Positions 1-64,000 of a DNA stretch of 64,000 nt are shown piece after piece. How positions within the stretch are numbered: the first letter of the stretch is position 1; each line of letters opens with the position of its first letter. Location of the stretch: positions 3,162,001-3,226,000 of the forward strand of contig NZ_LT629748.1 of assembly GCF_900105005.1 (NCBI RefSeq). The letters are read 5' to 3'. The stretch is from Halopseudomonas litoralis (GTDB taxonomy: Bacteria > Pseudomonadota > Gammaproteobacteria > Pseudomonadales > Pseudomonadaceae). Made by a program: the position numbers and the translations under genes. The notes below the pieces were generated by a model, which worked only from the letters and a program-made list of their open reading frames with translations, did not search any database and was not told where the DNA came from.

Positions 1-170
1 ATGCCATCGCCCAGTATTTTCTCGATGCTACTATAGGCTCGCTTGAGTGACTCGGCGTTGGTATCAACCAAAACGGTCTCGAAGCCCGAGCTCGCGAAAG
101 CGTGAGCGATGCCGGTGCCCATCAGGCCAGCACCGACAACCACAACCTTGTTACTTTTATCAGCACTCAT
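1..170 (-). CDS. 3-hydroxyacyl-CoA dehydrogenase, N-terminal fragment
   Basis: Only the first 56 codons lie in the window; the gene runs off the left edge. The protein begins MSADKSNKVVVVGAGLMGTG, a dinucleotide-binding GxGxxG strand-turn-helix typical of NAD-dependent 3-hydroxyacyl-CoA dehydrogenases, and is followed by a VDTN segment where the acidic end of the second beta strand is expected. The enzyme would oxidise a 3-hydroxyacyl-CoA to the 3-oxoacyl-CoA in beta-oxidation. The start ATG has AGAGG 8 nt upstream, overlapping the end of the FAH gene, so it is the last visible gene of the leftward operon. Substrate class cannot be told from this fragment. Confidence 0.8.
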   Translation of the reverse strand, partial: MSADKSNKVVVVGAGLMGTGIAHAFASSGFETVLVDTNAESLKRAYSSIEKILGDG

Positions 171-183
171 TCGAAGAGCCTCT

Positions 184-1035
184 TTAAACGTTTTTTTCAC
201 TGACCACGTTGCGCAGGGTGCCGATGCCCTCTACCGAAGCCTCCACAATATCTCCAGCATTAAGGAAGCGGCCTGTCCCCAATCCCACACCTGCGGGTGA
301 GCCAGTAAACAGGATATCTCCGCAGGCAAAGCTCGACCGGGCCTGGACGAAAGCAATCAACTGCCCTACATCCCAGGTCATATCCTCCGTGGTGCCGTCC
401 TGACGAACTTCGCCATTGACCGCCAGCGTCAGACGCAGCTTGGGTGATCCCTGGGGAAATTCGTCCTTGGTGACGATCCAGGGCCCGACGCCAGTGGTGC
501 GATCTTGACTCTTGGCAGCAAACAGATCCATGCCAATGCCCTTGGGACCACTGCGCTGAAGATCACGCGCGCTGACATCATTGCCCACGGTATAACCGAG
601 CACGCATGCGAGCGGATTCTGCAGATCGATCTGACTGCTGCCGATCACCGCGACAAGCTCAACCTCATGATCCAGCTCCTCAGTAAGCGGAGGAAAACGA
701 ATAGGATCGTGGGCGCCGATCAAGGCGCCGTAAGCCTTGAGGAAAGCCACCGGCTGGGCCGGCGCCTCAAGGCCGAAGTCATCCTGCAAATGCTTCAGGT
801 AATTGGCGCCCGCCACCACGACCCGGTTGACCGGATCGATTGGCGGCAAGAGCACAACATCGACCAGTGCCAACGGCGCGGAAGCGAGCGACAGCGCGCT
901 GATTCCCGCACCAGCGGCGACCCGTGGAGCCCACTCCTGAAAGTCGCCCTGAATTGCGTTGACTTCATCGTGCTCCAGATCCACGACCGCCCAGAAAGGC
1001 TTACCGCCGTTGAGAGAACAGCGCGCCAGTTTCAT
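184..1035 (-). CDS. Fumarylacetoacetate hydrolase (FAH) family enzyme
   Basis: A 283-residue protein with a full FAH fold. The metal-binding signature ELDHEVELVAVIG is followed by GYTVGNDVSARD and the C-terminal FTGSPAGVGLGTGRFL segment. Members hydrolyse or decarboxylate C-C bonds in acylpyruvate-like, 2-oxo or enol products, often after meta ring cleavage. It starts by a 1-nt overlap (TGATG) with the amidohydrolase upstream, so the two are translationally coupled. It is one of three FAH genes in the cluster and is closest by eye to the one at 15254, sharing the GVGL-TGRFL tail. Exact substrate unknown. Confidence 0.9.
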   Translation of the reverse strand: MKLARCSLNGGKPFWAVVDLEHDEVNAIQGDFQEWAPRVAAGAGISALSLASAPLALVDVVLLPPIDPVNRVVVAGANYLKHLQDDFGLEAPAQPVAFLKAYGALIGAHDPIRFPPLTEELDHEVELVAVIGSSQIDLQNPLACVLGYTVGNDVSARDLQRSGPKGIGMDLFAAKSQDRTTGVGPWIVTKDEFPQGSPKLRLTLAVNGEVRQDGTTEDMTWDVGQLIAFVQARSSFACGDILFTGSPAGVGLGTGRFLNAGDIVEASVEGIGTLRNVVSEKNV

Positions 1036-2141
1036 CAGGCACCTACCTTACCGGCTGCCTTGGCGGGGTCGCCCACCTTACCTATCTTGGCAGGATCAAG
1101 GTGCAGCAGCTCGCAGGCGTTCTTCCAGCGAATCCGGTCCATATCTTCTTGGGACAGCTTCAGGTCGGAGGTCAGATCGTGGCGCACCGCGTCACTGCCG
1201 CCAAAGTTCGAGCCGTACAGAACGCGATCAGCACCGATCACCTCGACCATAGCCTGACGCATCGGTACCTCATGCAGCTCAACGTCAAAGTAGAAGTTGC
1301 GCAGATATTCCAGGAAAGGCTTCTTATTGTAGGACACGTCAAGATTCGGGTTGGTCTGGGCCATGCGACCAAGCTGGTAAGGCACGAAGCCACCGCCATG
1401 AGTGATATAGACTTTCAGATTCGGGAAGCGATCAAACACACCACCGTTGATCATGTACCAGAAACACTTGGTTTCATCGTAATTCATGCCGAGGATTGCG
1501 GTGGTTTCGTAGCGATCAGTATTGGCCTCTTTGCCCCAGGTCATTGACTGATTGTAGCCATGCACGAACATAGGCACATCCAGGTCGCACAGCGCTTCCC
1601 AGACAGGATCCATTTCCGGCGAATCGAACTCCAGGCCACCAAAGTTCGAACCGCCAGCTACCAGACCTTTGGCGCCAAGCTCGGTGACCGCGCGGCGAAT
1701 CTCTTTCGCTGCCTCGACAGGCACGTTCAACGGTGCATGGGCCCAGAACATCAGGCGATCCGGTGCGCCGGAGCAATATTTAGCCAGCGAATCGTTTACC
1801 GTGCGGGCAAAGGGAACGCCGAACTCAGCTTCAGCCCAGTACATGTAGCAATGGCTTGGCACGGATATGACCTGAGCATTCTGACCAGCCGCATCCATCC
1901 CCGCGAGGCGATGCTTGGGGTCGGCCCATTTAGCCATGTATTCAGCAACCTGCAGCGTTTCACCGCGAGCGTGGGCTTCACGCAGAGCGACCTTGCGCTC
2001 TGGCGCACCCAGGGACAGGATCCATTCACCCACACGTAGTTTTATATCGCCATCGGGCTGCGATTCAAAGGCAGGGCCCCAGTGGGGATGCTGGTCATAG
2101 TATTCGGGATGTGGCGCATGAGCATGAAGATCGATAAGCAT
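1035..2141 (-). CDS. Amidohydrolase family (ACMSD-like) metal-dependent hydrolase or decarboxylase
   Basis: A 368-residue TIM-barrel amidohydrolase. The N-terminal metal motif is LHAHAPHPEYY (HxH), later histidines occur in VHGYNQS and YITHGGGFVPYQLGR, and the C-terminal metal segment reads LYGSNFGGSD. The HGGG-PY-GR pattern is typical of the amidohydrolase 2 group that includes ACMSD and related decarboxylases and hydratases acting on ring-cleavage products. In most relatives the C-terminal motif is GSD-P; here an Asn occupies that first position. GAGG lies 8 nt before the ATG. It is first in an operon with the FAH and hydroxyacyl-CoA dehydrogenase genes. Reaction not assignable from sequence alone. 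Confidence 0.85.
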   Translation of the reverse strand: MLIDLHAHAPHPEYYDQHPHWGPAFESQPDGDIKLRVGEWILSLGAPERKVALREAHARGETLQVAEYMAKWADPKHRLAGMDAAGQNAQVISVPSHCYMYWAEAEFGVPFARTVNDSLAKYCSGAPDRLMFWAHAPLNVPVEAAKEIRRAVTELGAKGLVAGGSNFGGLEFDSPEMDPVWEALCDLDVPMFVHGYNQSMTWGKEANTDRYETTAILGMNYDETKCFWYMINGGVFDRFPNLKVYITHGGGFVPYQLGRMAQTNPNLDVSYNKKPFLEYLRNFYFDVELHEVPMRQAMVEVIGADRVLYGSNFGGSDAVRHDLTSDLKLSQEDMDRIRWKNACELLHLDPAKIGKVGDPAKAAGKVGA

Positions 2142-2577
2142 GATGTAGACCTCGGTTTTGTTCTATTTGAGTAGAGAGCCAGGCGCTTGCAGCCAAAGCG
2201 AGCCGCGCCCCTATGCAGCAGCATAATACAAAATGATCATATATCGCAAAACTGTTCAAATTTTTCATCGAATAAAGCCGATTAAAAGCCTAATCTAGCG
2301 ACCTTTCAGACAGGCGTCCAGGCTGGGAAATATCATCTATGTAATTGAAAAATAAAAGATATTATTAATATCCTGCACCGTTATGCACATTTGGCCAAGG
2401 ATTTCAGGCTAATTTTTTATTGGACGATTTTCATGATAGCGACTGATTAACAGCCGAAAAAAAGAAATGAGGCGCTGCGAAACAGCGCTCAAGGATGCAG
2501 GAAAACGAACAGGATCAATGCCAGAGAGGGTGGCTCGAGGGAACCCTAACCATGGGAGGAAACGTACCTCCCCAGAG
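2142..2577. other. AT-rich intergenic region upstream of the amidohydrolase operon
   Basis: This 436-bp gap separates two leftward transcription units and must hold the promoter of the amidohydrolase operon. It contains a perfect 15-bp palindrome (2358-2372) and a small GGGAGG/CCTCCC hairpin at 2554-2572, just past the TetR gene, that may mark the end of the TetR transcript although no T-run follows. I see no convincing small gene; the open frame on the minus strand at 2409-2684 overlaps the TetR gene and has no recognisable features. Confidence 0.6.
2358..2372. promoter_or_regulatory. Perfect 15-bp palindrome, candidate operator
   Basis: GATATTA-T-TAATATC is a perfect palindrome with one central base, about 217 bp upstream of the amidohydrolase start codon. 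Its symmetry fits a dimeric repressor or activator, but it is AT-only apart from its ends, so chance is possible. No second copy was noticed. Confidence 0.35.
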
Positions 2578-3318
2578 TTAGCGTCGTGTTCGTGAAGTGG
2601 AGCCGATGGTAAGGGAAGCGACGAGACGCCTGACACGGGCAGGAAGCAAACGCCGCCCGGAATTTTCCGGCACCAGAATTTCACTCAGAACATAACGAAT
2701 GATCATTTCGCAAATCAGCTCCCGGTCCAGCTTGACCCCGAGCTTTTCATCCCAGTCGTCAAACACGATGTCCAGCGTATCCTGGAAACGCAATATCGAA
2801 TCGTGGAATATTCGCCTGAAGAATCCGAGAGCATATTCGGGCGCCACCGTTAGCAGACGCTGAGCTCGGCTTTGTTCGAGGTAATTGTCGATAAATGTGA
2901 TCAAGGCATTGAGTCGTGCTTCAGGGTCTTCAACTGTACCGATGGTATTCATCAGCACCCGATGAAAGTCATCTCGCTTATGTCGCGAGAAGGTATCCAG
3001 CAGATCTTCCTGGGAGGAGAAATAACGATAGAAGGTGCCCCGTGACACGCCCGCTGATTTGCACACATCAAGAATGGATATCCTGTCCGCCCCTGATTGG
3101 AGCACCACTTCTTCAGTGGATTGCAGAATACTATTGATGGTTTCTTCTGAACGCTTGTTGGGTTTGACCGCCCGAGTCTTGCCCGAACCGGAAGTCAGCC
3201 GTGGCGCAGGCGTCTTTACCTTTGAGCGCTGGACTTTTTTGCCACCCGCTTTAGATGCCGCGCTTCCTTGAACTTCATCAATAGACACCGCTGTATCGTC
3301 AAGCTCCTCATTGAGCAT
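2578..3318 (-). CDS. TetR-family transcriptional regulator (ditK position)
   Basis: A 246-residue TetR-type repressor. After a basic, low-complexity N-terminal tail of about 55 residues, the DNA-binding domain reads ESTINSILQSTEEVVLQ... with the helix-turn-helix core ILDVCKSAGVSRGTFYRYF, typical of the family. The C-terminal half is a helical ligand-binding domain. I chose MLNEEL (3318) as the start because AAGGGGG lies 5 nt upstream; an in-frame ATG at 3336 has no such site. It is divergent from the acyl-CoA ligase, with a symmetrical operator in the shared promoter region, so it probably controls that gene and itself. The position matches ditK as I recall it. Confidence 0.88.
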   Translation of the reverse strand: MLNEELDDTAVSIDEVQGSAASKAGGKKVQRSKVKTPAPRLTSGSGKTRAVKPNKRSEETINSILQSTEEVVLQSGADRISILDVCKSAGVSRGTFYRYFSSQEDLLDTFSRHKRDDFHRVLMNTIGTVEDPEARLNALITFIDNYLEQSRAQRLLTVAPEYALGFFRRIFHDSILRFQDTLDIVFDDWDEKLGVKLDRELICEMIIRYVLSEILVPENSGRRLLPARVRRLVASLTIGSTSRTRR

Positions 3319-3422
3319 ACTGCACCCCCTTGTCAATTTCCTGTAAGTGCCATCCTAGCAGGTTAAATAGCCACATCCAGCATTTTCTGTTCAACTCTTG
3401 ATAGAGACAACAGAAAAAATAA

Positions 3423-3445
3423 GATATAGAATGCCATTCTCTATC
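3423..3445. promoter_or_regulatory. 23-bp operator-like inverted repeat, probable TetR site
   Basis: The core AGAATG-C-CATTCT (3428-3440) is a perfect 13-bp palindrome and extends to 11 bp per arm (outer arms GATA and TATC) with a single mismatch. It lies 53 bp upstream of the ligase start and 105 bp from the divergent TetR start. A further pair of 10-bp arms, TTGATAGAGA (3399-3408) and TCTCTATCAA (3439-3448), is nested around it. Location and symmetry fit a TetR dimer site. A related sequence occurs at 43005. Confidence 0.6.
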
Positions 3446-3497
3446 AAAAATAAAGCTGTCTGGCTCCCGCCTGGAGCCGCATTGGAAGGAGATGCGT

Positions 3498-5129
3498 ATG
3501 AGCGGTACTGGCAATCCCGAAACCTGGTTCGTGGGAGAACAAGACACAGCTATTGCAGCTTTGGATCGTGCAGTTGCAAGGCATCCAGACCGAGTTCTGC
3601 TCGATTTCAGTGGAGATTTATACACTTTCCGAGAAGTTGACTCTCTTTCTACCAAACTGGCGCATTCTTTGGCTTCCCTGGGTGTAACACGCGGCGCTAC
3701 AGTAGTCACCATGTTGGACAACAACATTGACGCTGTCGTGTGCTGGCTCGCCGTCAACAAGCTCCGCGCAGTGAGCGTACCCATCAATACCGCGCTACGC
3801 GGTGAGTTCCTGCGGCACCAGATTGCAGATGCGGACACGCAGCTCCTCATATGCGAAGCTGGTTACATGGACCGTGTTGCTGCCATCAGCGGCCAGCTCA
3901 CCGTATTGAAGCGCGTCCTTCATCGCGGATCATTGGAATCGGCAGTGGATTGCACAGTGCCCGTTGCGCCCCTAGATGAACACCGCGGTACGGACACGAC
4001 CGTGATCGAAGACAAGCCCGCCCCCTCCGATCTTGCCTGTCTGATCTACACCTCCGGCACTACCGGACCGTCCAAGGGCTGCATGGTCAGTTACAACTTC
4101 ATGTGCAACCTGGCGCGCCTGCAATTGCGTTCGGGACCAGCCAATGAAAATGATGTGACAATTACTCCCCTGCCCCTGTTCCATATGAATGCCCTGTGCG
4201 TGACCATCATCGCAAGCATTCTTGTGGGCGCACGTGCAGCAATACTGCCCCGCTTCTCGGTTTCCAATTTCTGGCCTGAAGTAGAGCGCAGTGGTGCAAC
4301 CATCGCGTCTATCCTCGGCGGCATGGGCGGTTTGCTCGCCCAGGCCCCTGACAACGAATCCATGAAACGCTGCTTCGGTCAGATTCATACTGCCCGAGGC
4401 AACCCTTACACCGAGGAAACCAAGGAAATCTGGCGCACCCGGTTCGGTACTCCCCTGGTGGGCGGCAATGGTTACGGGTTGACTGAAGCGTGTGTAATCA
4501 CTTCATTGGCCGCTGGTGAATACGCCAAGCCGGGCTCGTCGGGAAAACGTATTTCTGATTTTGACGTGCGCATCGTGGATGACAATGACCAGGAACTGCC
4601 GGCCAACGTAGCTGGCGAGATCGTGGTCCGCCCTCTGCGTCCCGACATCATGTTTCAAGGCTACTGGCAGCGACCGGAAGCTACCCTCAAGCTTATGAAC
4701 AACATGTGGTTTCATACCGGTGACATCGGCAAATTCGATGAGGACGGTTTCTTCTTTTTTGTAGATCGCAAGAAAGATTACCTGCGCCGTCGAGGCGAGA
4801 ACATTTCAAGCTTCGAGATGGAATCGGCCTTTGCCGTTCACCCAGCGATATCCGAGGTGGCGGTTCATGCGGTGCTGTCGGACAAAGGCGAAGACGATGT
4901 AAAAGTCACTGCTATCCTGCACGAAGGCGCGTTACTGACCGAAGAAGAGCTGTTCCACTGGGCAACCGATGCCGTCCCCTACTACGCACTGCCTCGCTAT
5001 ATTGAGTTCCGCGACACGCTCCCCAAAAACCCTCAGGGGCGCGTGCTCAAGTACGAGCTAAGGGATGAAGGCAAGACAGCCAACACCTGGGATCTGGAAG
5101 ACACCGATATCAGCGTCAAGAAGCGCTGA
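3498..5129 (+). CDS. Acyl-CoA ligase (AMP-forming; ditJ position)
   Basis: A 543-residue ANL-superfamily ligase that activates a carboxylic acid with ATP and CoA. The AMP-binding loop is YTSGTTGPSKGC, followed by the GYGLTEAC motif, the adenylate-binding GDIGKFDEDG segment and the hinge/A8 motif DRKKDYLRRRGENISS. The C-terminal A10 motif reads KNPQGRVLKYELR, so the lysine that usually follows the glycine is Arg, with a Lys three residues on. The start at 3498 is chosen because AAGGAG sits 6 nt upstream; an ATG at 3492 would abut it. By context it would activate a resin-acid-like carboxylate or a later acidic intermediate. Closest in feel to crotonobetaine/carnitine-CoA ligase-type enzymes. 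Confidence 0.9.
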   Translation: MSGTGNPETWFVGEQDTAIAALDRAVARHPDRVLLDFSGDLYTFREVDSLSTKLAHSLASLGVTRGATVVTMLDNNIDAVVCWLAVNKLRAVSVPINTALRGEFLRHQIADADTQLLICEAGYMDRVAAISGQLTVLKRVLHRGSLESAVDCTVPVAPLDEHRGTDTTVIEDKPAPSDLACLIYTSGTTGPSKGCMVSYNFMCNLARLQLRSGPANENDVTITPLPLFHMNALCVTIIASILVGARAAILPRFSVSNFWPEVERSGATIASILGGMGGLLAQAPDNESMKRCFGQIHTARGNPYTEETKEIWRTRFGTPLVGGNGYGLTEACVITSLAAGEYAKPGSSGKRISDFDVRIVDDNDQELPANVAGEIVVRPLRPDIMFQGYWQRPEATLKLMNNMWFHTGDIGKFDEDGFFFFVDRKKDYLRRRGENISSFEMESAFAVHPAISEVAVHAVLSDKGEDDVKVTAILHEGALLTEEELFHWATDAVPYYALPRYIEFRDTLPKNPQGRVLKYELRDEGKTANTWDLEDTDISVKKR

Positions 5130-5139
5130 GTGGGCTAAA

Positions 5140-5176
5140 GCCATCAATCACCGCGCGCTTGCGGGTGGTTGATGGC
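5140..5176 (+). terminator. Strong hairpin after the ligase gene
   Basis: A 13-bp stem with one G-T wobble, GCCATCAATCACC (5140-5152) against GGTGGTTGATGGC (5164-5176), starts 10 nt past the ligase stop codon. No T-run follows, so it may stabilise the 3' end rather than act as a classical terminator. Before the convergent SDR gene an AGCCCGCC run followed by a T-tract on the minus strand (around 5265) may end the SDR transcript. Confidence 0.45.
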
Positions 5177-5331
5177 TCCTGAGGATACCGCGCTGGCTGG
5201 CAGCCCTTGAGTATCGAGCTGATGCTCGACACTCCCAGGAAGAACCCATCTTAGGACCCTACAGCAAAAAGCCCGCCAACAAGTGCTGGTGAGGCTGCGG
5301 ACCTCGGCTGATTTTCCGTGATGAAACGACT

Positions 5332-6132
5332 TCAGTATTCCTTTACCAGAATATCGGCAGGCCTGGAGTTGTAGCCGGGCAAATGCAGCCCGCCGTCCAC
5401 ATGGATGGTCTCGCCAGTGATAAAGCGGGACATTTCCGAGCCAAGAAAGGCCACAACCGGACCGATATCCGCTTCAGGCTCGCCGCAGCGACCCAGCGGG
5501 CGCATCGATGCAGAGCGTTCGGCGAAACCGGGATTTTCTGCTGCAAGCTTGTGAAAAGTTGCGCCCATCGCAGTGGGGGCAATGGCATTTACCCTGATAT
5601 TGAAACGGCCCCACTCGGCGGCCGCACTGCGAGTAAGCCCTATGATTGCGGACTTGGCAGTATTGTAATCGGCATGCAGCCAGGCACCGATCTCGGTGTC
5701 GATCGAATAGAAGTTGATCACCGAGCCGCCCCCGCGTTTACGCATGTGTGGCAGAGCGGCGCGCATCGCCCACCAGGCGGCCCAGACGGTGGTGTCGAGA
5801 GTCTGCTGCAGCATCTCGTCAGTCTTGTCTTCCATCAGAACATTGGGCGTCGGGGCGAAGGCATTGTTGACCAGGATATCGAGCGCCCCGAACTCATCCA
5901 CTGCAGCCTGAACAGCGGCAGAGATATTTTCTTTGCTCGATACGTCTGTCTTGAAGAAGATGGCCTGACCGCCCTGCGCGCGTATGTCGGCAGCAACGGC
6001 TTCGCCCATTGTTTCGTTCAGCTCTGCTACCACCACCGCAGCGGCCTGTTTGGCGAAATAACGGGCCACGCCTTCACCAATACCACCACCAGCACCTGTT
6101 ATTAGCCCGACTTTGTTTTCAAGCAGTCTCAT
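5332..6132 (-). CDS. Short-chain dehydrogenase/reductase (ditI position)
   Basis: A 266-residue classical SDR. It shows the cofactor motif TGAGGGIGEG near residue 12, NNAFAP, the catalytic serine segment INFYSIDTE and the YNTAK active-site pair, then VNAIAPTAMG and the C-terminal FITGETIHVDGG. It would oxidise or reduce a hydroxyl or keto group with NAD(P). I place the start at ATG 6132 (MRLLENK), with AAAGG 8 nt upstream; a GTG at 6156 would add eight residues and lacks a comparable site. It is convergent with the ligase and divergent from the DUF2889 gene. Substrate unknown. Confidence 0.88.
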   Translation of the reverse strand: MRLLENKVGLITGAGGGIGEGVARYFAKQAAAVVVAELNETMGEAVAADIRAQGGQAIFFKTDVSSKENISAAVQAAVDEFGALDILVNNAFAPTPNVLMEDKTDEMLQQTLDTTVWAAWWAMRAALPHMRKRGGGSVINFYSIDTEIGAWLHADYNTAKSAIIGLTRSAAAEWGRFNIRVNAIAPTAMGATFHKLAAENPGFAERSASMRPLGRCGEPEADIGPVVAFLGSEMSRFITGETIHVDGGLHLPGYNSRPADILVKEY

Positions 6133-6228
6133 ATCTGCAGCCTTTTTAATAGACACTTTTTTTGTTAATGTTCATATTATAGACGCCTTTCCTACCTAAA
6201 TCCATCCTGCTTGCTTAAGGCTATCCAT

Positions 6229-6981
6229 ATGCTTTTCCGACGACGAGTAGAGATTCATACCCAGAAAGACGGGGAAATTCGCGCAGCGCTGGAGGATGAT
6301 TTCCATCATTTCAGGGTCAGCATCCGCCATCACCAGGGAATCGTCACGGCTATTCACGGCTACGCAGTCCGCTTTCCCTATACGGCCTGCCCCGGGGCAG
6401 CCAAGCCCCTGCAAGACCTGATCGGCATGCAGTTGTCAGAGGTCGCCCACAGTGTAACCAGGGCCACGGATGGCAGGCATCAGTGTACGCACATGCTGGA
6501 CCTTGCAGGCCTGGCTATTGCCGCTGCGGCGAGGCGGAACGAGCACCGTACCTACGATGTAGAAATCCCGACACGGGTTGACGGACGCACATCGCCCGTC
6601 CTTTTGCGCGATGGCCGGCCGTGTCTGCAGTGGCAGATCAAAGGCACCCTCATAGAACAGCCGGCGCCCTATAGCGGTGTCGATTTGAATCAGGGCATGG
6701 CGGGCTGGGCGATCAAGACGCTGGATCCAGAGGACGCGGAAGCCGCCCTACTGTTAAGGCGATGCACGACGATTTCCCGTGGGCGTGAATATGATCTGGA
6801 CGTGATGCAACATGCGAGGGAGACCAGCCTGTGCTATGCCCAGCAGCCGGTTCGAGCCGCGCACGCCCTGCGCATGAAGGGCTCGACGCTAGATTTTACT
6901 GATCGCCCCCGCGCCCTGTGCGCCAGCGATCAGGACTGGTTTGCGGGCAAGGAGCCGAATCTTCCGGTTCAGCAGCTTTAA
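6229..6981 (+). CDS. DUF2889 family protein
   Basis: A 250-residue protein resembling DUF2889. The segments VSIRHHQGIVTAIHGYAVRFPYTACPGAAKPL (split: basic strand, then the conserved F-Y--CPGA) and the later QCTHMLDLAGLA match the family's PxxxCPxA and CTHL-ELL-type signatures. Biochemical role is unknown; the family often occurs beside terpenoid, steroid or aromatic catabolic genes. The ATG at 6229 follows TTAAGG by 8 nt; a TTG at 6211 is less likely. It is the only rightward gene between the SDR and the dioxygenase, so it has its own promoter in the short gap 6133-6228. A strong bidirectional terminator follows. Confidence 0.72.
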   Translation: MLFRRRVEIHTQKDGEIRAALEDDFHHFRVSIRHHQGIVTAIHGYAVRFPYTACPGAAKPLQDLIGMQLSEVAHSVTRATDGRHQCTHMLDLAGLAIAAAARRNEHRTYDVEIPTRVDGRTSPVLLRDGRPCLQWQIKGTLIEQPAPYSGVDLNQGMAGWAIKTLDPEDAEAALLLRRCTTISRGREYDLDVMQHARETSLCYAQQPVRAAHALRMKGSTLDFTDRPRALCASDQDWFAGKEPNLPVQQL

Positions 6982-7031
6982 GCAGGGCAATCAGAGATAT
7001 TACCGCTCAAACTCCACCGTCAGACAGAACA

Positions 7032-7057
7032 AAGCCCGCCTTTTTCAAGGCGGGCTT
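7032..7057. terminator. Bidirectional intrinsic terminator
   Basis: An 11-bp perfect stem, AAGCCCGCCTT (7032-7042) against AAGGCGGGCTT (7047-7057), with a TTTC loop. It lies between the convergent DUF2889 and dioxygenase beta genes and can serve both. Confidence 0.75.
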
Positions 7058-7099
7058 CATCCTCCGCATGGCTGGGTGTGACCGCACCCAACCAAACTC

Positions 7100-7660
7100 T
7101 TACAGGAACACGGCCAGGTTGGCGGTTCCCAAAACGGACTGATCCAGCAAAGCTTCACGCTTAGCCAGTTTGAAACTGCCATCCACCTCCCGGCGAATTA
7201 CGTCCCTGCGCTCGCAACTGATCACATCGACATGGGACTCGCTGAAGCGGCTGCGAGTCATCAGCAAATAGCTAACCACCTCGAACTCATCGCTTTTGGC
7301 CGTTTCCCGAACCATTACATTGGTTACCAGTCGACGAGTACGCGACGGCGGATCTTCCGCCCAGGCGCTTTTGCCCGATAGGCGCAGGATCCGACCCATT
7401 ACCGAGCGATAATCGTCATGAAAGTGCATGACGGTGCGAACAAAGCTTTTCGCATGATCGACGCCCAGCCGGGTGTGACGCAACGGTGCGGTGTAGACCA
7501 GATCCGTCGCCAGTCGCGCGCCCCACTCGTTCAGCCGAAGCTGATCGAGCAGGGCCGCTTCTTCATATAGAAAGGTAAGAATGGCGTTGTATTCCGCCGA
7601 TCCGACCGGAACAGCCTGACCCTGGGGGGCTTCGGCGCTTTTTTCTTGAACCTGCTGCAT
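7100..7660 (-). CDS. ditA2: Ring-hydroxylating dioxygenase, beta (small) subunit
   Basis: A 186-residue protein of the SnoaL-like cone fold used by dioxygenase beta subunits; the segments FLYEEAALLDQLRLNEW, DHAKSFVRTVMHFHDDY and TRRLVTNVMV fit the family. It has no catalytic metal and supports the alpha subunit in an alpha3beta3 oxygenase. AGGAG sits 6 nt before the ATG, and the gene follows the alpha gene by 34 nt. The pairing with a remote 3Fe-4S-type ferredoxin gene (17929) rather than a nearby Rieske ferredoxin is a hallmark of the diterpenoid dioxygenase DitA, hence the symbol, which rests on gene order and family rather than alignment. Confidence 0.85.
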   Translation of the reverse strand: MQQVQEKSAEAPQGQAVPVGSAEYNAILTFLYEEAALLDQLRLNEWGARLATDLVYTAPLRHTRLGVDHAKSFVRTVMHFHDDYRSVMGRILRLSGKSAWAEDPPSRTRRLVTNVMVRETAKSDEFEVVSYLLMTRSRFSESHVDVISCERRDVIRREVDGSFKLAKREALLDQSVLGTANLAVFL

Positions 7661-7694
7661 GAGAAACTCCTGTTCTTATAATCTGGAGAATGGT

Positions 7695-9101
7695 TTATTC
7701 AGCGCTCATCAGCTCGTTCCAGTAGAGCCACCAGTGCCATTGAGTATCGTCCTTGGTAAACCCTTCATTGACGATTCCCGGTCCGGGCCAGCCTTCAGGC
7801 TTGCCTGTTTCATACACGGCCTGATACTTCAAGGTCATGTGCTTGCCCATGGCGCCCTTGGCTGACAGCGTCATGTGCGGCCAGGTATCCGAATCGTCCT
7901 GCTCGACCATGCCGGAGGTGCCGAACAGTTGGATGGTCTGTTTGAGCATCTTCTCGCGCAGCTCTTCCGGCGCGTCCTTTTCAGCGAAGATCCAGTTGCA
8001 GAACTCCAGCTTGTTCGGGCCTCGGGGGATGTAGGTGTGCAACGTCATCGAGCCAACAACCGAACCATCTGGTTGCGGGATATAGACGAAACCAAACAGG
8101 ATATTCGGGAACATTCCGCCAACCTGCGGGGGCATCGTGGTCAGAACTTTGAGCTGATCCTCCGACAGGTTGCGTGCCAACTGCTCGACCATGTCCTTGG
8201 TCATGCCGGCTGGCGGCAATGCATTGAGCTTTTCCTGAATGCTCAGATCGTCAGGCTCCAGACCGGTCAGGCGACGGATCTTGCGCGCCTGGTCAATACA
8301 GCGCAGCGCGTGGCCGTGGGGAGAACTTATCTCGACGCCGTACATTTCGGGGGTCAGATCCGGCTCATCGCTCTCTTCCGCAGCGGCGTCGCCCTTCTTG
8401 GCGTAGTTACCTACCTCACCAAGCCAGCGGTGCAGCGTCAGCGTGTGGAAACCGTCTGCAGCTGACTGCTCGCCAGCGGTCTTCCAATTGGCATTGACTA
8501 TGAAACGCTGCGGTGGCCCAAGCACTTCCATGCCTTTGTCGCTGCGCAGGAAGAGAATGTCGTAGTACCACTTGGCATCGCCGAGAAACTCGTCGAACGA
8601 AGGACCGTCAATATTCCAGGTCGCGAAGATCAAGCCGCCATAGAGGACTGAGCGGGCTTTTTTCAGGCCAAGCTCGGATTCTGGAAGAATGCTGCCGTGC
8701 ATGCACTCACGCTTCACAGGGGAGCCGATAAAGTCGCCGTTCGGGCGGAAAGCCCAGCCGTGATAGATGCACTTGTGGATCTGGGCATTACCACAGTCGG
8801 TCAGCGCCACGCGCATGCCCCGGTGCGGACAGACATTAAGGGATACGTGAATGTCATTGTTTTTGTCGCGTGTAACAATGACAGAGTCGCCCCCTATATC
8901 GCGAACCATGAAATCGTTGACATTGGGAATCTCGGATTCGTGACCTAGCAATACCCAGGTCTTCCCGAAAATCTTTTCCATTTCCATCTGATAGATTTCC
9001 GGGTCCGATAGCACGCGCATCTGCACTTCACGAGTGTCAGGATAAATCAGGTCGGAAATCTTGGTGCCATCAGAAAGCACCTGGCTGGTTTTAGTAAGCA
9101 T
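7695..9101 (-). CDS. ditA1: Ring-hydroxylating dioxygenase, alpha subunit (Rieske non-haem iron)
   Basis: A 468-residue catalytic subunit. The Rieske [2Fe-2S] ligands are C91 and H93 (CPHRG) and C111 and H114 (CIYHGW). The mononuclear iron site appears as D216-x2-H219-x4-H224 (ADGFHTLTLH). The enzyme would insert O2 into an aromatic ring to give a cis-dihydrodiol; in the dit pathway the substrate is 7-oxodehydroabietate. The gene precedes the beta gene and has a 175-bp upstream gap with an operator-like repeat, so it likely has its own promoter. The upstream region is AT-rich compared with the coding sequence. Confidence 0.92.
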   Translation of the reverse strand: MLTKTSQVLSDGTKISDLIYPDTREVQMRVLSDPEIYQMEMEKIFGKTWVLLGHESEIPNVNDFMVRDIGGDSVIVTRDKNNDIHVSLNVCPHRGMRVALTDCGNAQIHKCIYHGWAFRPNGDFIGSPVKRECMHGSILPESELGLKKARSVLYGGLIFATWNIDGPSFDEFLGDAKWYYDILFLRSDKGMEVLGPPQRFIVNANWKTAGEQSAADGFHTLTLHRWLGEVGNYAKKGDAAAEESDEPDLTPEMYGVEISSPHGHALRCIDQARKIRRLTGLEPDDLSIQEKLNALPPAGMTKDMVEQLARNLSEDQLKVLTTMPPQVGGMFPNILFGFVYIPQPDGSVVGSMTLHTYIPRGPNKLEFCNWIFAEKDAPEELREKMLKQTIQLFGTSGMVEQDDSDTWPHMTLSAKGAMGKHMTLKYQAVYETGKPEGWPGPGIVNEGFTKDDTQWHWWLYWNELMSAE

Positions 9102-9216
9102 GTTCGCCTCCAGTTTTATTAGGGGTCTTATCAGGCCGCGCTAAACATCAATTTATTGAATCTCTGATAAAGTTTCGCTTCATTGCCAAGCAGATCACAT
9201 TGAAACGAATTTGTGA

Positions 9217-9235
9217 ACAGATTTTATTGATCTGT
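9217..9235. promoter_or_regulatory. Inverted repeat upstream of the dioxygenase alpha gene
   Basis: ACAGAT (9217-9222) and ATCTGT (9230-9235) form a perfect 6-bp inverted repeat around TTTATTG, about 116-134 bp upstream of the alpha-subunit start. It may bind the IclR (12733) or TetR (2578) regulator. The gap 9102-9276 holds no gene. Confidence 0.4.
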
Positions 9236-9276
9236 ATCATTTCAATTGTAGTCTTGGCCAGAATTCTGCTGTTCTT

Positions 9277-10275
9277 TTAGAACGGATTACCCTTCTCTCC
9301 CACCTGAGTCCGCAGCATGCCGATTCCGTCGATTTCGAGCTCAACCACATCGCCAGGCTTCAGATAGCGTAACTGCTCCAGACCACAGCCATTCCCCACC
9401 GTGCCTGACCCCAGAAACTCCCCGCTGTGCAGCGTCTCGGACTGAGAAACATGCGCTATCACATCTTCGAACTGCCAGCGCATGTCGCGGGTGTTGCCGC
9501 GGCCCCACTCCTCTCCGTTTACCCGGGCGATCATATTCAGATCATAGGGATCTTCAAGCTCATCAGCCGTGACCAGACAGGGGCCCATAATATTGGCAGT
9601 ATCGAAATCCTTCCCCTTCGCCGGCCCCAACATCCCGCTCATCTCCTTGGCCTGAGCATCGCGCGCACTGATGTCGTTGAAGATCGTGTAGCCGAAGATA
9701 TGTTGTCTGGCGTTTTCGCGTGTGATGTCTTTGCCGCGCTTGCCGATGTAGCAGCCAAATTCAAGCTCGAAATCCAGCGCCTTGCTGTAGGCAGGCCACT
9801 CGAACTGATCGTCCACACCTACCACGGCAAAGCGGTTGCACTTGTAGTAGATAGGTTGGCGGTTGAACGTGTCGATGACACGGTCATCGGCACTGGTGTT
9901 CATGGCCTTGAGTGTCGCCTCAGGATCTGGCGTACGCATGGCACGAAAGCGCCGAGCAGCAGCAAAGCTCTGACGCAGATGCAACTCAAAACAGGAGAAA
10001 TCACGCATTTGTGGCGGCGGCTGAATAGGTGCCCGAAGCCGCACCGAGGCTCGCTCCTGCACAGCGGTAGATGGCGCCTTGGCAACCAGATTCCGGGCGA
10101 GCTCCATACCATCTTCCCCAGCTTCGGCTAGCGCCAGAACGCTGGCCAGCGGAGCGGCCCGTCCACCGTGGAGCTCGGTGTAAGCCTGTTGCAGGTCGAG
10201 CACCGACTGATCCTGCTCGATCAGGGCGCCAGCCAGCTCCAGGCCTTCGCTATTTACAAAAGTGACCAACCTCAT
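9277..10275 (-). CDS. FAH-family hydrolase, long form (ditH position)
   Basis: A 332-residue FAH-domain protein, longer than the other two in the window because of an N-terminal domain of about 100 residues (MRLVTFVNSEGLELAGALI). The metal site reads DFELEFGCYIGKRG, followed by GYTIFNDISARDAQ and FLGSGTVGNGCGLEQL. The D-x-E-x-E metal ligands are retained. It is likely a hydrolase or decarboxylase acting after ring cleavage. GGAG is 9 nt before the ATG, and the SDR upstream ends 28 nt before it, so the two are co-transcribed. Equivalent by order to ditH; the exact step is not assignable. Confidence 0.87.
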   Translation of the reverse strand: MRLVTFVNSEGLELAGALIEQDQSVLDLQQAYTELHGGRAAPLASVLALAEAGEDGMELARNLVAKAPSTAVQERASVRLRAPIQPPPQMRDFSCFELHLRQSFAAARRFRAMRTPDPEATLKAMNTSADDRVIDTFNRQPIYYKCNRFAVVGVDDQFEWPAYSKALDFELEFGCYIGKRGKDITRENARQHIFGYTIFNDISARDAQAKEMSGMLGPAKGKDFDTANIMGPCLVTADELEDPYDLNMIARVNGEEWGRGNTRDMRWQFEDVIAHVSQSETLHSGEFLGSGTVGNGCGLEQLRYLKPGDVVELEIDGIGMLRTQVGEKGNPF

Positions 10276-10303
10276 GACAGCAATCTCCAGCCCATTAAGT
10301 CAT

Positions 10304-11005
10304 TCATACTCGCCCACTCACTGGCAGGCAGGCACCGGTAATGACCTGCCCTTCGGCAGACAGTAAAAAGGCAATAACGACAGATAACGCTTCGGGTGTC
10401 ACCCAGGCGGTAAAATCCTGATCAGGCATGTCAGCCCGATTGGTCGGGGTATCGATGATGCTTGGCATCACCGCATTGACCGTCACATCGCGCTGTTTCA
10501 GCTCTTCGGCGAGCGACTCGGTAAAGCGCGCCACACCCGCCTTGGAAGCTGCATAGGCAGACACGCCCGGTCCGGCTTTGTTGGCAGCCAAAGCGCTGAC
10601 GTTGACTACTCGACCATTGCCCGCGCTCAGGATATGCGGCAGCGCTGCCTTGGTACTGACGATGGCGGTACGCACGTTCATCTGATACAGCCGATCCCAG
10701 GTGTCCAGGGATCCTGATTCAAAGGTTTCCCAGGCGAAGCCGCCGGCGACATTGACGACCGCATCTATATGGCCAAACGTATCGACCACCCGGGTCATCG
10801 CTTGTTCTGCAGAAGTCGTTTCGGTCAGATTGACCTTGCCCAGGGGGAGAAAATCAGCGGTAGCAACCAACGAGGCAGGCACCTCATTCAGATCCAGGGC
10901 CGCTACTTGGGCGCCCCGCTCAAGCAACAATCTGGTCAGCGCGCTACCGAGCACACCAAAGCCGCCTGTGACGATCACAGCGCGGCCTTGCAGGGAAAGA
11001 GTCAT
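10304..11005 (-). CDS. Short-chain dehydrogenase/reductase (ditG position)
   Basis: A 233-residue SDR with cofactor motif VTGGFGVLGSA, NVAGGF, the active-site serine in VVNVSALAAN and the YAASK pair, ending TGACLPVSGRV. The start MTLSLQG is chosen because GGAGG lies 7 nt upstream; longer frames upstream have no site. It heads the leftward unit with the FAH gene. The divergent promoter with the OB-fold gene (11006-11140) is AT-rich and has a GTACA...TGTAC pair at its edges. Substrate unknown. Confidence 0.87.
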   Translation of the reverse strand: MTLSLQGRAVIVTGGFGVLGSALTRLLLERGAQVAALDLNEVPASLVATADFLPLGKVNLTETTSAEQAMTRVVDTFGHIDAVVNVAGGFAWETFESGSLDTWDRLYQMNVRTAIVSTKAALPHILSAGNGRVVNVSALAANKAGPGVSAYAASKAGVARFTESLAEELKQRDVTVNAVMPSIIDTPTNRADMPDQDFTAWVTPEALSVVIAFLLSAEGQVITGACLPVSGRV

Positions 11006-11140
11006 CGGAGGTCCTCCGCAAGCTAGTCTTATTAGGATGAGCCAGTGAGAGGCCCAGTACAATTAAATTAGAACACTTTTTTAATATATGTACAAATGCT
11101 AACCTGACGCTACCTAGGTTGTTGAGACAGGATCTATTCG

Positions 11141-11536
11141 ATGCCGAGAAAGCTGCCAGCCCTCACCGGTGACAATCGCGCCTTTTGGCAAGGCGGTGAA
11201 AACAACGAGCTGCTTATCCACCGCTGCAGCGTCTGTAGTCGTTATTTCCACCCCCCCAGCCCCGTTTGCCCTGCTTGCAACAGTTTTGAAGTGGGTCCGC
11301 AGGCCGTATCGGGCAAGGGCCAGGTGGCCAGCTTCACGATCAACCATCAGCCCTGGACACCCGAACTGCAGGAACCCTTTGTCATTGCCATCGTGGAACT
11401 GGAGGAGCAGACCGATCTTCGCTTTGTCAGCAATATCGAAGGAATTCCAGTGACAGACGTCCATATAGGGATGCCCGTTAGAGTGCACTTCCAGCAGGAA
11501 GACGATGTGTGGCTTCCACTATTTGTTAAGGATTGA
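11141..11536 (+). CDS. Zn-ribbon OB-fold (DUF35) acyl-CoA-binding protein
   Basis: A 131-residue protein with a rubredoxin-like zinc ribbon (CSVCSRYFHPPSPVCPAC) followed by an OB-fold (GQVASFTINHQPW...). Such proteins pair with thiolase-like partners. In the cholesterol side-chain aldolase (Ltp2 with the ChsH2 DUF35 domain) the OB-fold protein binds the acyl-CoA. The stop codon lies 2 nt before the start of the thiolase-like gene, strongly suggesting a stable complex. The start is the ATG at 11141; its ribosome site is weak. Confidence 0.85.
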   Translation: MPRKLPALTGDNRAFWQGGENNELLIHRCSVCSRYFHPPSPVCPACNSFEVGPQAVSGKGQVASFTINHQPWTPELQEPFVIAIVELEEQTDLRFVSNIEGIPVTDVHIGMPVRVHFQQEDDVWLPLFVKD

Positions 11537-11538
11537 GC

Positions 11539-12729
11539 ATGTTTGACCGTCTGTATGAAAAAGATGTCGCCATCACCGGTATCGGCCAATCCGAAGTTGG
11601 CCGCCCTTCGCAGCTGTCGGCTATGCGCCTGACCGCTAATGCCTGCCTTGAAGCCATTGCGGACGCGGGGCTGACCCGGGACGACATCGATGGCGTAGCT
11701 TGCTGGCCAGGCGACAACAACAACGGCGACAGCTTTTCTCCCGTCGGGCCCAATGCGCTGAAGAACGCGCTTGGCTTGAACGTGAACTGGTTTGGCGGCG
11801 GCTATGAGGGGCCTGGCCCTCTCGCCGGGATGATCAACGGCGTAATGGCGATAGCCAGCGGCATGTGCCGCAATGTGCTGGTTTTCCGTACTATCACAGA
11901 ATCCTCCACTCGGCAGCACAACAAGCAAGCCTCAGCCCTGACCAACAAAACCCAGGGGCGGGACAGTAGCTTTGCCTGGCAATGGTATACACCCTTCAAT
12001 GTGCTCTCGGCCGTGAATCTGATGGCGATGTACGCACAGCGGCATTTCCACGATTACGGCACGACCTCGGAACAGCTGGCGCAAATCGCTCTCACCTGCC
12101 GGCGCAATGCCCAGCTCAACCCCAAGGCTGTTTATCGAACGCCAATGAGCATGGACAACTATATGGAATCACGGATGATTTCCACGCCGCTGCGCATGTT
12201 CGATTGCGATGTACATTGTGATGCTTCGACAGCGATAGTCCTGTCACGGCGTGATGTCGCAAAAGACGGACGCAACCCGCCCATCCGGATCGAAGCCATG
12301 GGTGCAGCCCTGAACCAGCCTTGGTCATGGGATCAGATTTCGCTTACCCAGGGCGCTGCGTTCGATGTAGGTCGCATGATGTGGTCGCGTACCGACCTGA
12401 AACCCAAGGACGTCGGCTCCGCCCAGCTTTACGATGGCTTCTCCATACTGACCATGATCTGGCTGGAAGCCCTGGGTCTTTGTCCTGTAGGGGAAAGCGG
12501 GCGCTTTGTCGAAGGTGGGCAGCGTATCGCGCTGGATGGCGAACTCCCCCTGAACACCAATGGCGGTCAGCTGTCGGGAGGGCGAACCCATGGTCTGGGG
12601 TACGTGCATGAGGCTTGTCTGCAGCTGTGGGGTCGCGCCGACAAACGTCAGGTTGCCGACCACAACGTAGCGGTTACAGCCGCCGGGGGCGGCCCGCTTG
12701 GCGGCAGTCTGTTGCTGGTGCGCGACTGA
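11539..12729 (+). CDS. Thiolase-like lipid-transfer protein, probable retro-aldolase (ditF position)
   Basis: A 396-residue thiolase-fold protein of the SCP2/lipid-transfer group. In the region where degradative thiolases carry the nucleophilic Cys it reads GGYEGPGPLAGMINGVM, with no Cys. A YDGF motif (AQLYDGFSILTMIW) and a GGRTHGLGYVHEA segment are kept. Loss of Cys with a partner OB-fold protein is the pattern of Ltp2-type aldolases, which release a ketone or aldehyde and a shorter acyl-CoA, rather than of true thiolases. AAGGA precedes the ATG at 11539; a TTG at 11533 is less likely. It is convergent with the IclR gene, with only 3 nt between. Confidence 0.83.
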   Translation: MFDRLYEKDVAITGIGQSEVGRPSQLSAMRLTANACLEAIADAGLTRDDIDGVACWPGDNNNGDSFSPVGPNALKNALGLNVNWFGGGYEGPGPLAGMINGVMAIASGMCRNVLVFRTITESSTRQHNKQASALTNKTQGRDSSFAWQWYTPFNVLSAVNLMAMYAQRHFHDYGTTSEQLAQIALTCRRNAQLNPKAVYRTPMSMDNYMESRMISTPLRMFDCDVHCDASTAIVLSRRDVAKDGRNPPIRIEAMGAALNQPWSWDQISLTQGAAFDVGRMMWSRTDLKPKDVGSAQLYDGFSILTMIWLEALGLCPVGESGRFVEGGQRIALDGELPLNTNGGQLSGGRTHGLGYVHEACLQLWGRADKRQVADHNVAVTAAGGGPLGGSLLLVRD

Positions 12730-12732
12730 GGG

Positions 12733-13524
12733 TCAGAACAACACGCTTCTCAACTCATCGCACAAGTTGCGAAGCGACTGACCCAGCTCTGCGATTCCTG
12801 TCTCATCACGCTGCCCGCGGAACATGACGGCTGAAACCGTGAATTCGATCGTATCGGATGGAGAATAAACCGGTGCTGCCACAGCCAGGATACCAATCGA
12901 GAAATTGCCATCGTCGATCGCCCAGCCCCGCTTGGACGCATCCCTCACCTGATCGCGATATTCTTCATAGGACAGCGTGCCGCCCCAGCGAATCTTGTCA
13001 AAAATGGCCTTGGACTGCGGCTGATCAAGGTCGAGCTGAGAAGCATACAAGCGCCCGCTGGCACCCATCAGGATCGGTAGCCGCTGGCCCTCGCTCATAT
13101 CGATCCGCACGTCGGTAGGGCAGGCTGCGGAACTGACAATGACAATTCGGTCGAGACCCATGCGCCGCCACAAGGTGACGGTCACCTTCGAGCGCGCAGC
13201 GAAGCTCTCCAGCAGCGGCTTAGCCAACTGAACCTTCTGCCCTTGGGTCACGAACTGCTCAACCAGGCGGGCCAAGCCCAACCCGGCCGAGTAACGCTTT
13301 GACATGGGACTGAAATCAACCATATCTTCCGTGACTAGGGTTCTGAGAATGTTGAAACAAGTGCTCGGGTTGATATCCAGCTTCCTTGCGATATCCACGG
13401 AGCGCTCTGGAGCAGCAGCCTGGCTGAGAAAACGGAGAATGCGAACAGCATTGACTACCGGCTTCACGGTAACCAAGGACGACTTGGCCGCGTTTTTGTC
13501 ATTGATATTGACTTCAGCATCCAT
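12733..13524 (-). CDS. ditR: IclR-family regulator
   Basis: A 263-residue IclR protein: an N-terminal winged helix (VNAVRILRFLSQAAAPERSVDIARKL...INPSTCFNILRTL) and a C-terminal effector domain (YASQ..., IGILAVAAPVYS). In the dit system the IclR-type DitR is an inducer-dependent activator of ditA3. The gene lies between the ditE-like permease and the thiolase pair, as I recall for the dit cluster. A GAGGA site precedes the ATG. Its promoter gap is 13525-13630. Confidence 0.88.
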   Translation of the reverse strand: MDAEVNINDKNAAKSSLVTVKPVVNAVRILRFLSQAAAPERSVDIARKLDINPSTCFNILRTLVTEDMVDFSPMSKRYSAGLGLARLVEQFVTQGQKVQLAKPLLESFAARSKVTVTLWRRMGLDRIVIVSSAACPTDVRIDMSEGQRLPILMGASGRLYASQLDLDQPQSKAIFDKIRWGGTLSYEEYRDQVRDASKRGWAIDDGNFSIGILAVAAPVYSPSDTIEFTVSAVMFRGQRDETGIAELGQSLRNLCDELRSVLF

Positions 13525-13579
13525 TTTTAAGGTTCCTCTTCGGCGCAGGGATCACGGGATTCCAGATTTACGCCCTTAT

Positions 13580-13597
13580 AATGGCCTGCCGACCATT
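13580..13597. promoter_or_regulatory. Operator-like repeat upstream of the IclR gene
   Basis: AATGG (13580-13584) and CCATT (13593-13597) are inverted around CCTGCCGA, about 60-70 bp upstream of the IclR start. The right arm continues as CCATTCTATATCAA, matching 13 of 14 bases of one arm of the TetR operator at 3435. It may be an autoregulatory IclR site or a TetR half site. Confidence 0.35.
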
Positions 13598-13630
13598 CTA
13601 TATCAAGAATTGCATTTTTTAATCGAATTT

Positions 13631-15220
13631 TTACTGCCATTCAGGGTTGGCATTTGGCTGGTGGATGTAGCGTCTGGTTGAATCAGACTCGACCACATAG
13701 CGCCCCAGCTCTTTGTCCATAGTCTGGTCGGCCTGAGTAATTCGATCCCTTTGCCGAAGATATCCCAACCAGGACTCTACTATAAAGCGTTCCACAAAGC
13801 GGTCCGGATCAGCCAGGTCGCGGTAGAGCCGCCAGTTGCGCGCCCCGTTTCGACGTCGCGACTTGCCCACGGCGTAGGCGCACTTGATGAACTCGTGCTG
13901 ATTACCGGCCGGTACCCGGTAGCTAATTTCGACGGAGACCGGGCCATCGGAGTGACTGATTTCTCTCGCCACCTCGAGTTTGTCTGTCTGCGGAACGCTT
14001 CGGTAATCGGCTTCGCTACCCAGTACGAAAATACCGTTGCGCGTGAACCATAATCCCAAAACGATACACGCAGCGGCGAGCAACAGAGCGTTGGTCGTAC
14101 CCATATAATCCGCGATCAAGCCCCACACCGCCCCACCTACCGCCATCGCTCCCATATACATGAGCAGATACACCGAAGCGACCCTGGCTCTAACCCAGTC
14201 CGCCGCACAGGTCTGCACAATGGTAGCGACCGTGGCGTTCACCGCCATCCAGGCAATCCCGGCGATGACCAGAAACAGCCAGACCAACCAGACGACATCG
14301 GTCAGCGATACCGCGGCCGTGACCACAGCGAAGGCAATGGCACCCGCTACAACCACTTTGCGCAGTGCAAAGAGACGGTACAGACGGGTCAGATTTACCG
14401 CTGCGATGACGGCTCCCGCACCCAGGGCGCCCATCAACAGGCCATACCCGCCAGCATCCATCTGAAGCTGATCCTTGGCGATCAGCGGCAGTAACGCCCA
14501 GAGCGCGCTGGCGCAGCTGGTAAAGATGAATACCTGCTTGAGCGAACTGATCAACGACACCGAATGGCGAATATAACGTAGGCCACTGCGCATACCGCCC
14601 AAAAAGGTTTCCGGAGGCAGTACGTCGATGACTCGAGAGGAGCGCCAGCCAAGCAGAAACAGGATCACACCCGCGAAACAGCAGGCGATCAAGAGGAACA
14701 TCGAAGCCTGACCTGCTACGGCGATCAGCAGACCGGCTATGGCAGGGCCCAACGCCCGAGCGACGTTTGTCGAAATCGCATTGAGCGCGACCGCCGCGGG
14801 CACAATTTCACGCGGAACCAGTGTGAGGATCACGGCCATCCACGCCGACATGCTGAGCGCACTTCCCGTGCCCAGCAAGAACGTCAGCGACAACAGAGAC
14901 CAGGCGTTCAGGCCGCCGGTGGAGACCAGCACAAACAGAGCGGTAGCGGCAACCAACATCACCGACTGGGTGAAGAGCAGCCAGTACTTGCGATTCACCA
15001 GATCCGCGATCACGCCGCCCGGCAGGCCGAACAGAAACACTGGCAGCGTCATGGCGGTCTGCACCAGCGACACCATCCAGGCAGACTCAGTGAGTCCGGC
15101 CATGATCCAGGCCGCACCTACGGTCTGCATCCAGATAGCAAGATTGATGACAGCGCCCGCGCTCCAGAACATACGAAACTGACGGTGCTTCAACGGATAC
15201 CAGGTTGCCCCTTGATTCAT
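13631..15220 (-). CDS. ditE: MFS permease with C-terminal ABM-like domain
   Basis: A 529-residue transporter of the EntS-like MFS_3 type. About 11-12 hydrophobic helices span residues 15-410, with the first segment FWSAGAVINLAIWMQTVGAAWI and the loop GLPGGVIADLVNRKY. The last 100 residues form a soluble domain beginning VSVEISYRVPAGNQHEF that resembles the small alpha/beta barrel seen at the end of such permeases. It probably moves the diterpenoid substrate or a pathway metabolite. AGAGG sits 5 nt before the start. It is last in the ditA3-B-C-D-E unit, 33 nt after the FAH gene. Confidence 0.83.
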   Translation of the reverse strand: MNQGATWYPLKHRQFRMFWSAGAVINLAIWMQTVGAAWIMAGLTESAWMVSLVQTAMTLPVFLFGLPGGVIADLVNRKYWLLFTQSVMLVAATALFVLVSTGGLNAWSLLSLTFLLGTGSALSMSAWMAVILTLVPREIVPAAVALNAISTNVARALGPAIAGLLIAVAGQASMFLLIACCFAGVILFLLGWRSSRVIDVLPPETFLGGMRSGLRYIRHSVSLISSLKQVFIFTSCASALWALLPLIAKDQLQMDAGGYGLLMGALGAGAVIAAVNLTRLYRLFALRKVVVAGAIAFAVVTAAVSLTDVVWLVWLFLVIAGIAWMAVNATVATIVQTCAADWVRARVASVYLLMYMGAMAVGGAVWGLIADYMGTTNALLLAAACIVLGLWFTRNGIFVLGSEADYRSVPQTDKLEVAREISHSDGPVSVEISYRVPAGNQHEFIKCAYAVGKSRRRNGARNWRLYRDLADPDRFVERFIVESWLGYLRQRDRITQADQTMDKELGRYVVESDSTRRYIHQPNANPEWQ

Positions 15221-15253
15221 GGTTGCCTCTTGTCAGGGGACTGGGGCGCAAAG

Positions 15254-16138
15254 CTAAGTAGCGGGATGACCCAGCCGTCCCGATTGTCGTGCTGTGGCAA
15301 GGATACGCTGTGGGCCCACTTCATTTCGCAGTATCCCGACGCCTTCGATGTGTGCCTCCAATACATCGCCAGACTGGAGAAAACGTCCGGTCTCCAGCCC
15401 AACTCCGTGTGTCGATCCCGTGAACACCAGGTCCCCCGGCCGCAGGGTGATGCGCGCGTCAAGGTAATTCAGTAGCTCATCGACCGCGAAGATCATCTCC
15501 CGGGTGTTGTCCTGCTGGCGAACCTCGCCGTTGATGGTCATGCGCATATCCAGCTGCGGCTGACCACCGCCGCCCAGCTGATCAAGCGTGGCAATCCATG
15601 GCCCGACCGGTGTCGTGCCATCCATGCCTTTCTGGGTGAACAGATCCAGCCGCCCCAGCGCACGGCCCGCATCTCGCGCGCTGATATCGTTGCCGACGGT
15701 ATAACCCATCACGCAGGACGACGCTGCAACGGCGTCGCCAAGCGGCTTGCCAATCACCGCCACCAGCTCGATCTCATAATCCAGCTCGCCCGTCATCGCT
15801 GGATAGGAAATCGCCCCGTGGGGATCGACAATCGCAGAGTCCGGTTTGATATAGGCAAGAGGATGAGGAGGCGCGGCACTGCCCAGGCGAGTCAGGTGCG
15901 ACAAATAATTGAGCCCGACCCCGAATATACGGGCGCCGGGCTCAACGGGCGCTACCAGGCGAAACGTATCTGACTCGAGCGTTGTGGCCGACAGATCGAG
16001 CGCCGCAATACTGCCGGTGTTGACCTTGCCTGCCCAATGGGAGAACGGGGCATTGATGCGCTGGCCGGTGCCGGTATCAGGATGCAAAAGAACCCAGAAC
16101 CGCGCTCCCGTCGCATCTTCTACCCGAGCCAGGCGCAT
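15254..16138 (-). CDS. FAH-family hydrolase/decarboxylase (ditD position)
   Basis: A 294-residue FAH-domain protein. It has the metal motif ELDYEIELVAVIG, GYTVGNDISARDAG, and a VFTGSTHGVGLETGRFL tail. It likely acts on the ring-cleavage product formed by the extradiol dioxygenase, which is encoded 2 nt upstream; its ribosome site GAAGG lies inside the end of that gene. By eye it is a paralogue of the FAH protein at 184 and differs from the longer one at 9277. Confidence 0.88.
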   Translation of the reverse strand: MRLARVEDATGARFWVLLHPDTGTGQRINAPFSHWAGKVNTGSIAALDLSATTLESDTFRLVAPVEPGARIFGVGLNYLSHLTRLGSAAPPHPLAYIKPDSAIVDPHGAISYPAMTGELDYEIELVAVIGKPLGDAVAASSCVMGYTVGNDISARDAGRALGRLDLFTQKGMDGTTPVGPWIATLDQLGGGGQPQLDMRMTINGEVRQQDNTREMIFAVDELLNYLDARITLRPGDLVFTGSTHGVGLETGRFLQSGDVLEAHIEGVGILRNEVGPQRILATARQSGRLGHPAT

Positions 16139-16140
16139 TT

Positions 16141-17082
16141 CTAGCCCTTCTTGGCGGTGAATTCCGGATCGCCAACCTCTTCCGGGGTTTTGACGCTAGG
16201 CCCCAGAATCGGGCCCACCAGCTCGTGGCCCCACACGCTCATCTTCTCCGGATTCAGCTCGAACCCATCGTCATGCCATGGTTCACTTTCAGCGATGCAC
16301 TCAAAGGCGAAGCCTGACGGATTAAAGTGGTAGAACGAAACATGTGGGTCCTGGGAATGCTGACCCAGTGTCATCATCATCTGCAGCTCGCGCTTCTTCA
16401 CGATATCGTAGGTCTCGCCCACATCACGCAGGCTGCCGACGAACATGCCGACGTGTTGAATCCCCATACGGCCCGGAGCGTGTCCGTAGGCAATATCATG
16501 GCTGGTGGAGGTGTTGAGCTTGGAGCGGAAAAAGCCGGTCTTGCCCTTGCCCGCGCCCGAACCGTACCAGTGAAAGCCCATGATATTGATAAGGAAATGT
16601 TCCAGTTCCGGCGGAAACTCGGGAGTCATCAGCACGACGTGGCCAAGGCCTCTCTTGTCGGCCAAGTAACCGCCATGGCGGCGCCCAGGCACAAAAGAAT
16701 CGGGAAGCCATTTCTGCCCGTAGAACAGCTCATGCCGAAAGCCGACCGGGTCAAAGAAACGGATCAGCTCCTTGACGCCGCGCTTCTCGCACAGCTCCGC
16801 GTCGCCGACGGTAAACTCCACGCCAGCATCGCTAAATGTCTGGCAGGCTGCCTTGAACTCCATCCGCCCTTTGGCTTCCCAACCGATGTAGGCCAGCCGG
16901 TCAACTTTGCCAGGGTGGAAAGCAAAACGGTGGCGGCGATCATCGATACGAAAATACAACGAACCCGGATCGCTCTCCGGGTTTTGGCCTATCGCAAAAC
17001 CCATTACCGACGGGCCATAGTCGCGCCAGGCCTCAAGGTCAGTGGCTTCAAAGCCCATGTAACCCAGTCCAATAATATCCAT
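16141..17082 (-). CDS. ditC: Extradiol ring-cleavage dioxygenase (VOC, type I)
   Basis: A 313-residue two-domain vicinal-oxygen-chelate dioxygenase. The C-terminal domain carries the expected Fe(II) ligands: His in RGLGHVVLMT, His in MGIQHVGMFV and Glu in GFAFECIAES. The N-terminal domain is the non-catalytic repeat. The enzyme cleaves a catechol next to one hydroxyl; in the dit pathway it opens the diol produced by DitA and its dehydrogenase. GAGGA precedes the ATG. It sits 37 nt after the SDR gene and 2 nt before the FAH gene, in one operon. Confidence 0.92.
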   Translation of the reverse strand: MDIIGLGYMGFEATDLEAWRDYGPSVMGFAIGQNPESDPGSLYFRIDDRRHRFAFHPGKVDRLAYIGWEAKGRMEFKAACQTFSDAGVEFTVGDAELCEKRGVKELIRFFDPVGFRHELFYGQKWLPDSFVPGRRHGGYLADKRGLGHVVLMTPEFPPELEHFLINIMGFHWYGSGAGKGKTGFFRSKLNTSTSHDIAYGHAPGRMGIQHVGMFVGSLRDVGETYDIVKKRELQMMMTLGQHSQDPHVSFYHFNPSGFAFECIAESEPWHDDGFELNPEKMSVWGHELVGPILGPSVKTPEEVGDPEFTAKKG

Positions 17083-17119
17083 CTGCTTTTCCTCGTTCTA
17101 TCAGATGCCGGTGGATGGC

Positions 17120-17878
17120 TTATATAGCCAGCAATCCACCATCAATGACGATATCCGATCCGGTGATGAAGGACGCCTCATCGGATGCCAGGTAAACGGC
17201 CAGCGAGACAACCTCTTCGGGCTGTCCGGGCCTGTCCATCAGCACGCCGTCGAGCAGCGCGGCACGCGCTACCGGGTTTTCCATGAACGCGGCGGTACCC
17301 GGCGTGGCGACAAAACCAGGACTGATACTGATCGCACGAATGCCCGCGGGCGCGCCTTCGACGGCGAGTTGGCGGGTAAAGGAAACCACGGCTCCCTTGG
17401 CTGCCGAATGCGCCGAGATACCGGCTACTTTGGAGCCACCCCAGGCAGCGGTGGACGATACATTCAGAATCACCCCCTTGCGTTCCGCCAGATGATTCCA
17501 GGCGTACTTGGTGGTGTAGAAGATCAGATCCACTTCGTTGCGAATAGTGAAGTGCCAGTCTTCGATGGTCATATCCTGAACCGGCGCAAAACGTGCAGCA
17601 GATGCGTTGTTATACAGAACGTCAATCCGGCCATGTTCGGCTACGGCAGACTCGACCCAGGCCTTGGCCTGCTCATGGTCGCCAAGATCGACCGGCGCGT
17701 ACCCGTAGAGAGTGAACCCTTCCTGAGACAGCAGTTCAGCCGTCACCTTGTTTTCGGCTTCGTTGGTATCACAGCCAACCACGATCGCACCCTCACGGGC
17801 AAAACGCAGCGCTGCAACCCTGCCTTGCCCACCGCCCGTTCCGGTGATGAGCGCAACCTTGCCTTCCAGACGTCCCAT
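17120..17878 (-). CDS. SDR dehydrogenase with His at the catalytic Tyr position (ditB position)
   Basis: A 252-residue SDR: cofactor motif TGTGGGQGRVAA, NNASAARF, and FITGSDIVIDGG at the end. The active-site segment reads LNVSSTAAWGG ... ISAHSAAKGAVV, so His replaces the Tyr of YxxxK while Ser and Lys are kept; the codon is CAT. A subfamily of SDRs with HSAAKGA is known to me, so this is probably native rather than a defect. Its place before the ring-cleavage gene suggests cis-dihydrodiol dehydrogenase. GAGG precedes the ATG by 9 nt. Confidence 0.86.
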   Translation of the reverse strand: MGRLEGKVALITGTGGGQGRVAALRFAREGAIVVGCDTNEAENKVTAELLSQEGFTLYGYAPVDLGDHEQAKAWVESAVAEHGRIDVLYNNASAARFAPVQDMTIEDWHFTIRNEVDLIFYTTKYAWNHLAERKGVILNVSSTAAWGGSKVAGISAHSAAKGAVVSFTRQLAVEGAPAGIRAISISPGFVATPGTAAFMENPVARAALLDGVLMDRPGQPEEVVSLAVYLASDEASFITGSDIVIDGGLLAI

Positions 17879-17928
17879 AGCAATCTACCTCGTCAAAATA
17901 TTTTATTATTTGCTGGAGAGTACGATGC

Positions 17929-18150
17929 TCAGGGTTTGATTTCTTCCAGCCATAGGGCCTCGGCAGGACAGGCTTCGGCACCTTCACGCGCCGCCTCTTC
18001 CAACTCGGGCGTTACTTTGTCGTCTTCAAAGTAGACCAGGCCATCGGCATCAAGCTTGTAAACTTCTGGACAGATCGAAGCGCATAAGCCATACCCACAG
18101 CAGCGACCGCGATCAGCAACGGCACGGAAAACAACCTTATCTGAACTCAT
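17929..18150 (-). CDS. ditA3: 3Fe-4S-type ferredoxin of the dioxygenase
   Basis: A 73-residue ferredoxin. The cluster motif is RCCGYGLCASICP with a second CPAEAL near the C-terminus; spacing C-x2-Y-x2-C-x3-CP has Tyr where a fourth ligand would sit, so a [3Fe-4S] cluster is likely. DitA is known to use this unusual ferredoxin type instead of a Rieske ferredoxin. The start MSSDKVV is chosen from AGAGGA 7 nt upstream and from family length. The frame is open upstream, and an ATG at 18237 also has a good AAAGGG site; using it would add 29 atypical residues. First gene of the A3-B-C-D-E unit. Confidence 0.87.
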   Translation of the reverse strand: MSSDKVVFRAVADRGRCCGYGLCASICPEVYKLDADGLVYFEDDKVTPELEEAAREGAEACPAEALWLEEIKP

Positions 18151-18387
18151 ACTCTTATCCTCTTTGTCAGGCTCAGCTATAGGAAGATAATGAACAAAAA
18201 ATTCATTTTTGTAAATTTTTAGTTGATGAATCACCATTATTTTCCCTTTAATCAGTGAGCTGCAGCGTAGCACCTGCACCCACTCAACGGATAACTCCTT
18301 TAAAATTAGCGAGTAAACGTACATAAAACCTTCTTTACGGCGATATTCTTAATACATACATAAAGTACTTTTATGTTTAATTTACCT

Positions 18388-18416
18388 CATCACGTGCCGC
18401 ATATCGGCACGTGATG
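18388..18416 (-). terminator. 12-bp perfect hairpin after the lipoprotein hydrolase
   Basis: CATCACGTGCCG (18388-18399) pairs with CGGCACGTGATG (18405-18416) around CATAT, 11 nt beyond the hydrolase stop codon on the minus strand. No T-run follows. It separates the P450 operon from the ditA3 promoter, where AT-rich sequence includes the palindrome AAAGTACTTT at 18362-18371. Confidence 0.55.
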
Positions 18417-18427
18417 AAGCGTACATC

Positions 18428-19888
18428 TCAGGGCAGAATCTGCACCCGGGCCGCCGCATCGATAAGGGCTTGCCCATCCACAGGACGAATATGGCCCCTG
18501 TCCACCGCCGCCTCGGTAGCCGTAGTCCACGCCGTTACGAAGGCCTGCTGCGTCGGATACAAGGTGTCGAGCTCACCCGCTCTGAGCGGCTCGGTAGTTC
18601 CGAATAGCAAGCAAAAGCCTTCGCCCCCGGTGTTACCCGTGCCACTCAATGCCGCTAGCGGCACGTCGACAAAGGGCGTGCGGATGCCACCCAGGGCATT
18701 GCCCTGTGCATCTCGCGCATAGCCAGGGCTATAGAGCGTAAAGTCGGTAGCCTGCAAGATTTCTGCCGAAGCCGGTGGCGTACCGGTTGTGACCCATTCA
18801 TTGAGTGCATGCACCGCGGCGCTCAGCACAAAACTCATCGGACCGGCATTGATTGGTTTGTCGCAGTTGATGAATCCGAACACCGTGCTCGGCGGGTCGA
18901 GCAGTGCTTCAAGGGCGAGTACTGCGCCCTCTTCATCGCCCGTATCAATCAATCCGATGCCGCCGCCGTATACGTCAAAGTGAGCCGTTCCGGCGACTTC
19001 CCAGAGCCGGTACGTGGAGGTATCGGCCTGGCGCGTCACCTCGTTGACATCGGTTTCCGACTGGAACATCAGCACCGGTACGCCGAGGTCAGAGCGAATT
19101 TCCGTCGAACCGGAGACGTCATCGGCTGTGGCCAGCGGCGCGGCATTGGCCAGGCGGCTTTGCAGCAGGTAACCATCATAGACAGTCACCAACGGGTGGA
19201 CAGCGTTGGCATAGGAGACCAGCCGGTAGGCGGATTGCGACTCCCCTGCCGCCAGCACCCGCTTGGGTTGCAGTCCATTCAGCAGAACATCAGCATGATC
19301 CCGCACAGCCTGCCCAGCTTGCGAGAAAATATCGTACGAATAGTTGTCCCCAGGGTGCAGCAGATTGGCATATCGCTCGGGATCCATCGTTTTGGTGCTG
19401 GCCACCCCCGCTGCCTGCGCGGACAGGCTGATCAGTGCATAGCCTTCGCGAATCAACTCGTTGTGCGTATAGGTCCAGACCGGGCTGGAATCGCTCCCGC
19501 TGGTCACGTTCATCCACTCGACGATTACAGTGCCATTGAACGCTTCGGCATCCAGTGGCTGGTAGACAACCGCCCGCGTGACATAAGCCGCGCTGTCATT
19601 CTTCTCGACGTCCCACTGCCCATCCGTACCGAGCGACTGCCCACCCTTTGGCAGGTAAGAAACAGCAGTCCCAGAGAGGATGAACTCCTGTTCACTGTAG
19701 CCAACACTGTCCATCGCAAACTGCAGGTCTGCGGCCAGAGCCGCCTGCCCCGCGCCGCCGGTAGCCGCTTCAATATTCGGCACCTCCGCGCGGCGCTCGT
19801 CCTCCTTGCTGTCATCGTTGTCATCACTATTGCAGCCGCCCAAAGCCAGGGTGGCAGCGAGCAGAGTTGCGCCGAATACCTTATGCAT
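18428..19888 (-). CDS. Exported lipoprotein alpha/beta hydrolase-domain protein
   Basis: A 486-residue protein starting MHKVFGATLLAATLALGGCN: a type II signal peptide with lipobox LGGC, so it is probably anchored in a membrane. The mature part has an alpha/beta hydrolase pattern: nucleophile elbow AAGESQSAYRL, a later ESETDVNE-type acidic segment (MFQSETDVNEV) and EVAGTAHFDVYG with the likely catalytic His. It resembles the large 'alpha/beta hydrolase domain' family; esterase or lactonase activity is plausible. The start is set by AGGAG 6 nt before ATG 19888. It lies 106 nt after the aldehyde dehydrogenase, likely in the same operon. Confidence 0.78.
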   Translation of the reverse strand: MHKVFGATLLAATLALGGCNSDDNDDSKEDERRAEVPNIEAATGGAGQAALAADLQFAMDSVGYSEQEFILSGTAVSYLPKGGQSLGTDGQWDVEKNDSAAYVTRAVVYQPLDAEAFNGTVIVEWMNVTSGSDSSPVWTYTHNELIREGYALISLSAQAAGVASTKTMDPERYANLLHPGDNYSYDIFSQAGQAVRDHADVLLNGLQPKRVLAAGESQSAYRLVSYANAVHPLVTVYDGYLLQSRLANAAPLATADDVSGSTEIRSDLGVPVLMFQSETDVNEVTRQADTSTYRLWEVAGTAHFDVYGGGIGLIDTGDEEGAVLALEALLDPPSTVFGFINCDKPINAGPMSFVLSAAVHALNEWVTTGTPPASAEILQATDFTLYSPGYARDAQGNALGGIRTPFVDVPLAALSGTGNTGGEGFCLLFGTTEPLRAGELDTLYPTQQAFVTAWTTATEAAVDRGHIRPVDGQALIDAAARVQILP

Positions 19889-19994
19889 GGTGTCTCCTAC
19901 GAACCTTGTTGTAGTTGTTGTTGGTATGTACACAGCCTGCCCTGGCTCGGTCGCTCGATGGTCGATGCTCACCGCGCCAGGGCTCGTCGAGGGT

Positions 19995-21485
19995 TCAGCG
20001 CCCGATGGGATAGATGATGGATTTTTCTTCGGTGAACTCATTGAGCCAGTCAGGTCCGAACTCACGACCTATACCTGAGCGCTTGAAGCCGCCAATAGGC
20101 GCGTAGGGCATGGTTCCGCCACCCCCGTTAAGGTAGACGCTGCCGGCACGGATGCGCCTGGCCATCTTGTACGCAACGGCGGCATCGGCGGTCATTACTC
20201 CGCCGTTGAGCCCAAATCGTGAATCATTGGCAATGGCGATAGCCTCTTCGTCGGTGTCGAAACCGATCACTACGCCAACCGGACCGAAGACCTCTTCCTG
20301 GGCGATGGTCATGTCATTGGTGACGTCATCAAACAGAGTGATGTCGACAAAAAAACCTTTCTCCTGGCCGGCCGGACGACCGCCCCCGCAGACCAACTTT
20401 GCGCCTTGCTCAAGCCCACTGGCAATGAGGCCTTCGACTTTGGCGCGCTGCGACTCTCGAATCAGCGGCCCCATCATCACGCTCGGATCCGCCGGATCAC
20501 CCACCTTGAACTGGCCGCCAACGGCACGAGCGCATTGCACAAACTGCTCGCGGACCGAGTTGTGCACCACAAAACGCGTCAGTAGCGCACAGCCCTGCCC
20601 CGCATTGATCATCAGCCCGGCGACGGCGCCCATGGCAGCCGTCTGAATGTCGGCATCGGCTCGTACGATCAGCGCGGACTTGCCGCCCAGCTCCAAATGC
20701 ACCCGCTTCAAGGTGGCAGCTGCCTGGGTCATGATGCTGATGCCGACCGCCTCCGAGCCGGTAAACGATACCAAGTCCACCCGCGGATCGCTGCTCAGCA
20801 GGCTGCCCACCTCGACACCACCGGTGACGATATTCAATACCCCTTCGGGCAAACCTATTTCCTCGGCAATCTCGCCGAACAGCAAGGCCGAGTAAGGCGT
20901 AAAGGGTGACGGCTTGAGCACCAGGGTGTTGCCTGCCAGCAGCGCCGGAAAGACCTTGGCCAGATTCAGCAGGAAGGGAAAATTGTAGCCAGTAATTCCC
21001 GACACCACGCCAACCGGTTCGCGCTCAATGCTGCCGCTTCCCAGGATCATCGGGCCACCAGGGTTCATCGGATTGGGCACCGCTTCGACCGGGATCTGCC
21101 GGGCCTCGGTCACCAGGGATCGGTCGATGGCCTTCAGGACATGCCCGAGCGGCATATCTACCTGCATGGCCTGGGTGACCATTTGCGAACAGCCGACTTC
21201 GGCCACAATAAGCGCAGCGATCTGTTCCCGCCGGCTTACCAGCGCCGCGTGCATGCGCCGCATGTACCCCGCCCGCTCGGCCATGCTCAGCCAGGGCCAT
21301 GGACCGTGATCAAAGGCCTCGCGGGCGGCTGCAATTGCCGCCTCGGCAGCCGCCAAGTTACCAACCGGGGCATGGCCAATCACCTCTTCAGTGGCCGGGT
21401 TGATGATCGCTTCAGCGCCTTCGCTACCCGCTTCCCAGCGGCCGTTTATGTAGAATTTGTTCAGGTGGGTAAATGGGATAGTCAT
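19995..21485 (-). CDS. Aldehyde dehydrogenase (NAD-dependent)
   Basis: A 496-residue ALDH. The general-base Glu is in HLELGGKSALIV, the nucleophile Cys in INAGQGCALLTRF, and the family motifs GYNFPFLLNLAKVFPALLAGN and QEEVFGPVGVVI are intact. It would oxidise the aldehyde made by the GMC enzyme to a carboxylate. AAGGAG precedes the start, which overlaps the GMC stop by 4 nt (ATGA). It is part of the P450-ferredoxin-GMC-ALDH cassette. Confidence 0.93.
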   Translation of the reverse strand: MTIPFTHLNKFYINGRWEAGSEGAEAIINPATEEVIGHAPVGNLAAAEAAIAAAREAFDHGPWPWLSMAERAGYMRRMHAALVSRREQIAALIVAEVGCSQMVTQAMQVDMPLGHVLKAIDRSLVTEARQIPVEAVPNPMNPGGPMILGSGSIEREPVGVVSGITGYNFPFLLNLAKVFPALLAGNTLVLKPSPFTPYSALLFGEIAEEIGLPEGVLNIVTGGVEVGSLLSSDPRVDLVSFTGSEAVGISIMTQAAATLKRVHLELGGKSALIVRADADIQTAAMGAVAGLMINAGQGCALLTRFVVHNSVREQFVQCARAVGGQFKVGDPADPSVMMGPLIRESQRAKVEGLIASGLEQGAKLVCGGGRPAGQEKGFFVDITLFDDVTNDMTIAQEEVFGPVGVVIGFDTDEEAIAIANDSRFGLNGGVMTADAAVAYKMARRIRAGSVYLNGGGGTMPYAPIGGFKRSGIGREFGPDWLNEFTEEKSIIYPIGR

Positions 21486-23110
21486 GCTGCGTTCGCTCCT
21501 TGCTGATTCGCACCAGCGATGATTTCCGCCGCACGCATGGCGATAGCCATGGCCGGCGCGTTGGTGTTGCCCGATACCAGCGCGGGCATGATCGATGTAT
21601 CTATCACCCGCAGGCCGTCAACCCCGCGCACCCTGAGCTCGGGGTCCAGCACGGCGTGCTCGTCAGCGCCCATGCGGCAGGTGCCTGCCACGTGAAACGC
21701 GGTCTGGCCAAAGCGGCGAAAGGAGGCAAGCATTTCTTCGTCACTCTGCACCTGCGAACCGGGCGTCAGCTCTTCTACCAGGAAAGGCCTGAGTGACGGT
21801 TGCGCCGCCAGCTTACGGATCCATTTCAGCAGCGAGATCGCTGCCGTCTGGTCCGCTTCGGCGCTGAGGTAATTGGCGACGATTCTTGGCGGCACCGCCG
21901 GGTCGGCCGACTCGATGCGTATCTCTCCCTGGCTCTGCGGGTGCATGAAATACCCGCCAAGGGTTATCCCCGGCTGTTTATCAATCGCCACGGTCTTGCC
22001 GTCGCCATCCATTGAGAACAGGCTCACCCCGATCTGCGCATCGGGACGCTCCAGTCCAGGCCGGGTTTTTACGAAGCCCCCTGCTTCGTGTGCAGCGTGG
22101 GTCATGGGGCCTTTCTTGCCGAGAAAATAACTCAGCACCGAGCGGGCTAATCCCAATCCGGCGAAGCAATGGTTGAAGCTGCCCCGGGTGACCCGGAACT
22201 GCGCGGCTATATAGACGTGCTCACGCAGATTGCGCCCCACGTCCGGGGCGTTCTGGATGACCGGAATCCCCAGCGATTGCAGCAAGTGGGCAGGGCCTAT
22301 GCCGGACAGCTGCAATAACTTCGGCGACTCGATCGCGCCGGCACAAAGCAGCACTTCACGCTGGCAGCGGATACGGCGTTCGCCTTCCTTTCCACGCACC
22401 TGGACCGCGATGGCGCGGCGCCCCTCGAACTTGATGCGCTGTACATTAGTGCTCGTCATCACAGTCAGATTGGGCCGCGTACGTACCGGGTCGAGAAACG
22501 CCTTGGCGGCGCTGAAGCGTTGCCCCTTCCAAGTGTTTTGCGGCTGATAGCCGAACCCGCCTCGCGTCACCGAGTCCACATGATTGGTATCCGCGACGGT
22601 CGCCGTACCGATATGAGCGACAGCATCGATGATCGCATCGCACAACTCATCGCCCGGGGGGTGCACAGTCACCTTCAATGGTCCGCCCACACCCCGCCAC
22701 TCGGAACTGCCAAGCTGGTGATCTTCCATGGCGACAAATTGCCGGCCCATATCCTGCCAACCCCAGCCGGTACATCCCTGCGCCTCCCAGGCGTCGTAGT
22801 CGGCGGGTGCGCCACGCACGTAAACCATGCCATTCACCGAGCTGGAGCCGCCAATAGCCTTACCCTTCAGCCACAATTCTGTGGCCATGCCCTCTCCCCG
22901 TGATGCCTGATAATCCCAAACGTGCGGGTTGCCGGGCATGAGCAGCTTGCCTATGCCTCGCGGCATGGCAATCAAGGGGCTGGTGTGCTCCGGACCGCTC
23001 TCGATCAGCAACACCGAGACACAGGGGTCGGTCGAGAGCCGGTTCGCCATTACGCAGCCGGCCGACCCCGCTCCAACGATGATGTAGTCGTAGCTTTGTT
23101 TCATGTTCAT
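21482..23110 (-). CDS. GMC-family FAD alcohol dehydrogenase
   Basis: A 542-residue glucose-methanol-choline oxidoreductase. It has the N-terminal FAD motif YDYIIVGAGSAGCVMANRL, GGSSSVNGMVYVRG, the SPKLLQLSGIGP motif and the C-terminal FHVAGTCRMG and VSGNTNAPAMAIAMRAAE with the catalytic His-Asn pair. Such enzymes (like AlkJ) oxidise alcohols and pass electrons to quinones. The context, after a P450 and before an ALDH, points to a primary alcohol made by the P450. It overlaps both neighbours by 4 nt. Confidence 0.92.
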   Translation of the reverse strand: MNMKQSYDYIIVGAGSAGCVMANRLSTDPCVSVLLIESGPEHTSPLIAMPRGIGKLLMPGNPHVWDYQASRGEGMATELWLKGKAIGGSSSVNGMVYVRGAPADYDAWEAQGCTGWGWQDMGRQFVAMEDHQLGSSEWRGVGGPLKVTVHPPGDELCDAIIDAVAHIGTATVADTNHVDSVTRGGFGYQPQNTWKGQRFSAAKAFLDPVRTRPNLTVMTSTNVQRIKFEGRRAIAVQVRGKEGERRIRCQREVLLCAGAIESPKLLQLSGIGPAHLLQSLGIPVIQNAPDVGRNLREHVYIAAQFRVTRGSFNHCFAGLGLARSVLSYFLGKKGPMTHAAHEAGGFVKTRPGLERPDAQIGVSLFSMDGDGKTVAIDKQPGITLGGYFMHPQSQGEIRIESADPAVPPRIVANYLSAEADQTAAISLLKWIRKLAAQPSLRPFLVEELTPGSQVQSDEEMLASFRRFGQTAFHVAGTCRMGADEHAVLDPELRVRGVDGLRVIDTSIMPALVSGNTNAPAMAIAMRAAEIIAGANQQGANAA

Positions 23111-23346
23111 TGCTCCTGTCCTTTATTCAGTCCGTTGCCTGGGGGGTTTGCAGGTTCATCTACGATGTGGATCACCCGCTCGGGGCAAGCCTTGGCGCCG
23201 CGCCGGGCAAGGGCCTGCTGCCCGACCTCTACGTCGAATCCATCGGTACTGATGTAGCCGTTGTCATCGAGTTCATAAAGCCCCGGCGCGACCTCATTGC
23301 AGCGCGCGTGTCCGGCACAGGCCTTGTTGTCGACGATGATTTTCAT
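23107..23346 (-). CDS. 3Fe-4S ferredoxin of the P450
   Basis: A 79-residue small ferredoxin: MKIIVDNKACAGHARCNEVAP with a second ACPERVI. The pattern C-x2-H-x2-C and a third CP is that of P450-linked [3Fe-4S] ferredoxins. The start MKIIVDN is chosen because it overlaps the P450 stop by 4 nt (ATGA), and a longer start at 23367 would lie inside the P450 gene. It would reduce the P450 encoded directly upstream. No dedicated reductase is adjacent. Confidence 0.88.
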   Translation of the reverse strand: MKIIVDNKACAGHARCNEVAPGLYELDDNGYISTDGFDVEVGQQALARRGAKACPERVIHIVDEPANPPGNGLNKGQEQ

Positions 23347-24587
23347 TTGGCTTCTTTCACATCCCATTCCAGATGCAGCTCTTCCATACCGAATATGCCG
23401 AAGGCGTTGAAGCGCGGCTTGGTACCGGTTGCGATGCGGAACGGTGGCACCTTGGTCAGCCAGAGTTCTAGCGCTATACGCAGTTCGCGACGGGCCAGGT
23501 GCGACCCTACACAGCGGTGCACGCCATACGAGAAAGCCATGTGTGGTGTATGCCCGGCGCTACGCAGGAAGTCGACCTTTTCCGGCTGGTCGAACACCTC
23601 GGGATCGAGGTTGGCCAACTCGGTACTGATCAACACGATGTCGCCCTTTTTCATCGTCGCCTCGCCGATTTGCACATCCCGAGTAACGGTACGGCGCATA
23701 TTGACGATGGAATAGGAACGCAGCATCTCTTCCACCGCATCTGGAATCAGCGTGGGGTCGGTGCGCAGTTGCGCCTGCTGCTCTGGATTACGCGCCAGAT
23801 GGCGAAAAAACAGTCCGATCGTCGAGGTAACAGTATCCAGCCCACCGATGAATATCAGAAAGTTGATGCCGAGCATTTCGTCATCGGTCAGCGGCCGGCC
23901 GTCAATCTGACTGGCCAGCAGGTAGCTGGTGAAATCATCGCCGGGATTGGTCCGGCATTCGGCGATGCGTGCCCGAATCCAACCAGTAATTTCGTGTGCA
24001 TTGTCCGTGACCACCTGGGAATCCGAGCTCTTGATCAGCGTCTGGGTCCAGTGCTGGAACAGCGGCCGGTGCTCCAGCGGCCAGCCCATCAGCTTTAGAA
24101 AAATCAACGTTGGGAACGGCTTGGCAAAGTCTTCATTGAAGTCGCAGCGCCCTGTCTGAGCGATGCCATCTATAAGTTGGGTCGCCAACTGGCGGATGTC
24201 CTGCTCCAACGCATTGACTTTTTTTGGCGTGAACAGCGGATTCAGCAAGGCACGGTACTTGGCATGGTCCGGCGGATCGACTTCAAGCGGCGCTAGGCGC
24301 CAGCTTTCGCCCAGCAGCATGGGATACGGCGTCAAGCCTGCGCTGCTGAAGGTCTCGGGATCCTGGAGGATGCGCCGCAGGTCTTCCGAGCGGCGTGGAA
24401 TCCAGGTGCCGGGCAGAAACCCAAGGCTCGGCACCCAGAAAATGGGTGGCATGCTCTCATGCAACTTGGCGGCCCAGGCATAGGCGTTTTCGCCCTGGGC
24501 GGTAAGCGCACCCCAAAGGTCGAAATTCTGGACTAGATGAGCAGGCACATGGGACGGTGTCGCGTTGGTCACGCTATCGGTACTCAT
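23343..24587 (-). CDS. Cytochrome P450, P450cam-like
   Basis: A 414-residue soluble bacterial P450. The haem ligand is Cys359 in FSYGVHRCVGSHLARREL; the I helix has FIGGLDTVTS and the K helix EEMLR. Several stretches (CDFNEDFAKPFPTLIF, GGLDTV, the helix L region) recall CYP101 P450cam. It probably hydroxylates an unactivated carbon of a terpenoid; the downstream alcohol and aldehyde dehydrogenases suggest a methyl or isopropyl group oxidised to a carboxylate. The start codon is preceded by a weak GGA site. It heads a leftward operon, divergent from the TetR gene at 24798. Confidence 0.92.
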   Translation of the reverse strand: MSTDSVTNATPSHVPAHLVQNFDLWGALTAQGENAYAWAAKLHESMPPIFWVPSLGFLPGTWIPRRSEDLRRILQDPETFSSAGLTPYPMLLGESWRLAPLEVDPPDHAKYRALLNPLFTPKKVNALEQDIRQLATQLIDGIAQTGRCDFNEDFAKPFPTLIFLKLMGWPLEHRPLFQHWTQTLIKSSDSQVVTDNAHEITGWIRARIAECRTNPGDDFTSYLLASQIDGRPLTDDEMLGINFLIFIGGLDTVTSTIGLFFRHLARNPEQQAQLRTDPTLIPDAVEEMLRSYSIVNMRRTVTRDVQIGEATMKKGDIVLISTELANLDPEVFDQPEKVDFLRSAGHTPHMAFSYGVHRCVGSHLARRELRIALELWLTKVPPFRIATGTKPRFNAFGIFGMEELHLEWDVKEAK

Positions 24588-24797
24588 TATTATTATCCGG
24601 TTTTTGTTGACGGCACAGATGAGTGTAGAGCCGCGCCAATTTGCGCCACAACAGACGGAATCCTACATTCGTTCGATTTCTAATACAGAATCCGCAATAG
24701 GGTTTAACTTGCCCGGCCCACGCCGCCTGTGTGAGTCTCGGACCTGAGCCTCATTTCGCGAGACCCTATCGCTTAAGAGACCAGCAGGAACGCGCCT

Positions 24798-25415
24798 TTG
24801 ACAGCCCCCCCGGAACACAGCAACGATGAAGATCAAACCGGTGATCGCCACAAGGCGAGAGCCCGGCGTACGCGGGAGCGGCTGCTCGATTCCATGTACC
24901 GACTGGCACTGGAAAAGGACTTCAGAGATATAACCGTGCAGGAGTTGTTCGAGCGCGCCGGGGTTGCGCGATCAACCTTCTACGCTCACTTCCGTGACAA
25001 AGAAGATCTTCTGGTTGCCGGTTACGAGAGCATCGGCACACCGACTACCCGGATGGTGCATGTATCAGGACATAAGCGCGTTGTACTGGATGCGTCGACC
25101 TGGCTGTTCATAGCCACCGAGCGGCATGCCTCCCTCACAACCTCGTTTTTCAACAGCCCTTCCCAGACCGTCATCCTCGCCCACCTGGAAAACGTCCTGC
25201 TCATTCAGGTTCGCGAACATTACCGCAAGCAAGGCTTTTATCAATCGGACGAACTACGCGGCGAAGTGGCAGTGCGCTGCTTTGTGGGCGCGCTTATCGG
25301 ACTCTGGTTATGGTGGGTGCGTCACGACTATCCCTACCCGGCCACCGACATGACCGAGGCATTCGACGCACTCATGAACAACGGCACCTGGCCCTCCCCC
25401 ATCGACGCCTCCTGA
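24798..25415 (+). CDS. TetR-family regulator, TTG start
   Basis: A 205-residue TetR protein; the HTH reads ITVQELFERAGVARSTFYAHFRDKEDLL. The C-terminal domain has LIGLWLWWVRHDYPYP. The frame begins with TTG at 24798, with AGGA 8 nt before it; the first in-frame ATG (24894) would cut into the DNA-binding domain. It is divergent from the P450 operon across a 210-bp gap that holds a GATTTCT-AATAC-AGAATC imperfect repeat at 24675-24692, and so probably represses that operon. Confidence 0.85.
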   Translation: MTAPPEHSNDEDQTGDRHKARARRTRERLLDSMYRLALEKDFRDITVQELFERAGVARSTFYAHFRDKEDLLVAGYESIGTPTTRMVHVSGHKRVVLDASTWLFIATERHASLTTSFFNSPSQTVILAHLENVLLIQVREHYRKQGFYQSDELRGEVAVRCFVGALIGLWLWWVRHDYPYPATDMTEAFDALMNNGTWPSPIDAS

Positions 25416-25494
25416 CAGCGCTGCCGATAACACCTGGCCTCCGACGCGCCATGACTGGCGGCGGCTCTTGTGACTATAAATTGCTACACAGCGC

Positions 25495-25521
25495 TAAAGT
25501 TCTGCCCCTTTCGGCCGAAAC
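25495..25521 (+). promoter_or_regulatory. Sigma-28 (FliA) type promoter for the chemoreceptor operon
   Basis: TAAAGTTC (25495-25502) and GCCGAAAC (25514-25521) are separated by exactly 11 nt. The flagellar sigma consensus is TAAAGTTT-N11-GCCGATAA, giving 7 of 8 and 6 of 8 matches. It lies 84 bp upstream of the chemoreceptor start, which fits co-regulation with motility genes. Confidence 0.65.
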
Positions 25522-25605
25522 CCCTGACGACTTACTGAACATATTTTTAATTAATGTTTAATTTCTCTTAGCTTCGTCAGTTCGCATCTCACCGGGGGCC
25601 CAGTA

Positions 25606-27228
25606 ATGATCAAGAACCTGTCACTGAATTTCAAACTGGCAATGGCGCCAGCCATTGCCATGCTCGGCCTCGTTCTGTATGTCGCCTATACGTCACTGCA
25701 GTTGTCCGCCACCGATAACCGACTGGAGTCGCTGGAGTTCCAAAGCTACCCCACGCTCGAAAAGGCCGATGCGGTTATCTTCCAGTTTTCCCGCCTGCCC
25801 GGCTTGCTCAACAACGCTGTCGCAGCCGGTGAACAAACGATTCTCGGCGAAGCGCGTCAAGTGCTCCAGGAGATCGCTACCCAACAGGCGGCGCTCGCGA
25901 GTTTGCTGCAGAGCCAGCCACAGCGCCTCCAGGATCTGCAGGCCTGGCGCCAGGCCGTGCTGGCCTATTCTGATAATGCTCTCAGTGCGTCGGAGCAATT
26001 GATCAGCGGCAGCGCCTCCTTTGATGACCTGCGTTCCAGCCTTGACCGGATGGCCTCCGATCTCGCCCAAACCCAGAAGCTCGCCGCCGCGTTCCGCAGC
26101 AATGCCTATCAGGACTTCGAACGAACGCTGGCGGAAACTCGCCAGAACAATGCCGAGACCACCCGCCTGGGTATCATCCTCAGCCTGGGCTTGCTGGCGC
26201 TGGTGTCGCTGGCTGCCTGGACGGTGATCCGCAGCGCGATGGCAAATATCCGCGGTGTCATCGAGTCGCTGCAGGCCATAGCCAGCGGCGACGGTGATCT
26301 GACACGCCGCGTCAATGTCGAAGCCCACGACGAGATTGGCGCCATGATCCATCTTTTCAACGGCTTCCTCGACACCTTGCAAGGCACCATGCGTCAGGTG
26401 ATCGAGGCGGCCAGCCCGCTGGGGCACGTTTCCAAGGAGCTCTACCGTCTAACCCAGAGCTCGGAGGAAAGCGCCAAGTCCCAGCAGCATCACACCAACT
26501 CCATAAGCCGCGACATCCTGACCATGACCGACCGCATTCAAGAGGTAGCGCGGCGCTCGAAACAGGCATCCGAAGAGGCCGGGGCCGCTTCGCGCCAGGC
26601 CGTTACGGCGCGCAAACATATCGGCGATCTGTCGACCAGCGTCAGCGACCTGGGCAGCAGCGTGATGGGCGCGGTGCAGGCCATGCAGCAGCTGGAAAAG
26701 GAAACCCAAGAGGTGGGTTCGGTGTTGACGGTCATTCGCAGCATTGCCGAACAGACCAACCTCCTCGCACTCAACGCCGCGATAGAAGCCGCCCGTGCCG
26801 GTGAGCAGGGTCGCGGCTTCGCGGTGGTCGCTGATGAAGTGCGTAACCTGGCGCAGAAGACAGCCGTGTCGACGGCAGAAATTCAGCAGATCATTCAGCG
26901 TCTGCAAAGCAGCGCCAACACCGTGCTGAACGTCATGCATAACAACGGCGAGAAATCCCGGGAGAGCATCGAGCGTTCGGTCGAAGCCACGCAGCTGCTC
27001 GACACCATAGCCCGCACTGTCATCCAGATTGACGAACTCAACGCCGGGATTGCCCAGTTCACCCAGGAGCAGATCGGACTGTCGAGTTCCATCCAGCAAG
27101 AAACCCAAGTGTTGCAGCAGGATGCACAAGCAACCGCGCACGGCGCCGGGGCCACCGCCCGCCTTGGCGAGCAGTTGGTCGGCACAGGGGACAACCTGCG
27201 CTCGGCCACCGCACAATTTCGCACATAA
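25606..27228 (+). CDS. Methyl-accepting chemotaxis protein
   Basis: A 540-residue receptor. TM1 is near residues 11-31 ([21 protein letters not shown]), a helical periplasmic sensor follows to about 187, and TM2 is near 190-210. A HAMP domain and the signalling domain with the hairpin tip [20 protein letters not shown] come next. No C-terminal NWETF-like pentapeptide is seen. It is the first gene of a three-gene unit with a porin-like and a PstS-like protein, behind a sigma-28-type promoter. The ligand may be a terpenoid or phosphate-like anion, the latter suggested only by the PstS-like neighbour. Confidence 0.92.
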
Positions 27229-27251
27229 CACTATTCGGAGCTTGAAGAACC

Positions 27252-28310
27252 ATGACCAAACGCAACCTACTCGGCCTGGCCGTCTGCCTGGCAAGCACTT
27301 CCGCCATGGCACTGGAACCAGGGGAATATCGCTTTAATGGATTCGGTACCGCAGCCATTACGCACCTCGGCGGAGCCGACGATGCCAAGGGCTACGGCAT
27401 TCAGGGCCAGACCACAGGCACCTGGCGCGGCGACCAACTGTCGAAACTGGGCGGCCAGCTGTCCTACGGCGTAGCCGACCGGCTCAGCGCAACCCTCCAG
27501 ACGGTGGCCAAGGCTGACCAGGATCAGTGGCATCTGGAAGCCGAATGGGCCTATCTGGCTTACCAGGTGAATAACCAGTTGACGCTGCGTGCAGGCCGCC
27601 TGCGTCCTGGTGCGTTCATGTTCTCCGAGACGCTTGACGTGGGTTACGCCTATCCCTGGCTACGCCTGCCCGATGAAGTTTATAGCCAGATGCCCATCAG
27701 CAACTACGAGGGCATCGATGCTCTGTACAGCTTGCCCGTTTCCTTTGGCACGCTGAACTTCCAGGGCAGTTACGGCCAGGCGACCGACCGCGAGGTATTC
27801 ATTCACAGCCTGGACGGCTCGCTGGACGTGGATTACAAGGAACTGGTTACCGGCAGCGTAAGCCTGGCAACCATGAACTTTGGCACGCTGCGTTACAGCT
27901 ATACCGAGTCCGATCTGAATCTCGAGATGTTCGGCAAGTTCAAGGGCAAGTTCGAGTCCTTGGGCCACCAGTACGACAACGGCAGCTGGCTGACCAACGC
28001 CGAAGCTATCAAACGCCAGAGCCCGCTCGGCACCATCGAGTCCTTCTACCTTATGGCTGGACACCGATTTGGTGACTACCTGCCGCATGTAACCTATTCC
28101 CAACGGGATGAGAAGGGTGAACCAGGTCGTCAGTCGTCCTGGGCCTATGGCTTGAATTACAGCCTCACCCCCAGCGTGACCCTGAAGGGCGAGTACAAAC
28201 GTGTGGAATCGACTCGTGGCTTCAGCGCTGGCTTCGTGCCGGACTTCAGCGTGCTCGAGCGTACCTTCGACGGTGACATCGTAAGCATCGGCGCTGACTT
28301 CATATTCTAA
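27252..28310 (+). CDS. Outer-membrane porin-like beta-barrel
   Basis: A 352-residue protein with a clear signal peptide (MTKRNLLGLAVCLASTSAMA|LEPG). The mature part is a run of short alternating beta strands ending FIF (DIVSIGADFIF), the usual C-terminal aromatic of an outer-membrane barrel. It lies 23 nt after the chemoreceptor and 11 nt before the PstS-like gene. It is a porin-like protein of Pseudomonas type; the permeant is not clear. AGCTTGAAGAACC before the ATG is a weak ribosome site. Confidence 0.82.
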   Translation: MTKRNLLGLAVCLASTSAMALEPGEYRFNGFGTAAITHLGGADDAKGYGIQGQTTGTWRGDQLSKLGGQLSYGVADRLSATLQTVAKADQDQWHLEAEWAYLAYQVNNQLTLRAGRLRPGAFMFSETLDVGYAYPWLRLPDEVYSQMPISNYEGIDALYSLPVSFGTLNFQGSYGQATDREVFIHSLDGSLDVDYKELVTGSVSLATMNFGTLRYSYTESDLNLEMFGKFKGKFESLGHQYDNGSWLTNAEAIKRQSPLGTIESFYLMAGHRFGDYLPHVTYSQRDEKGEPGRQSSWAYGLNYSLTPSVTLKGEYKRVESTRGFSAGFVPDFSVLERTFDGDIVSIGADFIF

Positions 28311-28321
28311 GGAGAAGTAAA

Positions 28322-28729
28322 GTGAATTTTTTCATGCACAGAACGTTCGCCATCGCCATGTTGGGTCTGACCGCAACGCTGGTTCAGGCCGAGGTGGCCG
28401 TCATCGTCAACCCGAGCGCCGCCAACACGCCCTCCCAGGCAGAAGTTGCCAACATTTTCCTGGGCAAGGACAAGTCGCTGTCAGGTGTCGACCAGAAGGA
28501 CTGGAACCCCACCAAGGACAAGTTCTACACATCGGTAGCCAACAAGAACGAGTCGCAGCTCAAGTCGTACTGGTCTGGCTTGATCTTTACCGGCAAAGGC
28601 CAGCCGCTCCCCAGCGTTGGTGATGACACCGCCGTGCTGGCAAAGGTAGCGGCGGAAGCCGACGCCATCGGCTATGTGGACAGCTCAGTGGTGACCGATC
28701 AGGTCAAAGTGCTTTTCACCCTGCCATAA
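28322..28729 (+). CDS. Truncated PstS-like periplasmic phosphate-binding domain
   Basis: A 135-residue exported protein: a signal peptide (MNFFMHRTFAIAMLGLTATLVQA) followed by EVAVIVNPSAANTPSQAEVANIFLGK and later AIGYVDSSVVTD. The FLGK...W-P and IGYV patterns are those of small PstS-like proteins, about half the length of a full PstS. It would bind a ligand in the periplasm and might present it to the adjacent receptor. Third gene of the chemoreceptor unit. AAGGAGAAGTAA precedes its GTG-like ATG. Confidence 0.8.
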   Translation: MNFFMHRTFAIAMLGLTATLVQAEVAVIVNPSAANTPSQAEVANIFLGKDKSLSGVDQKDWNPTKDKFYTSVANKNESQLKSYWSGLIFTGKGQPLPSVGDDTAVLAKVAAEADAIGYVDSSVVTDQVKVLFTLP

Positions 28730-28760
28730 CGCCAACCCAGGCGACAGCGTCAAGAGAGCC

Positions 28761-28783
28761 GAGAGTGTGTAGCGCACGCTCTC
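28761..28783. terminator. Hairpin after the PstS-like gene
   Basis: A 9-bp stem, GAGAGTGTG (28761-28769) against CACGCTCTC (28775-28783) with one wobble, loop TAGCG, 31 nt after the stop codon. Only a short T-rich stretch follows. Confidence 0.5.
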
Positions 28784-28813
28784 AACTCCTTTGCCCAGGC
28801 AAGCATTCGCGGC

Positions 28814-28900
28814 CTAGCCCAGGGCAAAAGCATGGGAAGGCAGCGCCAGCAGGACCAAAGCGACGAACAACGCTAACACGGCGTGACAAACCTGATGCAT
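28814..28900 (-). CDS. 28-residue signal-peptide-like small ORF
   Basis: The frame reads MHQVCHAVLALFVALVLLAL-PSHAFALG and stops. It has a hydrophobic stretch, an A-F-A cleavage-like site and an AGGA ribosome site 6 nt before the ATG. It could be a membrane peptide, a leader, or the remnant signal peptide of a lost exported protein. It is located downstream of the second chemoreceptor on the same strand and may be co-transcribed. No homologue is known to me. Confidence 0.35.
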   Translation of the reverse strand: MHQVCHAVLALFVALVLLALPSHAFALG

Positions 28901-28932
28901 GAACCATCCTGAATGCTGGCAATACCGGCTCA

Positions 28933-30582
28933 TCACGTCCGGAAATGGCTGACCGACATCTTCAACTCCCCGGCCAGTTCACGTAGCGACCCCACGGCCG
29001 CGGTGACTTGGTGCGAAACCGTATCGCCCTCCTCCGCCATTCTGGCTATACGCTCGATACCCAGCGAAATATCCTTCCCGCCCTCATTCTGAACCTGCAC
29101 GGCCGACGCGATTTCACTTACGCCCGAGGTCGACGCACTCACCAGCCTGGCAGCTTCGGATAACACCCTTTCGAGCTCTTCAAGCAGCTTTTGGCTGCTG
29201 TCTAGCGCTGCAGCTCCCTCATCAAGCACACTCGCAACGCTGTTGGACTGGCTTTCCAGTCCGTGCGTCAGGTCGTTAATGGAGTTTGCCGCCGTGGCGG
29301 AGCGCTGAGCGAGGTTGCGCACTTCATCGGCAACAACGCTGAATCCGCGGCCACTTTCGCCTGCACGCGCGGCTTCGATAGCCGCGTTGAGGGCCAATAG
29401 ATTGGTTTGTGCGGAAAGCTCCTTTACCTGGTTGATACTGGCAGTTATGGCGGTGGTACTGGCAACAAAATCACCGACTGATGCAGTGATCGCGGAAAAG
29501 GCATCGCGCACGCGGCATATCTCGTCCAACAGTCTGGTCAGTGCGGACTGACCGGCCTGCGCGCCCCGCAAACTGTCTTCAGCCGAGGAACGCAACGCGT
29601 CCGCGTGGGTGGAAATGGAAGCAATACCGCCGCTCATCTGCTCGACCGTAGTCGCCGCCTGGGTCGCCGCACTAGCTTGTTCGTTGGCCCCCTGCGCGAC
29701 CTGATTGGAAGCGAACACCAGGTCATCAGCGGATGAACCTACCGATACCGCAACCTGGGTAACCTGGCGCACCGCAATCTGAAGACTATCTATAAGGGCG
29801 TTGAAGGCGATTGCAGTTTGGGCAATTTCATCTCGTCCGATCACCTGCACCCGGTGCGTCAGATCGCCATCACGCAGCTTCACCGCAGCCTGTTCAATGG
29901 CCTTTATTGACCTGAGTATCTGATGGCGCATCAGCAAACCCACAATCAAGCCTAGCGCGATAGCCACAAAGACAGCGATTACCAACGCTTCGGTCACCGA
30001 TGTAGCGGTCTCGTTAGCTTCATGAAAGGACACCCCGGACAGATCCCGTTGCAGCGCCATGAACTGCGCCAGCAGCCCGAGCACACGGTTATATTCGGCA
30101 CGCACATATCCCAGCTGGGAGGGTGCCATGTAGGGGTTGGTTAGCACGGCCTCGGCCAGATCATCTACCCCTTGGGCGAACGCCTTGGCCTGTTCACCGA
30201 AGGTCTGGAAAGTGTCCCGCTCCTCCTCGCTCAGCTCGGCGGTATGGGCCAGTCCCGCGTCGATACCTGCCAGCATATCCCGCACACTCGCCTGCATGTC
30301 CTCCACGTAGAACTGCATTTCTTCCTTGGACACCTTGCCCTGGGCTTGAATAAGCTGCACTACTGCGGCGTAGGATCCGACCATTGCGGCTTGTGATGCG
30401 GATGAGATTTCCAGCGCACGCTGATACTGACTGAAGCGGACCTGCTCAATCTGATGAAGCACGGTCTGCTGGCGGTTCAACCCGTAATAGGCTACGGCTG
30501 ATACGAAAACCAGCAGGAGCACGATCAGTGCAGGAGCAAGCATGAGCTTTACACCCATGGAAAAACGGCTGAGCCATGGCAT
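28933..30582 (-). CDS. Methyl-accepting chemotaxis protein
   Basis: A 549-residue receptor: TM1 near residues 12-32 ([21 protein letters not shown]), a helical periplasmic domain to about 190, TM2 ([20 protein letters not shown]), HAMP, and the signalling domain with [21 protein letters not shown]. It is read toward the first chemoreceptor unit, so the two units converge. It and the receptor at 25606 share architecture and the final SHFRT/AQFRT ending, and look paralogous. No sigma-28 box was found in its upstream region (30583-30783). Confidence 0.92.
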
Positions 30583-30783
30583 AGCTATCCCTCGTCTTTA
30601 TTATTGTTGGTGCACCTGAAACAGCCCCTCGGTGTAGACAAGCCTGCCCGCATGCAATATTCTGACTTCAGTATATAGTTCTGAAACCAGAAACTGAAAC
30701 CGGTCTTGCAGAAAGTAACCTCAAGAGGATATGACTGCGCGGTTCACACTGGTGATATATAAAAACAATGAAGGACATTGCAC

Positions 30784-32061
30784 ATGAGTGTTTCAGGCAA
30801 TAACGCAGCCATCGATTTTTCCGAGTTTCGGACCAGTTGGCGCGTACTGATCCTGGCCTTGTTAGGTATAGGCATCAGTATCAATTCCTCATTGCTCTAC
30901 GGCTTCGGAACACTGGTCGTTCCTTTGGAAGAAACCTTTGGCTGGAGCAGAAGTGCCCTACAGGTAGCCATTACCTTTCTGTTCGTGGGCGCAGTTATCT
31001 CGTTGCAGTTGGTAGGCTGGTTCAATTTGCGCTTCGGGATCAAGAAAGTAACCGCAATCTCCACGTCATTGACGGTGCTAGGTTATTTGGCGGCCACCCA
31101 GCTCGGTGAATCGATCTGGGGGCTCTATCTGGCATTCACGATCATTCCGATATTGAGCATTGGCAACCTGGCTGTCACCTGGACTCAATTACTCAACATG
31201 TGGTTTGAGAAGAATCGCGGTTTAGCATTGGCTATTGGCCTTTCAGGAACCGGCCTTGCCGCAGCGACTATCCCTCCGTTGCTTTCCTGGGGCATTGACA
31301 TCTGGGGCTGGCAAGCAGCGTTTATTATTCTGGCCATGCTTAACCTGCTTCTGCTGTTGCCCCTGACCATCTGGTGGTTTTCGGTTCCAAAACCAAGGAG
31401 TCATAAAAGCGAAGCTGACAAGCAAGCCGCCCTGCGCAGCATCACCGGTATGACCTTCAAGGAAGGTTTTACCTCGAAAAAATTCTGGATTTGCAATGTC
31501 GCCTTGGCGCTGGTGATGTCGGTGGTTATCGGGATGGTTACCAATACCATACCTATTTTGCGCGACCTCGGACTCTCCGCAGAAGAAGCGGGCCTGGTCT
31601 TCAGTGGTTTCGGTATCTCACTGGTTTTTGGTCGCGTGCTGGTCGGCTATCTGCTGGATCGCGTGTGGCCCCCAGGCATATCGGCCATCAGTATGGCCAT
31701 GCCAGCCTTTGGCTGCGTAATCCTGCTCAGCGGTACGACTGATTTCAGCTGGCTCGTGCTGGCAGCAGTCGCGATTGGCTTTGGTGCGGGTGCCGAGTTC
31801 GATATTGCCGCATTCCTGATCGCCCGCTATTTTGGACTGAAAGAATATGGCCGTTTGTATGGCTTTCATATCGGCTTGTTGACCGCTACCGCGGCCGCCG
31901 CACCTTTGCTGTTTGCAGCATTCCTGAGCCAGACAGGCTCCTATACGGCCATGCTTATCTATTGCGCGGTCTGCTCCATCGTAGGGCCACTAATGCTCCT
32001 CACACTGGGCCGGCCTCCTGTATTTGAAGTATCCCCACCCATCAAGGCTGCAGTGGCCTAG
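30784..32061 (+). CDS. MFS transporter
   Basis: A 425-residue 12-helix permease; first helix WRVLILALLGIGISINSSLLYG, then FGWSRSALQVAITFLFVGAVI, the WFEKNRGLALAIGLSGTG motif of monocarboxylate-like MFS proteins, and GAGAEFDIAAFLIARYFG in helix 10. The ATG at 30784 has AAGGA 8 nt upstream. It is clearly a paralogue of the MFS protein at 58617 (same motifs, same length). It probably imports the acid substrate or an intermediate. It precedes the ferredoxin and reductase genes in one unit. Confidence 0.9.
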   Translation: MSVSGNNAAIDFSEFRTSWRVLILALLGIGISINSSLLYGFGTLVVPLEETFGWSRSALQVAITFLFVGAVISLQLVGWFNLRFGIKKVTAISTSLTVLGYLAATQLGESIWGLYLAFTIIPILSIGNLAVTWTQLLNMWFEKNRGLALAIGLSGTGLAAATIPPLLSWGIDIWGWQAAFIILAMLNLLLLLPLTIWWFSVPKPRSHKSEADKQAALRSITGMTFKEGFTSKKFWICNVALALVMSVVIGMVTNTIPILRDLGLSAEEAGLVFSGFGISLVFGRVLVGYLLDRVWPPGISAISMAMPAFGCVILLSGTTDFSWLVLAAVAIGFGAGAEFDIAAFLIARYFGLKEYGRLYGFHIGLLTATAAAAPLLFAAFLSQTGSYTAMLIYCAVCSIVGPLMLLTLGRPPVFEVSPPIKAAVA

Positions 32062-32084
32062 ATCTGTTCACGGAGACGTTTACA

Positions 32085-32405
32085 ATGCCAAAAATTACGC
32101 TCATTGAAAGCGACGGAACCCAACATATTGTTGTCGGAGAAGTCGGGCAATCCATCATGCAGGCCGCCATGAACGCCATGGTTCCCGGCATCCAGGGCGA
32201 TTGCGGCGGCGCGTGCAGCTGCGCTACCTGTCACGCGTTCGTTGACGACGCCTGGGCTGGCGTCGTCCCGGCAGCGGAAGACGCTGAGCTGGATATGCTG
32301 GAGTTCGCCAACGAACGCCAGGAAACCAGCCGCCTGACCTGTCAGTTGACTATGCAGGAAAATATGGACGGCATGGTGCTGCGTTTGCCTGAGTCCCAGT
32401 ACTGA
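32085..32405 (+). CDS. Putidaredoxin-type [2Fe-2S] ferredoxin
   Basis: A 106-residue ferredoxin with ligands C40, C46 and C49 (GDCGGACSCATC) and C86 (LTCQLTM), a spacing almost identical to putidaredoxin. An extra Cys at 44 is present. It would shuttle electrons from the reductase encoded 16 nt downstream to a P450. Two P450s lie at 23343 and 45853; either could be the partner. Confidence 0.93.
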   Translation: MPKITLIESDGTQHIVVGEVGQSIMQAAMNAMVPGIQGDCGGACSCATCHAFVDDAWAGVVPAAEDAELDMLEFANERQETSRLTCQLTMQENMDGMVLRLPESQY

Positions 32406-32421
32406 GCGCCCAGGAGCAGAT

Positions 32422-33657
32422 ATGACGCTTTCGTCAGTTGTAATTGTCGGTGCCGGCCAAGCCGGATTTCAGGTCGCTGCGTCCTTGCGCCAAGGCGGAT
32501 TCGCCGGGAGAATTTCCCTGGTGGGTGATGAACCTGGCCTGCCTTATCAGCGCCCGCCCCTTTCCAAGGCCTACCTGCTGGGCAAGATCAAGGCAGAGAA
32601 TCTGGTCTTCCGGCCTGCCGCGTTCTTTGATCAACAGCAGATCGAGCTGATTCAGGACAAGGCGGTGATCATTGACCGTCAGAATCAGCGGGTGGTGCTG
32701 GAAAGCGAGAAGGCTCTGGAATACGACCACCTGGTTCTGGCAACCGGAGCCCACAATCGGCCGCTTTCGATCCCCGGGGAACACCTTGAAGGCGTGTTCG
32801 GCATCAAAACCCTCGCGGATGCCGACGCCTTGGCGCCCAGGGCCAAGAACGCCAAGAATGTAGTAGTGATCGGTTGCGGGTTTATCGGACTGGAATTCGC
32901 CGCAGTAGCCGCGGCGCAAGGCGCCAGCGTGCAGGTAATCGACCGCGGTGACCGTCTAATGGCCAGGGCGATTTCTCCGCAGATGTCCGAATTGTTCCTC
33001 AAGGCGCACGAGTCCTGGGGCGTCAAATTCCACTTCAGCCAGGCGGTCGATCAGATCATGGGGAAAGACGGCAAGGCCGTCGGCGTCGAAAAGGTTAACG
33101 GCGACGTCATCCCTGCCGATCTGGTGGTTTACGGTATCGGCGTCATCCCGAATATCACGCTGGCCACCGAAGCTGGACTGGAAATAGAAAACGGTATCAA
33201 GGTCGACGCGGATCTCTTGACCAATGACTCGCACATATCTGCTATTGGCGACGTGGCCTGTTTTCCCTGTGTTCACAATCACGGCGAGCATACCCGTATC
33301 GAGTCGGTTCCAAACGCCATGGACCAAGCGAGAGCGGTATCGGCAAGGCTGCTGGGTAAAGCCGCCCCGTTTGTCGCGACGCCCTGGTTCTGGACCGATC
33401 AGGGCAATCTGAAACTGCAGATTGTCGGTCTGTCCACCGGGTACGACAGTACCGTGACCCTGGGATCGATGGAGTCAAACCAGTTCTCCGTGCTGTGCTT
33501 TCGCCGGGATCACCTGGTCGCTGTCGAATCGTGCAACCGCCCGGGTGATCATCTTGCCGGCAAGAAACTCCTGTCCCGTCCTCCCGAACTAACCCAGCGT
33601 GAAGCCAAGGAACCTGATTTCGATTTGAAAGCCTGGGAAGTCGCTCACCGCAGTTAA
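32422..33657 (+). CDS. FAD-dependent ferredoxin reductase
   Basis: A 411-residue reductase of the putidaredoxin/rhodocoxin reductase type. It shows the FAD motif VVIVGAGQAGFQVAASL, the PYQRPPLSKAYL segment, the NADH-binding VIGCGFIGLEFAAVAAAQG and the C-terminal SAIGDVACFP. It would transfer electrons from NADH to the 2Fe-2S ferredoxin. It is the only such reductase in the window, so it may also serve the two 3Fe-4S ferredoxins. The start lies 16 nt after the ferredoxin stop, with AGGAGCAGAT upstream. Confidence 0.93.
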   Translation: MTLSSVVIVGAGQAGFQVAASLRQGGFAGRISLVGDEPGLPYQRPPLSKAYLLGKIKAENLVFRPAAFFDQQQIELIQDKAVIIDRQNQRVVLESEKALEYDHLVLATGAHNRPLSIPGEHLEGVFGIKTLADADALAPRAKNAKNVVVIGCGFIGLEFAAVAAAQGASVQVIDRGDRLMARAISPQMSELFLKAHESWGVKFHFSQAVDQIMGKDGKAVGVEKVNGDVIPADLVVYGIGVIPNITLATEAGLEIENGIKVDADLLTNDSHISAIGDVACFPCVHNHGEHTRIESVPNAMDQARAVSARLLGKAAPFVATPWFWTDQGNLKLQIVGLSTGYDSTVTLGSMESNQFSVLCFRRDHLVAVESCNRPGDHLAGKKLLSRPPELTQREAKEPDFDLKAWEVAHRS

Positions 33658-33675
33658 CCACTTGGTCGTGGTGGC

Positions 33676-33707
33676 CCCCTGATACCCTCAAGGGTTGAAG
33701 GGGTTTT
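33676..33707 (+). terminator. Hairpin terminator after the reductase
   Basis: CCCCT (33676-33680) pairs with AGGGG (33699-33703), and an inner ACCCT/AGGGT pair forms a second short stem around a CA loop. A TTTT run follows. It ends the MFS-ferredoxin-reductase unit. Confidence 0.55.
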
Positions 33708-33783
33708 AACGTAGCTCCGTTGGTATTTTCGAGCGCGCTGGCCCTGCATACCTCTCTGAACCACCGCGTTGGAGTTGCCATCA

Positions 33784-35022
33784 ATGAATGACACGGACAA
33801 AACGCCATTTTTCCCTGGCTGGCTGTTTTTGCTTGCCATGCTGACGGCACTTTCCCCGCTGTCAGTCGATCTGTATCTACCCGCTTTTCCTTCCATCGGG
33901 CAAAGCCTTGGCGTCGAGTCGTCAGATGTGCAGATTACCCTGGCCATCTTTCTGCTGGGCATGTCGCTGGGACAACTTCTATACGGCCCTCTCAGTGACC
34001 GATACGGGCGCAAGCCCCCATTGTATGTCGGGCTCGCACTTTACATAGTCGCCTCCCTCGGTTGCATGCTGGCAAACGACCTGACAACGCTCACCGCTTC
34101 ACGGTTTCTGCAGGCGCTGGGAGGCAGCGCTGGCGTGGTCATCTGTCGGGCCGTTATCCGCGACCGTACAACCACCGCACAGGCAGCCTGGGCGTTCTCC
34201 ATGTTAATGCTGGCACTGGGACTGGCGCCAATTCTGGCGCCCATGCTGGGCGGCCTGCTGCTAATGGTAATAGGATGGCGGGGGATTTTCGCGGTACTCG
34301 CCGGCGCTGGCCTGGTTCTACTGCTGAGCATGCATTTCAGCATGCGTGAAACGCTCTCCCGGCACACATCCGAGCGCCTGGGCGTCAGCGGTACCTTTCG
34401 CCGTTACGGTAGCCTGCTAGGCAACGGCCAGTTCATGATGTATGTGCTGATCGGCGCCTTGCCCTTTGGCGGCATGTTCGCCTATATCGCCGGTTCCCCC
34501 TATGTGATCATCGAACTGTATGGTGTACCTGCAGAGCACTTCGGCTGGTTTTTCGGGATCAATGCATTCGGCATGATAGCCGGCTCGCAGTTCAACGCCC
34601 GCCTGGTCGCCCGCTTCGGTCCCGCCACTATGTTGAAGTATGTTATTCGCGTCCCGGTGGTAGCGGCGCTCACCGGGCTTGTCGCGACCTTGCTGGGCGT
34701 TGCTTCCCTACCCTTGCTCATGATCTGCTTTTTTGTCTACATGACCTCGATGGGCCTGCTCACCCCCAATGCGGTCGCCCTCGCCATGGCCAATGAAGGG
34801 CATCGTGCCGGCTCCGCTTCGGCCATCATGGGGTCCATCCAATTCCTTTTGGGTACCTGCGGGGCGGCGGCAGTGAGTATCTGGACCATGCCCAGCGCCG
34901 TTCCGTTGACCGGCGTCATGTTGTTGCTGTCGGGTGGCAGCCTGCTGATTCATCAGTTCGGTCATCGACGCGATATTCTCATTCGGCACGGCTCGGACAT
35001 CGAACAACCTACCCAGCAATAG
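33784..35022 (+). CDS. Bcr/CflA-type MFS drug exporter
   Basis: A 412-residue 12-helix transporter: GWLFLLAMLTALSPLSVDLYLPAFPSI is the typical first segment, followed by QLLYGPLSDRYGRKP and RFLQALGGSAGVVICRAVIRD. This subfamily exports drugs and small toxic organic molecules, and could protect against inhibitory intermediates. The ATG 33784 follows GGAG by 9 nt; a TTG at 33769 is unlikely. It ends 35 nt before the CoA-transferase gene and may be co-transcribed. Confidence 0.9.
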   Translation: MNDTDKTPFFPGWLFLLAMLTALSPLSVDLYLPAFPSIGQSLGVESSDVQITLAIFLLGMSLGQLLYGPLSDRYGRKPPLYVGLALYIVASLGCMLANDLTTLTASRFLQALGGSAGVVICRAVIRDRTTTAQAAWAFSMLMLALGLAPILAPMLGGLLLMVIGWRGIFAVLAGAGLVLLLSMHFSMRETLSRHTSERLGVSGTFRRYGSLLGNGQFMMYVLIGALPFGGMFAYIAGSPYVIIELYGVPAEHFGWFFGINAFGMIAGSQFNARLVARFGPATMLKYVIRVPVVAALTGLVATLLGVASLPLLMICFFVYMTSMGLLTPNAVALAMANEGHRAGSASAIMGSIQFLLGTCGAAAVSIWTMPSAVPLTGVMLLLSGGSLLIHQFGHRRDILIRHGSDIEQPTQQ

Positions 35023-35057
35023 CTGCACCAGGCAAAATAAGATATCCAAAGGTGCTT

Positions 35058-37298
35058 ATGAGTGAGTCAACGTTGCACGGCCTGCGTGTCGTCAGCCTGG
35101 GTTCAGGCATTGCGAGCGCTGCGGCGGGTTTGCACCTGTGCGAAGCAGGCGCCGAGGTGATTCTGGTCGAGCCGCCCGGCAATCCGGCTCGGAGACAGGA
35201 GGCGCTGTTCGCGGTGCTTAATCGGGGCAAGCGCAGTGTCACGCTGGATATCGATGTGCCGGACGGGCAGCAACAACTCGAACAGCTGCTGGCCGCCGCC
35301 GACGTATTCATTCACGAGTTCACCTCCAAACAGGCCGCGACCCTGACGCTTGGCGATGCACAGCTGGCGGAGCGCTTTCCTGGCTTGATCGTTTCAGCCA
35401 TCACCGGCTGGCCAAAGAAGCATCCATTGGCCGAGGCAATGCCACGTGAAACTCTGGTGCTGGCGCGGCTGGGCCTGCTCGACGAACAGCCAGGCCACCG
35501 TGAAGGGCCGGTATTCGTACGCATGCCGTTTGCCAACTGGCTTGCAAGTTGGCTGTGTGTGGTTGGCGTAATGGCACGGTTGATCGCACGCGATCGGGAT
35601 GGTCAGGGCGGCAGCGCGCATACCAGTCTGGCCCAGGCCGCGCTTGTTCCGATGACCATGCATTGGAGCCGCGCCGAAAAGCCGACACCCGCATTCGCCA
35701 AGGGGCTGGATAAACACATCCCCATCCCACTGCATCAGTGCGCGGATGGTCGCTGGATTCACGTGCATTACTCGCCGGATAAATCCCCTTGGATGGCAGA
35801 CGCCATGGCTGAATTGGGCGAGGCGGAAGTTGCCCGGCTGAATGCACAGTGGCCACCCAGCCATGTGGCACCGAATTTCGGGGCTAACCGGGCCATTATT
35901 GCCACGCGATCCGCGCAGGAATGGGTCGAGCATTTCTGGCAGCATGATGTTTCCGCACAGATTGCCGCGCCGTTCGGTGACATCTATTTCGACGAGCAGG
36001 CGCGGCTAAATGGCTATGTCGTTGAAGTGGAGGACGCCACGCTCGGCAAGACGCTGCAGCCGGGGCCAGCCTGGAAGATCACACCACCGGCACGCATAGG
36101 TCGTTCCGCACCTCAACCTGGAGCAGACAACGGCATTGGCTTCGAGACCTCGCCAAAGCAGCGTCTGATTACGGATATGGCGCGCCAGGGCGATCCGTTG
36201 CCGCCCTTGCATGGCCTCAAGGTGCTCGATCTTGGCGCCTATCTGGCCGGGCCCTTCGCCTGCATGATGCTGGCCGATCTAGGTGCGGAGGTCATCAAGG
36301 TCGAAGCCCCAGCCGGCGATGCCATGCGTCGGCTGGAACGCATTTTCAGTGGCACTCAGCGCGGCAAGCTCGGCGTCGCGCTCAAACTTGGCGATGAGCT
36401 AAGTCAACCGGCGGTCGAGGCGCTGGTACGTTGGGCCGATGTGGTCCATCACAACATGCGCTTGCCGGCAGCGCGCAAGCTGCAGGTCGATTACGACTGC
36501 CTCAAGCTGATCAATCCGCAACTTCTCTACTGCCACGTCAGTGCTTATGGACCCACCGGGCCACGTGCGGATTGGCCCGGCTTCGACCAGCTGATGCAGG
36601 CCTCCTGCGGCTGGGAAGTAGAACAGGGCGGCGCCGGCCAACCGCCGATGTGGCTGCGTTTTGGCGTTGGTGATTTCTTTGCGGGGCTTTCTTCGCTATA
36701 CGTTCTGCTATTGGGTCTTTACCAGCGGGCGCGGACCGGCGAAGGGCAAATGGTAAACGCGTCGCTGCTTGGCGCCACATTACTCACCATGAGCGAGGCG
36801 GTCGCCCGCGAGGATGGCAGCGTCACGCCAATAGCGCACCTGGATGCCACCCAGACCGGTCTGTGCGACACGCACCGGCTGTATTGTTGTAGTGACGGCT
36901 GGGTCGCCGTGGCGGCACTGGCGCCCGAAGAAGCGCAGCGTTTCCACGCGTTAGCCGGCGCTGATCCCGAGGTGCATTTCGCCGCGCAAACCCAGACCGA
37001 GGCGCTGTTATCGCTGAGCGCGCATGATGTGCCCGCCGAAGCCGTTCTCGAAGCGCAGCTTGACCCCTTTCTCGACAACCCTGACCACGCCGCGGCTGGC
37101 TTGCATACCCGTTATCAACATGCGGAGTACGGCGAGCTGCAACAGATTGGCGCGTTCTGGGATTTCGGTGATCTGCCGTTGTCGCTGGATCGTCCGCCAC
37201 CGGCCCTCGGCCAGCACAGCCGCGAGGTGCTCGGCGGGCTTGGTATTGGCGATATTGAGCTGGACCGACTGGCTGCGGCCGGCGTTGTTCGGCTGTGA
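35058..37298 (+). CDS. Tandem-domain class III (CaiB/BaiF) CoA-transferase-like protein
   Basis: A 746-residue protein with two CoA-transferase family III domains in a row, about 1-340 and 385-746. Each has the beginning motif (GLRVVSLGSGIASAAAGLHL and GLKVLDLGAYLAGPFACMML) and the GADVFIHE/GEGQ pattern. In the usual enzyme a catalytic Asp lies in V-D-x-S-M-x-D-G. Here domain 1 reads AHTSLAQA (Gln193) and domain 2 VNASLLGA (Gly572), so the Asp is missing in both, by my alignment. ATG 35058 has AAAGG 5 nt upstream. It heads an operon with SDR, acyl-CoA dehydrogenase, kinase and SDR genes. It may not transfer CoA by the classical anhydride mechanism. Confidence 0.82.
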   Translation: MSESTLHGLRVVSLGSGIASAAAGLHLCEAGAEVILVEPPGNPARRQEALFAVLNRGKRSVTLDIDVPDGQQQLEQLLAAADVFIHEFTSKQAATLTLGDAQLAERFPGLIVSAITGWPKKHPLAEAMPRETLVLARLGLLDEQPGHREGPVFVRMPFANWLASWLCVVGVMARLIARDRDGQGGSAHTSLAQAALVPMTMHWSRAEKPTPAFAKGLDKHIPIPLHQCADGRWIHVHYSPDKSPWMADAMAELGEAEVARLNAQWPPSHVAPNFGANRAIIATRSAQEWVEHFWQHDVSAQIAAPFGDIYFDEQARLNGYVVEVEDATLGKTLQPGPAWKITPPARIGRSAPQPGADNGIGFETSPKQRLITDMARQGDPLPPLHGLKVLDLGAYLAGPFACMMLADLGAEVIKVEAPAGDAMRRLERIFSGTQRGKLGVALKLGDELSQPAVEALVRWADVVHHNMRLPAARKLQVDYDCLKLINPQLLYCHVSAYGPTGPRADWPGFDQLMQASCGWEVEQGGAGQPPMWLRFGVGDFFAGLSSLYVLLLGLYQRARTGEGQMVNASLLGATLLTMSEAVAREDGSVTPIAHLDATQTGLCDTHRLYCCSDGWVAVAALAPEEAQRFHALAGADPEVHFAAQTQTEALLSLSAHDVPAEAVLEAQLDPFLDNPDHAAAGLHTRYQHAEYGELQQIGAFWDFGDLPLSLDRPPPALGQHSREVLGGLGIGDIELDRLAAAGVVRL

Positions 37299-37433
37299 AG
37301 CCTGGTACGCACCCCATCGAACCTTGCTGGCGGGTGGCACCGCTGCCCGCTCCCTCTGGATCGACGCCGGAACCCCATGCAGTCAAACGGTTGCGCGTTG
37401 AGAAGCGAATAAAAACGAACAAGGAAAAACGCC

Positions 37434-38171
37434 ATGAATGAATTGGATTTTAGCGGCAAGACGGTGCTGATAGTCGGCGGCTCCAGTGGCATCGGTAACG
37501 GCATCGCGCAGAGCTTTCGCCAGCGCGGCGCCGAGGTGCATGTCTGGGGAACCCGCCCGAGCGCACAGGATTACGCTGATTCGGTAGATTCGCGCCTCGA
37601 AGGACTGCACTACGCGCAAGTCGATGTCTCCGACGCTGACGTGATCGAGGCTGCGGTCGTGCCGTTCACTCGGCTCGATGTGTTGATTCAGGCGCAAGGT
37701 ACGGTGCTCTACGATCGTCAGGAATTTCTCACTGAAGGCTTCAAGAAAGTATTGGATATAAACCTCACAAGCCTGATGGTCTGCGCGCAGAAGTTTTTCG
37801 AGCTGCTCAAGGAATCACGTGGCGCGATGATTACGGTCAGCTCGGCGGCAGCCTTCCATTCGACCCGCGGCAATCCGGCCTACAACGCCTCCAAGACCGG
37901 GGCCTTTGGCCTGACCCGCACGCTTGGTGAGGCCTGGGCGCGCGATGGCATCCGGGTCAATGGCATCGCTCCGGGCCTGGTGGAGACCAAGCTCACCCGC
38001 GTCACCACTGAAAATCCCAAACGCCTCGAAGGTGCGCTACGTGCAATTCCACTGGGCCGCCTCGGCACCCCACAGGACATGGCCAACGTTGCGCTATTCC
38101 TGGCTTCGCCGCTGGCTGGCTACATGCTGGGCCAGACCTTGTTGGTCGATGGCGGCATGCTGCTCGCTTGA
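37434..38171 (+). CDS. Short-chain dehydrogenase/reductase
   Basis: A 245-residue SDR: VGGSSGIGNGIAQ, IQAQGTVL (a variant of the NAG motif), ITVSSAAAFHS, active-site YNASK, VNGIAPGLVETK and MLGQTLLVDGG. All catalytic residues are present. Preceded by AAGGA 12 nt before the ATG. It lies 135 nt after the CoA-transferase gene and 27 nt before the acyl-CoA dehydrogenase. Probably oxidises a hydroxyacid or hydroxyacyl-CoA intermediate. Confidence 0.9.
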   Translation: MNELDFSGKTVLIVGGSSGIGNGIAQSFRQRGAEVHVWGTRPSAQDYADSVDSRLEGLHYAQVDVSDADVIEAAVVPFTRLDVLIQAQGTVLYDRQEFLTEGFKKVLDINLTSLMVCAQKFFELLKESRGAMITVSSAAAFHSTRGNPAYNASKTGAFGLTRTLGEAWARDGIRVNGIAPGLVETKLTRVTTENPKRLEGALRAIPLGRLGTPQDMANVALFLASPLAGYMLGQTLLVDGGMLLA

Positions 38172-38198
38172 CGTCACTCATATTAGTAGGAGCAAGAC

Positions 38199-39500
38199 AT
38201 GAGCTGGGATTTCGAAACCGATCCGGACTTTCAAACCGAGCTGGACTGGATCGACCGCTTCGTTCGTGAGGAAGTCGAGCCGCTGGAGCATGTGCTGGGC
38301 AGCCCGTGGAACATTCATGATCCGCTATTCAAGCAGCTGGTGCGTCCACTACAGGCGCAGGTCCGGGCCCGCAAGCTCTGGGCGTGTCATCTGGGCCCTG
38401 AGTTGGGCGGGCCAGGTTATGGCCAGGTGCGCCTGGCGCTGATCAACGAAATTCTCGGCCGAGCACTGTTCGCGCCTATTGTCTTCGGCTGCCACGCGCC
38501 GGATTCGGGCAATGGCGAAATTCTCGCGCACTACGGTAGCGAAGAGCAGAAGCGCAAGTACCTCGAACCTTTGCTCGACAACGAGATAGTCTCCTGCTTC
38601 GCCATGACCGAGCCCCAAGGCGGCGCCGACCCCAGCGTGTTCACCACCGATGCCGTGCGCGACGGCAACGACTGGCTTATCAGCGGTGAGAAGTGGTTCG
38701 GCTCCAATGCACGATACGCGGCGTTTTTTATTGTCATGGCAGTGACCGACAAGAGCGTTTCGGTGCACAAGGGCACCACCATGTTTATCGTTCCGGCGAA
38801 TGCGTCGGGCGTGAGCATCGTGCGCAACGTCGGTATAGCCGACGATCCGGAGGCCACGCACGCCTACCTGCGTTTCGACAAGGTGCGGGTCTCGTCCAGC
38901 GACCTGCTCGGCGAGCCCGGCGAAGCCTTCGTCGTCGCCCAGGTGCGACTCGGTGGTGGTCGCGTGCATCACGCCATGCGCGTTATCGGGCAAGCACAAA
39001 GAGCGCTTGATGCATTGTGCGAGCGCGCCCTGTCGCGCACCACCCAAGGCGGCCTGCTGGCCGAAAAGCAGATGGTGCAGGAAAAAATCGCCGACTCCTG
39101 GATCGAGCTGGAGCAGTTCCGGTTGCTGGTGATGCGCACCGCCTGGCGCATCGACAAGTACCAGGACTATTTGCGCGTGCGTAAAGACATCGCAGCAGTA
39201 AAGGCAGCCATGCCTAAGGTGCTGCATGACATTGCCGCCCGCGCGCTGCATGTGCATGGCTCGATCGGTGTGTCTGAGGAGATGCCATTCGCCGGGTACA
39301 TTCTGCGTTCCTTCCAGATGGGCCTGGCGGACGGCCCGACTGAGGTACACAAGGTCACCGTGGCCAAACAAATACTACGGGACTATCAGCCAAGCGACAG
39401 TCTGTTTCCCAGCTACCACCGCCCGACTGCGGCAGCGCTGGCACGTGAGAAATATGCCGACGCGCTAGCGACACTGGAACAAAGCGGAGAGCAGCGGTGA
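38199..39500 (+). CDS. Acyl-CoA dehydrogenase, ACAD10/11 or LvaC-like
   Basis: A 433-residue flavoprotein: CFAMTEPQGGADPSVFTT (substrate and FAD binding), SGEKWFGSNARYA, and HVHGSIGVSEEMPFAGYILRSFQ near the C-terminus. The catalytic base of classical family members is Glu in YEGTSE; here the same position is Asp378 in ADGPTEVHK, the form I recall in ACAD10/11 and the levulinate enzyme LvaC. These enzymes remove phosphate from a phosphorylated 4-hydroxyacyl-CoA rather than simply desaturate it. Its stop overlaps the next gene's GTG start (GTGA), so it is coupled to a kinase-like gene. AGTAGGAGC precedes the ATG. Confidence 0.87.
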   Translation: MSWDFETDPDFQTELDWIDRFVREEVEPLEHVLGSPWNIHDPLFKQLVRPLQAQVRARKLWACHLGPELGGPGYGQVRLALINEILGRALFAPIVFGCHAPDSGNGEILAHYGSEEQKRKYLEPLLDNEIVSCFAMTEPQGGADPSVFTTDAVRDGNDWLISGEKWFGSNARYAAFFIVMAVTDKSVSVHKGTTMFIVPANASGVSIVRNVGIADDPEATHAYLRFDKVRVSSSDLLGEPGEAFVVAQVRLGGGRVHHAMRVIGQAQRALDALCERALSRTTQGGLLAEKQMVQEKIADSWIELEQFRLLVMRTAWRIDKYQDYLRVRKDIAAVKAAMPKVLHDIAARALHVHGSIGVSEEMPFAGYILRSFQMGLADGPTEVHKVTVAKQILRDYQPSDSLFPSYHRPTAAALAREKYADALATLEQSGEQR

Positions 39501-40549
39501 GCAGTCAGGCTGAGTGGCGCGAGCTGGTCGATCTCGACCGTTTGGGCGCCTGGATGGATGAGCGGAATCTTGCGTCCGGACCGCTGGAAAATGCCGTGCG
39601 GCTCACCGGCGGCACGCAGAATCTGTTGCTGCGCTTTCGCCGGGGCGATCATGAATTTGTGCTGCGTCGGCCATCGGCGGAATTACAGGAAGTAGGTGGC
39701 AAGACCATCGCACGCGAAGCCCGCATGCTGAACGCGCTGGCGGGCAGCCGGGTGCCGCACGCCGCATTGATCGCGGCCTGCGATGACGAGGCCGTTCTGG
39801 GGGCGAAGTTCTATCTAATGGAACCGGTAGATGGCTTCAATCCCAATTCTCCAGCCGGTTTGCCGATGCCCCATGCCGGCGACCTCGACATGCGCCGGCG
39901 CATGGGACTGGCCATGGTCGACGCGCTGCTTTGCCTTCATGAGCTGGATTATCGAGCCATCGGTCTCGGCGGCTTCGGGCGGCCCGACGGCTTTCATCAA
40001 CGGCAAGTGGCCCGCTGGCTGCACCAGCTTGAAAGCGTTGCCGGCTACGCCGGTTGGCCGGGCGCAGGCAGCCTTCCCGAGCTCGACCGGCTGGCACGCT
40101 GGCTGAATGATAACTGCCCGCAACAGTGCAGCCCAGGCATCCTGCACGGCGACTATCACCTGTCCAATGTAATGTTCAGTCGCAAGGGGCCGGAGCTTAG
40201 TGCGATCGTCGACTGGGAGCTGGCCACCATCGGCGACCCGCTACTGGATCTCGCCTGGTTGGTGGTGACATGGCCGGACGCCAGCGGCCACGGCGCCGGC
40301 ACGATTGAGGTGCATCCGTGGGAGGGGTTTCCTGCAGCGGACGAGCTGGTGGCGCGCTACGTGGCCGGTAGCTCTCGCAGCTTCGAAGCCTTCACCTGGT
40401 ATCTGGTGCTCGCGGCTTTCAAGCTTGGTATTTTTCTCGAAGTCAGCTACGCGCGGGCCTGCGCCGGCAAGGCGTCGATGGAACACGGTAGAAAACACCA
40501 CGCCTCGGCGCTGCGGCTATTTGAGGGCGCGCTGTCGCGGATCGAATAA
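39497..40549 (+). CDS. APH-family kinase, LvaA/ACAD10-like
   Basis: A 350-residue aminoglycoside-phosphotransferase-fold kinase. The catalytic loop is H217-G-D219-YHLS-N224 and the Mg site D239 (IVDWELATIGDPLLDLAW), both intact and almost the same as the kinase domain of ACAD10/11. With the LvaA precedent, it would phosphorylate a hydroxyl of an acyl-CoA, which the coupled acyl-CoA dehydrogenase then eliminates. It starts with GTG at 39497, overlapping the dehydrogenase stop by 4 nt. A small LvaB-type helper gene is not adjacent. Confidence 0.87.
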   Translation: MSSQAEWRELVDLDRLGAWMDERNLASGPLENAVRLTGGTQNLLLRFRRGDHEFVLRRPSAELQEVGGKTIAREARMLNALAGSRVPHAALIAACDDEAVLGAKFYLMEPVDGFNPNSPAGLPMPHAGDLDMRRRMGLAMVDALLCLHELDYRAIGLGGFGRPDGFHQRQVARWLHQLESVAGYAGWPGAGSLPELDRLARWLNDNCPQQCSPGILHGDYHLSNVMFSRKGPELSAIVDWELATIGDPLLDLAWLVVTWPDASGHGAGTIEVHPWEGFPAADELVARYVAGSSRSFEAFTWYLVLAAFKLGIFLEVSYARACAGKASMEHGRKHHASALRLFEGALSRIE

Positions 40550-40606
40550 CTCCACATTTCCTATCCAGCGGCGACAGACGCCGCTGCACTACATGAGGGC
40601 GGCTCC

Positions 40607-41365
40607 ATGCAACTGGCAGACAAACGCATCATCGTGACAGGCGGCGCGCGCGGCATTGGCGCTGCTATCGTCGCGGCATACATCGCCGAGGGCGCCCATG
40701 TCATCAGTCTTGATGTCGACACCTCGCAAGACCCGGTGATGAGTGAGGGGGGCGGTTGGGCAAAAAGCCGGATCTGTGATATCTCCGATTCCGCGTCGGT
40801 GAACGAAGCGTTCGACTTCGCTATCGGTCAGTTGGGCGGGCTGGACGTGCTGGTCAATGCTGCCGGAATAGCGCCCAACGCCACTGCTGATGAAATCACC
40901 CTGGATGAGTGGGAACAAGTATTTGCGGTAAACACCCGCGGCACCTTTCTGACCAACCGCGCGGCGTTCAAGCGTATGAGACAAGGTGGCGGACGGATCA
41001 TCAATTTCGCCTCGGCCGCTGGCGTCGGTGGTCAGCCAGGCAAGGCGCACTATGCCGCCAGCAAGGGCGCGGTCTTGGCATGGACACGCACCGTCGCACG
41101 TGAGTGGGGCCCGCACGGCATTACCGTTAACGCCATCGCCCCGGCGATATGGACTCCGATGTATGACGCCACCCGCGCCAGCATGAGCGAGACCCAGCTT
41201 AAGCAGCACGATGCATTCATGGCCAGTCTGATTCCGCTTGGAGGGCAGCTTGGCGATGCCTCCTGTGATCTGGCACCGGTGCTGATCTTTCTCGCAGGCG
41301 AAGGGTCACGTTTCATAACCGGCCAGACCCTGATGATTGACGGTGGAATGTTGATGCTGAGTTGA
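40607..41365 (+). CDS. Short-chain dehydrogenase/reductase
   Basis: A 252-residue SDR with TGGARGIGAA, NAAGIAPN, INFASAAGVGG, YAASK and FITGQTLMIDGG. All catalytic residues present. It probably oxidises the 3-hydroxyacyl-CoA made by the kinase and dehydrogenase pair. It starts 57 nt after the kinase stop, with a GAGGGC stretch upstream of the ATG. The last gene of the operon; the terminator that follows has been split by an insertion sequence. Confidence 0.88.
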   Translation: MQLADKRIIVTGGARGIGAAIVAAYIAEGAHVISLDVDTSQDPVMSEGGGWAKSRICDISDSASVNEAFDFAIGQLGGLDVLVNAAGIAPNATADEITLDEWEQVFAVNTRGTFLTNRAAFKRMRQGGGRIINFASAAGVGGQPGKAHYAASKGAVLAWTRTVAREWGPHGITVNAIAPAIWTPMYDATRASMSETQLKQHDAFMASLIPLGGQLGDASCDLAPVLIFLAGEGSRFITGQTLMIDGGMLMLS

Positions 41366-41448
41366 GATAGGGACCGGGCCGCTAGTTGCCACGGAGCGGC
41401 TTTGACGTTCAGGGTATGGTGTATATACGTCTCATAGCCCCTCTCCGG

Positions 41449-42824
41449 GGGGGTGTCATAAATTTTGTGTTTGGGCATAACATGTTGCAGCAGAGGATGC
41501 ATGTATGCCGACCAAGAAGAAGCCGGGGCGTGAAACCCCGCGAGACCTACCAGCAATTCCCAAAGAGCTGATTGATCAGTTCGTCAATGGCCCGATGAGC
41601 GCTGAAGCCATTCAGGATGCCTCGATGGCGTTCAAGAAGGCGTTGATCGAGCGGGCCCTTGGTGCCGAGCTAGGGCATCACCTTGGCTACCCTGAAGGTG
41701 CTGAGCGCCCAGAGGGGGCGAGCAACCAGCGTAACGGCCGGAGCGGCAAGACAGTGCTCACCGATGATGGCCCGCTGCGTCTGGACATCCCCCGAGACCG
41801 CGACGGCAGCTTTGCCCCGATCCTGATTCCCAAGCATGAGCGCCGCTTTACCGGCTTTGACGACAAGATCATTGCCATGTATGCCCGAGGCATGACGGTT
41901 CGTGAAATCCGAGCCTTCCTGGCCGAGCAGTACGGAACCGATGTTTCTCATGACTTCATCAGTTCGGTTACCGATGCCGTATTGGAAGAGATTAGCGCTT
42001 GGCAGCAACGCCCCTTGGAGCCAATGTACCCGGTCATCTTTTTCGATGCCTTGAGGGTCAAAATTCGGGACGAGGGCCTGGTTCGCAATAAGGCCGTTTA
42101 CCTAGCGCTTGGGGTGTTACCGGACGGTACACGGGATATTCTGGGCATCTGGATCGAAACGACGGAGGGCGCCAAATTCTGGATGAAGGTGTTCAACGAT
42201 CTGAAGACCCGAGGCGTAGAAGATATATTGATCGCCGTGACTGACGGCCTGAAGGGCATACCTGAAGCCCTGAGTGCGGTGTTCCCGGATACCACCTTGC
42301 AGACCTGCATTGTACATCTGATCCGCAACAGCCTTGATTATGCAGGCTGGGACAAGCGCAGAGAGCTGGCCAAAGCTCTCAAGCCCATCTATCAGGCGCT
42401 CAACGCCGAGGTCGCAGCGCAGGCTTTGGACGCGTTTGAAGCTGGGCCATGGGGTAAGCAGTACCCGACGGTCACAGCAGCCTGGCGGCGTGCGTGGGAT
42501 AGGGTCATTCCGTTCTTTGTGTTCCCGCCCGCCATACGAAAGGTGATCTATACGACCAATGCGATTGAAAGCATCAACGCTCAGTTGCGTAAGATCATTA
42601 AAACCCGGGGCCACTTCCCAACGGATGAGGCCGCGACGAAGTTGATCTGGTTGGCGCTACGTAATATCACTGCCAACTGGGGTAACGCGGCACATGACTG
42701 GAAAGCCGCTATGAATCAGTTCGCGATCCTATACGAAGATCGCTTCACCAGGCCGACCTGGTAAGTGAGGGCCTACCTGATGGCAGGCCATTAACGGCCC
42801 GAACACAAAAAATCTGACAGTCCC
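41449..42824 (+). mobile_element. Intact IS256-family insertion sequence
   Basis: About 1376 bp, bounded by imperfect 28-bp terminal inverted repeats with 22 matches (left GGGGGTGTCATAAATTTTGT..., right reversed GGGACTGTCAGATTTTTTGT...). Flanked by an 8-bp direct repeat CTCTCCGG at 41441-41448 and 42825-42832, the target duplication expected for this family; the boundary is ambiguous by 1 bp because of C runs. One transposase gene fills it. The insertion lies inside the intrinsic terminator of the CoA-transferase operon. No cargo. Confidence 0.85.
41505..42764 (+). CDS. IS256-family transposase
   Basis: A 419-residue DDE transposase of the IS256 (Mutator-like) family. It shows FFDALRVKIRDEG (first Asp), IAVTDGLKGIPEAL (second Asp), CIVHLIRN and the C-terminal TTNAIESINAQLRKIIKTRGHFPT (Glu), so it looks active. 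An AGAGG site lies 8 nt before the ATG. Confidence 0.95.
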   Translation: MPTKKKPGRETPRDLPAIPKELIDQFVNGPMSAEAIQDASMAFKKALIERALGAELGHHLGYPEGAERPEGASNQRNGRSGKTVLTDDGPLRLDIPRDRDGSFAPILIPKHERRFTGFDDKIIAMYARGMTVREIRAFLAEQYGTDVSHDFISSVTDAVLEEISAWQQRPLEPMYPVIFFDALRVKIRDEGLVRNKAVYLALGVLPDGTRDILGIWIETTEGAKFWMKVFNDLKTRGVEDILIAVTDGLKGIPEALSAVFPDTTLQTCIVHLIRNSLDYAGWDKRRELAKALKPIYQALNAEVAAQALDAFEAGPWGKQYPTVTAAWRRAWDRVIPFFVFPPAIRKVIYTTNAIESINAQLRKIIKTRGHFPTDEAATKLIWLALRNITANWGNAAHDWKAAMNQFAILYEDRFTRPTW

Positions 42825-42846
42825 CTCTCCGGAGGGGTTTTGTTTT
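42822..42846 (+). terminator. Intrinsic terminator, restored on the right of the IS
   Basis: CCCCTC (42822-42827), loop TCCG, GAGGGG (42832-42837), then TTTTGTTTT. Removing the element and one copy of the duplication rebuilds the same hairpin from the left flank, so this was the terminator of the CoA-transferase operon. The IS end supplies the needed C residues, so the right copy is complete; the left remnant has lost its T-run. Confidence 0.75.
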
Positions 42847-42860
42847 ACTTGGAGTAAAAC
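42842..42860. promoter_or_regulatory. 19-bp palindrome GTTTTACT-N3-AGTAAAAC, copy 1
   Basis: GTTTTACT (42842-42849), TGG, AGTAAAAC (42853-42860) is a perfect inverted repeat. A second copy with the same arms occurs at 48863. This one overlaps the T-run of the terminator and lies about 270 bp upstream of the small ORF at 43129. It is a candidate operator for a shared regulator. Confidence 0.5.
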
Positions 42861-43004
42861 GATTCATTCAGCCTTCTTGGCGCATCAGCCACCGCCTCAA
42901 AAAACGCCCACGGCGCTCGCCACCTCCCGCCATGCCTGGCCTCCAACAACCATAGGCCACCGCCTGAATAACCCCATACTACTCTCCAACATAATTCTTT
43001 TATT

Positions 43005-43022
43005 AGAACCAGATTCTCTATC
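43005..43022. promoter_or_regulatory. TetR-like operator upstream of 43129
   Basis: AGAACCAGATTCTCTATC matches 14 of 18 positions of the operator core at 3428-3445 (AGAATGCCATTCTCTATC). It lies about 107 bp upstream of the 56-residue ORF and may link this operon to the TetR regulator at 2578. Confidence 0.4.
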
Positions 43023-43128
43023 GTAGATTTATTCGACTTGCTCTGCTAGGTTCAATACATGTCCAAGGCGCGTACATATAGCGCTCGTCAATTTTAGTTT
43101 AAATAACAAAAACAAAAGGTTGCCTTCG

Positions 43129-43299
43129 ATGGACCAGACGAAAGAGCCGTACACGGCCAGCTCACATTCCCGCGTTGTCATGTATCGATTGCCGGAAAGC
43201 TCAACGCTGGAAGTCATTCGTTTCTGTGAACAGCTCTTCCGTATCCTGCAGGGCGCTATAGCCAGCAACAAACAAACTCAGCCATCCAACAACAAATGA
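43129..43299 (+). CDS. 56-residue small protein, coupled to the next gene
   Basis: A 56-residue ORF with AAAGG 10 nt before the ATG; its stop overlaps the ATG of the next gene by 4 nt (ATGA), a strong sign of a real translated gene. It begins MDQTKEPYTASSHSRVVMYR and has a central stretch LEVIRFCEQLFRILQGAI that could form an amphipathic helix. No known family recognised. It lies in the unit led by a candidate TetR operator. Confidence 0.6.
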   Translation: MDQTKEPYTASSHSRVVMYRLPESSTLEVIRFCEQLFRILQGAIASNKQTQPSNNK

Positions 43300-44339
43300 G
43301 TAATGCCATGCGACATTTTAAAAAAATTCCTGAACGAGGCGACTTTGGTTTTCAGCAACTGGTAGGTCCTCACAAGGTAACCGGACCAGCGATGGCCGGC
43401 GAACGAGGTTTCTTCGGGCTGCAATTGAGCAAGAGCGCTCCCTTTGGCTCAGTGCGCGACGAAGAGGGCAACATCTACTCCTTCGTGCGCTCCATCCTGG
43501 CGCCCAACGGCACGCCCAACCCGACAAAGTTCATCTATCAGTCCAACCACATAGATGGCAAGCACATACGTATGGATCAGGAGCGGATGGCCGCCCAGGC
43601 GTTAACCCCACGGCCCGTCCAGACACTCGAAGGCGATACCGTACGCTGGTCCAGCCAGCCGGACGAACCAGGCAATGCCTGGGAAATCACCGCATCCAGC
43701 GAACGCTTGACTTGGAAGGAAGATGGGTTGTTTGAACTCGAAGGCAAGCTGATCGGCTCTGGCATGCAATGGTATATCCCGGGTGTAGAGTGGGGCACTT
43801 TCTATGTTTCCCAATTATGGGATCTCAAAGGGACATGCGAAGGGCGGCCGGTTAAAGGCGCGATGGCACTGGATCAGATGTACATGGCCGAAGGCGGTGC
43901 TATTCATTTCAAGAAAGACCTCGTTGTAAACAATAACATGCACGTTATCTGGTGGACATTCGTAACTATGTACAAGGATGGTACCTGGGATGCCGGATCC
44001 TTTATGGTCGGACACGAGAACCTGGGTTACGCCATTCTGATGAACGAGAAAGGTGAGATACGCACCACCACGGACATCGAAGGAACAGCGGTTCACAAGG
44101 ATGGAAGCTACTTCCTGGAATCGGCCCGCATCGTTCTCGAAGGCGAGGAGGAATGGGAATTCCTGCCTGACCCCAAGGGCGAAATGATCGATTTCGTAGG
44201 CGGCTTCCCGATCACAGCGCAGCAGGAAGGACGCTGGCGCCGCGTGGGCGACACCCGCGAGCCTGATCGCTGGTTGGCCTGGGGCGAATCGGATCGTCGT
44301 AACGGCTCCGCACGCAACGTGAGAGGTGCGGATCTATAA
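43296..44339 (+). CDS. Unrecognised lipocalin/AttH-CrtC-like protein
   Basis: A 347-residue protein with beta-rich segments (MQWYIPGVEWGTFYVSQLWDLKG, FHFKKDLVVNNNMHVIWWTFVTMY, VGHENLGYAILMNEKGE) that suggest paired lipocalin-like barrels, as in AttH/CrtC hydratases, but no definite family is claimed. The WYIPG-EW and HENLGYAI motifs are its most distinctive marks. No signal peptide. Coupled to the 56-residue ORF. It may act on a hydrophobic terpenoid. Confidence 0.55.
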   Translation: MSNAMRHFKKIPERGDFGFQQLVGPHKVTGPAMAGERGFFGLQLSKSAPFGSVRDEEGNIYSFVRSILAPNGTPNPTKFIYQSNHIDGKHIRMDQERMAAQALTPRPVQTLEGDTVRWSSQPDEPGNAWEITASSERLTWKEDGLFELEGKLIGSGMQWYIPGVEWGTFYVSQLWDLKGTCEGRPVKGAMALDQMYMAEGGAIHFKKDLVVNNNMHVIWWTFVTMYKDGTWDAGSFMVGHENLGYAILMNEKGEIRTTTDIEGTAVHKDGSYFLESARIVLEGEEEWEFLPDPKGEMIDFVGGFPITAQQEGRWRRVGDTREPDRWLAWGESDRRNGSARNVRGADL

Positions 44340-44420
44340 CTCGGCAAATGGCCCACCGGCATCTATTCCTGACGGACATGACCCGGTGGCGCCGACGGCG
44401 TATCTCACTATCGAGCGGAC

Positions 44421-45227
44421 TCAGACAGCCCGCTCGAACACCCAGGTCTGGGACCTGACATGGCAGAGTCGGAAACCTTGGCCCATTATCGTGTTGACCA
44501 CGCTGACGGTGGCCTCATCGCCTATATCCGGTGTATGCAACTCGACCATGATCAGCCGTAAATCATCGGGCAGCTTTTCGGGCAACAGCCCTACTTCCGC
44601 GCCTTCGATATCCAGCACCAGCACGCTGGGACAGATGCTGGCCAGTAGATCTGAAATCCTTGCGACTGCTGTCTGAACCGGCTCTCCCGAACCATGATCC
44701 AGCACCGAACTCCACCAGTATTCATCCTGCACGCGAAGCGTCAGCGTATCGCCTGAATAGTCGTCGGCCACCACGGCTGCCGCAATCAACTGACATTCCT
44801 GGCCGTTAAGCTGGACGTTCCGTCGGATGATTCCATGCATCACTTCGTTGGGCTCAACGATGGTGACCGGATTACCCGAACACCGAGCCGCCAGCGAACC
44901 GGTTATGCCCGCGCCCCCGCCGCACTCCAGCACCTTGTCCCCCGGTCTGATCATTTTCTCGATTAGCTCGAGGTCCGCTTCTTCGTAATCTCCCAGGGCA
45001 AAATAGTAGGCCATGCGCGGGCTGAAACCTCTGGCCACCAGCATCTTCAAAGGGTGCAGCGGGTGGTCCAGCACCACAGGCTCCGGCAAGCTGTCGAGCC
45101 ATTCTCGGATTTGTTCGATTTGCTCCAGATCGTCCGGCTGATCGTGCGGCCAGACGCTCAGGCCCCGCTGTGAGACGATCTGTCGACGCTCTTGTATGCG
45201 CCAGCTCTCCACGAGTTGTTTGATCAT
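44421..45227 (-). CDS. FkbM-family methyltransferase-like protein
   Basis: A 268-residue protein with a Rossmann SAM-binding motif KVLECGGGAGITGSLAARC and the FkbM-type segment PSVLVLDIEGAEVGLLPE. A helical N-terminus (QIEQIREWLDSLPEP) precedes it. It would O- or C-methylate a small molecule or glycan. AGGA lies 7 nt before the ATG. Convergent with the lipocalin-like gene; not obviously in an operon. Role in terpenoid breakdown unclear. Confidence 0.75.
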   Translation of the reverse strand: MIKQLVESWRIQERRQIVSQRGLSVWPHDQPDDLEQIEQIREWLDSLPEPVVLDHPLHPLKMLVARGFSPRMAYYFALGDYEEADLELIEKMIRPGDKVLECGGGAGITGSLAARCSGNPVTIVEPNEVMHGIIRRNVQLNGQECQLIAAAVVADDYSGDTLTLRVQDEYWWSSVLDHGSGEPVQTAVARISDLLASICPSVLVLDIEGAEVGLLPEKLPDDLRLIMVELHTPDIGDEATVSVVNTIMGQGFRLCHVRSQTWVFERAV

Positions 45228-45337
45228 AAGGAATATCCTGGATGGAATTGCTCGGCCGGGAGGGTATCGGCTCGAGCAGGTACGCTAACGCCAGATAATA
45301 ACAGAGCTGAGCTGAGCCGCACTTGCACGCAGGCGTC

Positions 45338-45379
45338 GTGCATCGTGCGTCGTGCGTCGTGCGTCGTGCGTCGTGCGTC
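45338..45379. repeat. Six 7-bp tandem repeats
   Basis: One GTGCATC unit followed by five perfect GTGCGTC units, in a non-coding gap between the FkbM gene and the SnoaL terminator. Not a multiple of three, and not in a gene. Confidence 0.9.
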
Positions 45380-45400
45380 AACATGCGCCAGATACCAAAA

Positions 45401-45422
45401 AACCGCAGCGTTACCTGCGGTT
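45401..45422 (-). terminator. Intrinsic terminator of the P450/SnoaL operon
   Basis: AACCGCAG (45401-45408) pairs with CTGCGGTT (45415-45422), loop CGTTAC. On the minus strand a T6 run follows, and the SnoaL stop lies 26 nt upstream. Confidence 0.75.
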
Positions 45423-45448
45423 TCTTGAGGCTCAGGCTGGTCTCCCCA

Positions 45449-45802
45449 TCATTGCTTGATGAAGTAACGTACCAGCGTCTTGCCCTGCTCGAACTTATAC
45501 TGCTCAATGGTCTCGATAACACCGCTACCGTCGCGCATGACATTCTTGTGGTGACAAGCGGCTTCATTGGCAGCAATGATCGACAGCTCGACCTCCACGC
45601 TGAACTTGCTGTTCTGCTGATCCCACATGCCTTCCAGCACCGCGAAACCTTCCATCACGGGTCGGCCCAGATATTCGATATCCAGCCCATTGGGGGAAAC
45701 GTTCCGGTAGTGTTCAAAAAAGCCGTCCCGGTCACCGGCGTTCCAGCATTCCAGTTGGCCATGCAAAAATTTCTCGATCTCTTTGCTATCGATATCGCTC
45801 AT
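45449..45802 (-). CDS. SnoaL-like (NTF2-fold) protein
   Basis: A 117-residue single-domain NTF2-fold protein: EIEKFLHGQLECWNAGDRDGFFEHY is a standard start of the family, ending IETIEQYKFEQGKTLVRYFIKQ. Members are isomerases, hydratases or epoxide hydrolases. It is last in the operon with the FAD enzyme and P450 (gap 50 nt). AAGG is 10 nt before the ATG. Substrate probably a terpenoid intermediate. Confidence 0.8.
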   Translation of the reverse strand: MSDIDSKEIEKFLHGQLECWNAGDRDGFFEHYRNVSPNGLDIEYLGRPVMEGFAVLEGMWDQQNSKFSVEVELSIIAANEAACHHKNVMRDGSGVIETIEQYKFEQGKTLVRYFIKQ

Positions 45803-45852
45803 TTATTTTCACCTTGCAGACTAGTCCATCGTGACTTGGCTTGTGCCGCGCT

Positions 45853-47130
45853 TCAATCCCAGATCGCATGAACGGTCTTCGCGCCACGCAGCTGCGCCCC
45901 GGCAATCTTCGGCGCAGGCATGTCCGGATCCAGCCGAATGTTGGGGAACAGATCGAGAATGCCGTTGATAGCGCTGTTCAACTCTACCTTGGCAACGAAC
46001 TGGCCAATGCACATGTGCGGGCCAAATCCGAATCCCAGCGCGGGACGCGCCTTACGATCCAGGTCGAAGGCGTCCGGATTGTCGAAGGCCTCGTCATCCC
46101 GGTTGGCGGAAATGACCATGCACTGGACCATTGAGCCTTTGGGCACCATAACGCCGCCAATCTCGACGTCTTTGGAGGCCTGACGAACCTTGAAGGTTGC
46201 GACCGGCTCGTAACGCACGGTTTCATCGATCAGCTTGCCGATCAGGCTGCGATCATTGCGGACTCTTTCCAGCAGCTCGGGACGCTCCAGCAGCAGCGTC
46301 ATCACCGAACTGAACGTTCGGGTAGTGGTTTCTCCCGCGGCGGGCAACAACGAGCGAACGAAGGTGGTCACCTCATGGTCGTCCAGTGCCCGACCCTCAT
46401 ATTCCGCATTGATCAGGCGGCTGATCAGATCATTACCTTGAGTATCCTCGGCACGCTTGCGGACGACGATCTCTTTGATCGCATCGTAAAGGCTTTTCAC
46501 CGCCTGGCCGGCCAGAGGACCATAGATTTTGGCCTTTTCCGGATCGATCTGGTTAGCCGCCACCAACGCCAGCGCCCAGCTGGCGTACTTCTTGAATTTT
46601 TCCGGATCGTCGGCCGGAAAACCCATCAGTGCATACATGGCGCGAATCGGAAAGTAGAGGCCGAAATCCATCAGATTGGCTTTCTTGTCTGCCACCATGG
46701 GCAGCAAGAACTCTTCCCGGATGACCCGATCAATCTCGGGTCGCCATTCATTTACGGTTTGCGGCATGAACACCGGCTGCAGCAGTGCGCGAGTACGGCG
46801 GTGCTGCTCGCCATCCATCGCCAGGATGATCAAGCCGTCGAAAAAGGCACCCAGTCCTTCGGCGATGAAACCGCTGGTGAAGGTGTCGGCATCGCGCAGT
46901 ACCGTCATCACGTCCTTGTATTTGAATAGCGTTACCGCACACTTGGCCGCCTTGGCGCCGGCATTGGTCGGCACCTTGAGGTAGGTGTCGACAAAGTCGC
47001 CCTGCATCACCGGTTCGTTGTGGCGCTTGTCCCGGCATAGGCCATGGATATCGACGTCCGAACCAAGATAGGTGTCCGAGACCGCGTGGTAGGCGGCTTC
47101 GATATCAAGTTCCTGAGCTGCGAGTGACAT
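45853..47130 (-). CDS. Cytochrome P450 (candidate DitQ/DitU-like)
   Basis: A 425-residue P450. The haem ligand is Cys374 in LGFGFGPHMCIGQFVAKVEL; the I helix reads LLPAAGETTTRTF and the K helix DETVRYE. It differs strongly from the P450cam-like enzyme at 23343. Abietane degraders carry CYP226 P450s (DitQ/DitU) for C7 oxidation; the context makes this a candidate, without alignment. AGGAG precedes the ATG. It lies 41 nt after the FAD enzyme and 50 nt before the SnoaL gene; no ferredoxin is adjacent. Confidence 0.92.
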   Translation of the reverse strand: MSLAAQELDIEAAYHAVSDTYLGSDVDIHGLCRDKRHNEPVMQGDFVDTYLKVPTNAGAKAAKCAVTLFKYKDVMTVLRDADTFTSGFIAEGLGAFFDGLIILAMDGEQHRRTRALLQPVFMPQTVNEWRPEIDRVIREEFLLPMVADKKANLMDFGLYFPIRAMYALMGFPADDPEKFKKYASWALALVAANQIDPEKAKIYGPLAGQAVKSLYDAIKEIVVRKRAEDTQGNDLISRLINAEYEGRALDDHEVTTFVRSLLPAAGETTTRTFSSVMTLLLERPELLERVRNDRSLIGKLIDETVRYEPVATFKVRQASKDVEIGGVMVPKGSMVQCMVISANRDDEAFDNPDAFDLDRKARPALGFGFGPHMCIGQFVAKVELNSAINGILDLFPNIRLDPDMPAPKIAGAQLRGAKTVHAIWD

Positions 47131-47171
47131 AGATTGTCTCCTGGTAAGAGTGAGTTTCTTGTTATGGACCG

Positions 47172-48761
47172 CTAGGGGTTCTTCGCCAGATAACTGGCCA
47201 CGCGCTTGGCTGCCAGCCGGCCGGCCATACCGTTCACGCCGCCACCGGGGTGGATGCCGGCACTGCCTAGATACAGTCCCGCCACCGGCAGAGTGTCGCC
47301 ACCCAGTCCGTGAGCCGGGCGCATAGTGCTGGAGCGCATGGAAGTGGTGTCAATATGTACGACACAGCCATTCACTGTGTTCAAACGGGCGGTAAAGTCG
47401 GGTGCGGCTTCGATCCGCCGTCCTATGACATGTCCCTTGATACCCTCTACATAGGCCGAGAGCTGATCGATTATCTGATCCGCGACGGCTTCCCTGATGT
47501 TGTCCCACCCTTCCTTCGGATTGACCGGCATGACCGGAGGATAGATATAAATTACGTCCTGGCCGACCGGAGCCTGGGAAGGGTCTGCCGCGCTGGGAAC
47601 TGCCAGAGTGATGTACGGGAGAGTCGGCACTTCGCCCCGAGCGCAGGCCGTAAAGTTTTCCAGCACGGCTTCTTCGGTGCCGATCAGCAGGCAGGTCTTG
47701 CGCAGATCGATGCCGTCGCTCCGGGCTGCTTCGAAGCGCGGGACGGAAATCTGACTGTCCAGCGCCACATCCACCTTGAGCGGTCCGGAGCCCTTGGCAT
47801 TAGCCGGCGCCATGGCGATACGAGTAAGCAGATGCTTTGGCATCTCGCCAGCCGTCACCATCTCCAACGCCACCTTGGGATGGCAGCCGGCGATCACCGA
47901 GCGGGCCATGAATTCGCGTCCATCGGCCAGCTTGACACCCTTCACCATGCCCTGGCTGGAGACGATTTCTGTCACGGTTGCAGAGGTGATGACCTGCCCG
48001 CCCAGTTCCTCAAGCCTGGCGCGCATGGCATTGCTCAGTTGCTGCATGCCACCGAGCACACGACCCACACCAAAGCGGTGAAGAAAGCCCAGCAAGGCAT
48101 AGTAGATGCCGCCACCATCAGCGGTAATATCACCGGCCAGGCCGGTCAAGGCGCACATCGCAGAAATGGTTACAGGATGTTCAAAGCGTTCACGCGCAGC
48201 CTGGTGAGCGGAGCCTGTCATCAAGGCCATCAATTCAGGCTTGAGTTTGCGGTTTTTCAGGGCGCTGCTCACAACTTTCAGCTTGGCACTCAGGTTCAGC
48301 TTGGCTGGATCAACACGCATCATCGGGAGTGCAATTTCGAGAAACATGTCGATAACGTTCATGAACTCCAGAAACGCCTCGGCATCTTTCTCACTGTAGC
48401 GCCTGATCTCCGCAGCGGTCTTCAGGCGGTCTCGCCAGAACACCAGGGAACTCCCATCCGGGTGGAGGTACACGTACCCTGGCGCCAGTTCGATCGCCTT
48501 GAATCCGTGGCGCTCAAGGTCCAGTTCCTGGGGGACCTGGGAGTGAACACGCATTGACATCATGTCCAAAGCGCAAGGGTGTACAAGATGCTCGGGCGCT
48601 TCAGGGATTAGATATCCCGACGATGCCATGCCACCCACTTTATCGAGCGCCTCAAGCACCAGGGTTTTTTTCCCTTCGAGGCCGAGGTAGCAGCCCGCCG
48701 ACAGCCCGTTGGTGCCCCCACCAACAATAATCACATCAAAATCAATCTTGTTGTTATTCAT
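47172..48761 (-). CDS. Phytoene-desaturase-like FAD oxidoreductase
   Basis: A 529-residue flavoprotein of the carotenoid-desaturase-like amine oxidase group. It has the FAD motif FDVIIVGGGTNGLSAGCYLGLEG, KVGGMASSG, VLGGMQQLSNAMRARLEELGGQV and the C-terminal GLYLGSAGIHPGGGVNGMAGRLAA. Such enzymes dehydrogenate hydrophobic polyenes. In the abietane pathway non-aromatic abietanes must be aromatised by an unknown step, for which this is a candidate. ATG 48761 has AAGGG about 9 nt upstream. It heads the operon with the P450 and SnoaL gene. Confidence 0.85.
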   Translation of the reverse strand: MNNNKIDFDVIIVGGGTNGLSAGCYLGLEGKKTLVLEALDKVGGMASSGYLIPEAPEHLVHPCALDMMSMRVHSQVPQELDLERHGFKAIELAPGYVYLHPDGSSLVFWRDRLKTAAEIRRYSEKDAEAFLEFMNVIDMFLEIALPMMRVDPAKLNLSAKLKVVSSALKNRKLKPELMALMTGSAHQAARERFEHPVTISAMCALTGLAGDITADGGGIYYALLGFLHRFGVGRVLGGMQQLSNAMRARLEELGGQVITSATVTEIVSSQGMVKGVKLADGREFMARSVIAGCHPKVALEMVTAGEMPKHLLTRIAMAPANAKGSGPLKVDVALDSQISVPRFEAARSDGIDLRKTCLLIGTEEAVLENFTACARGEVPTLPYITLAVPSAADPSQAPVGQDVIYIYPPVMPVNPKEGWDNIREAVADQIIDQLSAYVEGIKGHVIGRRIEAAPDFTARLNTVNGCVVHIDTTSMRSSTMRPAHGLGGDTLPVAGLYLGSAGIHPGGGVNGMAGRLAAKRVASYLAKNP

Positions 48762-49319
48762 GGTTGTATCCCTTTCAAACCTCTGCGCTGGGTCATGGCA
48801 TGGCCACATACCTGAGAATGATGAGCACCCTATAACAAGGTCGGATCAGGCGCTGCGCAACCGTTTTACTCTGAGTAAAACGATTAGCGCTGCACAGGAT
48901 CCCCACCAAAGTGCCTTTACCATAGCACCTGCAATTCTTATTGCAGAATTTTAATCTGCATATGGAATTAAAAAAAGATCTCTGATAGGGTCTGCTCAGG
49001 CATTGCTAACAGTCCGAACGATCTATCCGATGTTCTTCGGGCTGCGCAACAGGCAATCGGCCGGTAGAAAATAAAAATAAAAGGACAGAACAATGAGAAC
49101 AGATCTGGATCATTCCGGACGGTCATCATGGTCAGTGCATTTTTCAGCGCTTTTTCAAGCGCTGATGGATCAATGTACCCCGCGCTTTCCCCACACTCTC
49201 TTAAATCAGACATTTCCCCTCTGCAGTGGTAGCGGAGCTATGGGTCCTTCGATCGCTGTCGGCGATTGGCTTGGATCCAGCAACACTCCCTCTAACAACA
49301 TCAATAACGGAGAACTTTC
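48762..49319. other. 558-bp divergent promoter region
   Basis: It separates the FAD-P450-SnoaL operon (leftward) from the DUF1329 gene (rightward). It contains the palindrome at 48863, an inverted repeat TGCAGA-ATTTTAA-TCTGCA at 48942-48960 and an 8-bp hairpin CAGCGCTT/AAGCGCTG at 49145-49164. I see no convincing gene; the open frame at 49093-49323 has no features and a weak start. Confidence 0.6.
48863..48881. promoter_or_regulatory. 19-bp palindrome, copy 2
   Basis: GTTTTACT (48863-48870), CTG, AGTAAAAC (48874-48881), identical arms to 42842 and followed in both by GATT. It lies about 102-120 bp upstream of the FAD enzyme start. Confidence 0.55.
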
Positions 49320-50678
49320 ATGAAACTGAAGATCGCTATCGGCCTCTTACTGAGCGGGATATCTGCTACCTCCTTCGCGGCCGTCAGCCCTGAAGAAGCA
49401 CAAAAACTCGGACAAAGTCTGACAGCTGTCGGGGCAATCCAGGCAGGCAACGCCGACGGAAGCATTCCTGCTTATGAAGGCGGACTTCGCACCGCACCTG
49501 AAGGCTTCGAGCCAGGCAGCGGTTTCTGGGTGGATCCGTTCAAGAACGAAGAACCCGTGTATCGCATTACCTCAGCCAACATGGCTGAGTATGCTGATCT
49601 GCTGAGTGCCGGGCAGAAGGAAGTACTGCAACGCAATCCCGAATATTACATGGACATCTATCCCTCCCACCGGACAGCGGCCTATCCGAAGGAAGTGATG
49701 GACGCGAGCATCCGTAACGCCACCACTTGCGACACCTATAAGGAAGGCTTGGCGCTCGAAACCGATTGCCGTGGCGGGATCCCCTTCCCCATCGCGAAGA
49801 CCGGCAACGAGATGATGTGGAACCTGTTGGTGCGATACAACGACGGTAAATACGGTACTACCACCTCTGCTTCCAATACCTGGGTGGTAGACCGCAACGG
49901 CACCGTTACGCGTACAGCCACCCAATCTACCTTCGTCGAGCGGCCTTATTATCAGATCGACGTTCCCGGTCGCGATCCGGAATTGTTCTACCGCGTTTAT
50001 TCCCTGACCAAGGCGCCTGCGCGCAAGGCCGGCGAACTGACCGGCCTGATGGACTTCCTTGACCCTACCGAGCAGCCGCGTCGTGCGTGGAGCTATACGC
50101 CAGGTCAGCGCCGCGTGAAGTTGGCCCCCGAGTTCAACTACGACACCCCAGTAGGCAGCATGGGTGGTCTGGAACTGTTCGACGAGCTCTTCATGTTCTC
50201 CGGCGTGCAGGACCGGTTTGATTTCAAACTGGTTGGCAGAAAGGAGATGCTGATTCCTTACAACGCCTACAAGTTCTACTTCAACTGCGATGATCAATTC
50301 AAGACCTCACATGCCAATCCGGAATGCGAGCGCTGGGAGAAGCATCGCGTCTGGGAAGTTGAAGCAACGCTCAAGCCGGGCATGCGCCACGTTTACAGCA
50401 AGCGTACCTACTACCTGGATGAAGATACCTTTGGAGCCGGCTTGTATGACGCATGGGATCAGAACGGCGAACTATACCGCTCCATGATGATGGGCGGTGT
50501 GCAGTTCTATGATCACGACATTCCCTACATCGTCAAACACACCATTTTCGACTTCAATAAGGGCATGTACGGCATCATCAACGACGGCATGGACGGCGGT
50601 TATCGTGTGCTGACCGAAGCCAGAAGCGAGCGAGAGCTGAATCCGGAAGCGATCGTATCCCGTGAATCACAGCGCTAA
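49320..50678 (+). CDS. DUF1329 exported protein
   Basis: A 452-residue protein with signal peptide MKLKIAIGLLLSGISATSFA. It has the family's GQSLTAVGAIQAGNADGSIPAYEGGL and WSYTPGQRRVKLAPEFNYDTP segments and a MDGGYR terminal region. DUF1329 proteins are LolA-like and occur next to DUF1302 proteins in hydrophobic-substrate degraders, probably in outer-membrane handling. A rho-independent terminator follows at once. Confidence 0.9.
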   Translation: MKLKIAIGLLLSGISATSFAAVSPEEAQKLGQSLTAVGAIQAGNADGSIPAYEGGLRTAPEGFEPGSGFWVDPFKNEEPVYRITSANMAEYADLLSAGQKEVLQRNPEYYMDIYPSHRTAAYPKEVMDASIRNATTCDTYKEGLALETDCRGGIPFPIAKTGNEMMWNLLVRYNDGKYGTTTSASNTWVVDRNGTVTRTATQSTFVERPYYQIDVPGRDPELFYRVYSLTKAPARKAGELTGLMDFLDPTEQPRRAWSYTPGQRRVKLAPEFNYDTPVGSMGGLELFDELFMFSGVQDRFDFKLVGRKEMLIPYNAYKFYFNCDDQFKTSHANPECERWEKHRVWEVEATLKPGMRHVYSKRTYYLDEDTFGAGLYDAWDQNGELYRSMMMGGVQFYDHDIPYIVKHTIFDFNKGMYGIINDGMDGGYRVLTEARSERELNPEAIVSRESQR

Positions 50679-50692
50679 TTGAACGACCCGAG

Positions 50693-50732
50693 AGCCCTTC
50701 AGTTGCATTCGCAGCTGAAGGGCTTTTTCTTT
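50693..50732 (+). terminator. Intrinsic terminator after the first DUF1329 gene
   Basis: AGCCCTTCAG (50693-50702) pairs with CTGAAGGGCT (50715-50724), then TTTTCTTT. The ribosome site of the hydrolase gene lies only a few nt on, so read-through or a second promoter is needed for that gene. Confidence 0.8.
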
Positions 50733-50750
50733 GCTAAAAGGAATCGACCC

Positions 50751-51659
50751 ATGCGGCAAATCAAACTGACGTGGAATGTCAGCCATCTCACGCCCTATTC
50801 CGTACCCGTTACCCTGTCGGGTTCATTGTTCGCCCCAGATCAAGCAATAGCGACCGAGCGCCCGGTTGACCTGCTGGTGTGCCTGCATGGCGGCAGCTGC
50901 TGCGGTGAGTACTACCATCCGAGCTATCTGGACCCCTCCTACAGTTTCGCCAGATTCATGACCGAACGCGGCTATCTGGTTCTGGCCCTGGACACCCTCG
51001 GAATGGGTAACAGCAGCAAGCCCGAACCCGAAAAACAACTGACGTTGGAGATGATTGCCGCTGCCAGCAACTTCGCTGCACGGCAAGCCGTTGGTGCATT
51101 GCAGGACGGCGAATGGCTGCAACTGCCGCCGCACAGCAAGCTGCGTGTGTCCGGCCTGGGTCACTCGATGGGCGGGATGCTCTCGGTTTATCAACAGGGT
51201 CGTTTTAAAAGTTTTGAGCGACTGATCGTTGCGGGATGGAGCAACCTGCCCCTTGAGCTTGGCGACACTGACGCAGCCAGCGTCCAGGCGAGCCTTTCCG
51301 ATGGTGGCTACATTCCGACTGATCGGCAGACAATGCGTGGATTCTTTCACCTGTCTGATGTACCGGAGGATTTGATAGCGCGCGACGACCAGCACGCTGG
51401 TCTCACGCCCGTGACACTCGCTCTGGCGGCGCTTACCCCAGGTGCGGTGGAGAACGAAGCTGGTGCCATCGAGTGCCCGGTGCTGCTGCTTTACGGCGAA
51501 GTGGATGTCAGCCCTGACCCGCAACGCGAAGCCTCATTTTATCCCCATGCCAGTGACAGAACGGTCACCCTCATCGGACATGCGGCCCATATGCATAACA
51601 TGGCTTCCTCACGATTGCAGGTATGGCAGGCAATGGATACCTGGCTGCAGGCGCACTGA
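50751..51659 (+). CDS. Alpha/beta hydrolase
   Basis: A 302-residue cytosolic hydrolase: oxyanion-type LVCLHGGSCCGEYYHP, nucleophile elbow SGLGHSMGGMLS and the likely His in LIGHAAHMHNM. Esterase or thioesterase-type activity is likely. The start MRQIKLTW is chosen by AAGGA 8 nt upstream; a longer frame from 50679 begins inside the terminator. Placed between the terminator and the DUF1302 gene. Confidence 0.87.
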   Translation: MRQIKLTWNVSHLTPYSVPVTLSGSLFAPDQAIATERPVDLLVCLHGGSCCGEYYHPSYLDPSYSFARFMTERGYLVLALDTLGMGNSSKPEPEKQLTLEMIAAASNFAARQAVGALQDGEWLQLPPHSKLRVSGLGHSMGGMLSVYQQGRFKSFERLIVAGWSNLPLELGDTDAASVQASLSDGGYIPTDRQTMRGFFHLSDVPEDLIARDDQHAGLTPVTLALAALTPGAVENEAGAIECPVLLLYGEVDVSPDPQREASFYPHASDRTVTLIGHAAHMHNMASSRLQVWQAMDTWLQAH

Positions 51660-51747
51660 GCCGCCGACTATTTTAAGGCCCGGCCGGATTGGTCCGGATT
51701 GGCTTTGTCCGGCCGGCCAAGCAGGCGAACGGATTCTCCACAACAGG

Positions 51748-51822
51748 CAATGCCAACGCCCATCGCTGCGCGAAGCAGTTAATCGATAGGTCCAGGCAGT
51801 TCAGCGATAGGCATTGGCGTTG
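51748..51822. other. Long imperfect hairpin in the DUF1302 leader
   Basis: Two 21-nt arms (51748-51768 and 51802-51822) pair at 19 of 21 positions with one G-U, with a 33-nt loop, 70 bp upstream of the DUF1302 start. Further GC-rich repeats (GGCCGGA...TCCGGCC) lie at about 51685-51720. It could be a leader structure or a palindromic repeat element. The gap 51660-51891 has no gene. Confidence 0.5.
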
Positions 51823-51891
51823 TTCCCTCCACCCCTGTCGCGTTTACTGACAAGGGTCAGATTATAAAAACAAGATCAACGGAGAAGCTTA

Positions 51892-53553
51892 ATGTTCAAG
51901 CCAGAGTTGTCATCGCTCAGCAAGGCTGTAGGACTCTCAGTCTCGCTTGTCTGTATCAGTAAGATCCAGGCAGCAGAATTCGATACCGGTAATCCTGACT
52001 TGATCGGCCGCTGGGACAACACCATTCGCTACAACCTGGGCGTCCGCGCCGAGGGTCGCGATAACGCGCTCGGCAACAACGCCACCTACGACGAATCGAA
52101 CTACAAGTTTGATCGCGGCGATGTGGTGACCAATCGTCTGGATGTGATGAGCGAATTCGAGCTGGCCTATAAAAGCGACCATGGCCTGCGCATCAGCGGT
52201 GCGGCCTGGTACGATCAGGCCTACGCCGATACCGACGTCGAGACCAATCCGGGCAACGTTTATTATCCTGGTGCGCCTGCCGGTCCGGGCACCACCAGTT
52301 ATTTCGACGACCGATATTCCTCCCACACCCAGCGCTACCACCGAGGCTTGAGCGGTGAACTCCTCGACGCCTTTGTATTTACCCGGTTCTACGTAGGCGA
52401 CGCGCCTGTCAGCGTCCGCGCTGGACGGCACACCCTCTACTGGGGCAATGGACTGTTGATTCCCGGGCATGCGGTGTCCTACGCGCAGGCTCCTCTGGAT
52501 GGCCGCAAAGCCCAGGCAAACCCCGGCACCGAAACCCGCGAGATATTCTTGCCTCTGGCACAACTGTCCGGCCAGGCCCAGGTAACTGACCGGCTCTCCC
52601 TCGCGGCACAATACTTCCTGGAATGGGATTCAACACGTGCACCTGAAGGGGGAACCTATCTGGCGTCCGCCGATGTCGCCCTTGCAGGCCCGGATCGCCT
52701 ACCCGTTGCGCCCGGCTTTGCCTTTCCCATAGAAGACCCGCTCGAACCTGACAACCGCGGCAACTGGGGCGTCATGGCGCGTTACAGCCTCGATTTCATG
52801 CAGTCGGATATCAGCGCGTTCTACCGAGAGTTTGATGACTACACCCCTTGGGGTCTACAAACCGGGCCCGGCTCTGCTCGCTATGTCTACCCCGAAGACA
52901 TAAAGCTCTACGGCTTGAGCTGGTCAGCCGGTCCGGTACTCGGAGGTGCCTCGGTGGGCGTTGACCTGTCGTATCGCGAAAACGCTTCGCTGATTTCCAG
53001 TCGGATCGATCTGGCAGACAACCAAGGCGCGCGAGGCGACACCTGGCACATGGTCGCCAATGCGCTCTGGCTGCTGCCTCCCACACCACTATGGGACACC
53101 GGTTCTCTGATTACCGAGGTCGCGTACAGCCATCTGGACAAGGTAACCGAGAACGCCGATCAGTTCCGCGGCGAAGGCTATGGCGGTTGTGTGGACGAGG
53201 ATAAGGACTGGGGTTGCGCTACCCGCAACTACGCCGGGCTGGCGATCAACTTCACGCCTCAGTGGTTAGGTGTTCTGCCCGGCTGGAATATCTCCGCGCC
53301 AATGAGCCTCAACTATGGCATTTCCGGCAATGCTGCCACTGGCGGTGGCAACGAAGGCGATTACAACTTCAAGGTAGGCATCAAGGGTCTGCTCGACGAG
53401 CGCTACGAGATCAGCCTGTCCTACATCGGCTACGGCTCTGACACCATCACCCGTAACGTTCCAGGCGTTGGGAACACCGTAATAGGAGGTAACGGCAGCA
53501 TCGGTCTCTCCGATCGCGACTGGATATCGTTAACCCTGGGCACTGCTTTCTAG
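51892..53553 (+). CDS. DUF1302 outer-membrane protein
   Basis: A 553-residue protein with signal peptide MFKPELSSLSKAVGLSVSLVCISKIQA and many alternating strands, ending WISLTLGTAF. The motif RWDNTIRYNLGVRAEGRD and GRHTLYWGNGLLIPGHAVSY are typical of DUF1302 proteins. Likely an outer-membrane barrel that helps hydrophobic substrates enter. It is followed 44 nt on by the second DUF1329 gene, the common pairing. GGAG precedes the ATG. Confidence 0.9.
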   Translation: MFKPELSSLSKAVGLSVSLVCISKIQAAEFDTGNPDLIGRWDNTIRYNLGVRAEGRDNALGNNATYDESNYKFDRGDVVTNRLDVMSEFELAYKSDHGLRISGAAWYDQAYADTDVETNPGNVYYPGAPAGPGTTSYFDDRYSSHTQRYHRGLSGELLDAFVFTRFYVGDAPVSVRAGRHTLYWGNGLLIPGHAVSYAQAPLDGRKAQANPGTETREIFLPLAQLSGQAQVTDRLSLAAQYFLEWDSTRAPEGGTYLASADVALAGPDRLPVAPGFAFPIEDPLEPDNRGNWGVMARYSLDFMQSDISAFYREFDDYTPWGLQTGPGSARYVYPEDIKLYGLSWSAGPVLGGASVGVDLSYRENASLISSRIDLADNQGARGDTWHMVANALWLLPPTPLWDTGSLITEVAYSHLDKVTENADQFRGEGYGGCVDEDKDWGCATRNYAGLAINFTPQWLGVLPGWNISAPMSLNYGISGNAATGGGNEGDYNFKVGIKGLLDERYEISLSYIGYGSDTITRNVPGVGNTVIGGNGSIGLSDRDWISLTLGTAF

Positions 53554-53597
53554 GCCGACAACCCGCCAGTCAATAACAATAAAATTTGGAGTACTCC

Positions 53598-54947
53598 ATG
53601 AAGATGAATCAGATTGCAATCAGCCTTCTCGCGGTCATAGCTGCCCCGGCGCTGAGTAATGAGACATGGACCGCCGATGACCTGGGCCAGGACCTTACCC
53701 GCTTTGGTGCGATAGCCGCCGGCAACGATGCAGGCACTATCCCCGCTTACACCGGTGGGCTGGAAGTAGCCGACGGCCTGGAGCCAGGTGACGGATTCTG
53801 GCCTAACCCGTTCGCCAACGAAGCCCCGTTGTTCCGCATTACCGCCGAAAATGCCGATGAGTTCGTCGACGAGCTTTCCTCTGGACAGATGAAGCTGCTC
53901 AAACAGTATCCCGAAACGTATTACATGGATATTTATCCGACCCACCGCACCGCGGCTTTCCCAGAGGCCTTCCTAGCAGCAACCGTGGACAATGCCGGCA
54001 ATCCGGAATGCAAATCGCTGCACGATGGGTTATCCGTCAGCGAAGCCTGCCGTGGCGGGCTGCCCTTTCCGATTCCGGAGAGCGGCGAACAGGTGATGTG
54101 GAACTATCTGCTCAACTATCAGGGTATCAACGGCTGGGACTGGAATCACAGCGCCTATGTGGTCAATCAGGGCCATGTGACCTTGACCAATACCAACCGT
54201 TCCACCGGTGAAAAACCGTTCTATCAATTGGATGTGGAAGGACGCGACCCGAAGATCGCTAGCCGGATCTGGTCACGCATCGTCGCCCCAGCTCGCACGG
54301 CGGGCACTGCCTCCGGGTATTGGGATCACCTTGATCCAGTGGAGCATGATCGCTACGCCTGGAGCTATTCGACCGGACAGCGACGCATCCGCAAAGCTCC
54401 GGAATTTTCCTACGACACGCCCAATGCCGCCTTCGGCAGCGTCTCCTTCTACGACGAAATCTTTCTGTTCTCCGGCAAGATGGATCGTTTCAACTGGACG
54501 CTGGAAGGCAAAAAGGAAATGTTCCTGCCCTACAGCAACTATGAGTTGAAATGGGGGTGCGACATGGACACCAAGCTGATGGAAAACCACATCAACCCGG
54601 CCTGCGAGCGTTGGGAACTGCACCGCGCCTGGGTAGTTTCAGCTGAGCGCAAGGAAGGTGTGCGGCACGCGCAGAAATCCCGCCGTTATTACATTGACGA
54701 AGACACCTTCGGCGCAGCGTTGTACGCCGCCTGGGATGACAGCGGCGAAATGTTCCGCTCGGGCGCGCAGTACAACATTCAGGCCTATGGCATCCCCAAT
54801 AATCCCCAGCAGGATTCCTACTCGCTGTATGACTTCACCCGCAGCCAGTATGGAATGTTCGGCAATGGTCCGACGCGCTACCGCGATGCGCCCATTATGG
54901 AACGCGAAGCCAATCCACAGACTATCGCCGCTGGTCAGCGCCGCTAA
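53598..54947 (+). CDS. DUF1329 exported protein, second copy
   Basis: A 449-residue paralogue of the protein at 49320, with signal peptide MKMNQIAISLLAVIAAPALS, GAIAAGNDAGTIPAYTGGL, YMDIYPTHRTAAFPEAFLAATV and WSYSTGQRRIRKAPEFSYDTP. The start follows GGAG by 8 nt. It is placed after the DUF1302 gene and before an SDR gene. Confidence 0.9.
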   Translation: MKMNQIAISLLAVIAAPALSNETWTADDLGQDLTRFGAIAAGNDAGTIPAYTGGLEVADGLEPGDGFWPNPFANEAPLFRITAENADEFVDELSSGQMKLLKQYPETYYMDIYPTHRTAAFPEAFLAATVDNAGNPECKSLHDGLSVSEACRGGLPFPIPESGEQVMWNYLLNYQGINGWDWNHSAYVVNQGHVTLTNTNRSTGEKPFYQLDVEGRDPKIASRIWSRIVAPARTAGTASGYWDHLDPVEHDRYAWSYSTGQRRIRKAPEFSYDTPNAAFGSVSFYDEIFLFSGKMDRFNWTLEGKKEMFLPYSNYELKWGCDMDTKLMENHINPACERWELHRAWVVSAERKEGVRHAQKSRRYYIDEDTFGAALYAAWDDSGEMFRSGAQYNIQAYGIPNNPQQDSYSLYDFTRSQYGMFGNGPTRYRDAPIMEREANPQTIAAGQRR

Positions 54948-54977
54948 CGCTTACCTGATCCCAGACTGGAGCTTTCC

Positions 54978-55775
54978 ATGAACAGACTTGCTGAAAAAGT
55001 AGCGGTTATTACTGGCGCCGGCAGCGGTATCGGCCGCGCCAGCGCCATCGCATTTGCCGCTCAGGGCGCCAAGGTTGTAGTGACCGACCTGTATGCGGAC
55101 GCCGCAGATCAAGTCGCCCACAGCATCACTGCCGCGGGCAACGAAGCGACGGCGCTCAAGGTCGATGTTGGCCAGGAGGCCGATCTCAAACAGATGATAG
55201 CCACCACCATCGAGACCTACGGCCGGATCGACATCCTGTTCAACAACGCAGTTAACAAGAATCCCGCGACAGCTCGGGACGTGGATTTTATCAACTTCAA
55301 TGAAGAGCTGTTCCACGACAACATGCGCGTCAACGTGCTGGGTGGCGTTCTTGCCTGCAAGCACGCCCTGCCCCACATGCTGGAGCAAGGCTCCGGTTCG
55401 ATCATCTTCACCTCGTCCACCAGCTCGATTGCCGGAGAAGTCGCCCAGTTCAGCTACGGCGCGTCCAAAGCGGCACTCAACTGGTATGTGCAAACCATCG
55501 CCGCCACCTTCGGCAAGCAGGGCGTTCGCTGCAACGCGATCCTGCCCGGCGTGATCCGTACCGCTGCCCTCGAAGGCTGGGCCAATGAAGAGATGACTCG
55601 CGCCTTCCTCGACCTGCAGAACGTGCCGCAGCTGGGAGAGCCGGAAGACATTGCCAATATGGCGCTCTTCCTCGCCTCGGATGAGGCGCGCTATGTGAAC
55701 GGCACCCTGATGCGCGTCGACGGCGGCATGAGTTGCGGCACGCCGATGGTCCCGGTAGTCCGCGCCTACCTCTGA
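54978..55775 (+). CDS. Short-chain dehydrogenase/reductase
   Basis: A 265-residue SDR: TGAGSGIGRAS, NNAVNKNPA, FTSSTSSIAGE, YGASK and VNGTLMRVDGG. Catalytic residues all present. GGAG lies 6 nt before the ATG. It starts an apparent operon with the SnoaL, kinase, SDR and MFS genes, 30 nt after the DUF1329 gene. Confidence 0.9.
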   Translation: MNRLAEKVAVITGAGSGIGRASAIAFAAQGAKVVVTDLYADAADQVAHSITAAGNEATALKVDVGQEADLKQMIATTIETYGRIDILFNNAVNKNPATARDVDFINFNEELFHDNMRVNVLGGVLACKHALPHMLEQGSGSIIFTSSTSSIAGEVAQFSYGASKAALNWYVQTIAATFGKQGVRCNAILPGVIRTAALEGWANEEMTRAFLDLQNVPQLGEPEDIANMALFLASDEARYVNGTLMRVDGGMSCGTPMVPVVRAYL

Positions 55776-55812
55776 GCGCAGACCTTCAACCTACTCCGAG
55801 GAGATTTTTGCA

Positions 55813-56259
55813 ATGGGCTTACGACAAGAACAAATCATCAGGGAATTCTGCGCGGCATGGGGTGACGGCACAGCTACGTCGCGCCCGCAGCTGGACACCA
55901 TCCTGAACATGATGCGTGAAGACGCAGTCTGGCAGCTTTGGGTTCCCGGCGGGCCAGTGATTCGCGGCCGCGCGGCGCTACGTGACGAGATCCAGCGGCA
56001 AATGAGTTACGTCACCCACAACCACTGTGTCATTCGCAACATTGTGTCCTCGGACAGCATCGTGATGACCGAGCGGGACGACTACGCCGTTTCCAGCGGC
56101 AAACCCATGCCGCATTCCATGGTCGCAGTTTACGAGCTCAATACCGAGGGGAAGATCACGGCGTGGCGCGAGTACCTCGACACCGCCGATCTGGCGAAGA
56201 AAAAGGGTGTATCCCTGGAGCAGGTTGGCGGCCCGGAACTGGCTGCCCCAGGGGCCTGA
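55813..56259 (+). CDS. SnoaL-like/limonene-epoxide-hydrolase-type protein
   Basis: A 148-residue NTF2-fold protein: QIIREFCAAWGDGTATSR, MREDAVWQLWVPGGPVIRG, and MTERDDYAVSSGKPMPHSMVAVYELNTEGKITAWREYLD. The W--YLD ending and the YELN-EGKI-AWREY pattern resemble limonene-1,2-epoxide hydrolases. GAGGAG precedes the ATG. It could hydrate or isomerise a ring intermediate. It differs clearly from the protein at 45449. Confidence 0.8.
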   Translation: MGLRQEQIIREFCAAWGDGTATSRPQLDTILNMMREDAVWQLWVPGGPVIRGRAALRDEIQRQMSYVTHNHCVIRNIVSSDSIVMTERDDYAVSSGKPMPHSMVAVYELNTEGKITAWREYLDTADLAKKKGVSLEQVGGPELAAPGA

Positions 56260-56323
56260 GCGCTCTATTCATTTACAGACCTGGCCGGCGCCAGGTCCAA
56301 GAAGCTTATTCGTGGAGTAATCA

Positions 56324-57697
56324 ATGAACATGGCCTTATCAGATAATGCCAGTGCCGACCAGTTGACGGAACAAAAGATACGTGGTTTCGTCGAAACGCT
56401 GCTGGGCGGGACCGTGGTCCGCACAGACCGGCTACCGCGCTGGCGACCTGCCTGGAATATGGACCTCCAACGTGGCGACGAAATACTCAAACTGCACATC
56501 CGCGGCGATCGGGGCGGCGACGTCAGCCCGTTTCCGGATGATCTGCGCCGCGAAGCAAATATTCTTGCGCTGATCGGTCAGCAGGGTGTTCCGGCACCGC
56601 ATATCTATGGATTCTGCGAAGACCCGCTGGCAATCGTCATGCAAGCCGTGCCCGGCACTAGAGATCTCTCTTCCGCCAGGGACGACGCCGAACGCCTGAG
56701 CCTGGCCAAGCAATACATAGACGCCATGGTCGCCATGCACCAGCTGCCACTGGATCGCTTTGTGGCCAAGGGAATCGAGCTGCCCGAGGGTGCCGAAGCC
56801 ATTTCGCTGGCCGGGCTTAACGCGTATTACCCGCTTTACGCACGCAATAAAACCCGTCCGCAGCCGCTGCTGGAATTCGCCCTGAACTGGCTGCGCCGCA
56901 ACGTTCCGCAGCATCGCACCAAGCCCAGCCTGGTGCAGTACGACTCGGGCCAATATCTGTTCGAGAACGGCAAGCTGACCACTCTCTATGATTTCGAGTT
57001 CGCGATGATCGGCGACCCGCTGGCCGACCTGGCATCAGCGCGGATGCGGGACAATTACGAACCACTCGGAGGCCCTTTCAAAGCGCTCTACGAATATTAC
57101 CAGCAGGTTAGCGGCGAACCGCCTGAACCCGACGTTGTGCGGTTTCATACCTTACTGTTCTCCACCGTCAGTACGATGCAGTTCTCCTCGACGGTCGCTA
57201 CGCCAAAACCGGGAGATCCCCACGATACCTATATTGAATTCGACATTGCGCTGCGCCGCGTAGTGGTCCACGCCCTGGCCGAAGCAATGGGCGTGGCAAT
57301 CGAGACGCCAGCCACCCCCGTCAAACCACAGGGACCCAACGCCGAACTGCTGAGCATGCTGAGTGATGCGGTGGAACAGGTCGAAGTGAATGATCCCTTC
57401 CAGAAGACCAAGCTGAACGCCGTGCGCAAGATCGTGGAATATCTAAGCAAGGCCGACGCCATGATGCTGGAGCTGCAAGCCCAGGACATGCGCGAAGCCG
57501 AAGCACTACTCGGCCAGCGCTTTGACCACCACCAGGAAATGGAGGCGGCGCTGGAAAGTTTCGTGACGGCAGCTAACGCCGAGCATGACCTGCCTCTGCT
57601 GGCACTTTTTGCCTCGCAGATTGAACGACGTGTCCAGGTGTTTGGCGGCACCGCTATTGGCGCCTCGGCCAGCCATATCGACCTTCCCCCCCTATGA
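56324..57697 (+). CDS. APH-fold kinase with divergent catalytic loop and helical C-terminus
   Basis: A 457-residue phosphotransferase-family protein. The Mg-binding DFEFAMIGDPLADLAS (Asp223) is intact, but the catalytic loop reads Q205-Y-D207-SGQY-L212 where the family has HGDxxxxN: the His and Asn are gone and the Asp is kept. Residues from about 340 form extra helices (SMLSDAVEQVEVNDPFQ..., ADAMMLELQAQDMREAEALLGQRF), about 110 residues beyond the kinase at 39497. This tail recalls the LvaB/DUF6285 helper in pattern only. GGAG precedes the ATG by 6 nt. Confidence 0.75.
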   Translation: MNMALSDNASADQLTEQKIRGFVETLLGGTVVRTDRLPRWRPAWNMDLQRGDEILKLHIRGDRGGDVSPFPDDLRREANILALIGQQGVPAPHIYGFCEDPLAIVMQAVPGTRDLSSARDDAERLSLAKQYIDAMVAMHQLPLDRFVAKGIELPEGAEAISLAGLNAYYPLYARNKTRPQPLLEFALNWLRRNVPQHRTKPSLVQYDSGQYLFENGKLTTLYDFEFAMIGDPLADLASARMRDNYEPLGGPFKALYEYYQQVSGEPPEPDVVRFHTLLFSTVSTMQFSSTVATPKPGDPHDTYIEFDIALRRVVVHALAEAMGVAIETPATPVKPQGPNAELLSMLSDAVEQVEVNDPFQKTKLNAVRKIVEYLSKADAMMLELQAQDMREAEALLGQRFDHHQEMEAALESFVTAANAEHDLPLLALFASQIERRVQVFGGTAIGASASHIDLPPL

Positions 57698-57727
57698 ACC
57701 TCGACACTGATCGTACCCGGAGCGGAT

Positions 57728-58573
57728 ATGTCTGAAGAAATAATCAACCAGCTGGACGATGCGCCCGCATTTCACCGGCGTTATGGTGACTGGGCGCTCA
57801 TCGCGGGGGCATCCCATGGCATCGGTGCAGCCTTCGCGCGCCAGATCGCAGCGCAGGGCCTGAATTGCATCCTGGTCGCCCGAAACGAGACAGCGCTTGA
57901 GTCCCTCAAAGCCGAGCTCGAAGCGCAGCACGGCATTCAGGCGTTATGCGTGACGCAGGACCTGTCGGCAGCGGATGCCACCTCAAGGCTGCTAGGAGCC
58001 ATCGGCGCCCGTCAGGTCGGTCTGGTGATATACAACGCCGGCGGTGATCCCTTTATCAGCCAGTTTCTCAACACCTCTACTGAGCATTGGATGAAGCTGC
58101 TCAGGATGAACACGCAGACGGTCATGGAGATCAGTCACGCATTTGGCGGCCGGATGATAGAGCAAGGCCGTGGCGGGTTTCTGCTGGTGGGTTCACATGC
58201 GGCGCTGGGTGGCATGCGCAAGCTGGGGATGTATTCAGCAACAAAGGCCTTTTCGCTCAATCTAGGTGAATCGCTTTGGGCCGAGTGGAAGGATCGGGGC
58301 GTCGATGTGCTCAATCTGCTGATCAGCACCGTGGATACGCCAACGATGCGCGAGACCATGCAACGATTGAATATTCCCAATGCCATGACCATGCCATTGC
58401 CGCAGGCGGACGACATCGCCCGCCTGGCTCTGCAGGAACTGCGGAACGGGCCGACGCTGATTCATCCCGAAGATATGGCGGTTGCGGCAGGCGCAGCCTC
58501 GCCCGGCAGCCTGAGGCGAGACCATGTGATGAGAAAAAGTGCCGAGGCGGCTCAGTTTATTGGCAACGACTAA
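57728..58573 (+). CDS. Short-chain dehydrogenase/reductase
   Basis: A 281-residue SDR: IAGASHGIGAAFARQIAAQG, YNAGGDPF, VGSHAALGG and MYSATK. It has the pattern of dehydrogenases that act on ketone or hydroxy groups of lipid-like substrates. GGAG lies 5 nt before the ATG; it follows the kinase by 30 nt. Confidence 0.88.
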   Translation: MSEEIINQLDDAPAFHRRYGDWALIAGASHGIGAAFARQIAAQGLNCILVARNETALESLKAELEAQHGIQALCVTQDLSAADATSRLLGAIGARQVGLVIYNAGGDPFISQFLNTSTEHWMKLLRMNTQTVMEISHAFGGRMIEQGRGGFLLVGSHAALGGMRKLGMYSATKAFSLNLGESLWAEWKDRGVDVLNLLISTVDTPTMRETMQRLNIPNAMTMPLPQADDIARLALQELRNGPTLIHPEDMAVAAGAASPGSLRRDHVMRKSAEAAQFIGND

Positions 58574-58616
58574 CGCCATTCCCATTATCTTAAATTATCC
58601 TGAACGGGCAGAGACC

Positions 58617-59870
58617 ATGAAACAGTTTGATAACAGAGAATTCAAAATCGGCTGGAAGATCCTCATTCTCGCTGCCGTCGGCGTAGCGACCAGCTCCAGC
58701 TCCTTGCTGCTATATAGCTTCAGCGCAATGATAATACCGCTGGAACAGGCAATGGACTGGGGCCGCAGCGAGTTGCAGGCCGCCATCACCGCTCTATCGC
58801 TCGGCACCATAGTCGCGGCTCAGCTGGCGGGATGGCTCAACCTGAAATTTGGTTTGCGTATCGTCACCATCCTGTCATTGATCGCTCTGTCAATCAGCAT
58901 GGTTCTACTTACCCAGGTGCAAACCACAATATGGAGCCTGTATCTGGGTTACTTCCTGGTACCTCTGGCGGGTCTGGGAACTTTGCAGATCACCTGGTCC
59001 CACTTGGTCAATCTCTGGTTTGTAGAAAATCGTGGACTGGCTCTGGCCATCATTCTCAGCGGCTCAGGACTCGCCGCAGCCGGGTTGCCGCTACTGGTCA
59101 CCTGGGCTGTATCAACCTGGAACTGGCAAGCCGGATTTATCGCGCTGTCGCTGCTGCCGGTCCTGATAGCTCTGCCGCTAACCTTGCGCTGGTTGATGCC
59201 TGTCAGGTCAGAAAATAGTGCGGCTTTGGTGGGACAACCCAAGCCCCAGAGCCCATCCAGCGGCATGCTGCTGAGTGAGGCGCTAAAATCCTGGCGCTTC
59301 TGGGTGTGCAACCTGTCCATGACCCTGGTGGTAGCCTGCGTGGTCGGACTGGTAACCAATATAATCCCGCTGCTGCAGGACAGAGGGCTTAACGCCGTTG
59401 AGGCCGGACAGATTTTCAGTGCCTTCGGTATTTCGCTGATCTTCGGAAGACTGGTAGTGGGCTATCTGATTGATCGTTTGTGGGCCCCGGGCGTAGCGGC
59501 CATAGCCCTACTTATGCCCGCTGTTGCCTGTCTGATTTTCGCTCTGACCAGCGGCAATACCGGGCTCTATGTTCTGGCTACCTTGCTGGTAGGCATAGGT
59601 GCAGGTGCGGAGTTCGACATCGCAGCCTTTCTTATCGCCCGTTATTTCGGCATGCGTGACTATGGCCGGCTCTTTGGTGTTCACCTGGGTCTGATCACAG
59701 CGGGTGCTGCCGGAGCGCCGTTGCTGTTTGGCGCGCTCTACAGTCTTACTGGCGACTACTCCGGCCTGCTGGCCTTCAGCACCGTTTGCTTTGTTGTCGG
59801 ACCCCTGATGCTACTGACGCTCGGCGGTTACCCGGTATTTCGCCGCGACGACGCCGTGCCCGCTTACTGA
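58617..59870 (+). CDS. MFS transporter, paralogue of 30784
   Basis: A 417-residue permease: WKILILAAVGVATSSSSLLLYS, WGRSELQAAITALSLGTIVAAQ, WFVENRGLALAIILSGSGLAAAG and GIGAGAEFDIAAFLIARYFG, the same motifs as the protein at 30784. The start at 58617 (MKQFDN) is preceded by a weak site; upstream frames overlap the SDR gene. Last gene of the rightward unit; convergent with the AraC gene, 10 nt apart. Confidence 0.9.
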   Translation: MKQFDNREFKIGWKILILAAVGVATSSSSLLLYSFSAMIIPLEQAMDWGRSELQAAITALSLGTIVAAQLAGWLNLKFGLRIVTILSLIALSISMVLLTQVQTTIWSLYLGYFLVPLAGLGTLQITWSHLVNLWFVENRGLALAIILSGSGLAAAGLPLLVTWAVSTWNWQAGFIALSLLPVLIALPLTLRWLMPVRSENSAALVGQPKPQSPSSGMLLSEALKSWRFWVCNLSMTLVVACVVGLVTNIIPLLQDRGLNAVEAGQIFSAFGISLIFGRLVVGYLIDRLWAPGVAAIALLMPAVACLIFALTSGNTGLYVLATLLVGIGAGAEFDIAAFLIARYFGMRDYGRLFGVHLGLITAGAAGAPLLFGALYSLTGDYSGLLAFSTVCFVVGPLMLLTLGGYPVFRRDDAVPAY

Positions 59871-59880
59871 GGACAACTGC

Positions 59881-60777
59881 TTACCGGTGCATTTGACGAA
59901 AGGCTTCAGGGGTCATGCCGACCTCCTTGCGGAACGCTGCCGTAAAGGAGGCCGGATTGAGGAACCCGGTTTGATAGGAGATCTGCTTGATTAACACCTT
60001 GCTATCGAGCAGCAGTGACTTTGCGCGGCGGATACGAGCCTGCGCTGCAAATTGGCGTAGCGTGAGACCAGTGGTGTTCTTGAACTGCTCCGAAAGACGT
60101 CTGGCCGGCATATCGAGCGCGTCTGCTAGTTGCTTGAGGGAGCTGCTGTGTTCAGGTTCCGTCTCGACCATTTCGCGCAGCGTTCTCAACTGCCTGGGGC
60201 TCAATTTCCCTGAATCAGCGGTAACCTGAGAACTCAGAAACTGCCGATGCAAATCAAGCGCGACACCCGTCAGCAGGCACTCGGTATGCAGTTCGCTGGC
60301 AAAACCGGGTGCAGCGACCTCCTGGGCGAGACGCTGCAGTGACATCCTAAGGTAGGGGCTCTCCAGATTCAGCATGCTGTCGCTCAGACATCCATCCCAC
60401 TGCCACTGGACCCCAGCCAGCGGTCCCATGATTCCAGGATCGAACAGACATATCATGGCTTTGTATTCGGATACACCGTGACAAAACTGAAATTCCGTAT
60501 CCCTCGGTAGAAATAGCGCCTGCCCTAGCGGCTGAAACTCACAGCTGAGGTCGGAAAAACGGCCTTTGTTATCCGAAAAAGGAGACCATCGTCTTGCTGG
60601 TGTCGGTAGCACCAGACGCAGCAGACAGCTGCTCTTCGCATGAATCACCGCGGTGCCGGAATTCGACCAGTGCGCATGTTCAATACGTATGTCAAAGCCG
60701 TCATTCACCAGTCGATATTCTGTCAGAAACTCTCCAGCGGCGGACGGATCGTGTTCATCGTAATGTACTGAATACAT
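59881..60777 (-). CDS. AraC-family regulator
   Basis: A 298-residue protein with a C-terminal two-helix-turn-helix domain (LKQLADALDMPARRLSEQF and IKQISYQTGFLNPASFTAAFRKEVGMTP) and an N-terminal cupin-like domain. It has no good ribosome site before the ATG. It would activate transcription of a nearby unit, perhaps the MFS operon or the small exported gene divergent to it. Confidence 0.88.
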   Translation of the reverse strand: MYSVHYDEHDPSAAGEFLTEYRLVNDGFDIRIEHAHWSNSGTAVIHAKSSCLLRLVLPTPARRWSPFSDNKGRFSDLSCEFQPLGQALFLPRDTEFQFCHGVSEYKAMICLFDPGIMGPLAGVQWQWDGCLSDSMLNLESPYLRMSLQRLAQEVAAPGFASELHTECLLTGVALDLHRQFLSSQVTADSGKLSPRQLRTLREMVETEPEHSSSLKQLADALDMPARRLSEQFKNTTGLTLRQFAAQARIRRAKSLLLDSKVLIKQISYQTGFLNPASFTAAFRKEVGMTPEAFRQMHR

Positions 60778-60867
60778 AAAGAGGCATCTCAGAGATTATT
60801 TTTATTGAACACTGATATTTACACTTCATCATAATCATTCAAGCGTAATAAACAATCCAAAAATAAC

Positions 60868-60902
60868 AGTTTCAGGCATTCGAAAAACCAATACCTGAAA
60901 CT
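60868..60902. terminator. Inverted repeat followed by T6
   Basis: AGTTTCAGGCATT (60868-60880) and AATACCTGAAACT (60890-60902) form 13-bp arms with one mismatch, followed by ACTTTTTT on the plus strand. It lies in the AT-rich gap 60778-61043, upstream of the small exported gene and without a coding gene before it. It could be the end of a small RNA or an operator of the AraC protein. The upstream promoter of such an RNA is not clear. Confidence 0.4.
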
Positions 60903-61043
60903 ACTTTTTTAAAATAAATAGCAAAGCGAGAACTTGCTCTTTTCGTCGAACAAATCCAAACTTCTTGGAGCAAATTTCAGGAACTCCTGAGTGGGTAGCG
61001 TCTCTACATTTAATGTCCTTCCCAAAATAGCAGGAGAATTATA

Positions 61044-61400
61044 ATGAAGAAGATTGCGACGACATTAGGCTTGCTCGCTTGCCTGCCATTTGTGGCTTTC
61101 GCGCAAGATATCGAGCTGGACGAGGAACTGAACGGTCTGGATATCGAAACGAAGATAATCGGTGACAGTACTGCTACCACTCCAGGGCCTGGAGGAACAG
61201 CCGGTACCCAAGTGCTTCAGGTAACCAATAACGGTGATTCCAGCGTGACCTGTCAGTTAGATCCGGGGCCTGCCGAAACTGCGGCTTCTGAATCTCCAAT
61301 GACTCCCATCAAGGCAGGTGCGTCGGCCGTTCTGCGGTTGGACGGCAGTTATGCAAGCGCTACGATGCGAGCGAAACTGATCTGCAACGAAGAAGAGTAA
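61044..61400 (+). CDS. Small exported protein
   Basis: A 118-residue protein with signal peptide MKKIATTLGLLACLPFVAFA and an acidic mature part (DIELDEELNGLDIE). It has two Cys in the mature part (VTCQLD and LICNEE) that may form a disulphide. The VLQVTNNGDSSVTCQL section resembles small beta-sandwich secreted proteins seen in Pseudomonas. AGGAG precedes the ATG. Function unknown. Confidence 0.7.
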   Translation: MKKIATTLGLLACLPFVAFAQDIELDEELNGLDIETKIIGDSTATTPGPGGTAGTQVLQVTNNGDSSVTCQLDPGPAETAASESPMTPIKAGASAVLRLDGSYASATMRAKLICNEEE

Positions 61401-61407
61401 CGTACCT

Positions 61408-61443
61408 CTATTGCGGGCTAACCATGTGGTTAGCCCGCAATAG
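61408..61443. terminator. 17-bp perfect hairpin
   Basis: CTATTGCGGGCTAACCA (61408-61424) pairs with TGGTTAGCCCGCAATAG (61427-61443) around a TG. It lies between the small exported and VOC genes. No T-run, so its role as a terminator is uncertain. Confidence 0.5.
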
Positions 61444-61472
61444 GCAAACTCCATAAAGACGGCAGGCAAGCC

Positions 61473-61880
61473 ATGATTCTCAGAATGGACCACTTCACCA
61501 TCGTCACTGACCAGCTCGAGGAGACACAACAGTTCTACGTGAACCTGCTTGGACTCGAAGTGGGACCAAGGCCGCCCTTTCCAAGGCCCGGGCTGTGGCT
61601 TTACGCCAAGGGCCACCCTGTGCTTCACGTCATCGCAATAAATAACATGCCCAACCCTCGCCGCGGTGTGCTGGATCATATGGCGTTCTTTGCGCAAGGT
61701 TTGACAGAGACATTAAACAAACTCGACCGGCACGCCATTCGTTATCGAATCATCCGCGCGCCGGGGGACGTCCGGACCTGGCAGGTGTTCTTCAAAGACC
61801 CCAATGACGTGGACGTCGAACTCGATTTTGCCCCCGCAGAGCAGGCTCCAGCCGATTGGAAAACCAGAAGCAAAGCCTGA
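61473..61880 (+). CDS. VOC-fold (glyoxalase-like) protein
   Basis: A 135-residue single-domain VOC protein: MDHFTIVTDQLEETQQFYVNLLGLEVG, VLDHMAFFAQGL and VFFKDPNDVDVELDFAP. It has the expected metal ligands His (MDHFTI), His (LDHMAF) and Glu (DVELDF). It could be a glyoxalase, ring-cleavage or other lyase. The ribosome site is weak; an ATG at 61485 is possible. Convergent with the SDR gene. Confidence 0.82.
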   Translation: MILRMDHFTIVTDQLEETQQFYVNLLGLEVGPRPPFPRPGLWLYAKGHPVLHVIAINNMPNPRRGVLDHMAFFAQGLTETLNKLDRHAIRYRIIRAPGDVRTWQVFFKDPNDVDVELDFAPAEQAPADWKTRSKA

Positions 61881-61882
61881 TT

Positions 61883-62662
61883 TCAAATCAGGCCGGTGTA
61901 AGCCCCGCCATCCAGCTGCAAATTCTGCCCTGTAATGTAACCAGCCTGAGCCGCGCACAGAAAAGCACAGGCGGCGGCGAATTCCTCAGGGGTGCCGAAA
62001 CGCCGCGCCGGAACCGGTTTGAGCATCTCGGCTCTCGCCTCCTCCAGGCTGATACCCTTGTGCTTTGCCAACTGGCTGGTCATATAGACCAGCCGATCGG
62101 TCGCGATGCGTTCGGGCAAAAGGTTGTTGATCGTGACATTGTCACGGATGACCTCCACCGACAGGGCCTTCGAGAACGCCGTCAGCCCGGCCCTGGCCGC
62201 TGTCGAGAGACCCATTGGCAACCGCGGGGACTTGACCATGGCCGAGGTGATATTGACGATCCGACCAAAACGACGCTCGCGCATTCCTTCAACGACTGCC
62301 TGAATCAATAGGATGGCGCCGAGCATATTGGCCTCCAGCGCTTGCTGCCAGCAATCGAGGTCCCAGTCCTGGAATTTGCCCGGCGCGGGCCCACCATTAT
62401 TGGTGATCAGAATATCCGGAGCGGGGCAAGCCGCAAGGAGTGTCTCCCGGCCAGCGCTGGTGTTGAGATCCGCCACCACCTGAATCACCTCAAGACCCGT
62501 GCTGTCACGGATTGCCATCGCAGTCTCATTCAAACTGGCGGCGTCACGGCCGTTGATGAAAACCTCGCATCCTTCAGCTGCCAGCGCCATGGCGCACGCC
62601 TTACCCAGGCCCCGCGAAGAGGCACAGACAATGGCTTTGCAACCGGCAATATTCAGATCCAT
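61883..62662 (-). CDS. SDR-fold protein with altered active site
   Basis: A 259-residue SDR: CASSRGLGKACAMAL, NNGGPAPG and YITGQNLQLDGG. The active-site segment reads NITSAMVKSPRLPMGLSTAARAGL, so the Tyr of YxxxK is Leu and the Lys is Arg. This form occurs in an SDR subfamily as I recall, and dehydrogenase chemistry may differ. Start MDLNIAG has GGGAG 5 nt upstream. Divergent from the TetR gene at 62779. Confidence 0.84.
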   Translation of the reverse strand: MDLNIAGCKAIVCASSRGLGKACAMALAAEGCEVFINGRDAASLNETAMAIRDSTGLEVIQVVADLNTSAGRETLLAACPAPDILITNNGGPAPGKFQDWDLDCWQQALEANMLGAILLIQAVVEGMRERRFGRIVNITSAMVKSPRLPMGLSTAARAGLTAFSKALSVEVIRDNVTINNLLPERIATDRLVYMTSQLAKHKGISLEEARAEMLKPVPARRFGTPEEFAAACAFLCAAQAGYITGQNLQLDGGAYTGLI

Positions 62663-62778
62663 ATCTACTCCCGTGGCGACTCGCCAGCGGCTTGCGTTCA
62701 TTACAGCGAGGCCGCAATCCTTTATGCTGATGGCACTGACGCCTGATGTTTTATCCATGAAACCGGAGACGAAATACA

Positions 62779-63420
62779 ATGAGCAACCCGTCAACCCGTG
62801 CAGAACCTGGCAAGCGGGATACCATGAATCGTCTGCTCGCCGCCGCCAGGCAAATCTTTGCTCTGAAAGGCCTGGCGGGCGCCCGGGTAGAAGATATCGC
62901 CCGCGAAGCCGGCGTCACCAAACAACTGGTTTATCACTATTACGGCTCCAAGGAAGTGTTGTTTTCAACCGTCCTGGATGACGCCTCGCAACAGATAATG
63001 CAGGAACTGATCGCCCTTGATATCAATGAACTGCCGCCGGAAGAAGCGCTGCGGAGATTGCTCAATTGCTGCTTTGACCAATATATGGAAGATCCGCTCC
63101 TGGGCGCTCTGGCCCTGGAAGGCATACGCTATCACGAAGCGTCGGAGACCAGGCCCAACAGCTTCACCAGCGAATCCCCGGCGCTTGTTATCAAGTTTTC
63201 AGCGGTTCTCAAGCATGGAATCGAAGCTGGCGTGTTCAAGCAGGATATCGATGCCCGTCTGTTTCTGGCGAGTTCCGCGCTGCTGATGTCCGGCGGGTTC
63301 ACCAATCATTACACCATGTCCGTCCTGGTCGGCTTTGATACTACCTCGGAGGATGGCATGCGGATCTGGCGTGAACACTCAGCCAACTTCATTCTTGCGA
63401 GCATCAGGCGACAGGCCTGA
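62779..63420 (+). CDS. TetR-family regulator
   Basis: A 213-residue TetR protein: N-terminal HTH VEDIAREAGVTKQLVYHYYGSKEVLF. C-terminal ligand-binding domain with LLNCCFDQYMEDPLLGALALEGIRYHE. GGAG precedes the ATG by 10 nt. Divergent from the SDR gene across 116 bp, so probably its regulator. Confidence 0.88.
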   Translation: MSNPSTRAEPGKRDTMNRLLAAARQIFALKGLAGARVEDIAREAGVTKQLVYHYYGSKEVLFSTVLDDASQQIMQELIALDINELPPEEALRRLLNCCFDQYMEDPLLGALALEGIRYHEASETRPNSFTSESPALVIKFSAVLKHGIEAGVFKQDIDARLFLASSALLMSGGFTNHYTMSVLVGFDTTSEDGMRIWREHSANFILASIRRQA

Positions 63421-63426
63421 TGCCTG

Positions 63427-63450
63427 TAGCGCCCCGGTTAGGGGGCGCTA
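63427..63450. terminator. Hairpin between convergent genes
   Basis: TAGCGCCCC (63427-63435) pairs with GGGGCGCTA (63442-63450), loop GGTTAG. It lies between the TetR gene and the partial SDR gene, which converge. Confidence 0.55.
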
Positions 63451-63469
63451 ACCAGAGCCGCGTATTCCA

Positions 63470-64000
63470 TTACATGCCGCTGCGGTCCGACTGCTCGAAG
63501 AAGGCGCGCATTGCCACCAGTGAAGGCGTGTGACTGCCAAAACCGCCATCTGCTACCAGGGTGGTACCCGTCACGAACGATGACTCGTCGCAGGCGAGAA
63601 AGGCCACCACGTCAGCGATCTGGCGGGGGGTGCCCAGTTCAGGCGTCAGGTGATTGTCGCGCAGGATACTCAGCAGCTCGGGCGGCATGGAGCTGTGGGC
63701 GTTTTCCGCAGGCGCCAGACCAATCTGCACCGCGTTGCCGCGCACACCCAGCTTGCCGTACTGCGCCGCTACCAGCTTGGGCAGCATGTTCAAAGCAGCC
63801 TTGGTTGACGCGTAGCCGGTCAGGGACAGATCCCCTTGGGCACCCAGTCCGGAGGTAGCAAAGATTACCGAGCCCTTGCCCTGTTTCAGCATCACCGGAA
63901 TGACATGCTTGGAACACAGCACGGCGCCGCGCAAATTCACCGCGATAGCGCGATCAAAGGCGTCCATATCCAGGTTGCAGATATCGCGGTCTTTCTGGCG
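63470..64000 (-). CDS. Short-chain dehydrogenase/reductase, C-terminal part
   Basis: The frame continues past the right edge, so only the last 176 codons are in the window. The segment shows INLRGAVLCSKHVIP-like (VNLRGAVLCSKH), FATSGLGAQG, YASTK and FVTGTTLVADGGFG, all classical SDR marks with Tyr and Lys kept. The N-terminal cofactor motif is outside the window. Confidence 0.85.
   Translation of the reverse strand, partial: RQKDRDICNLDMDAFDRAIAVNLRGAVLCSKHVIPVMLKQGKGSVIFATSGLGAQGDLSLTGYASTKAALNMLPKLVAAQYGKLGVRGNAVQIGLAPAENAHSSMPPELLSILRDNHLTPELGTPRQIADVVAFLACDESSFVTGTTLVADGGFGSHTPSLVAMRAFFEQSDRSGM

Follow-up and report, generated by a model that had tools for sequence, protein, structure and literature searches.

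A kinase and acyl-CoA dehydrogenase pair in an accessory cassette of a resin-acid (dit) cluster, with a candidate phosphorylation-elimination role in abietane diterpenoid catabolism

A kinase gene that directly follows an acyl-CoA dehydrogenase (ACAD) gene in the genome of Halopseudomonas litoralis raises the question of which reaction the two proteins catalyze and which pathway they serve. A preliminary description of the locus had likened the pair to LvaA/LvaC and suspected that a hydroxyacyl-CoA is phosphorylated and the phosphate then eliminated in a terpenoid setting. Phosphorylation-elimination chemistry of this kind has been described before, for levulinate and for 4-hydroxy fatty acids. 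The pair was analyzed together with its surroundings, termed the window, which is the whole 64,000-nucleotide stretch of contig NZ_LT629748.1. The favored reading, to which a probability of about 0.57 is assigned, is that the pair would form the heart of an accessory cassette belonging to a resin-acid (dit) cluster and, by analogy with ACAD10/11, would act on a gamma-hydroxyacyl-CoA derived from opened rings, first by ATP phosphorylation and then by FAD-dependent elimination of the phosphate.

Both open reading frames were recovered on the plus strand where they had been placed before, with short-chain dehydrogenase/reductase (SDR) genes on either side (Table 1). The ACAD and kinase reading frames overlap by 4 bp and are part of a five-gene block within a cluster that can be named. 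Apart from this overlap, the genes of the block are separated by gaps of 135, 27 and 57 bp. The cassette contains neither a hydratase nor a thiolase, and a Mutator-family transposase (41505-42764) follows its second SDR. NCBIfam holds no specific model for the ACAD or the kinase, the best matches being far under the cut-off.

Table 1. Cassette genes and other features of the dit cluster, in window positions
Feature	Position	Strand	Remarks
Ring-hydroxylating dioxygenase alpha subunit, DitA1 orthologue	7695..9101	-	PF00355/PF00848
BphC-like extradiol dioxygenase, probably DitC (name inferred)	16141..17082	-	PF22632 + PF00903; 76% in BKME-9 cluster, 72% in LB400
Fused double family-III CoA-transferase (CaiB type)	35052..37298	+	cassette gene 1; CoA_transf_3 in several stretches
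SDR oxidoreductase, candidate 4-oxo/4-hydroxyacyl-CoA reductase (role inferred)	37434..38171	+	NCBIfam match
ACAD10/11-like acyl-CoA dehydrogenase, 'ACAD31' type; candidate FAD-dependent phosphate-eliminating enzyme	38199..39500	+	433 aa, ATG; PF00441/PF02770/PF02771
APH-type small-molecule kinase; candidate hydroxyacyl-CoA kinase	39497..40549	+	350 aa, GTG; PF01636
Second SDR, closing gene of cassette	40607..41365	+	NCBIfam match
AttH-fold protein (gene 35)	43296..44339	+	no Pfam match; adjoins cassette
Cytochrome P450 of dit cluster	45853..47130	-	PF00067

The genes of the window mark it as an abietane-diterpenoid (dit) cluster, and the terpenoid setting suspected earlier could be sharpened to abietane diterpenoids from DitA1 and the collinear dit genes. 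The DitA1 orthologue shares 85% identity with a protein of P. abietaniphila BKME-9 that is the sole strong Rieske match there (the other match reaches 27%), and 73% with a Rieske protein on chromosome 3 of P. xenovorans LB400. On BKME-9 contig C23, the region at 452-470 kb is collinear with window genes 184 to 18034 (43-84% identity), and the cassette spans 500.7 to about 507 kb, at a distance of about 41 kb from ditA1. LB400 has the cassette genes for SDR, ACAD, kinase and SDR at 640-644 kb, some 35 kb away from ditA1. Both clusters resemble the window in common dit genes as well as in the cassette, which in LB400 has no adjoining CoA-transferase. The LB400 cluster, which Smith et al. are said to have assigned to the chromosome 3 replicon in 2007, is reportedly induced by dehydroabietic acid. 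According to portions of a published account, abietane catabolism in BKME-9 proceeds via dit genes with later steps that are unclear; in P. abietaniphila, direct assignment to specific resin-acid steps is limited to DitQ and DitA, and no product is identified on the main route past the C-ring diol (PMC13063091). P. fluorescens F113 carries dit genes on a 65-kb island and grows on abietic acid (PMC3570484, excerpt). About 11 kb past the window lies a leucine-type module (oxoacid:ferredoxin oxidoreductase family, acyl-CoA dehydrogenase, carboxyltransferase-like protein, hydratase, HMG-CoA lyase, CoA-transferase and thiolase), and parts of such a module are found near the cassette on Massilia and Caulobacter plasmids. 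It hints that the isopropyl-bearing piece exits as 4-methyl-2-oxopentanoate, and weakly so, because leucine-type modules are common.

The nearest PDB sequences and folds of the window ACAD are ACAD10/ACAD11 and 4hr3, and its identity to ACAD11 is 38-40%. In the phylogenetic tree, window-type ACADs form a clade of their own (support 100/100), which stands apart from the classical ACADs and outside the ACAD10/11 clade, to which it is sister (ACAD11/4hr3 clade, joint support 100/97); LvaC and ACAD10 themselves were outside this tree. As a member of its own sister clade, the enzyme is not an LvaC/ACAD11 orthologue. When synteny was used to look for LvaC in P. capeferrum and P. faucium, ACAD11-like genes and no lva-like operon were recognized among ORFs that were called by length alone, with antisense ORFs interfering.

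The linkage between this ACAD type and ditA1 was followed across 248 Pseudomonadaceae genomes. Sixteen of them hold a window-type ACAD (E<=1e-150), eight at an identity of at least 83%. The ditA1 gene was detected in all eight genomes of the latter group versus 15/240 others (Fisher p=1.5e-9, relatedness uncorrected), and dropping three such genomes of the window's genus while keeping the other cells gave p=2.2e-6, equally uncorrected for relatedness. Among the eight genomes with ACADs at 58-66%, ditA1 is present in one (G195, a 59% relative). As 15 of the 23 ditA1 genomes have no ACAD at 83% or above, dit clusters do not depend on the cassette. Homologues of the P450 (E<=1e-120) are present in 24/248 genomes overall and kept in 23/23 ditA1 genomes, and the cassette is thus an extra on dit clusters that are otherwise furnished. 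The idea that the cassette-less clusters are degenerate finds no support, given this retention and the largely collinear order of three examined clusters. Within the window's genus, the collinear dit cluster of genome G176 lacks all five cassette genes between the MFS transporter and gene 35, that of G093 lacks all five and has gene 35 reversed, and that of G145 retains the last SDR as the sole cassette gene at the junction. Among 24 hand-picked ACAD-holding genomes, at least two of which are shared with the set of 248, a DitA1-like protein (66-97%) was found in 12/12 with an ACAD at 77% or above and in 0/12 with an ACAD at 64-75%. Five plasmid records were listed with a DitA1-like protein of at least 54%; those of Massilia putida, Caulobacter sp. 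FWC26 and Novosphingobium resinovorum carry the ACAD type at 55-77%, and the two Croceicoccus records are not in the best 40 ACAD matches. A class-level sample of 369 genomes, too thin for this comparison, yielded four ACAD matches and one ditA1 match, with the window's genome among each.

The same distribution bears on whether the cassette handles diterpenoid carbon at all. The ACAD clade is also present in genomes without ditA1, and the cassette is optional in dit clusters, both of which fit a generic, levulinate-like cassette for 4-hydroxy or 4-oxo acids that merely resides in a dit island. In one variant of this explanation, the A ring would yield 6-hydroxy-2-methylheptanoyl-CoA and, after beta-oxidation, 4-hydroxyvaleryl-CoA, the substrate of LvaA. 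This route is on no firm ground, as it needs a Baeyer-Villiger step and no such family is found among the 37 window ORFs scanned with Pfam. A generic cassette is regarded as unlikely in either form, since the dit-linked ACADs of Pseudomonas and Burkholderiales/Rhodocyclaceae nest together (95/81; with Azohydromonas 100/97) and separate from non-dit ACADs at about 76% identity, and since the genome already holds an ACAD11-like ACAD with SDR and kinase at C1:916.9-920.2 kb. The Caulobacter and Novosphingobium plasmid ACADs fall outside the dit-linked nest.

The chemistry proposed in the favored reading draws on the active site of the ACAD. The motif ADGPTEVHK begins at residue 377, which makes its Asp residue 378, and this Asp aligns with D753 of mouse ACAD11. 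The replacement of the usual catalytic Glu pointed out in the preliminary description was thereby verified and extends to 77/77 sequences of the type. Four other ACADs of the same genome have Glu at this position, and three have Ala or Gly there together with a Glu at the alternative site. At that alternative site, known from isovaleryl-CoA dehydrogenase (IVD-254), the window ACAD has Gly254, and Gly is found in 77/77 of the type. Counter-evidence named in the preliminary description was a place among classical ACADs together with a functional Glu elsewhere; the dehydrogenase branches away from those enzymes, and its two known base positions (MCAD-376, IVD-254) are devoid of Glu, being occupied by Asp and Gly. 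An alignment of 130 sequences, namely 77 distinct ones of window type (the window's included), 15 canonical ACAD11-like ones and 38 other ACADs, equates R250, R255, H257, H258, R261 and D378 with R626, R631, H633, H634, R637 and D753 of mouse ACAD11. All six residues are found in 77/77 window-type sequences, in 13/15 canonical ones (the two exceptions have Thr at H633) and in 0/38 other ACADs. The residue after ADGP is Thr in 66/77 window-type ACADs versus Asp in 13/15 canonical ones. R626, H634 and R637 are absent from conventional ACADs and hold the 4-phosphate in ACAD11; their non-conservative substitution is most harmful to the ACAD activity of ACAD10/11 and leads to accumulation of the phospho-intermediate (PMC12440821, in the sections available).

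Conservation of the cassette was assessed by protein searches, in which 7999 best-sharing candidates were scored and the best 120 listed for each, and by a locus scan that reduced 233 matching places to 79 loci, of which 73 with sufficient flank were counted and six with short flanks dropped. Where the ACAD is at least 73% identical, an SDR lies directly upstream and the kinase adjoins in all 51 loci, with the CoA-transferase upstream in 43/51 and the second SDR downstream in 46/51. Below 73%, an SDR adjoins in 11/22 loci and the kinase in 4/22; a kinase is located upstream or within 4 kb downstream in 9/22, and 13/22 have none in the stretch covered. These counts show that the tight pair belongs to the better-conserved part of the clade. 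Distant members do not always keep the kinase elsewhere, since a search of ten genomes with a kinase-less locus (E<=1e-25) returned a kinase of the type in three (48-57%) and only distant ones (28-39%) in seven, which rejects that assumption for the latter. The distant clade members may use another kinase or have a different function.

The 13 loci with an ACAD and no such kinase nearby, together with the ACAD fold and domains, would also be expected if the enzyme, using Asp as its base, simply dehydrogenated a ring-derived acyl-CoA at the alpha,beta bond and the kinase served a separate reaction. Such a division of labor is considered quite improbable in view of the invariant phosphate-binding R/H/R residues (77/77), the adjoining kinase at every locus with an ACAD of at least 73% and the inactivity of ACAD10/11 on the plain acyl-CoAs tried, as given in part of the published work (PMC12440821). 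The co-occurrence of the motif in the whole type with the kinase in all 51 of these loci is more than chance.

The kinase contributes a second set of intact residues. Its HGD (217-219) and DWE (239-241) motifs, noted before, are complete, and the nine checked catalytic and CoA-contact positions are all as in the ACAD11 kinase, which holds for 61/61 distinct kinases, a count that includes the one in the window. One arginine, next to the alpha-C Glu and R86 in the published numbering, counts as 84 in this alignment. In P. capeferrum, an SDR (65%) and a kinase (55%) of the same types lie close to an ACAD11-like ACAD; the kinase type is therefore also found with the canonical enzyme, which ties it to the ACAD10/11 reaction. 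A second kinase in the window's genome lies near an ACAD that is 57% identical to mouse ACAD11. That the kinase instead acts on a free tertiary or secondary diterpenoid alcohol and another protein eliminates the phosphate, as in sterol side chains, is very improbable, because one candidate partner, gene 35, which shares the AttH fold with the 25-phosphosteroid lyase at about 10% identity, has a fold common to AttH, kievitone hydratase and pericyclases (5-12% identity) and is found in dit clusters without the cassette, and because the best solved matches of the kinase are 9o56, 3dxp and ACAD11. A profile of gene 35 found no match among PDB sequences up to E 10, and APH44 (56324-57697), considered as its partner kinase, has 9o56 as a weak best PDB match (E 3.7e-6) and is thus no more than a lead.

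For the favored phosphorylation-elimination reading, the reactions, their order and the substrate are drawn by analogy with ACAD10/11 (PMC11342911; PMC12440821, both in part) onto the observed sequences, residues, clade and linkage. The CoA-transferase would put CoA on a carboxylated ring fragment, an SDR would set the oxidation state of the oxygen gamma to the thioester, and the kinase would phosphorylate the gamma-hydroxyl using ATP. In the ACAD, Asp378 would take the alpha-proton, a hydride would pass from C3 to FAD, phosphate, held by R250/H258/R261 during its expulsion, would be lost and the hydride returned, which amounts to a redox-neutral FAD cycle. The predicted product, freed of a blocking hydroxyl group, is a 2-enoyl-CoA that ordinary beta-oxidation could use. 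CoA esters at C18 or C9 could not be deprotonated because their alpha-carbons (C4, C10) are quaternary; the substrate should thus follow A-ring opening or have its CoA attached to the C7/C14 side chain. On these grounds, C18 or C9 esters bearing a gamma-hydroxyl offer no firm lead as substrates, and neither do 5-hydroxy compounds, whose hydroxyl occupies the beta and not the gamma position relative to a C7 or C18 ester.

Several known systems resemble the cassette in part. In the lva operon of Pseudomonas putida, the small subunit LvaB is encoded beside LvaA/LvaC; no gap inside the cassette could fit a small LvaB-like gene, and a CoA-transferase is present where lva has a CoA ligase (LvaE). 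Shared with lva are the split kinase and ACAD, a reductase and a CoA-activating gene (PMC12440821, PMC11342911, as far as these texts were available). The mammalian ACAD10/ACAD11 proteins pair a kinase with an ACAD and agree in the checked catalytic and phosphate-binding residues, but are bifunctional, whereas the window proteins are encoded by separate genes and the ACAD belongs to a sister clade. The likeness to LvaA/LvaC that had been claimed is supported for the active-site residues of both proteins, as checked against ACAD11. A strict likeness to LvaC is not supported, the window ACAD being 38-40% identical to ACAD11 and another ACAD of the genome 57% identical to mouse ACAD11. A two-step ATP-dependent dehydration of an isoprenoid-derived alcohol is also performed by 25-hydroxysteroid kinase and 25-phosphosteroid lyase, but there the substrates are not CoA esters, according to the part of the source at hand, and the lyase is AttH-like, not an ACAD.

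The preliminary description knew of no such step in terpenoid degradation. This holds for the ACAD type, as among the literature matches listed no phosphorylation-elimination step with an ACAD is placed in terpenoid catabolism, and the portions of the dit literature covered mention no kinase/ACAD phosphorylation step ('phosphotransferase' has 0 occurrences in part of it). It does not hold for kinase-based dehydration in general, which is published for sterol side chains with 25-hydroxysteroid kinase, the lyase being unknown in the portion covered (PMC8449060); a 25-phosphosteroid lyase is named in PDB titles such as that of 9fzn. Tentatively, and with more doubt than confidence, a new ACAD clade that eliminates phosphate and has a kinase of its own may account for an undescribed later step of tricyclic diterpenoid catabolism, to which the nearby gene of AttH/25-phosphosteroid-lyase fold may add a second phosphate-based dehydration. 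If true, resin-acid degraders would use ATP-driven dehydration more than once. The intact and mechanistically understood residues make one late resin-acid step concretely testable, and closely related dit clusters that either have or lack the cassette provide a natural comparison. The LvaA/LvaC-ACAD10/11 chemistry would also reach beyond 4-hydroxy fatty acids, into a clade linked with polycyclic terpenoids.

Every diagnostic residue (the equivalents of the window enzyme's Asp378, R250, R255, H257, H258 and R261) was kept in the acyl-CoA dehydrogenases of the window enzyme's clade at loci L075, L085-L088, L090-L092, L095, L100 and L102-L104, and no kinase of the cassette type was found in the retrieved stretches of these loci. 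Plasmid pSA2 of Novosphingobium resinovorum, which also bears a DitA1-like dioxygenase gene, carries a divergent dehydrogenase (55%) and a divergent phosphotransferase in opposite orientation to it. The arrangement in P. capeferrum, where an ACAD11-like dehydrogenase lies close to an SDR and a kinase of the cassette type, is a case of a swapped partner.

Loci in the window, its genome and other genomes
Feature	Position	Remarks
Mutator-family transposase	41505-42764	immediately downstream of cassette
Second APH-type protein	56324-57697	457 aa; flanked by SDRs
Second ACAD of the genome, ACAD11-like	L106:13933-17210 (G000:C1 916.9-920.2 kb)	with SDR and kinase
Leucine/isovalerate-type module	L144:11599-18872 and L145:881-4488 (G000:C1 3237.6-3250.5 kb)	~11 kb beyond window end
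N. resinovorum pSA2 pair	L112:12806-15347	
P. capeferrum locus	L134:3231-8484	

The second APH-type protein of the window is distant from the ACAD10/11-type kinases, and its top match in a PDB search was 9o56 (E 3.7e-6). An indolepyruvate-ferredoxin-oxidoreductase-family gene was found to be part of the leucine/isovalerate-type module. At the downstream edge of the cassette, the close relatives L027 and L029 differ from the window in having a DUF1329-like gene in place of the transposase.
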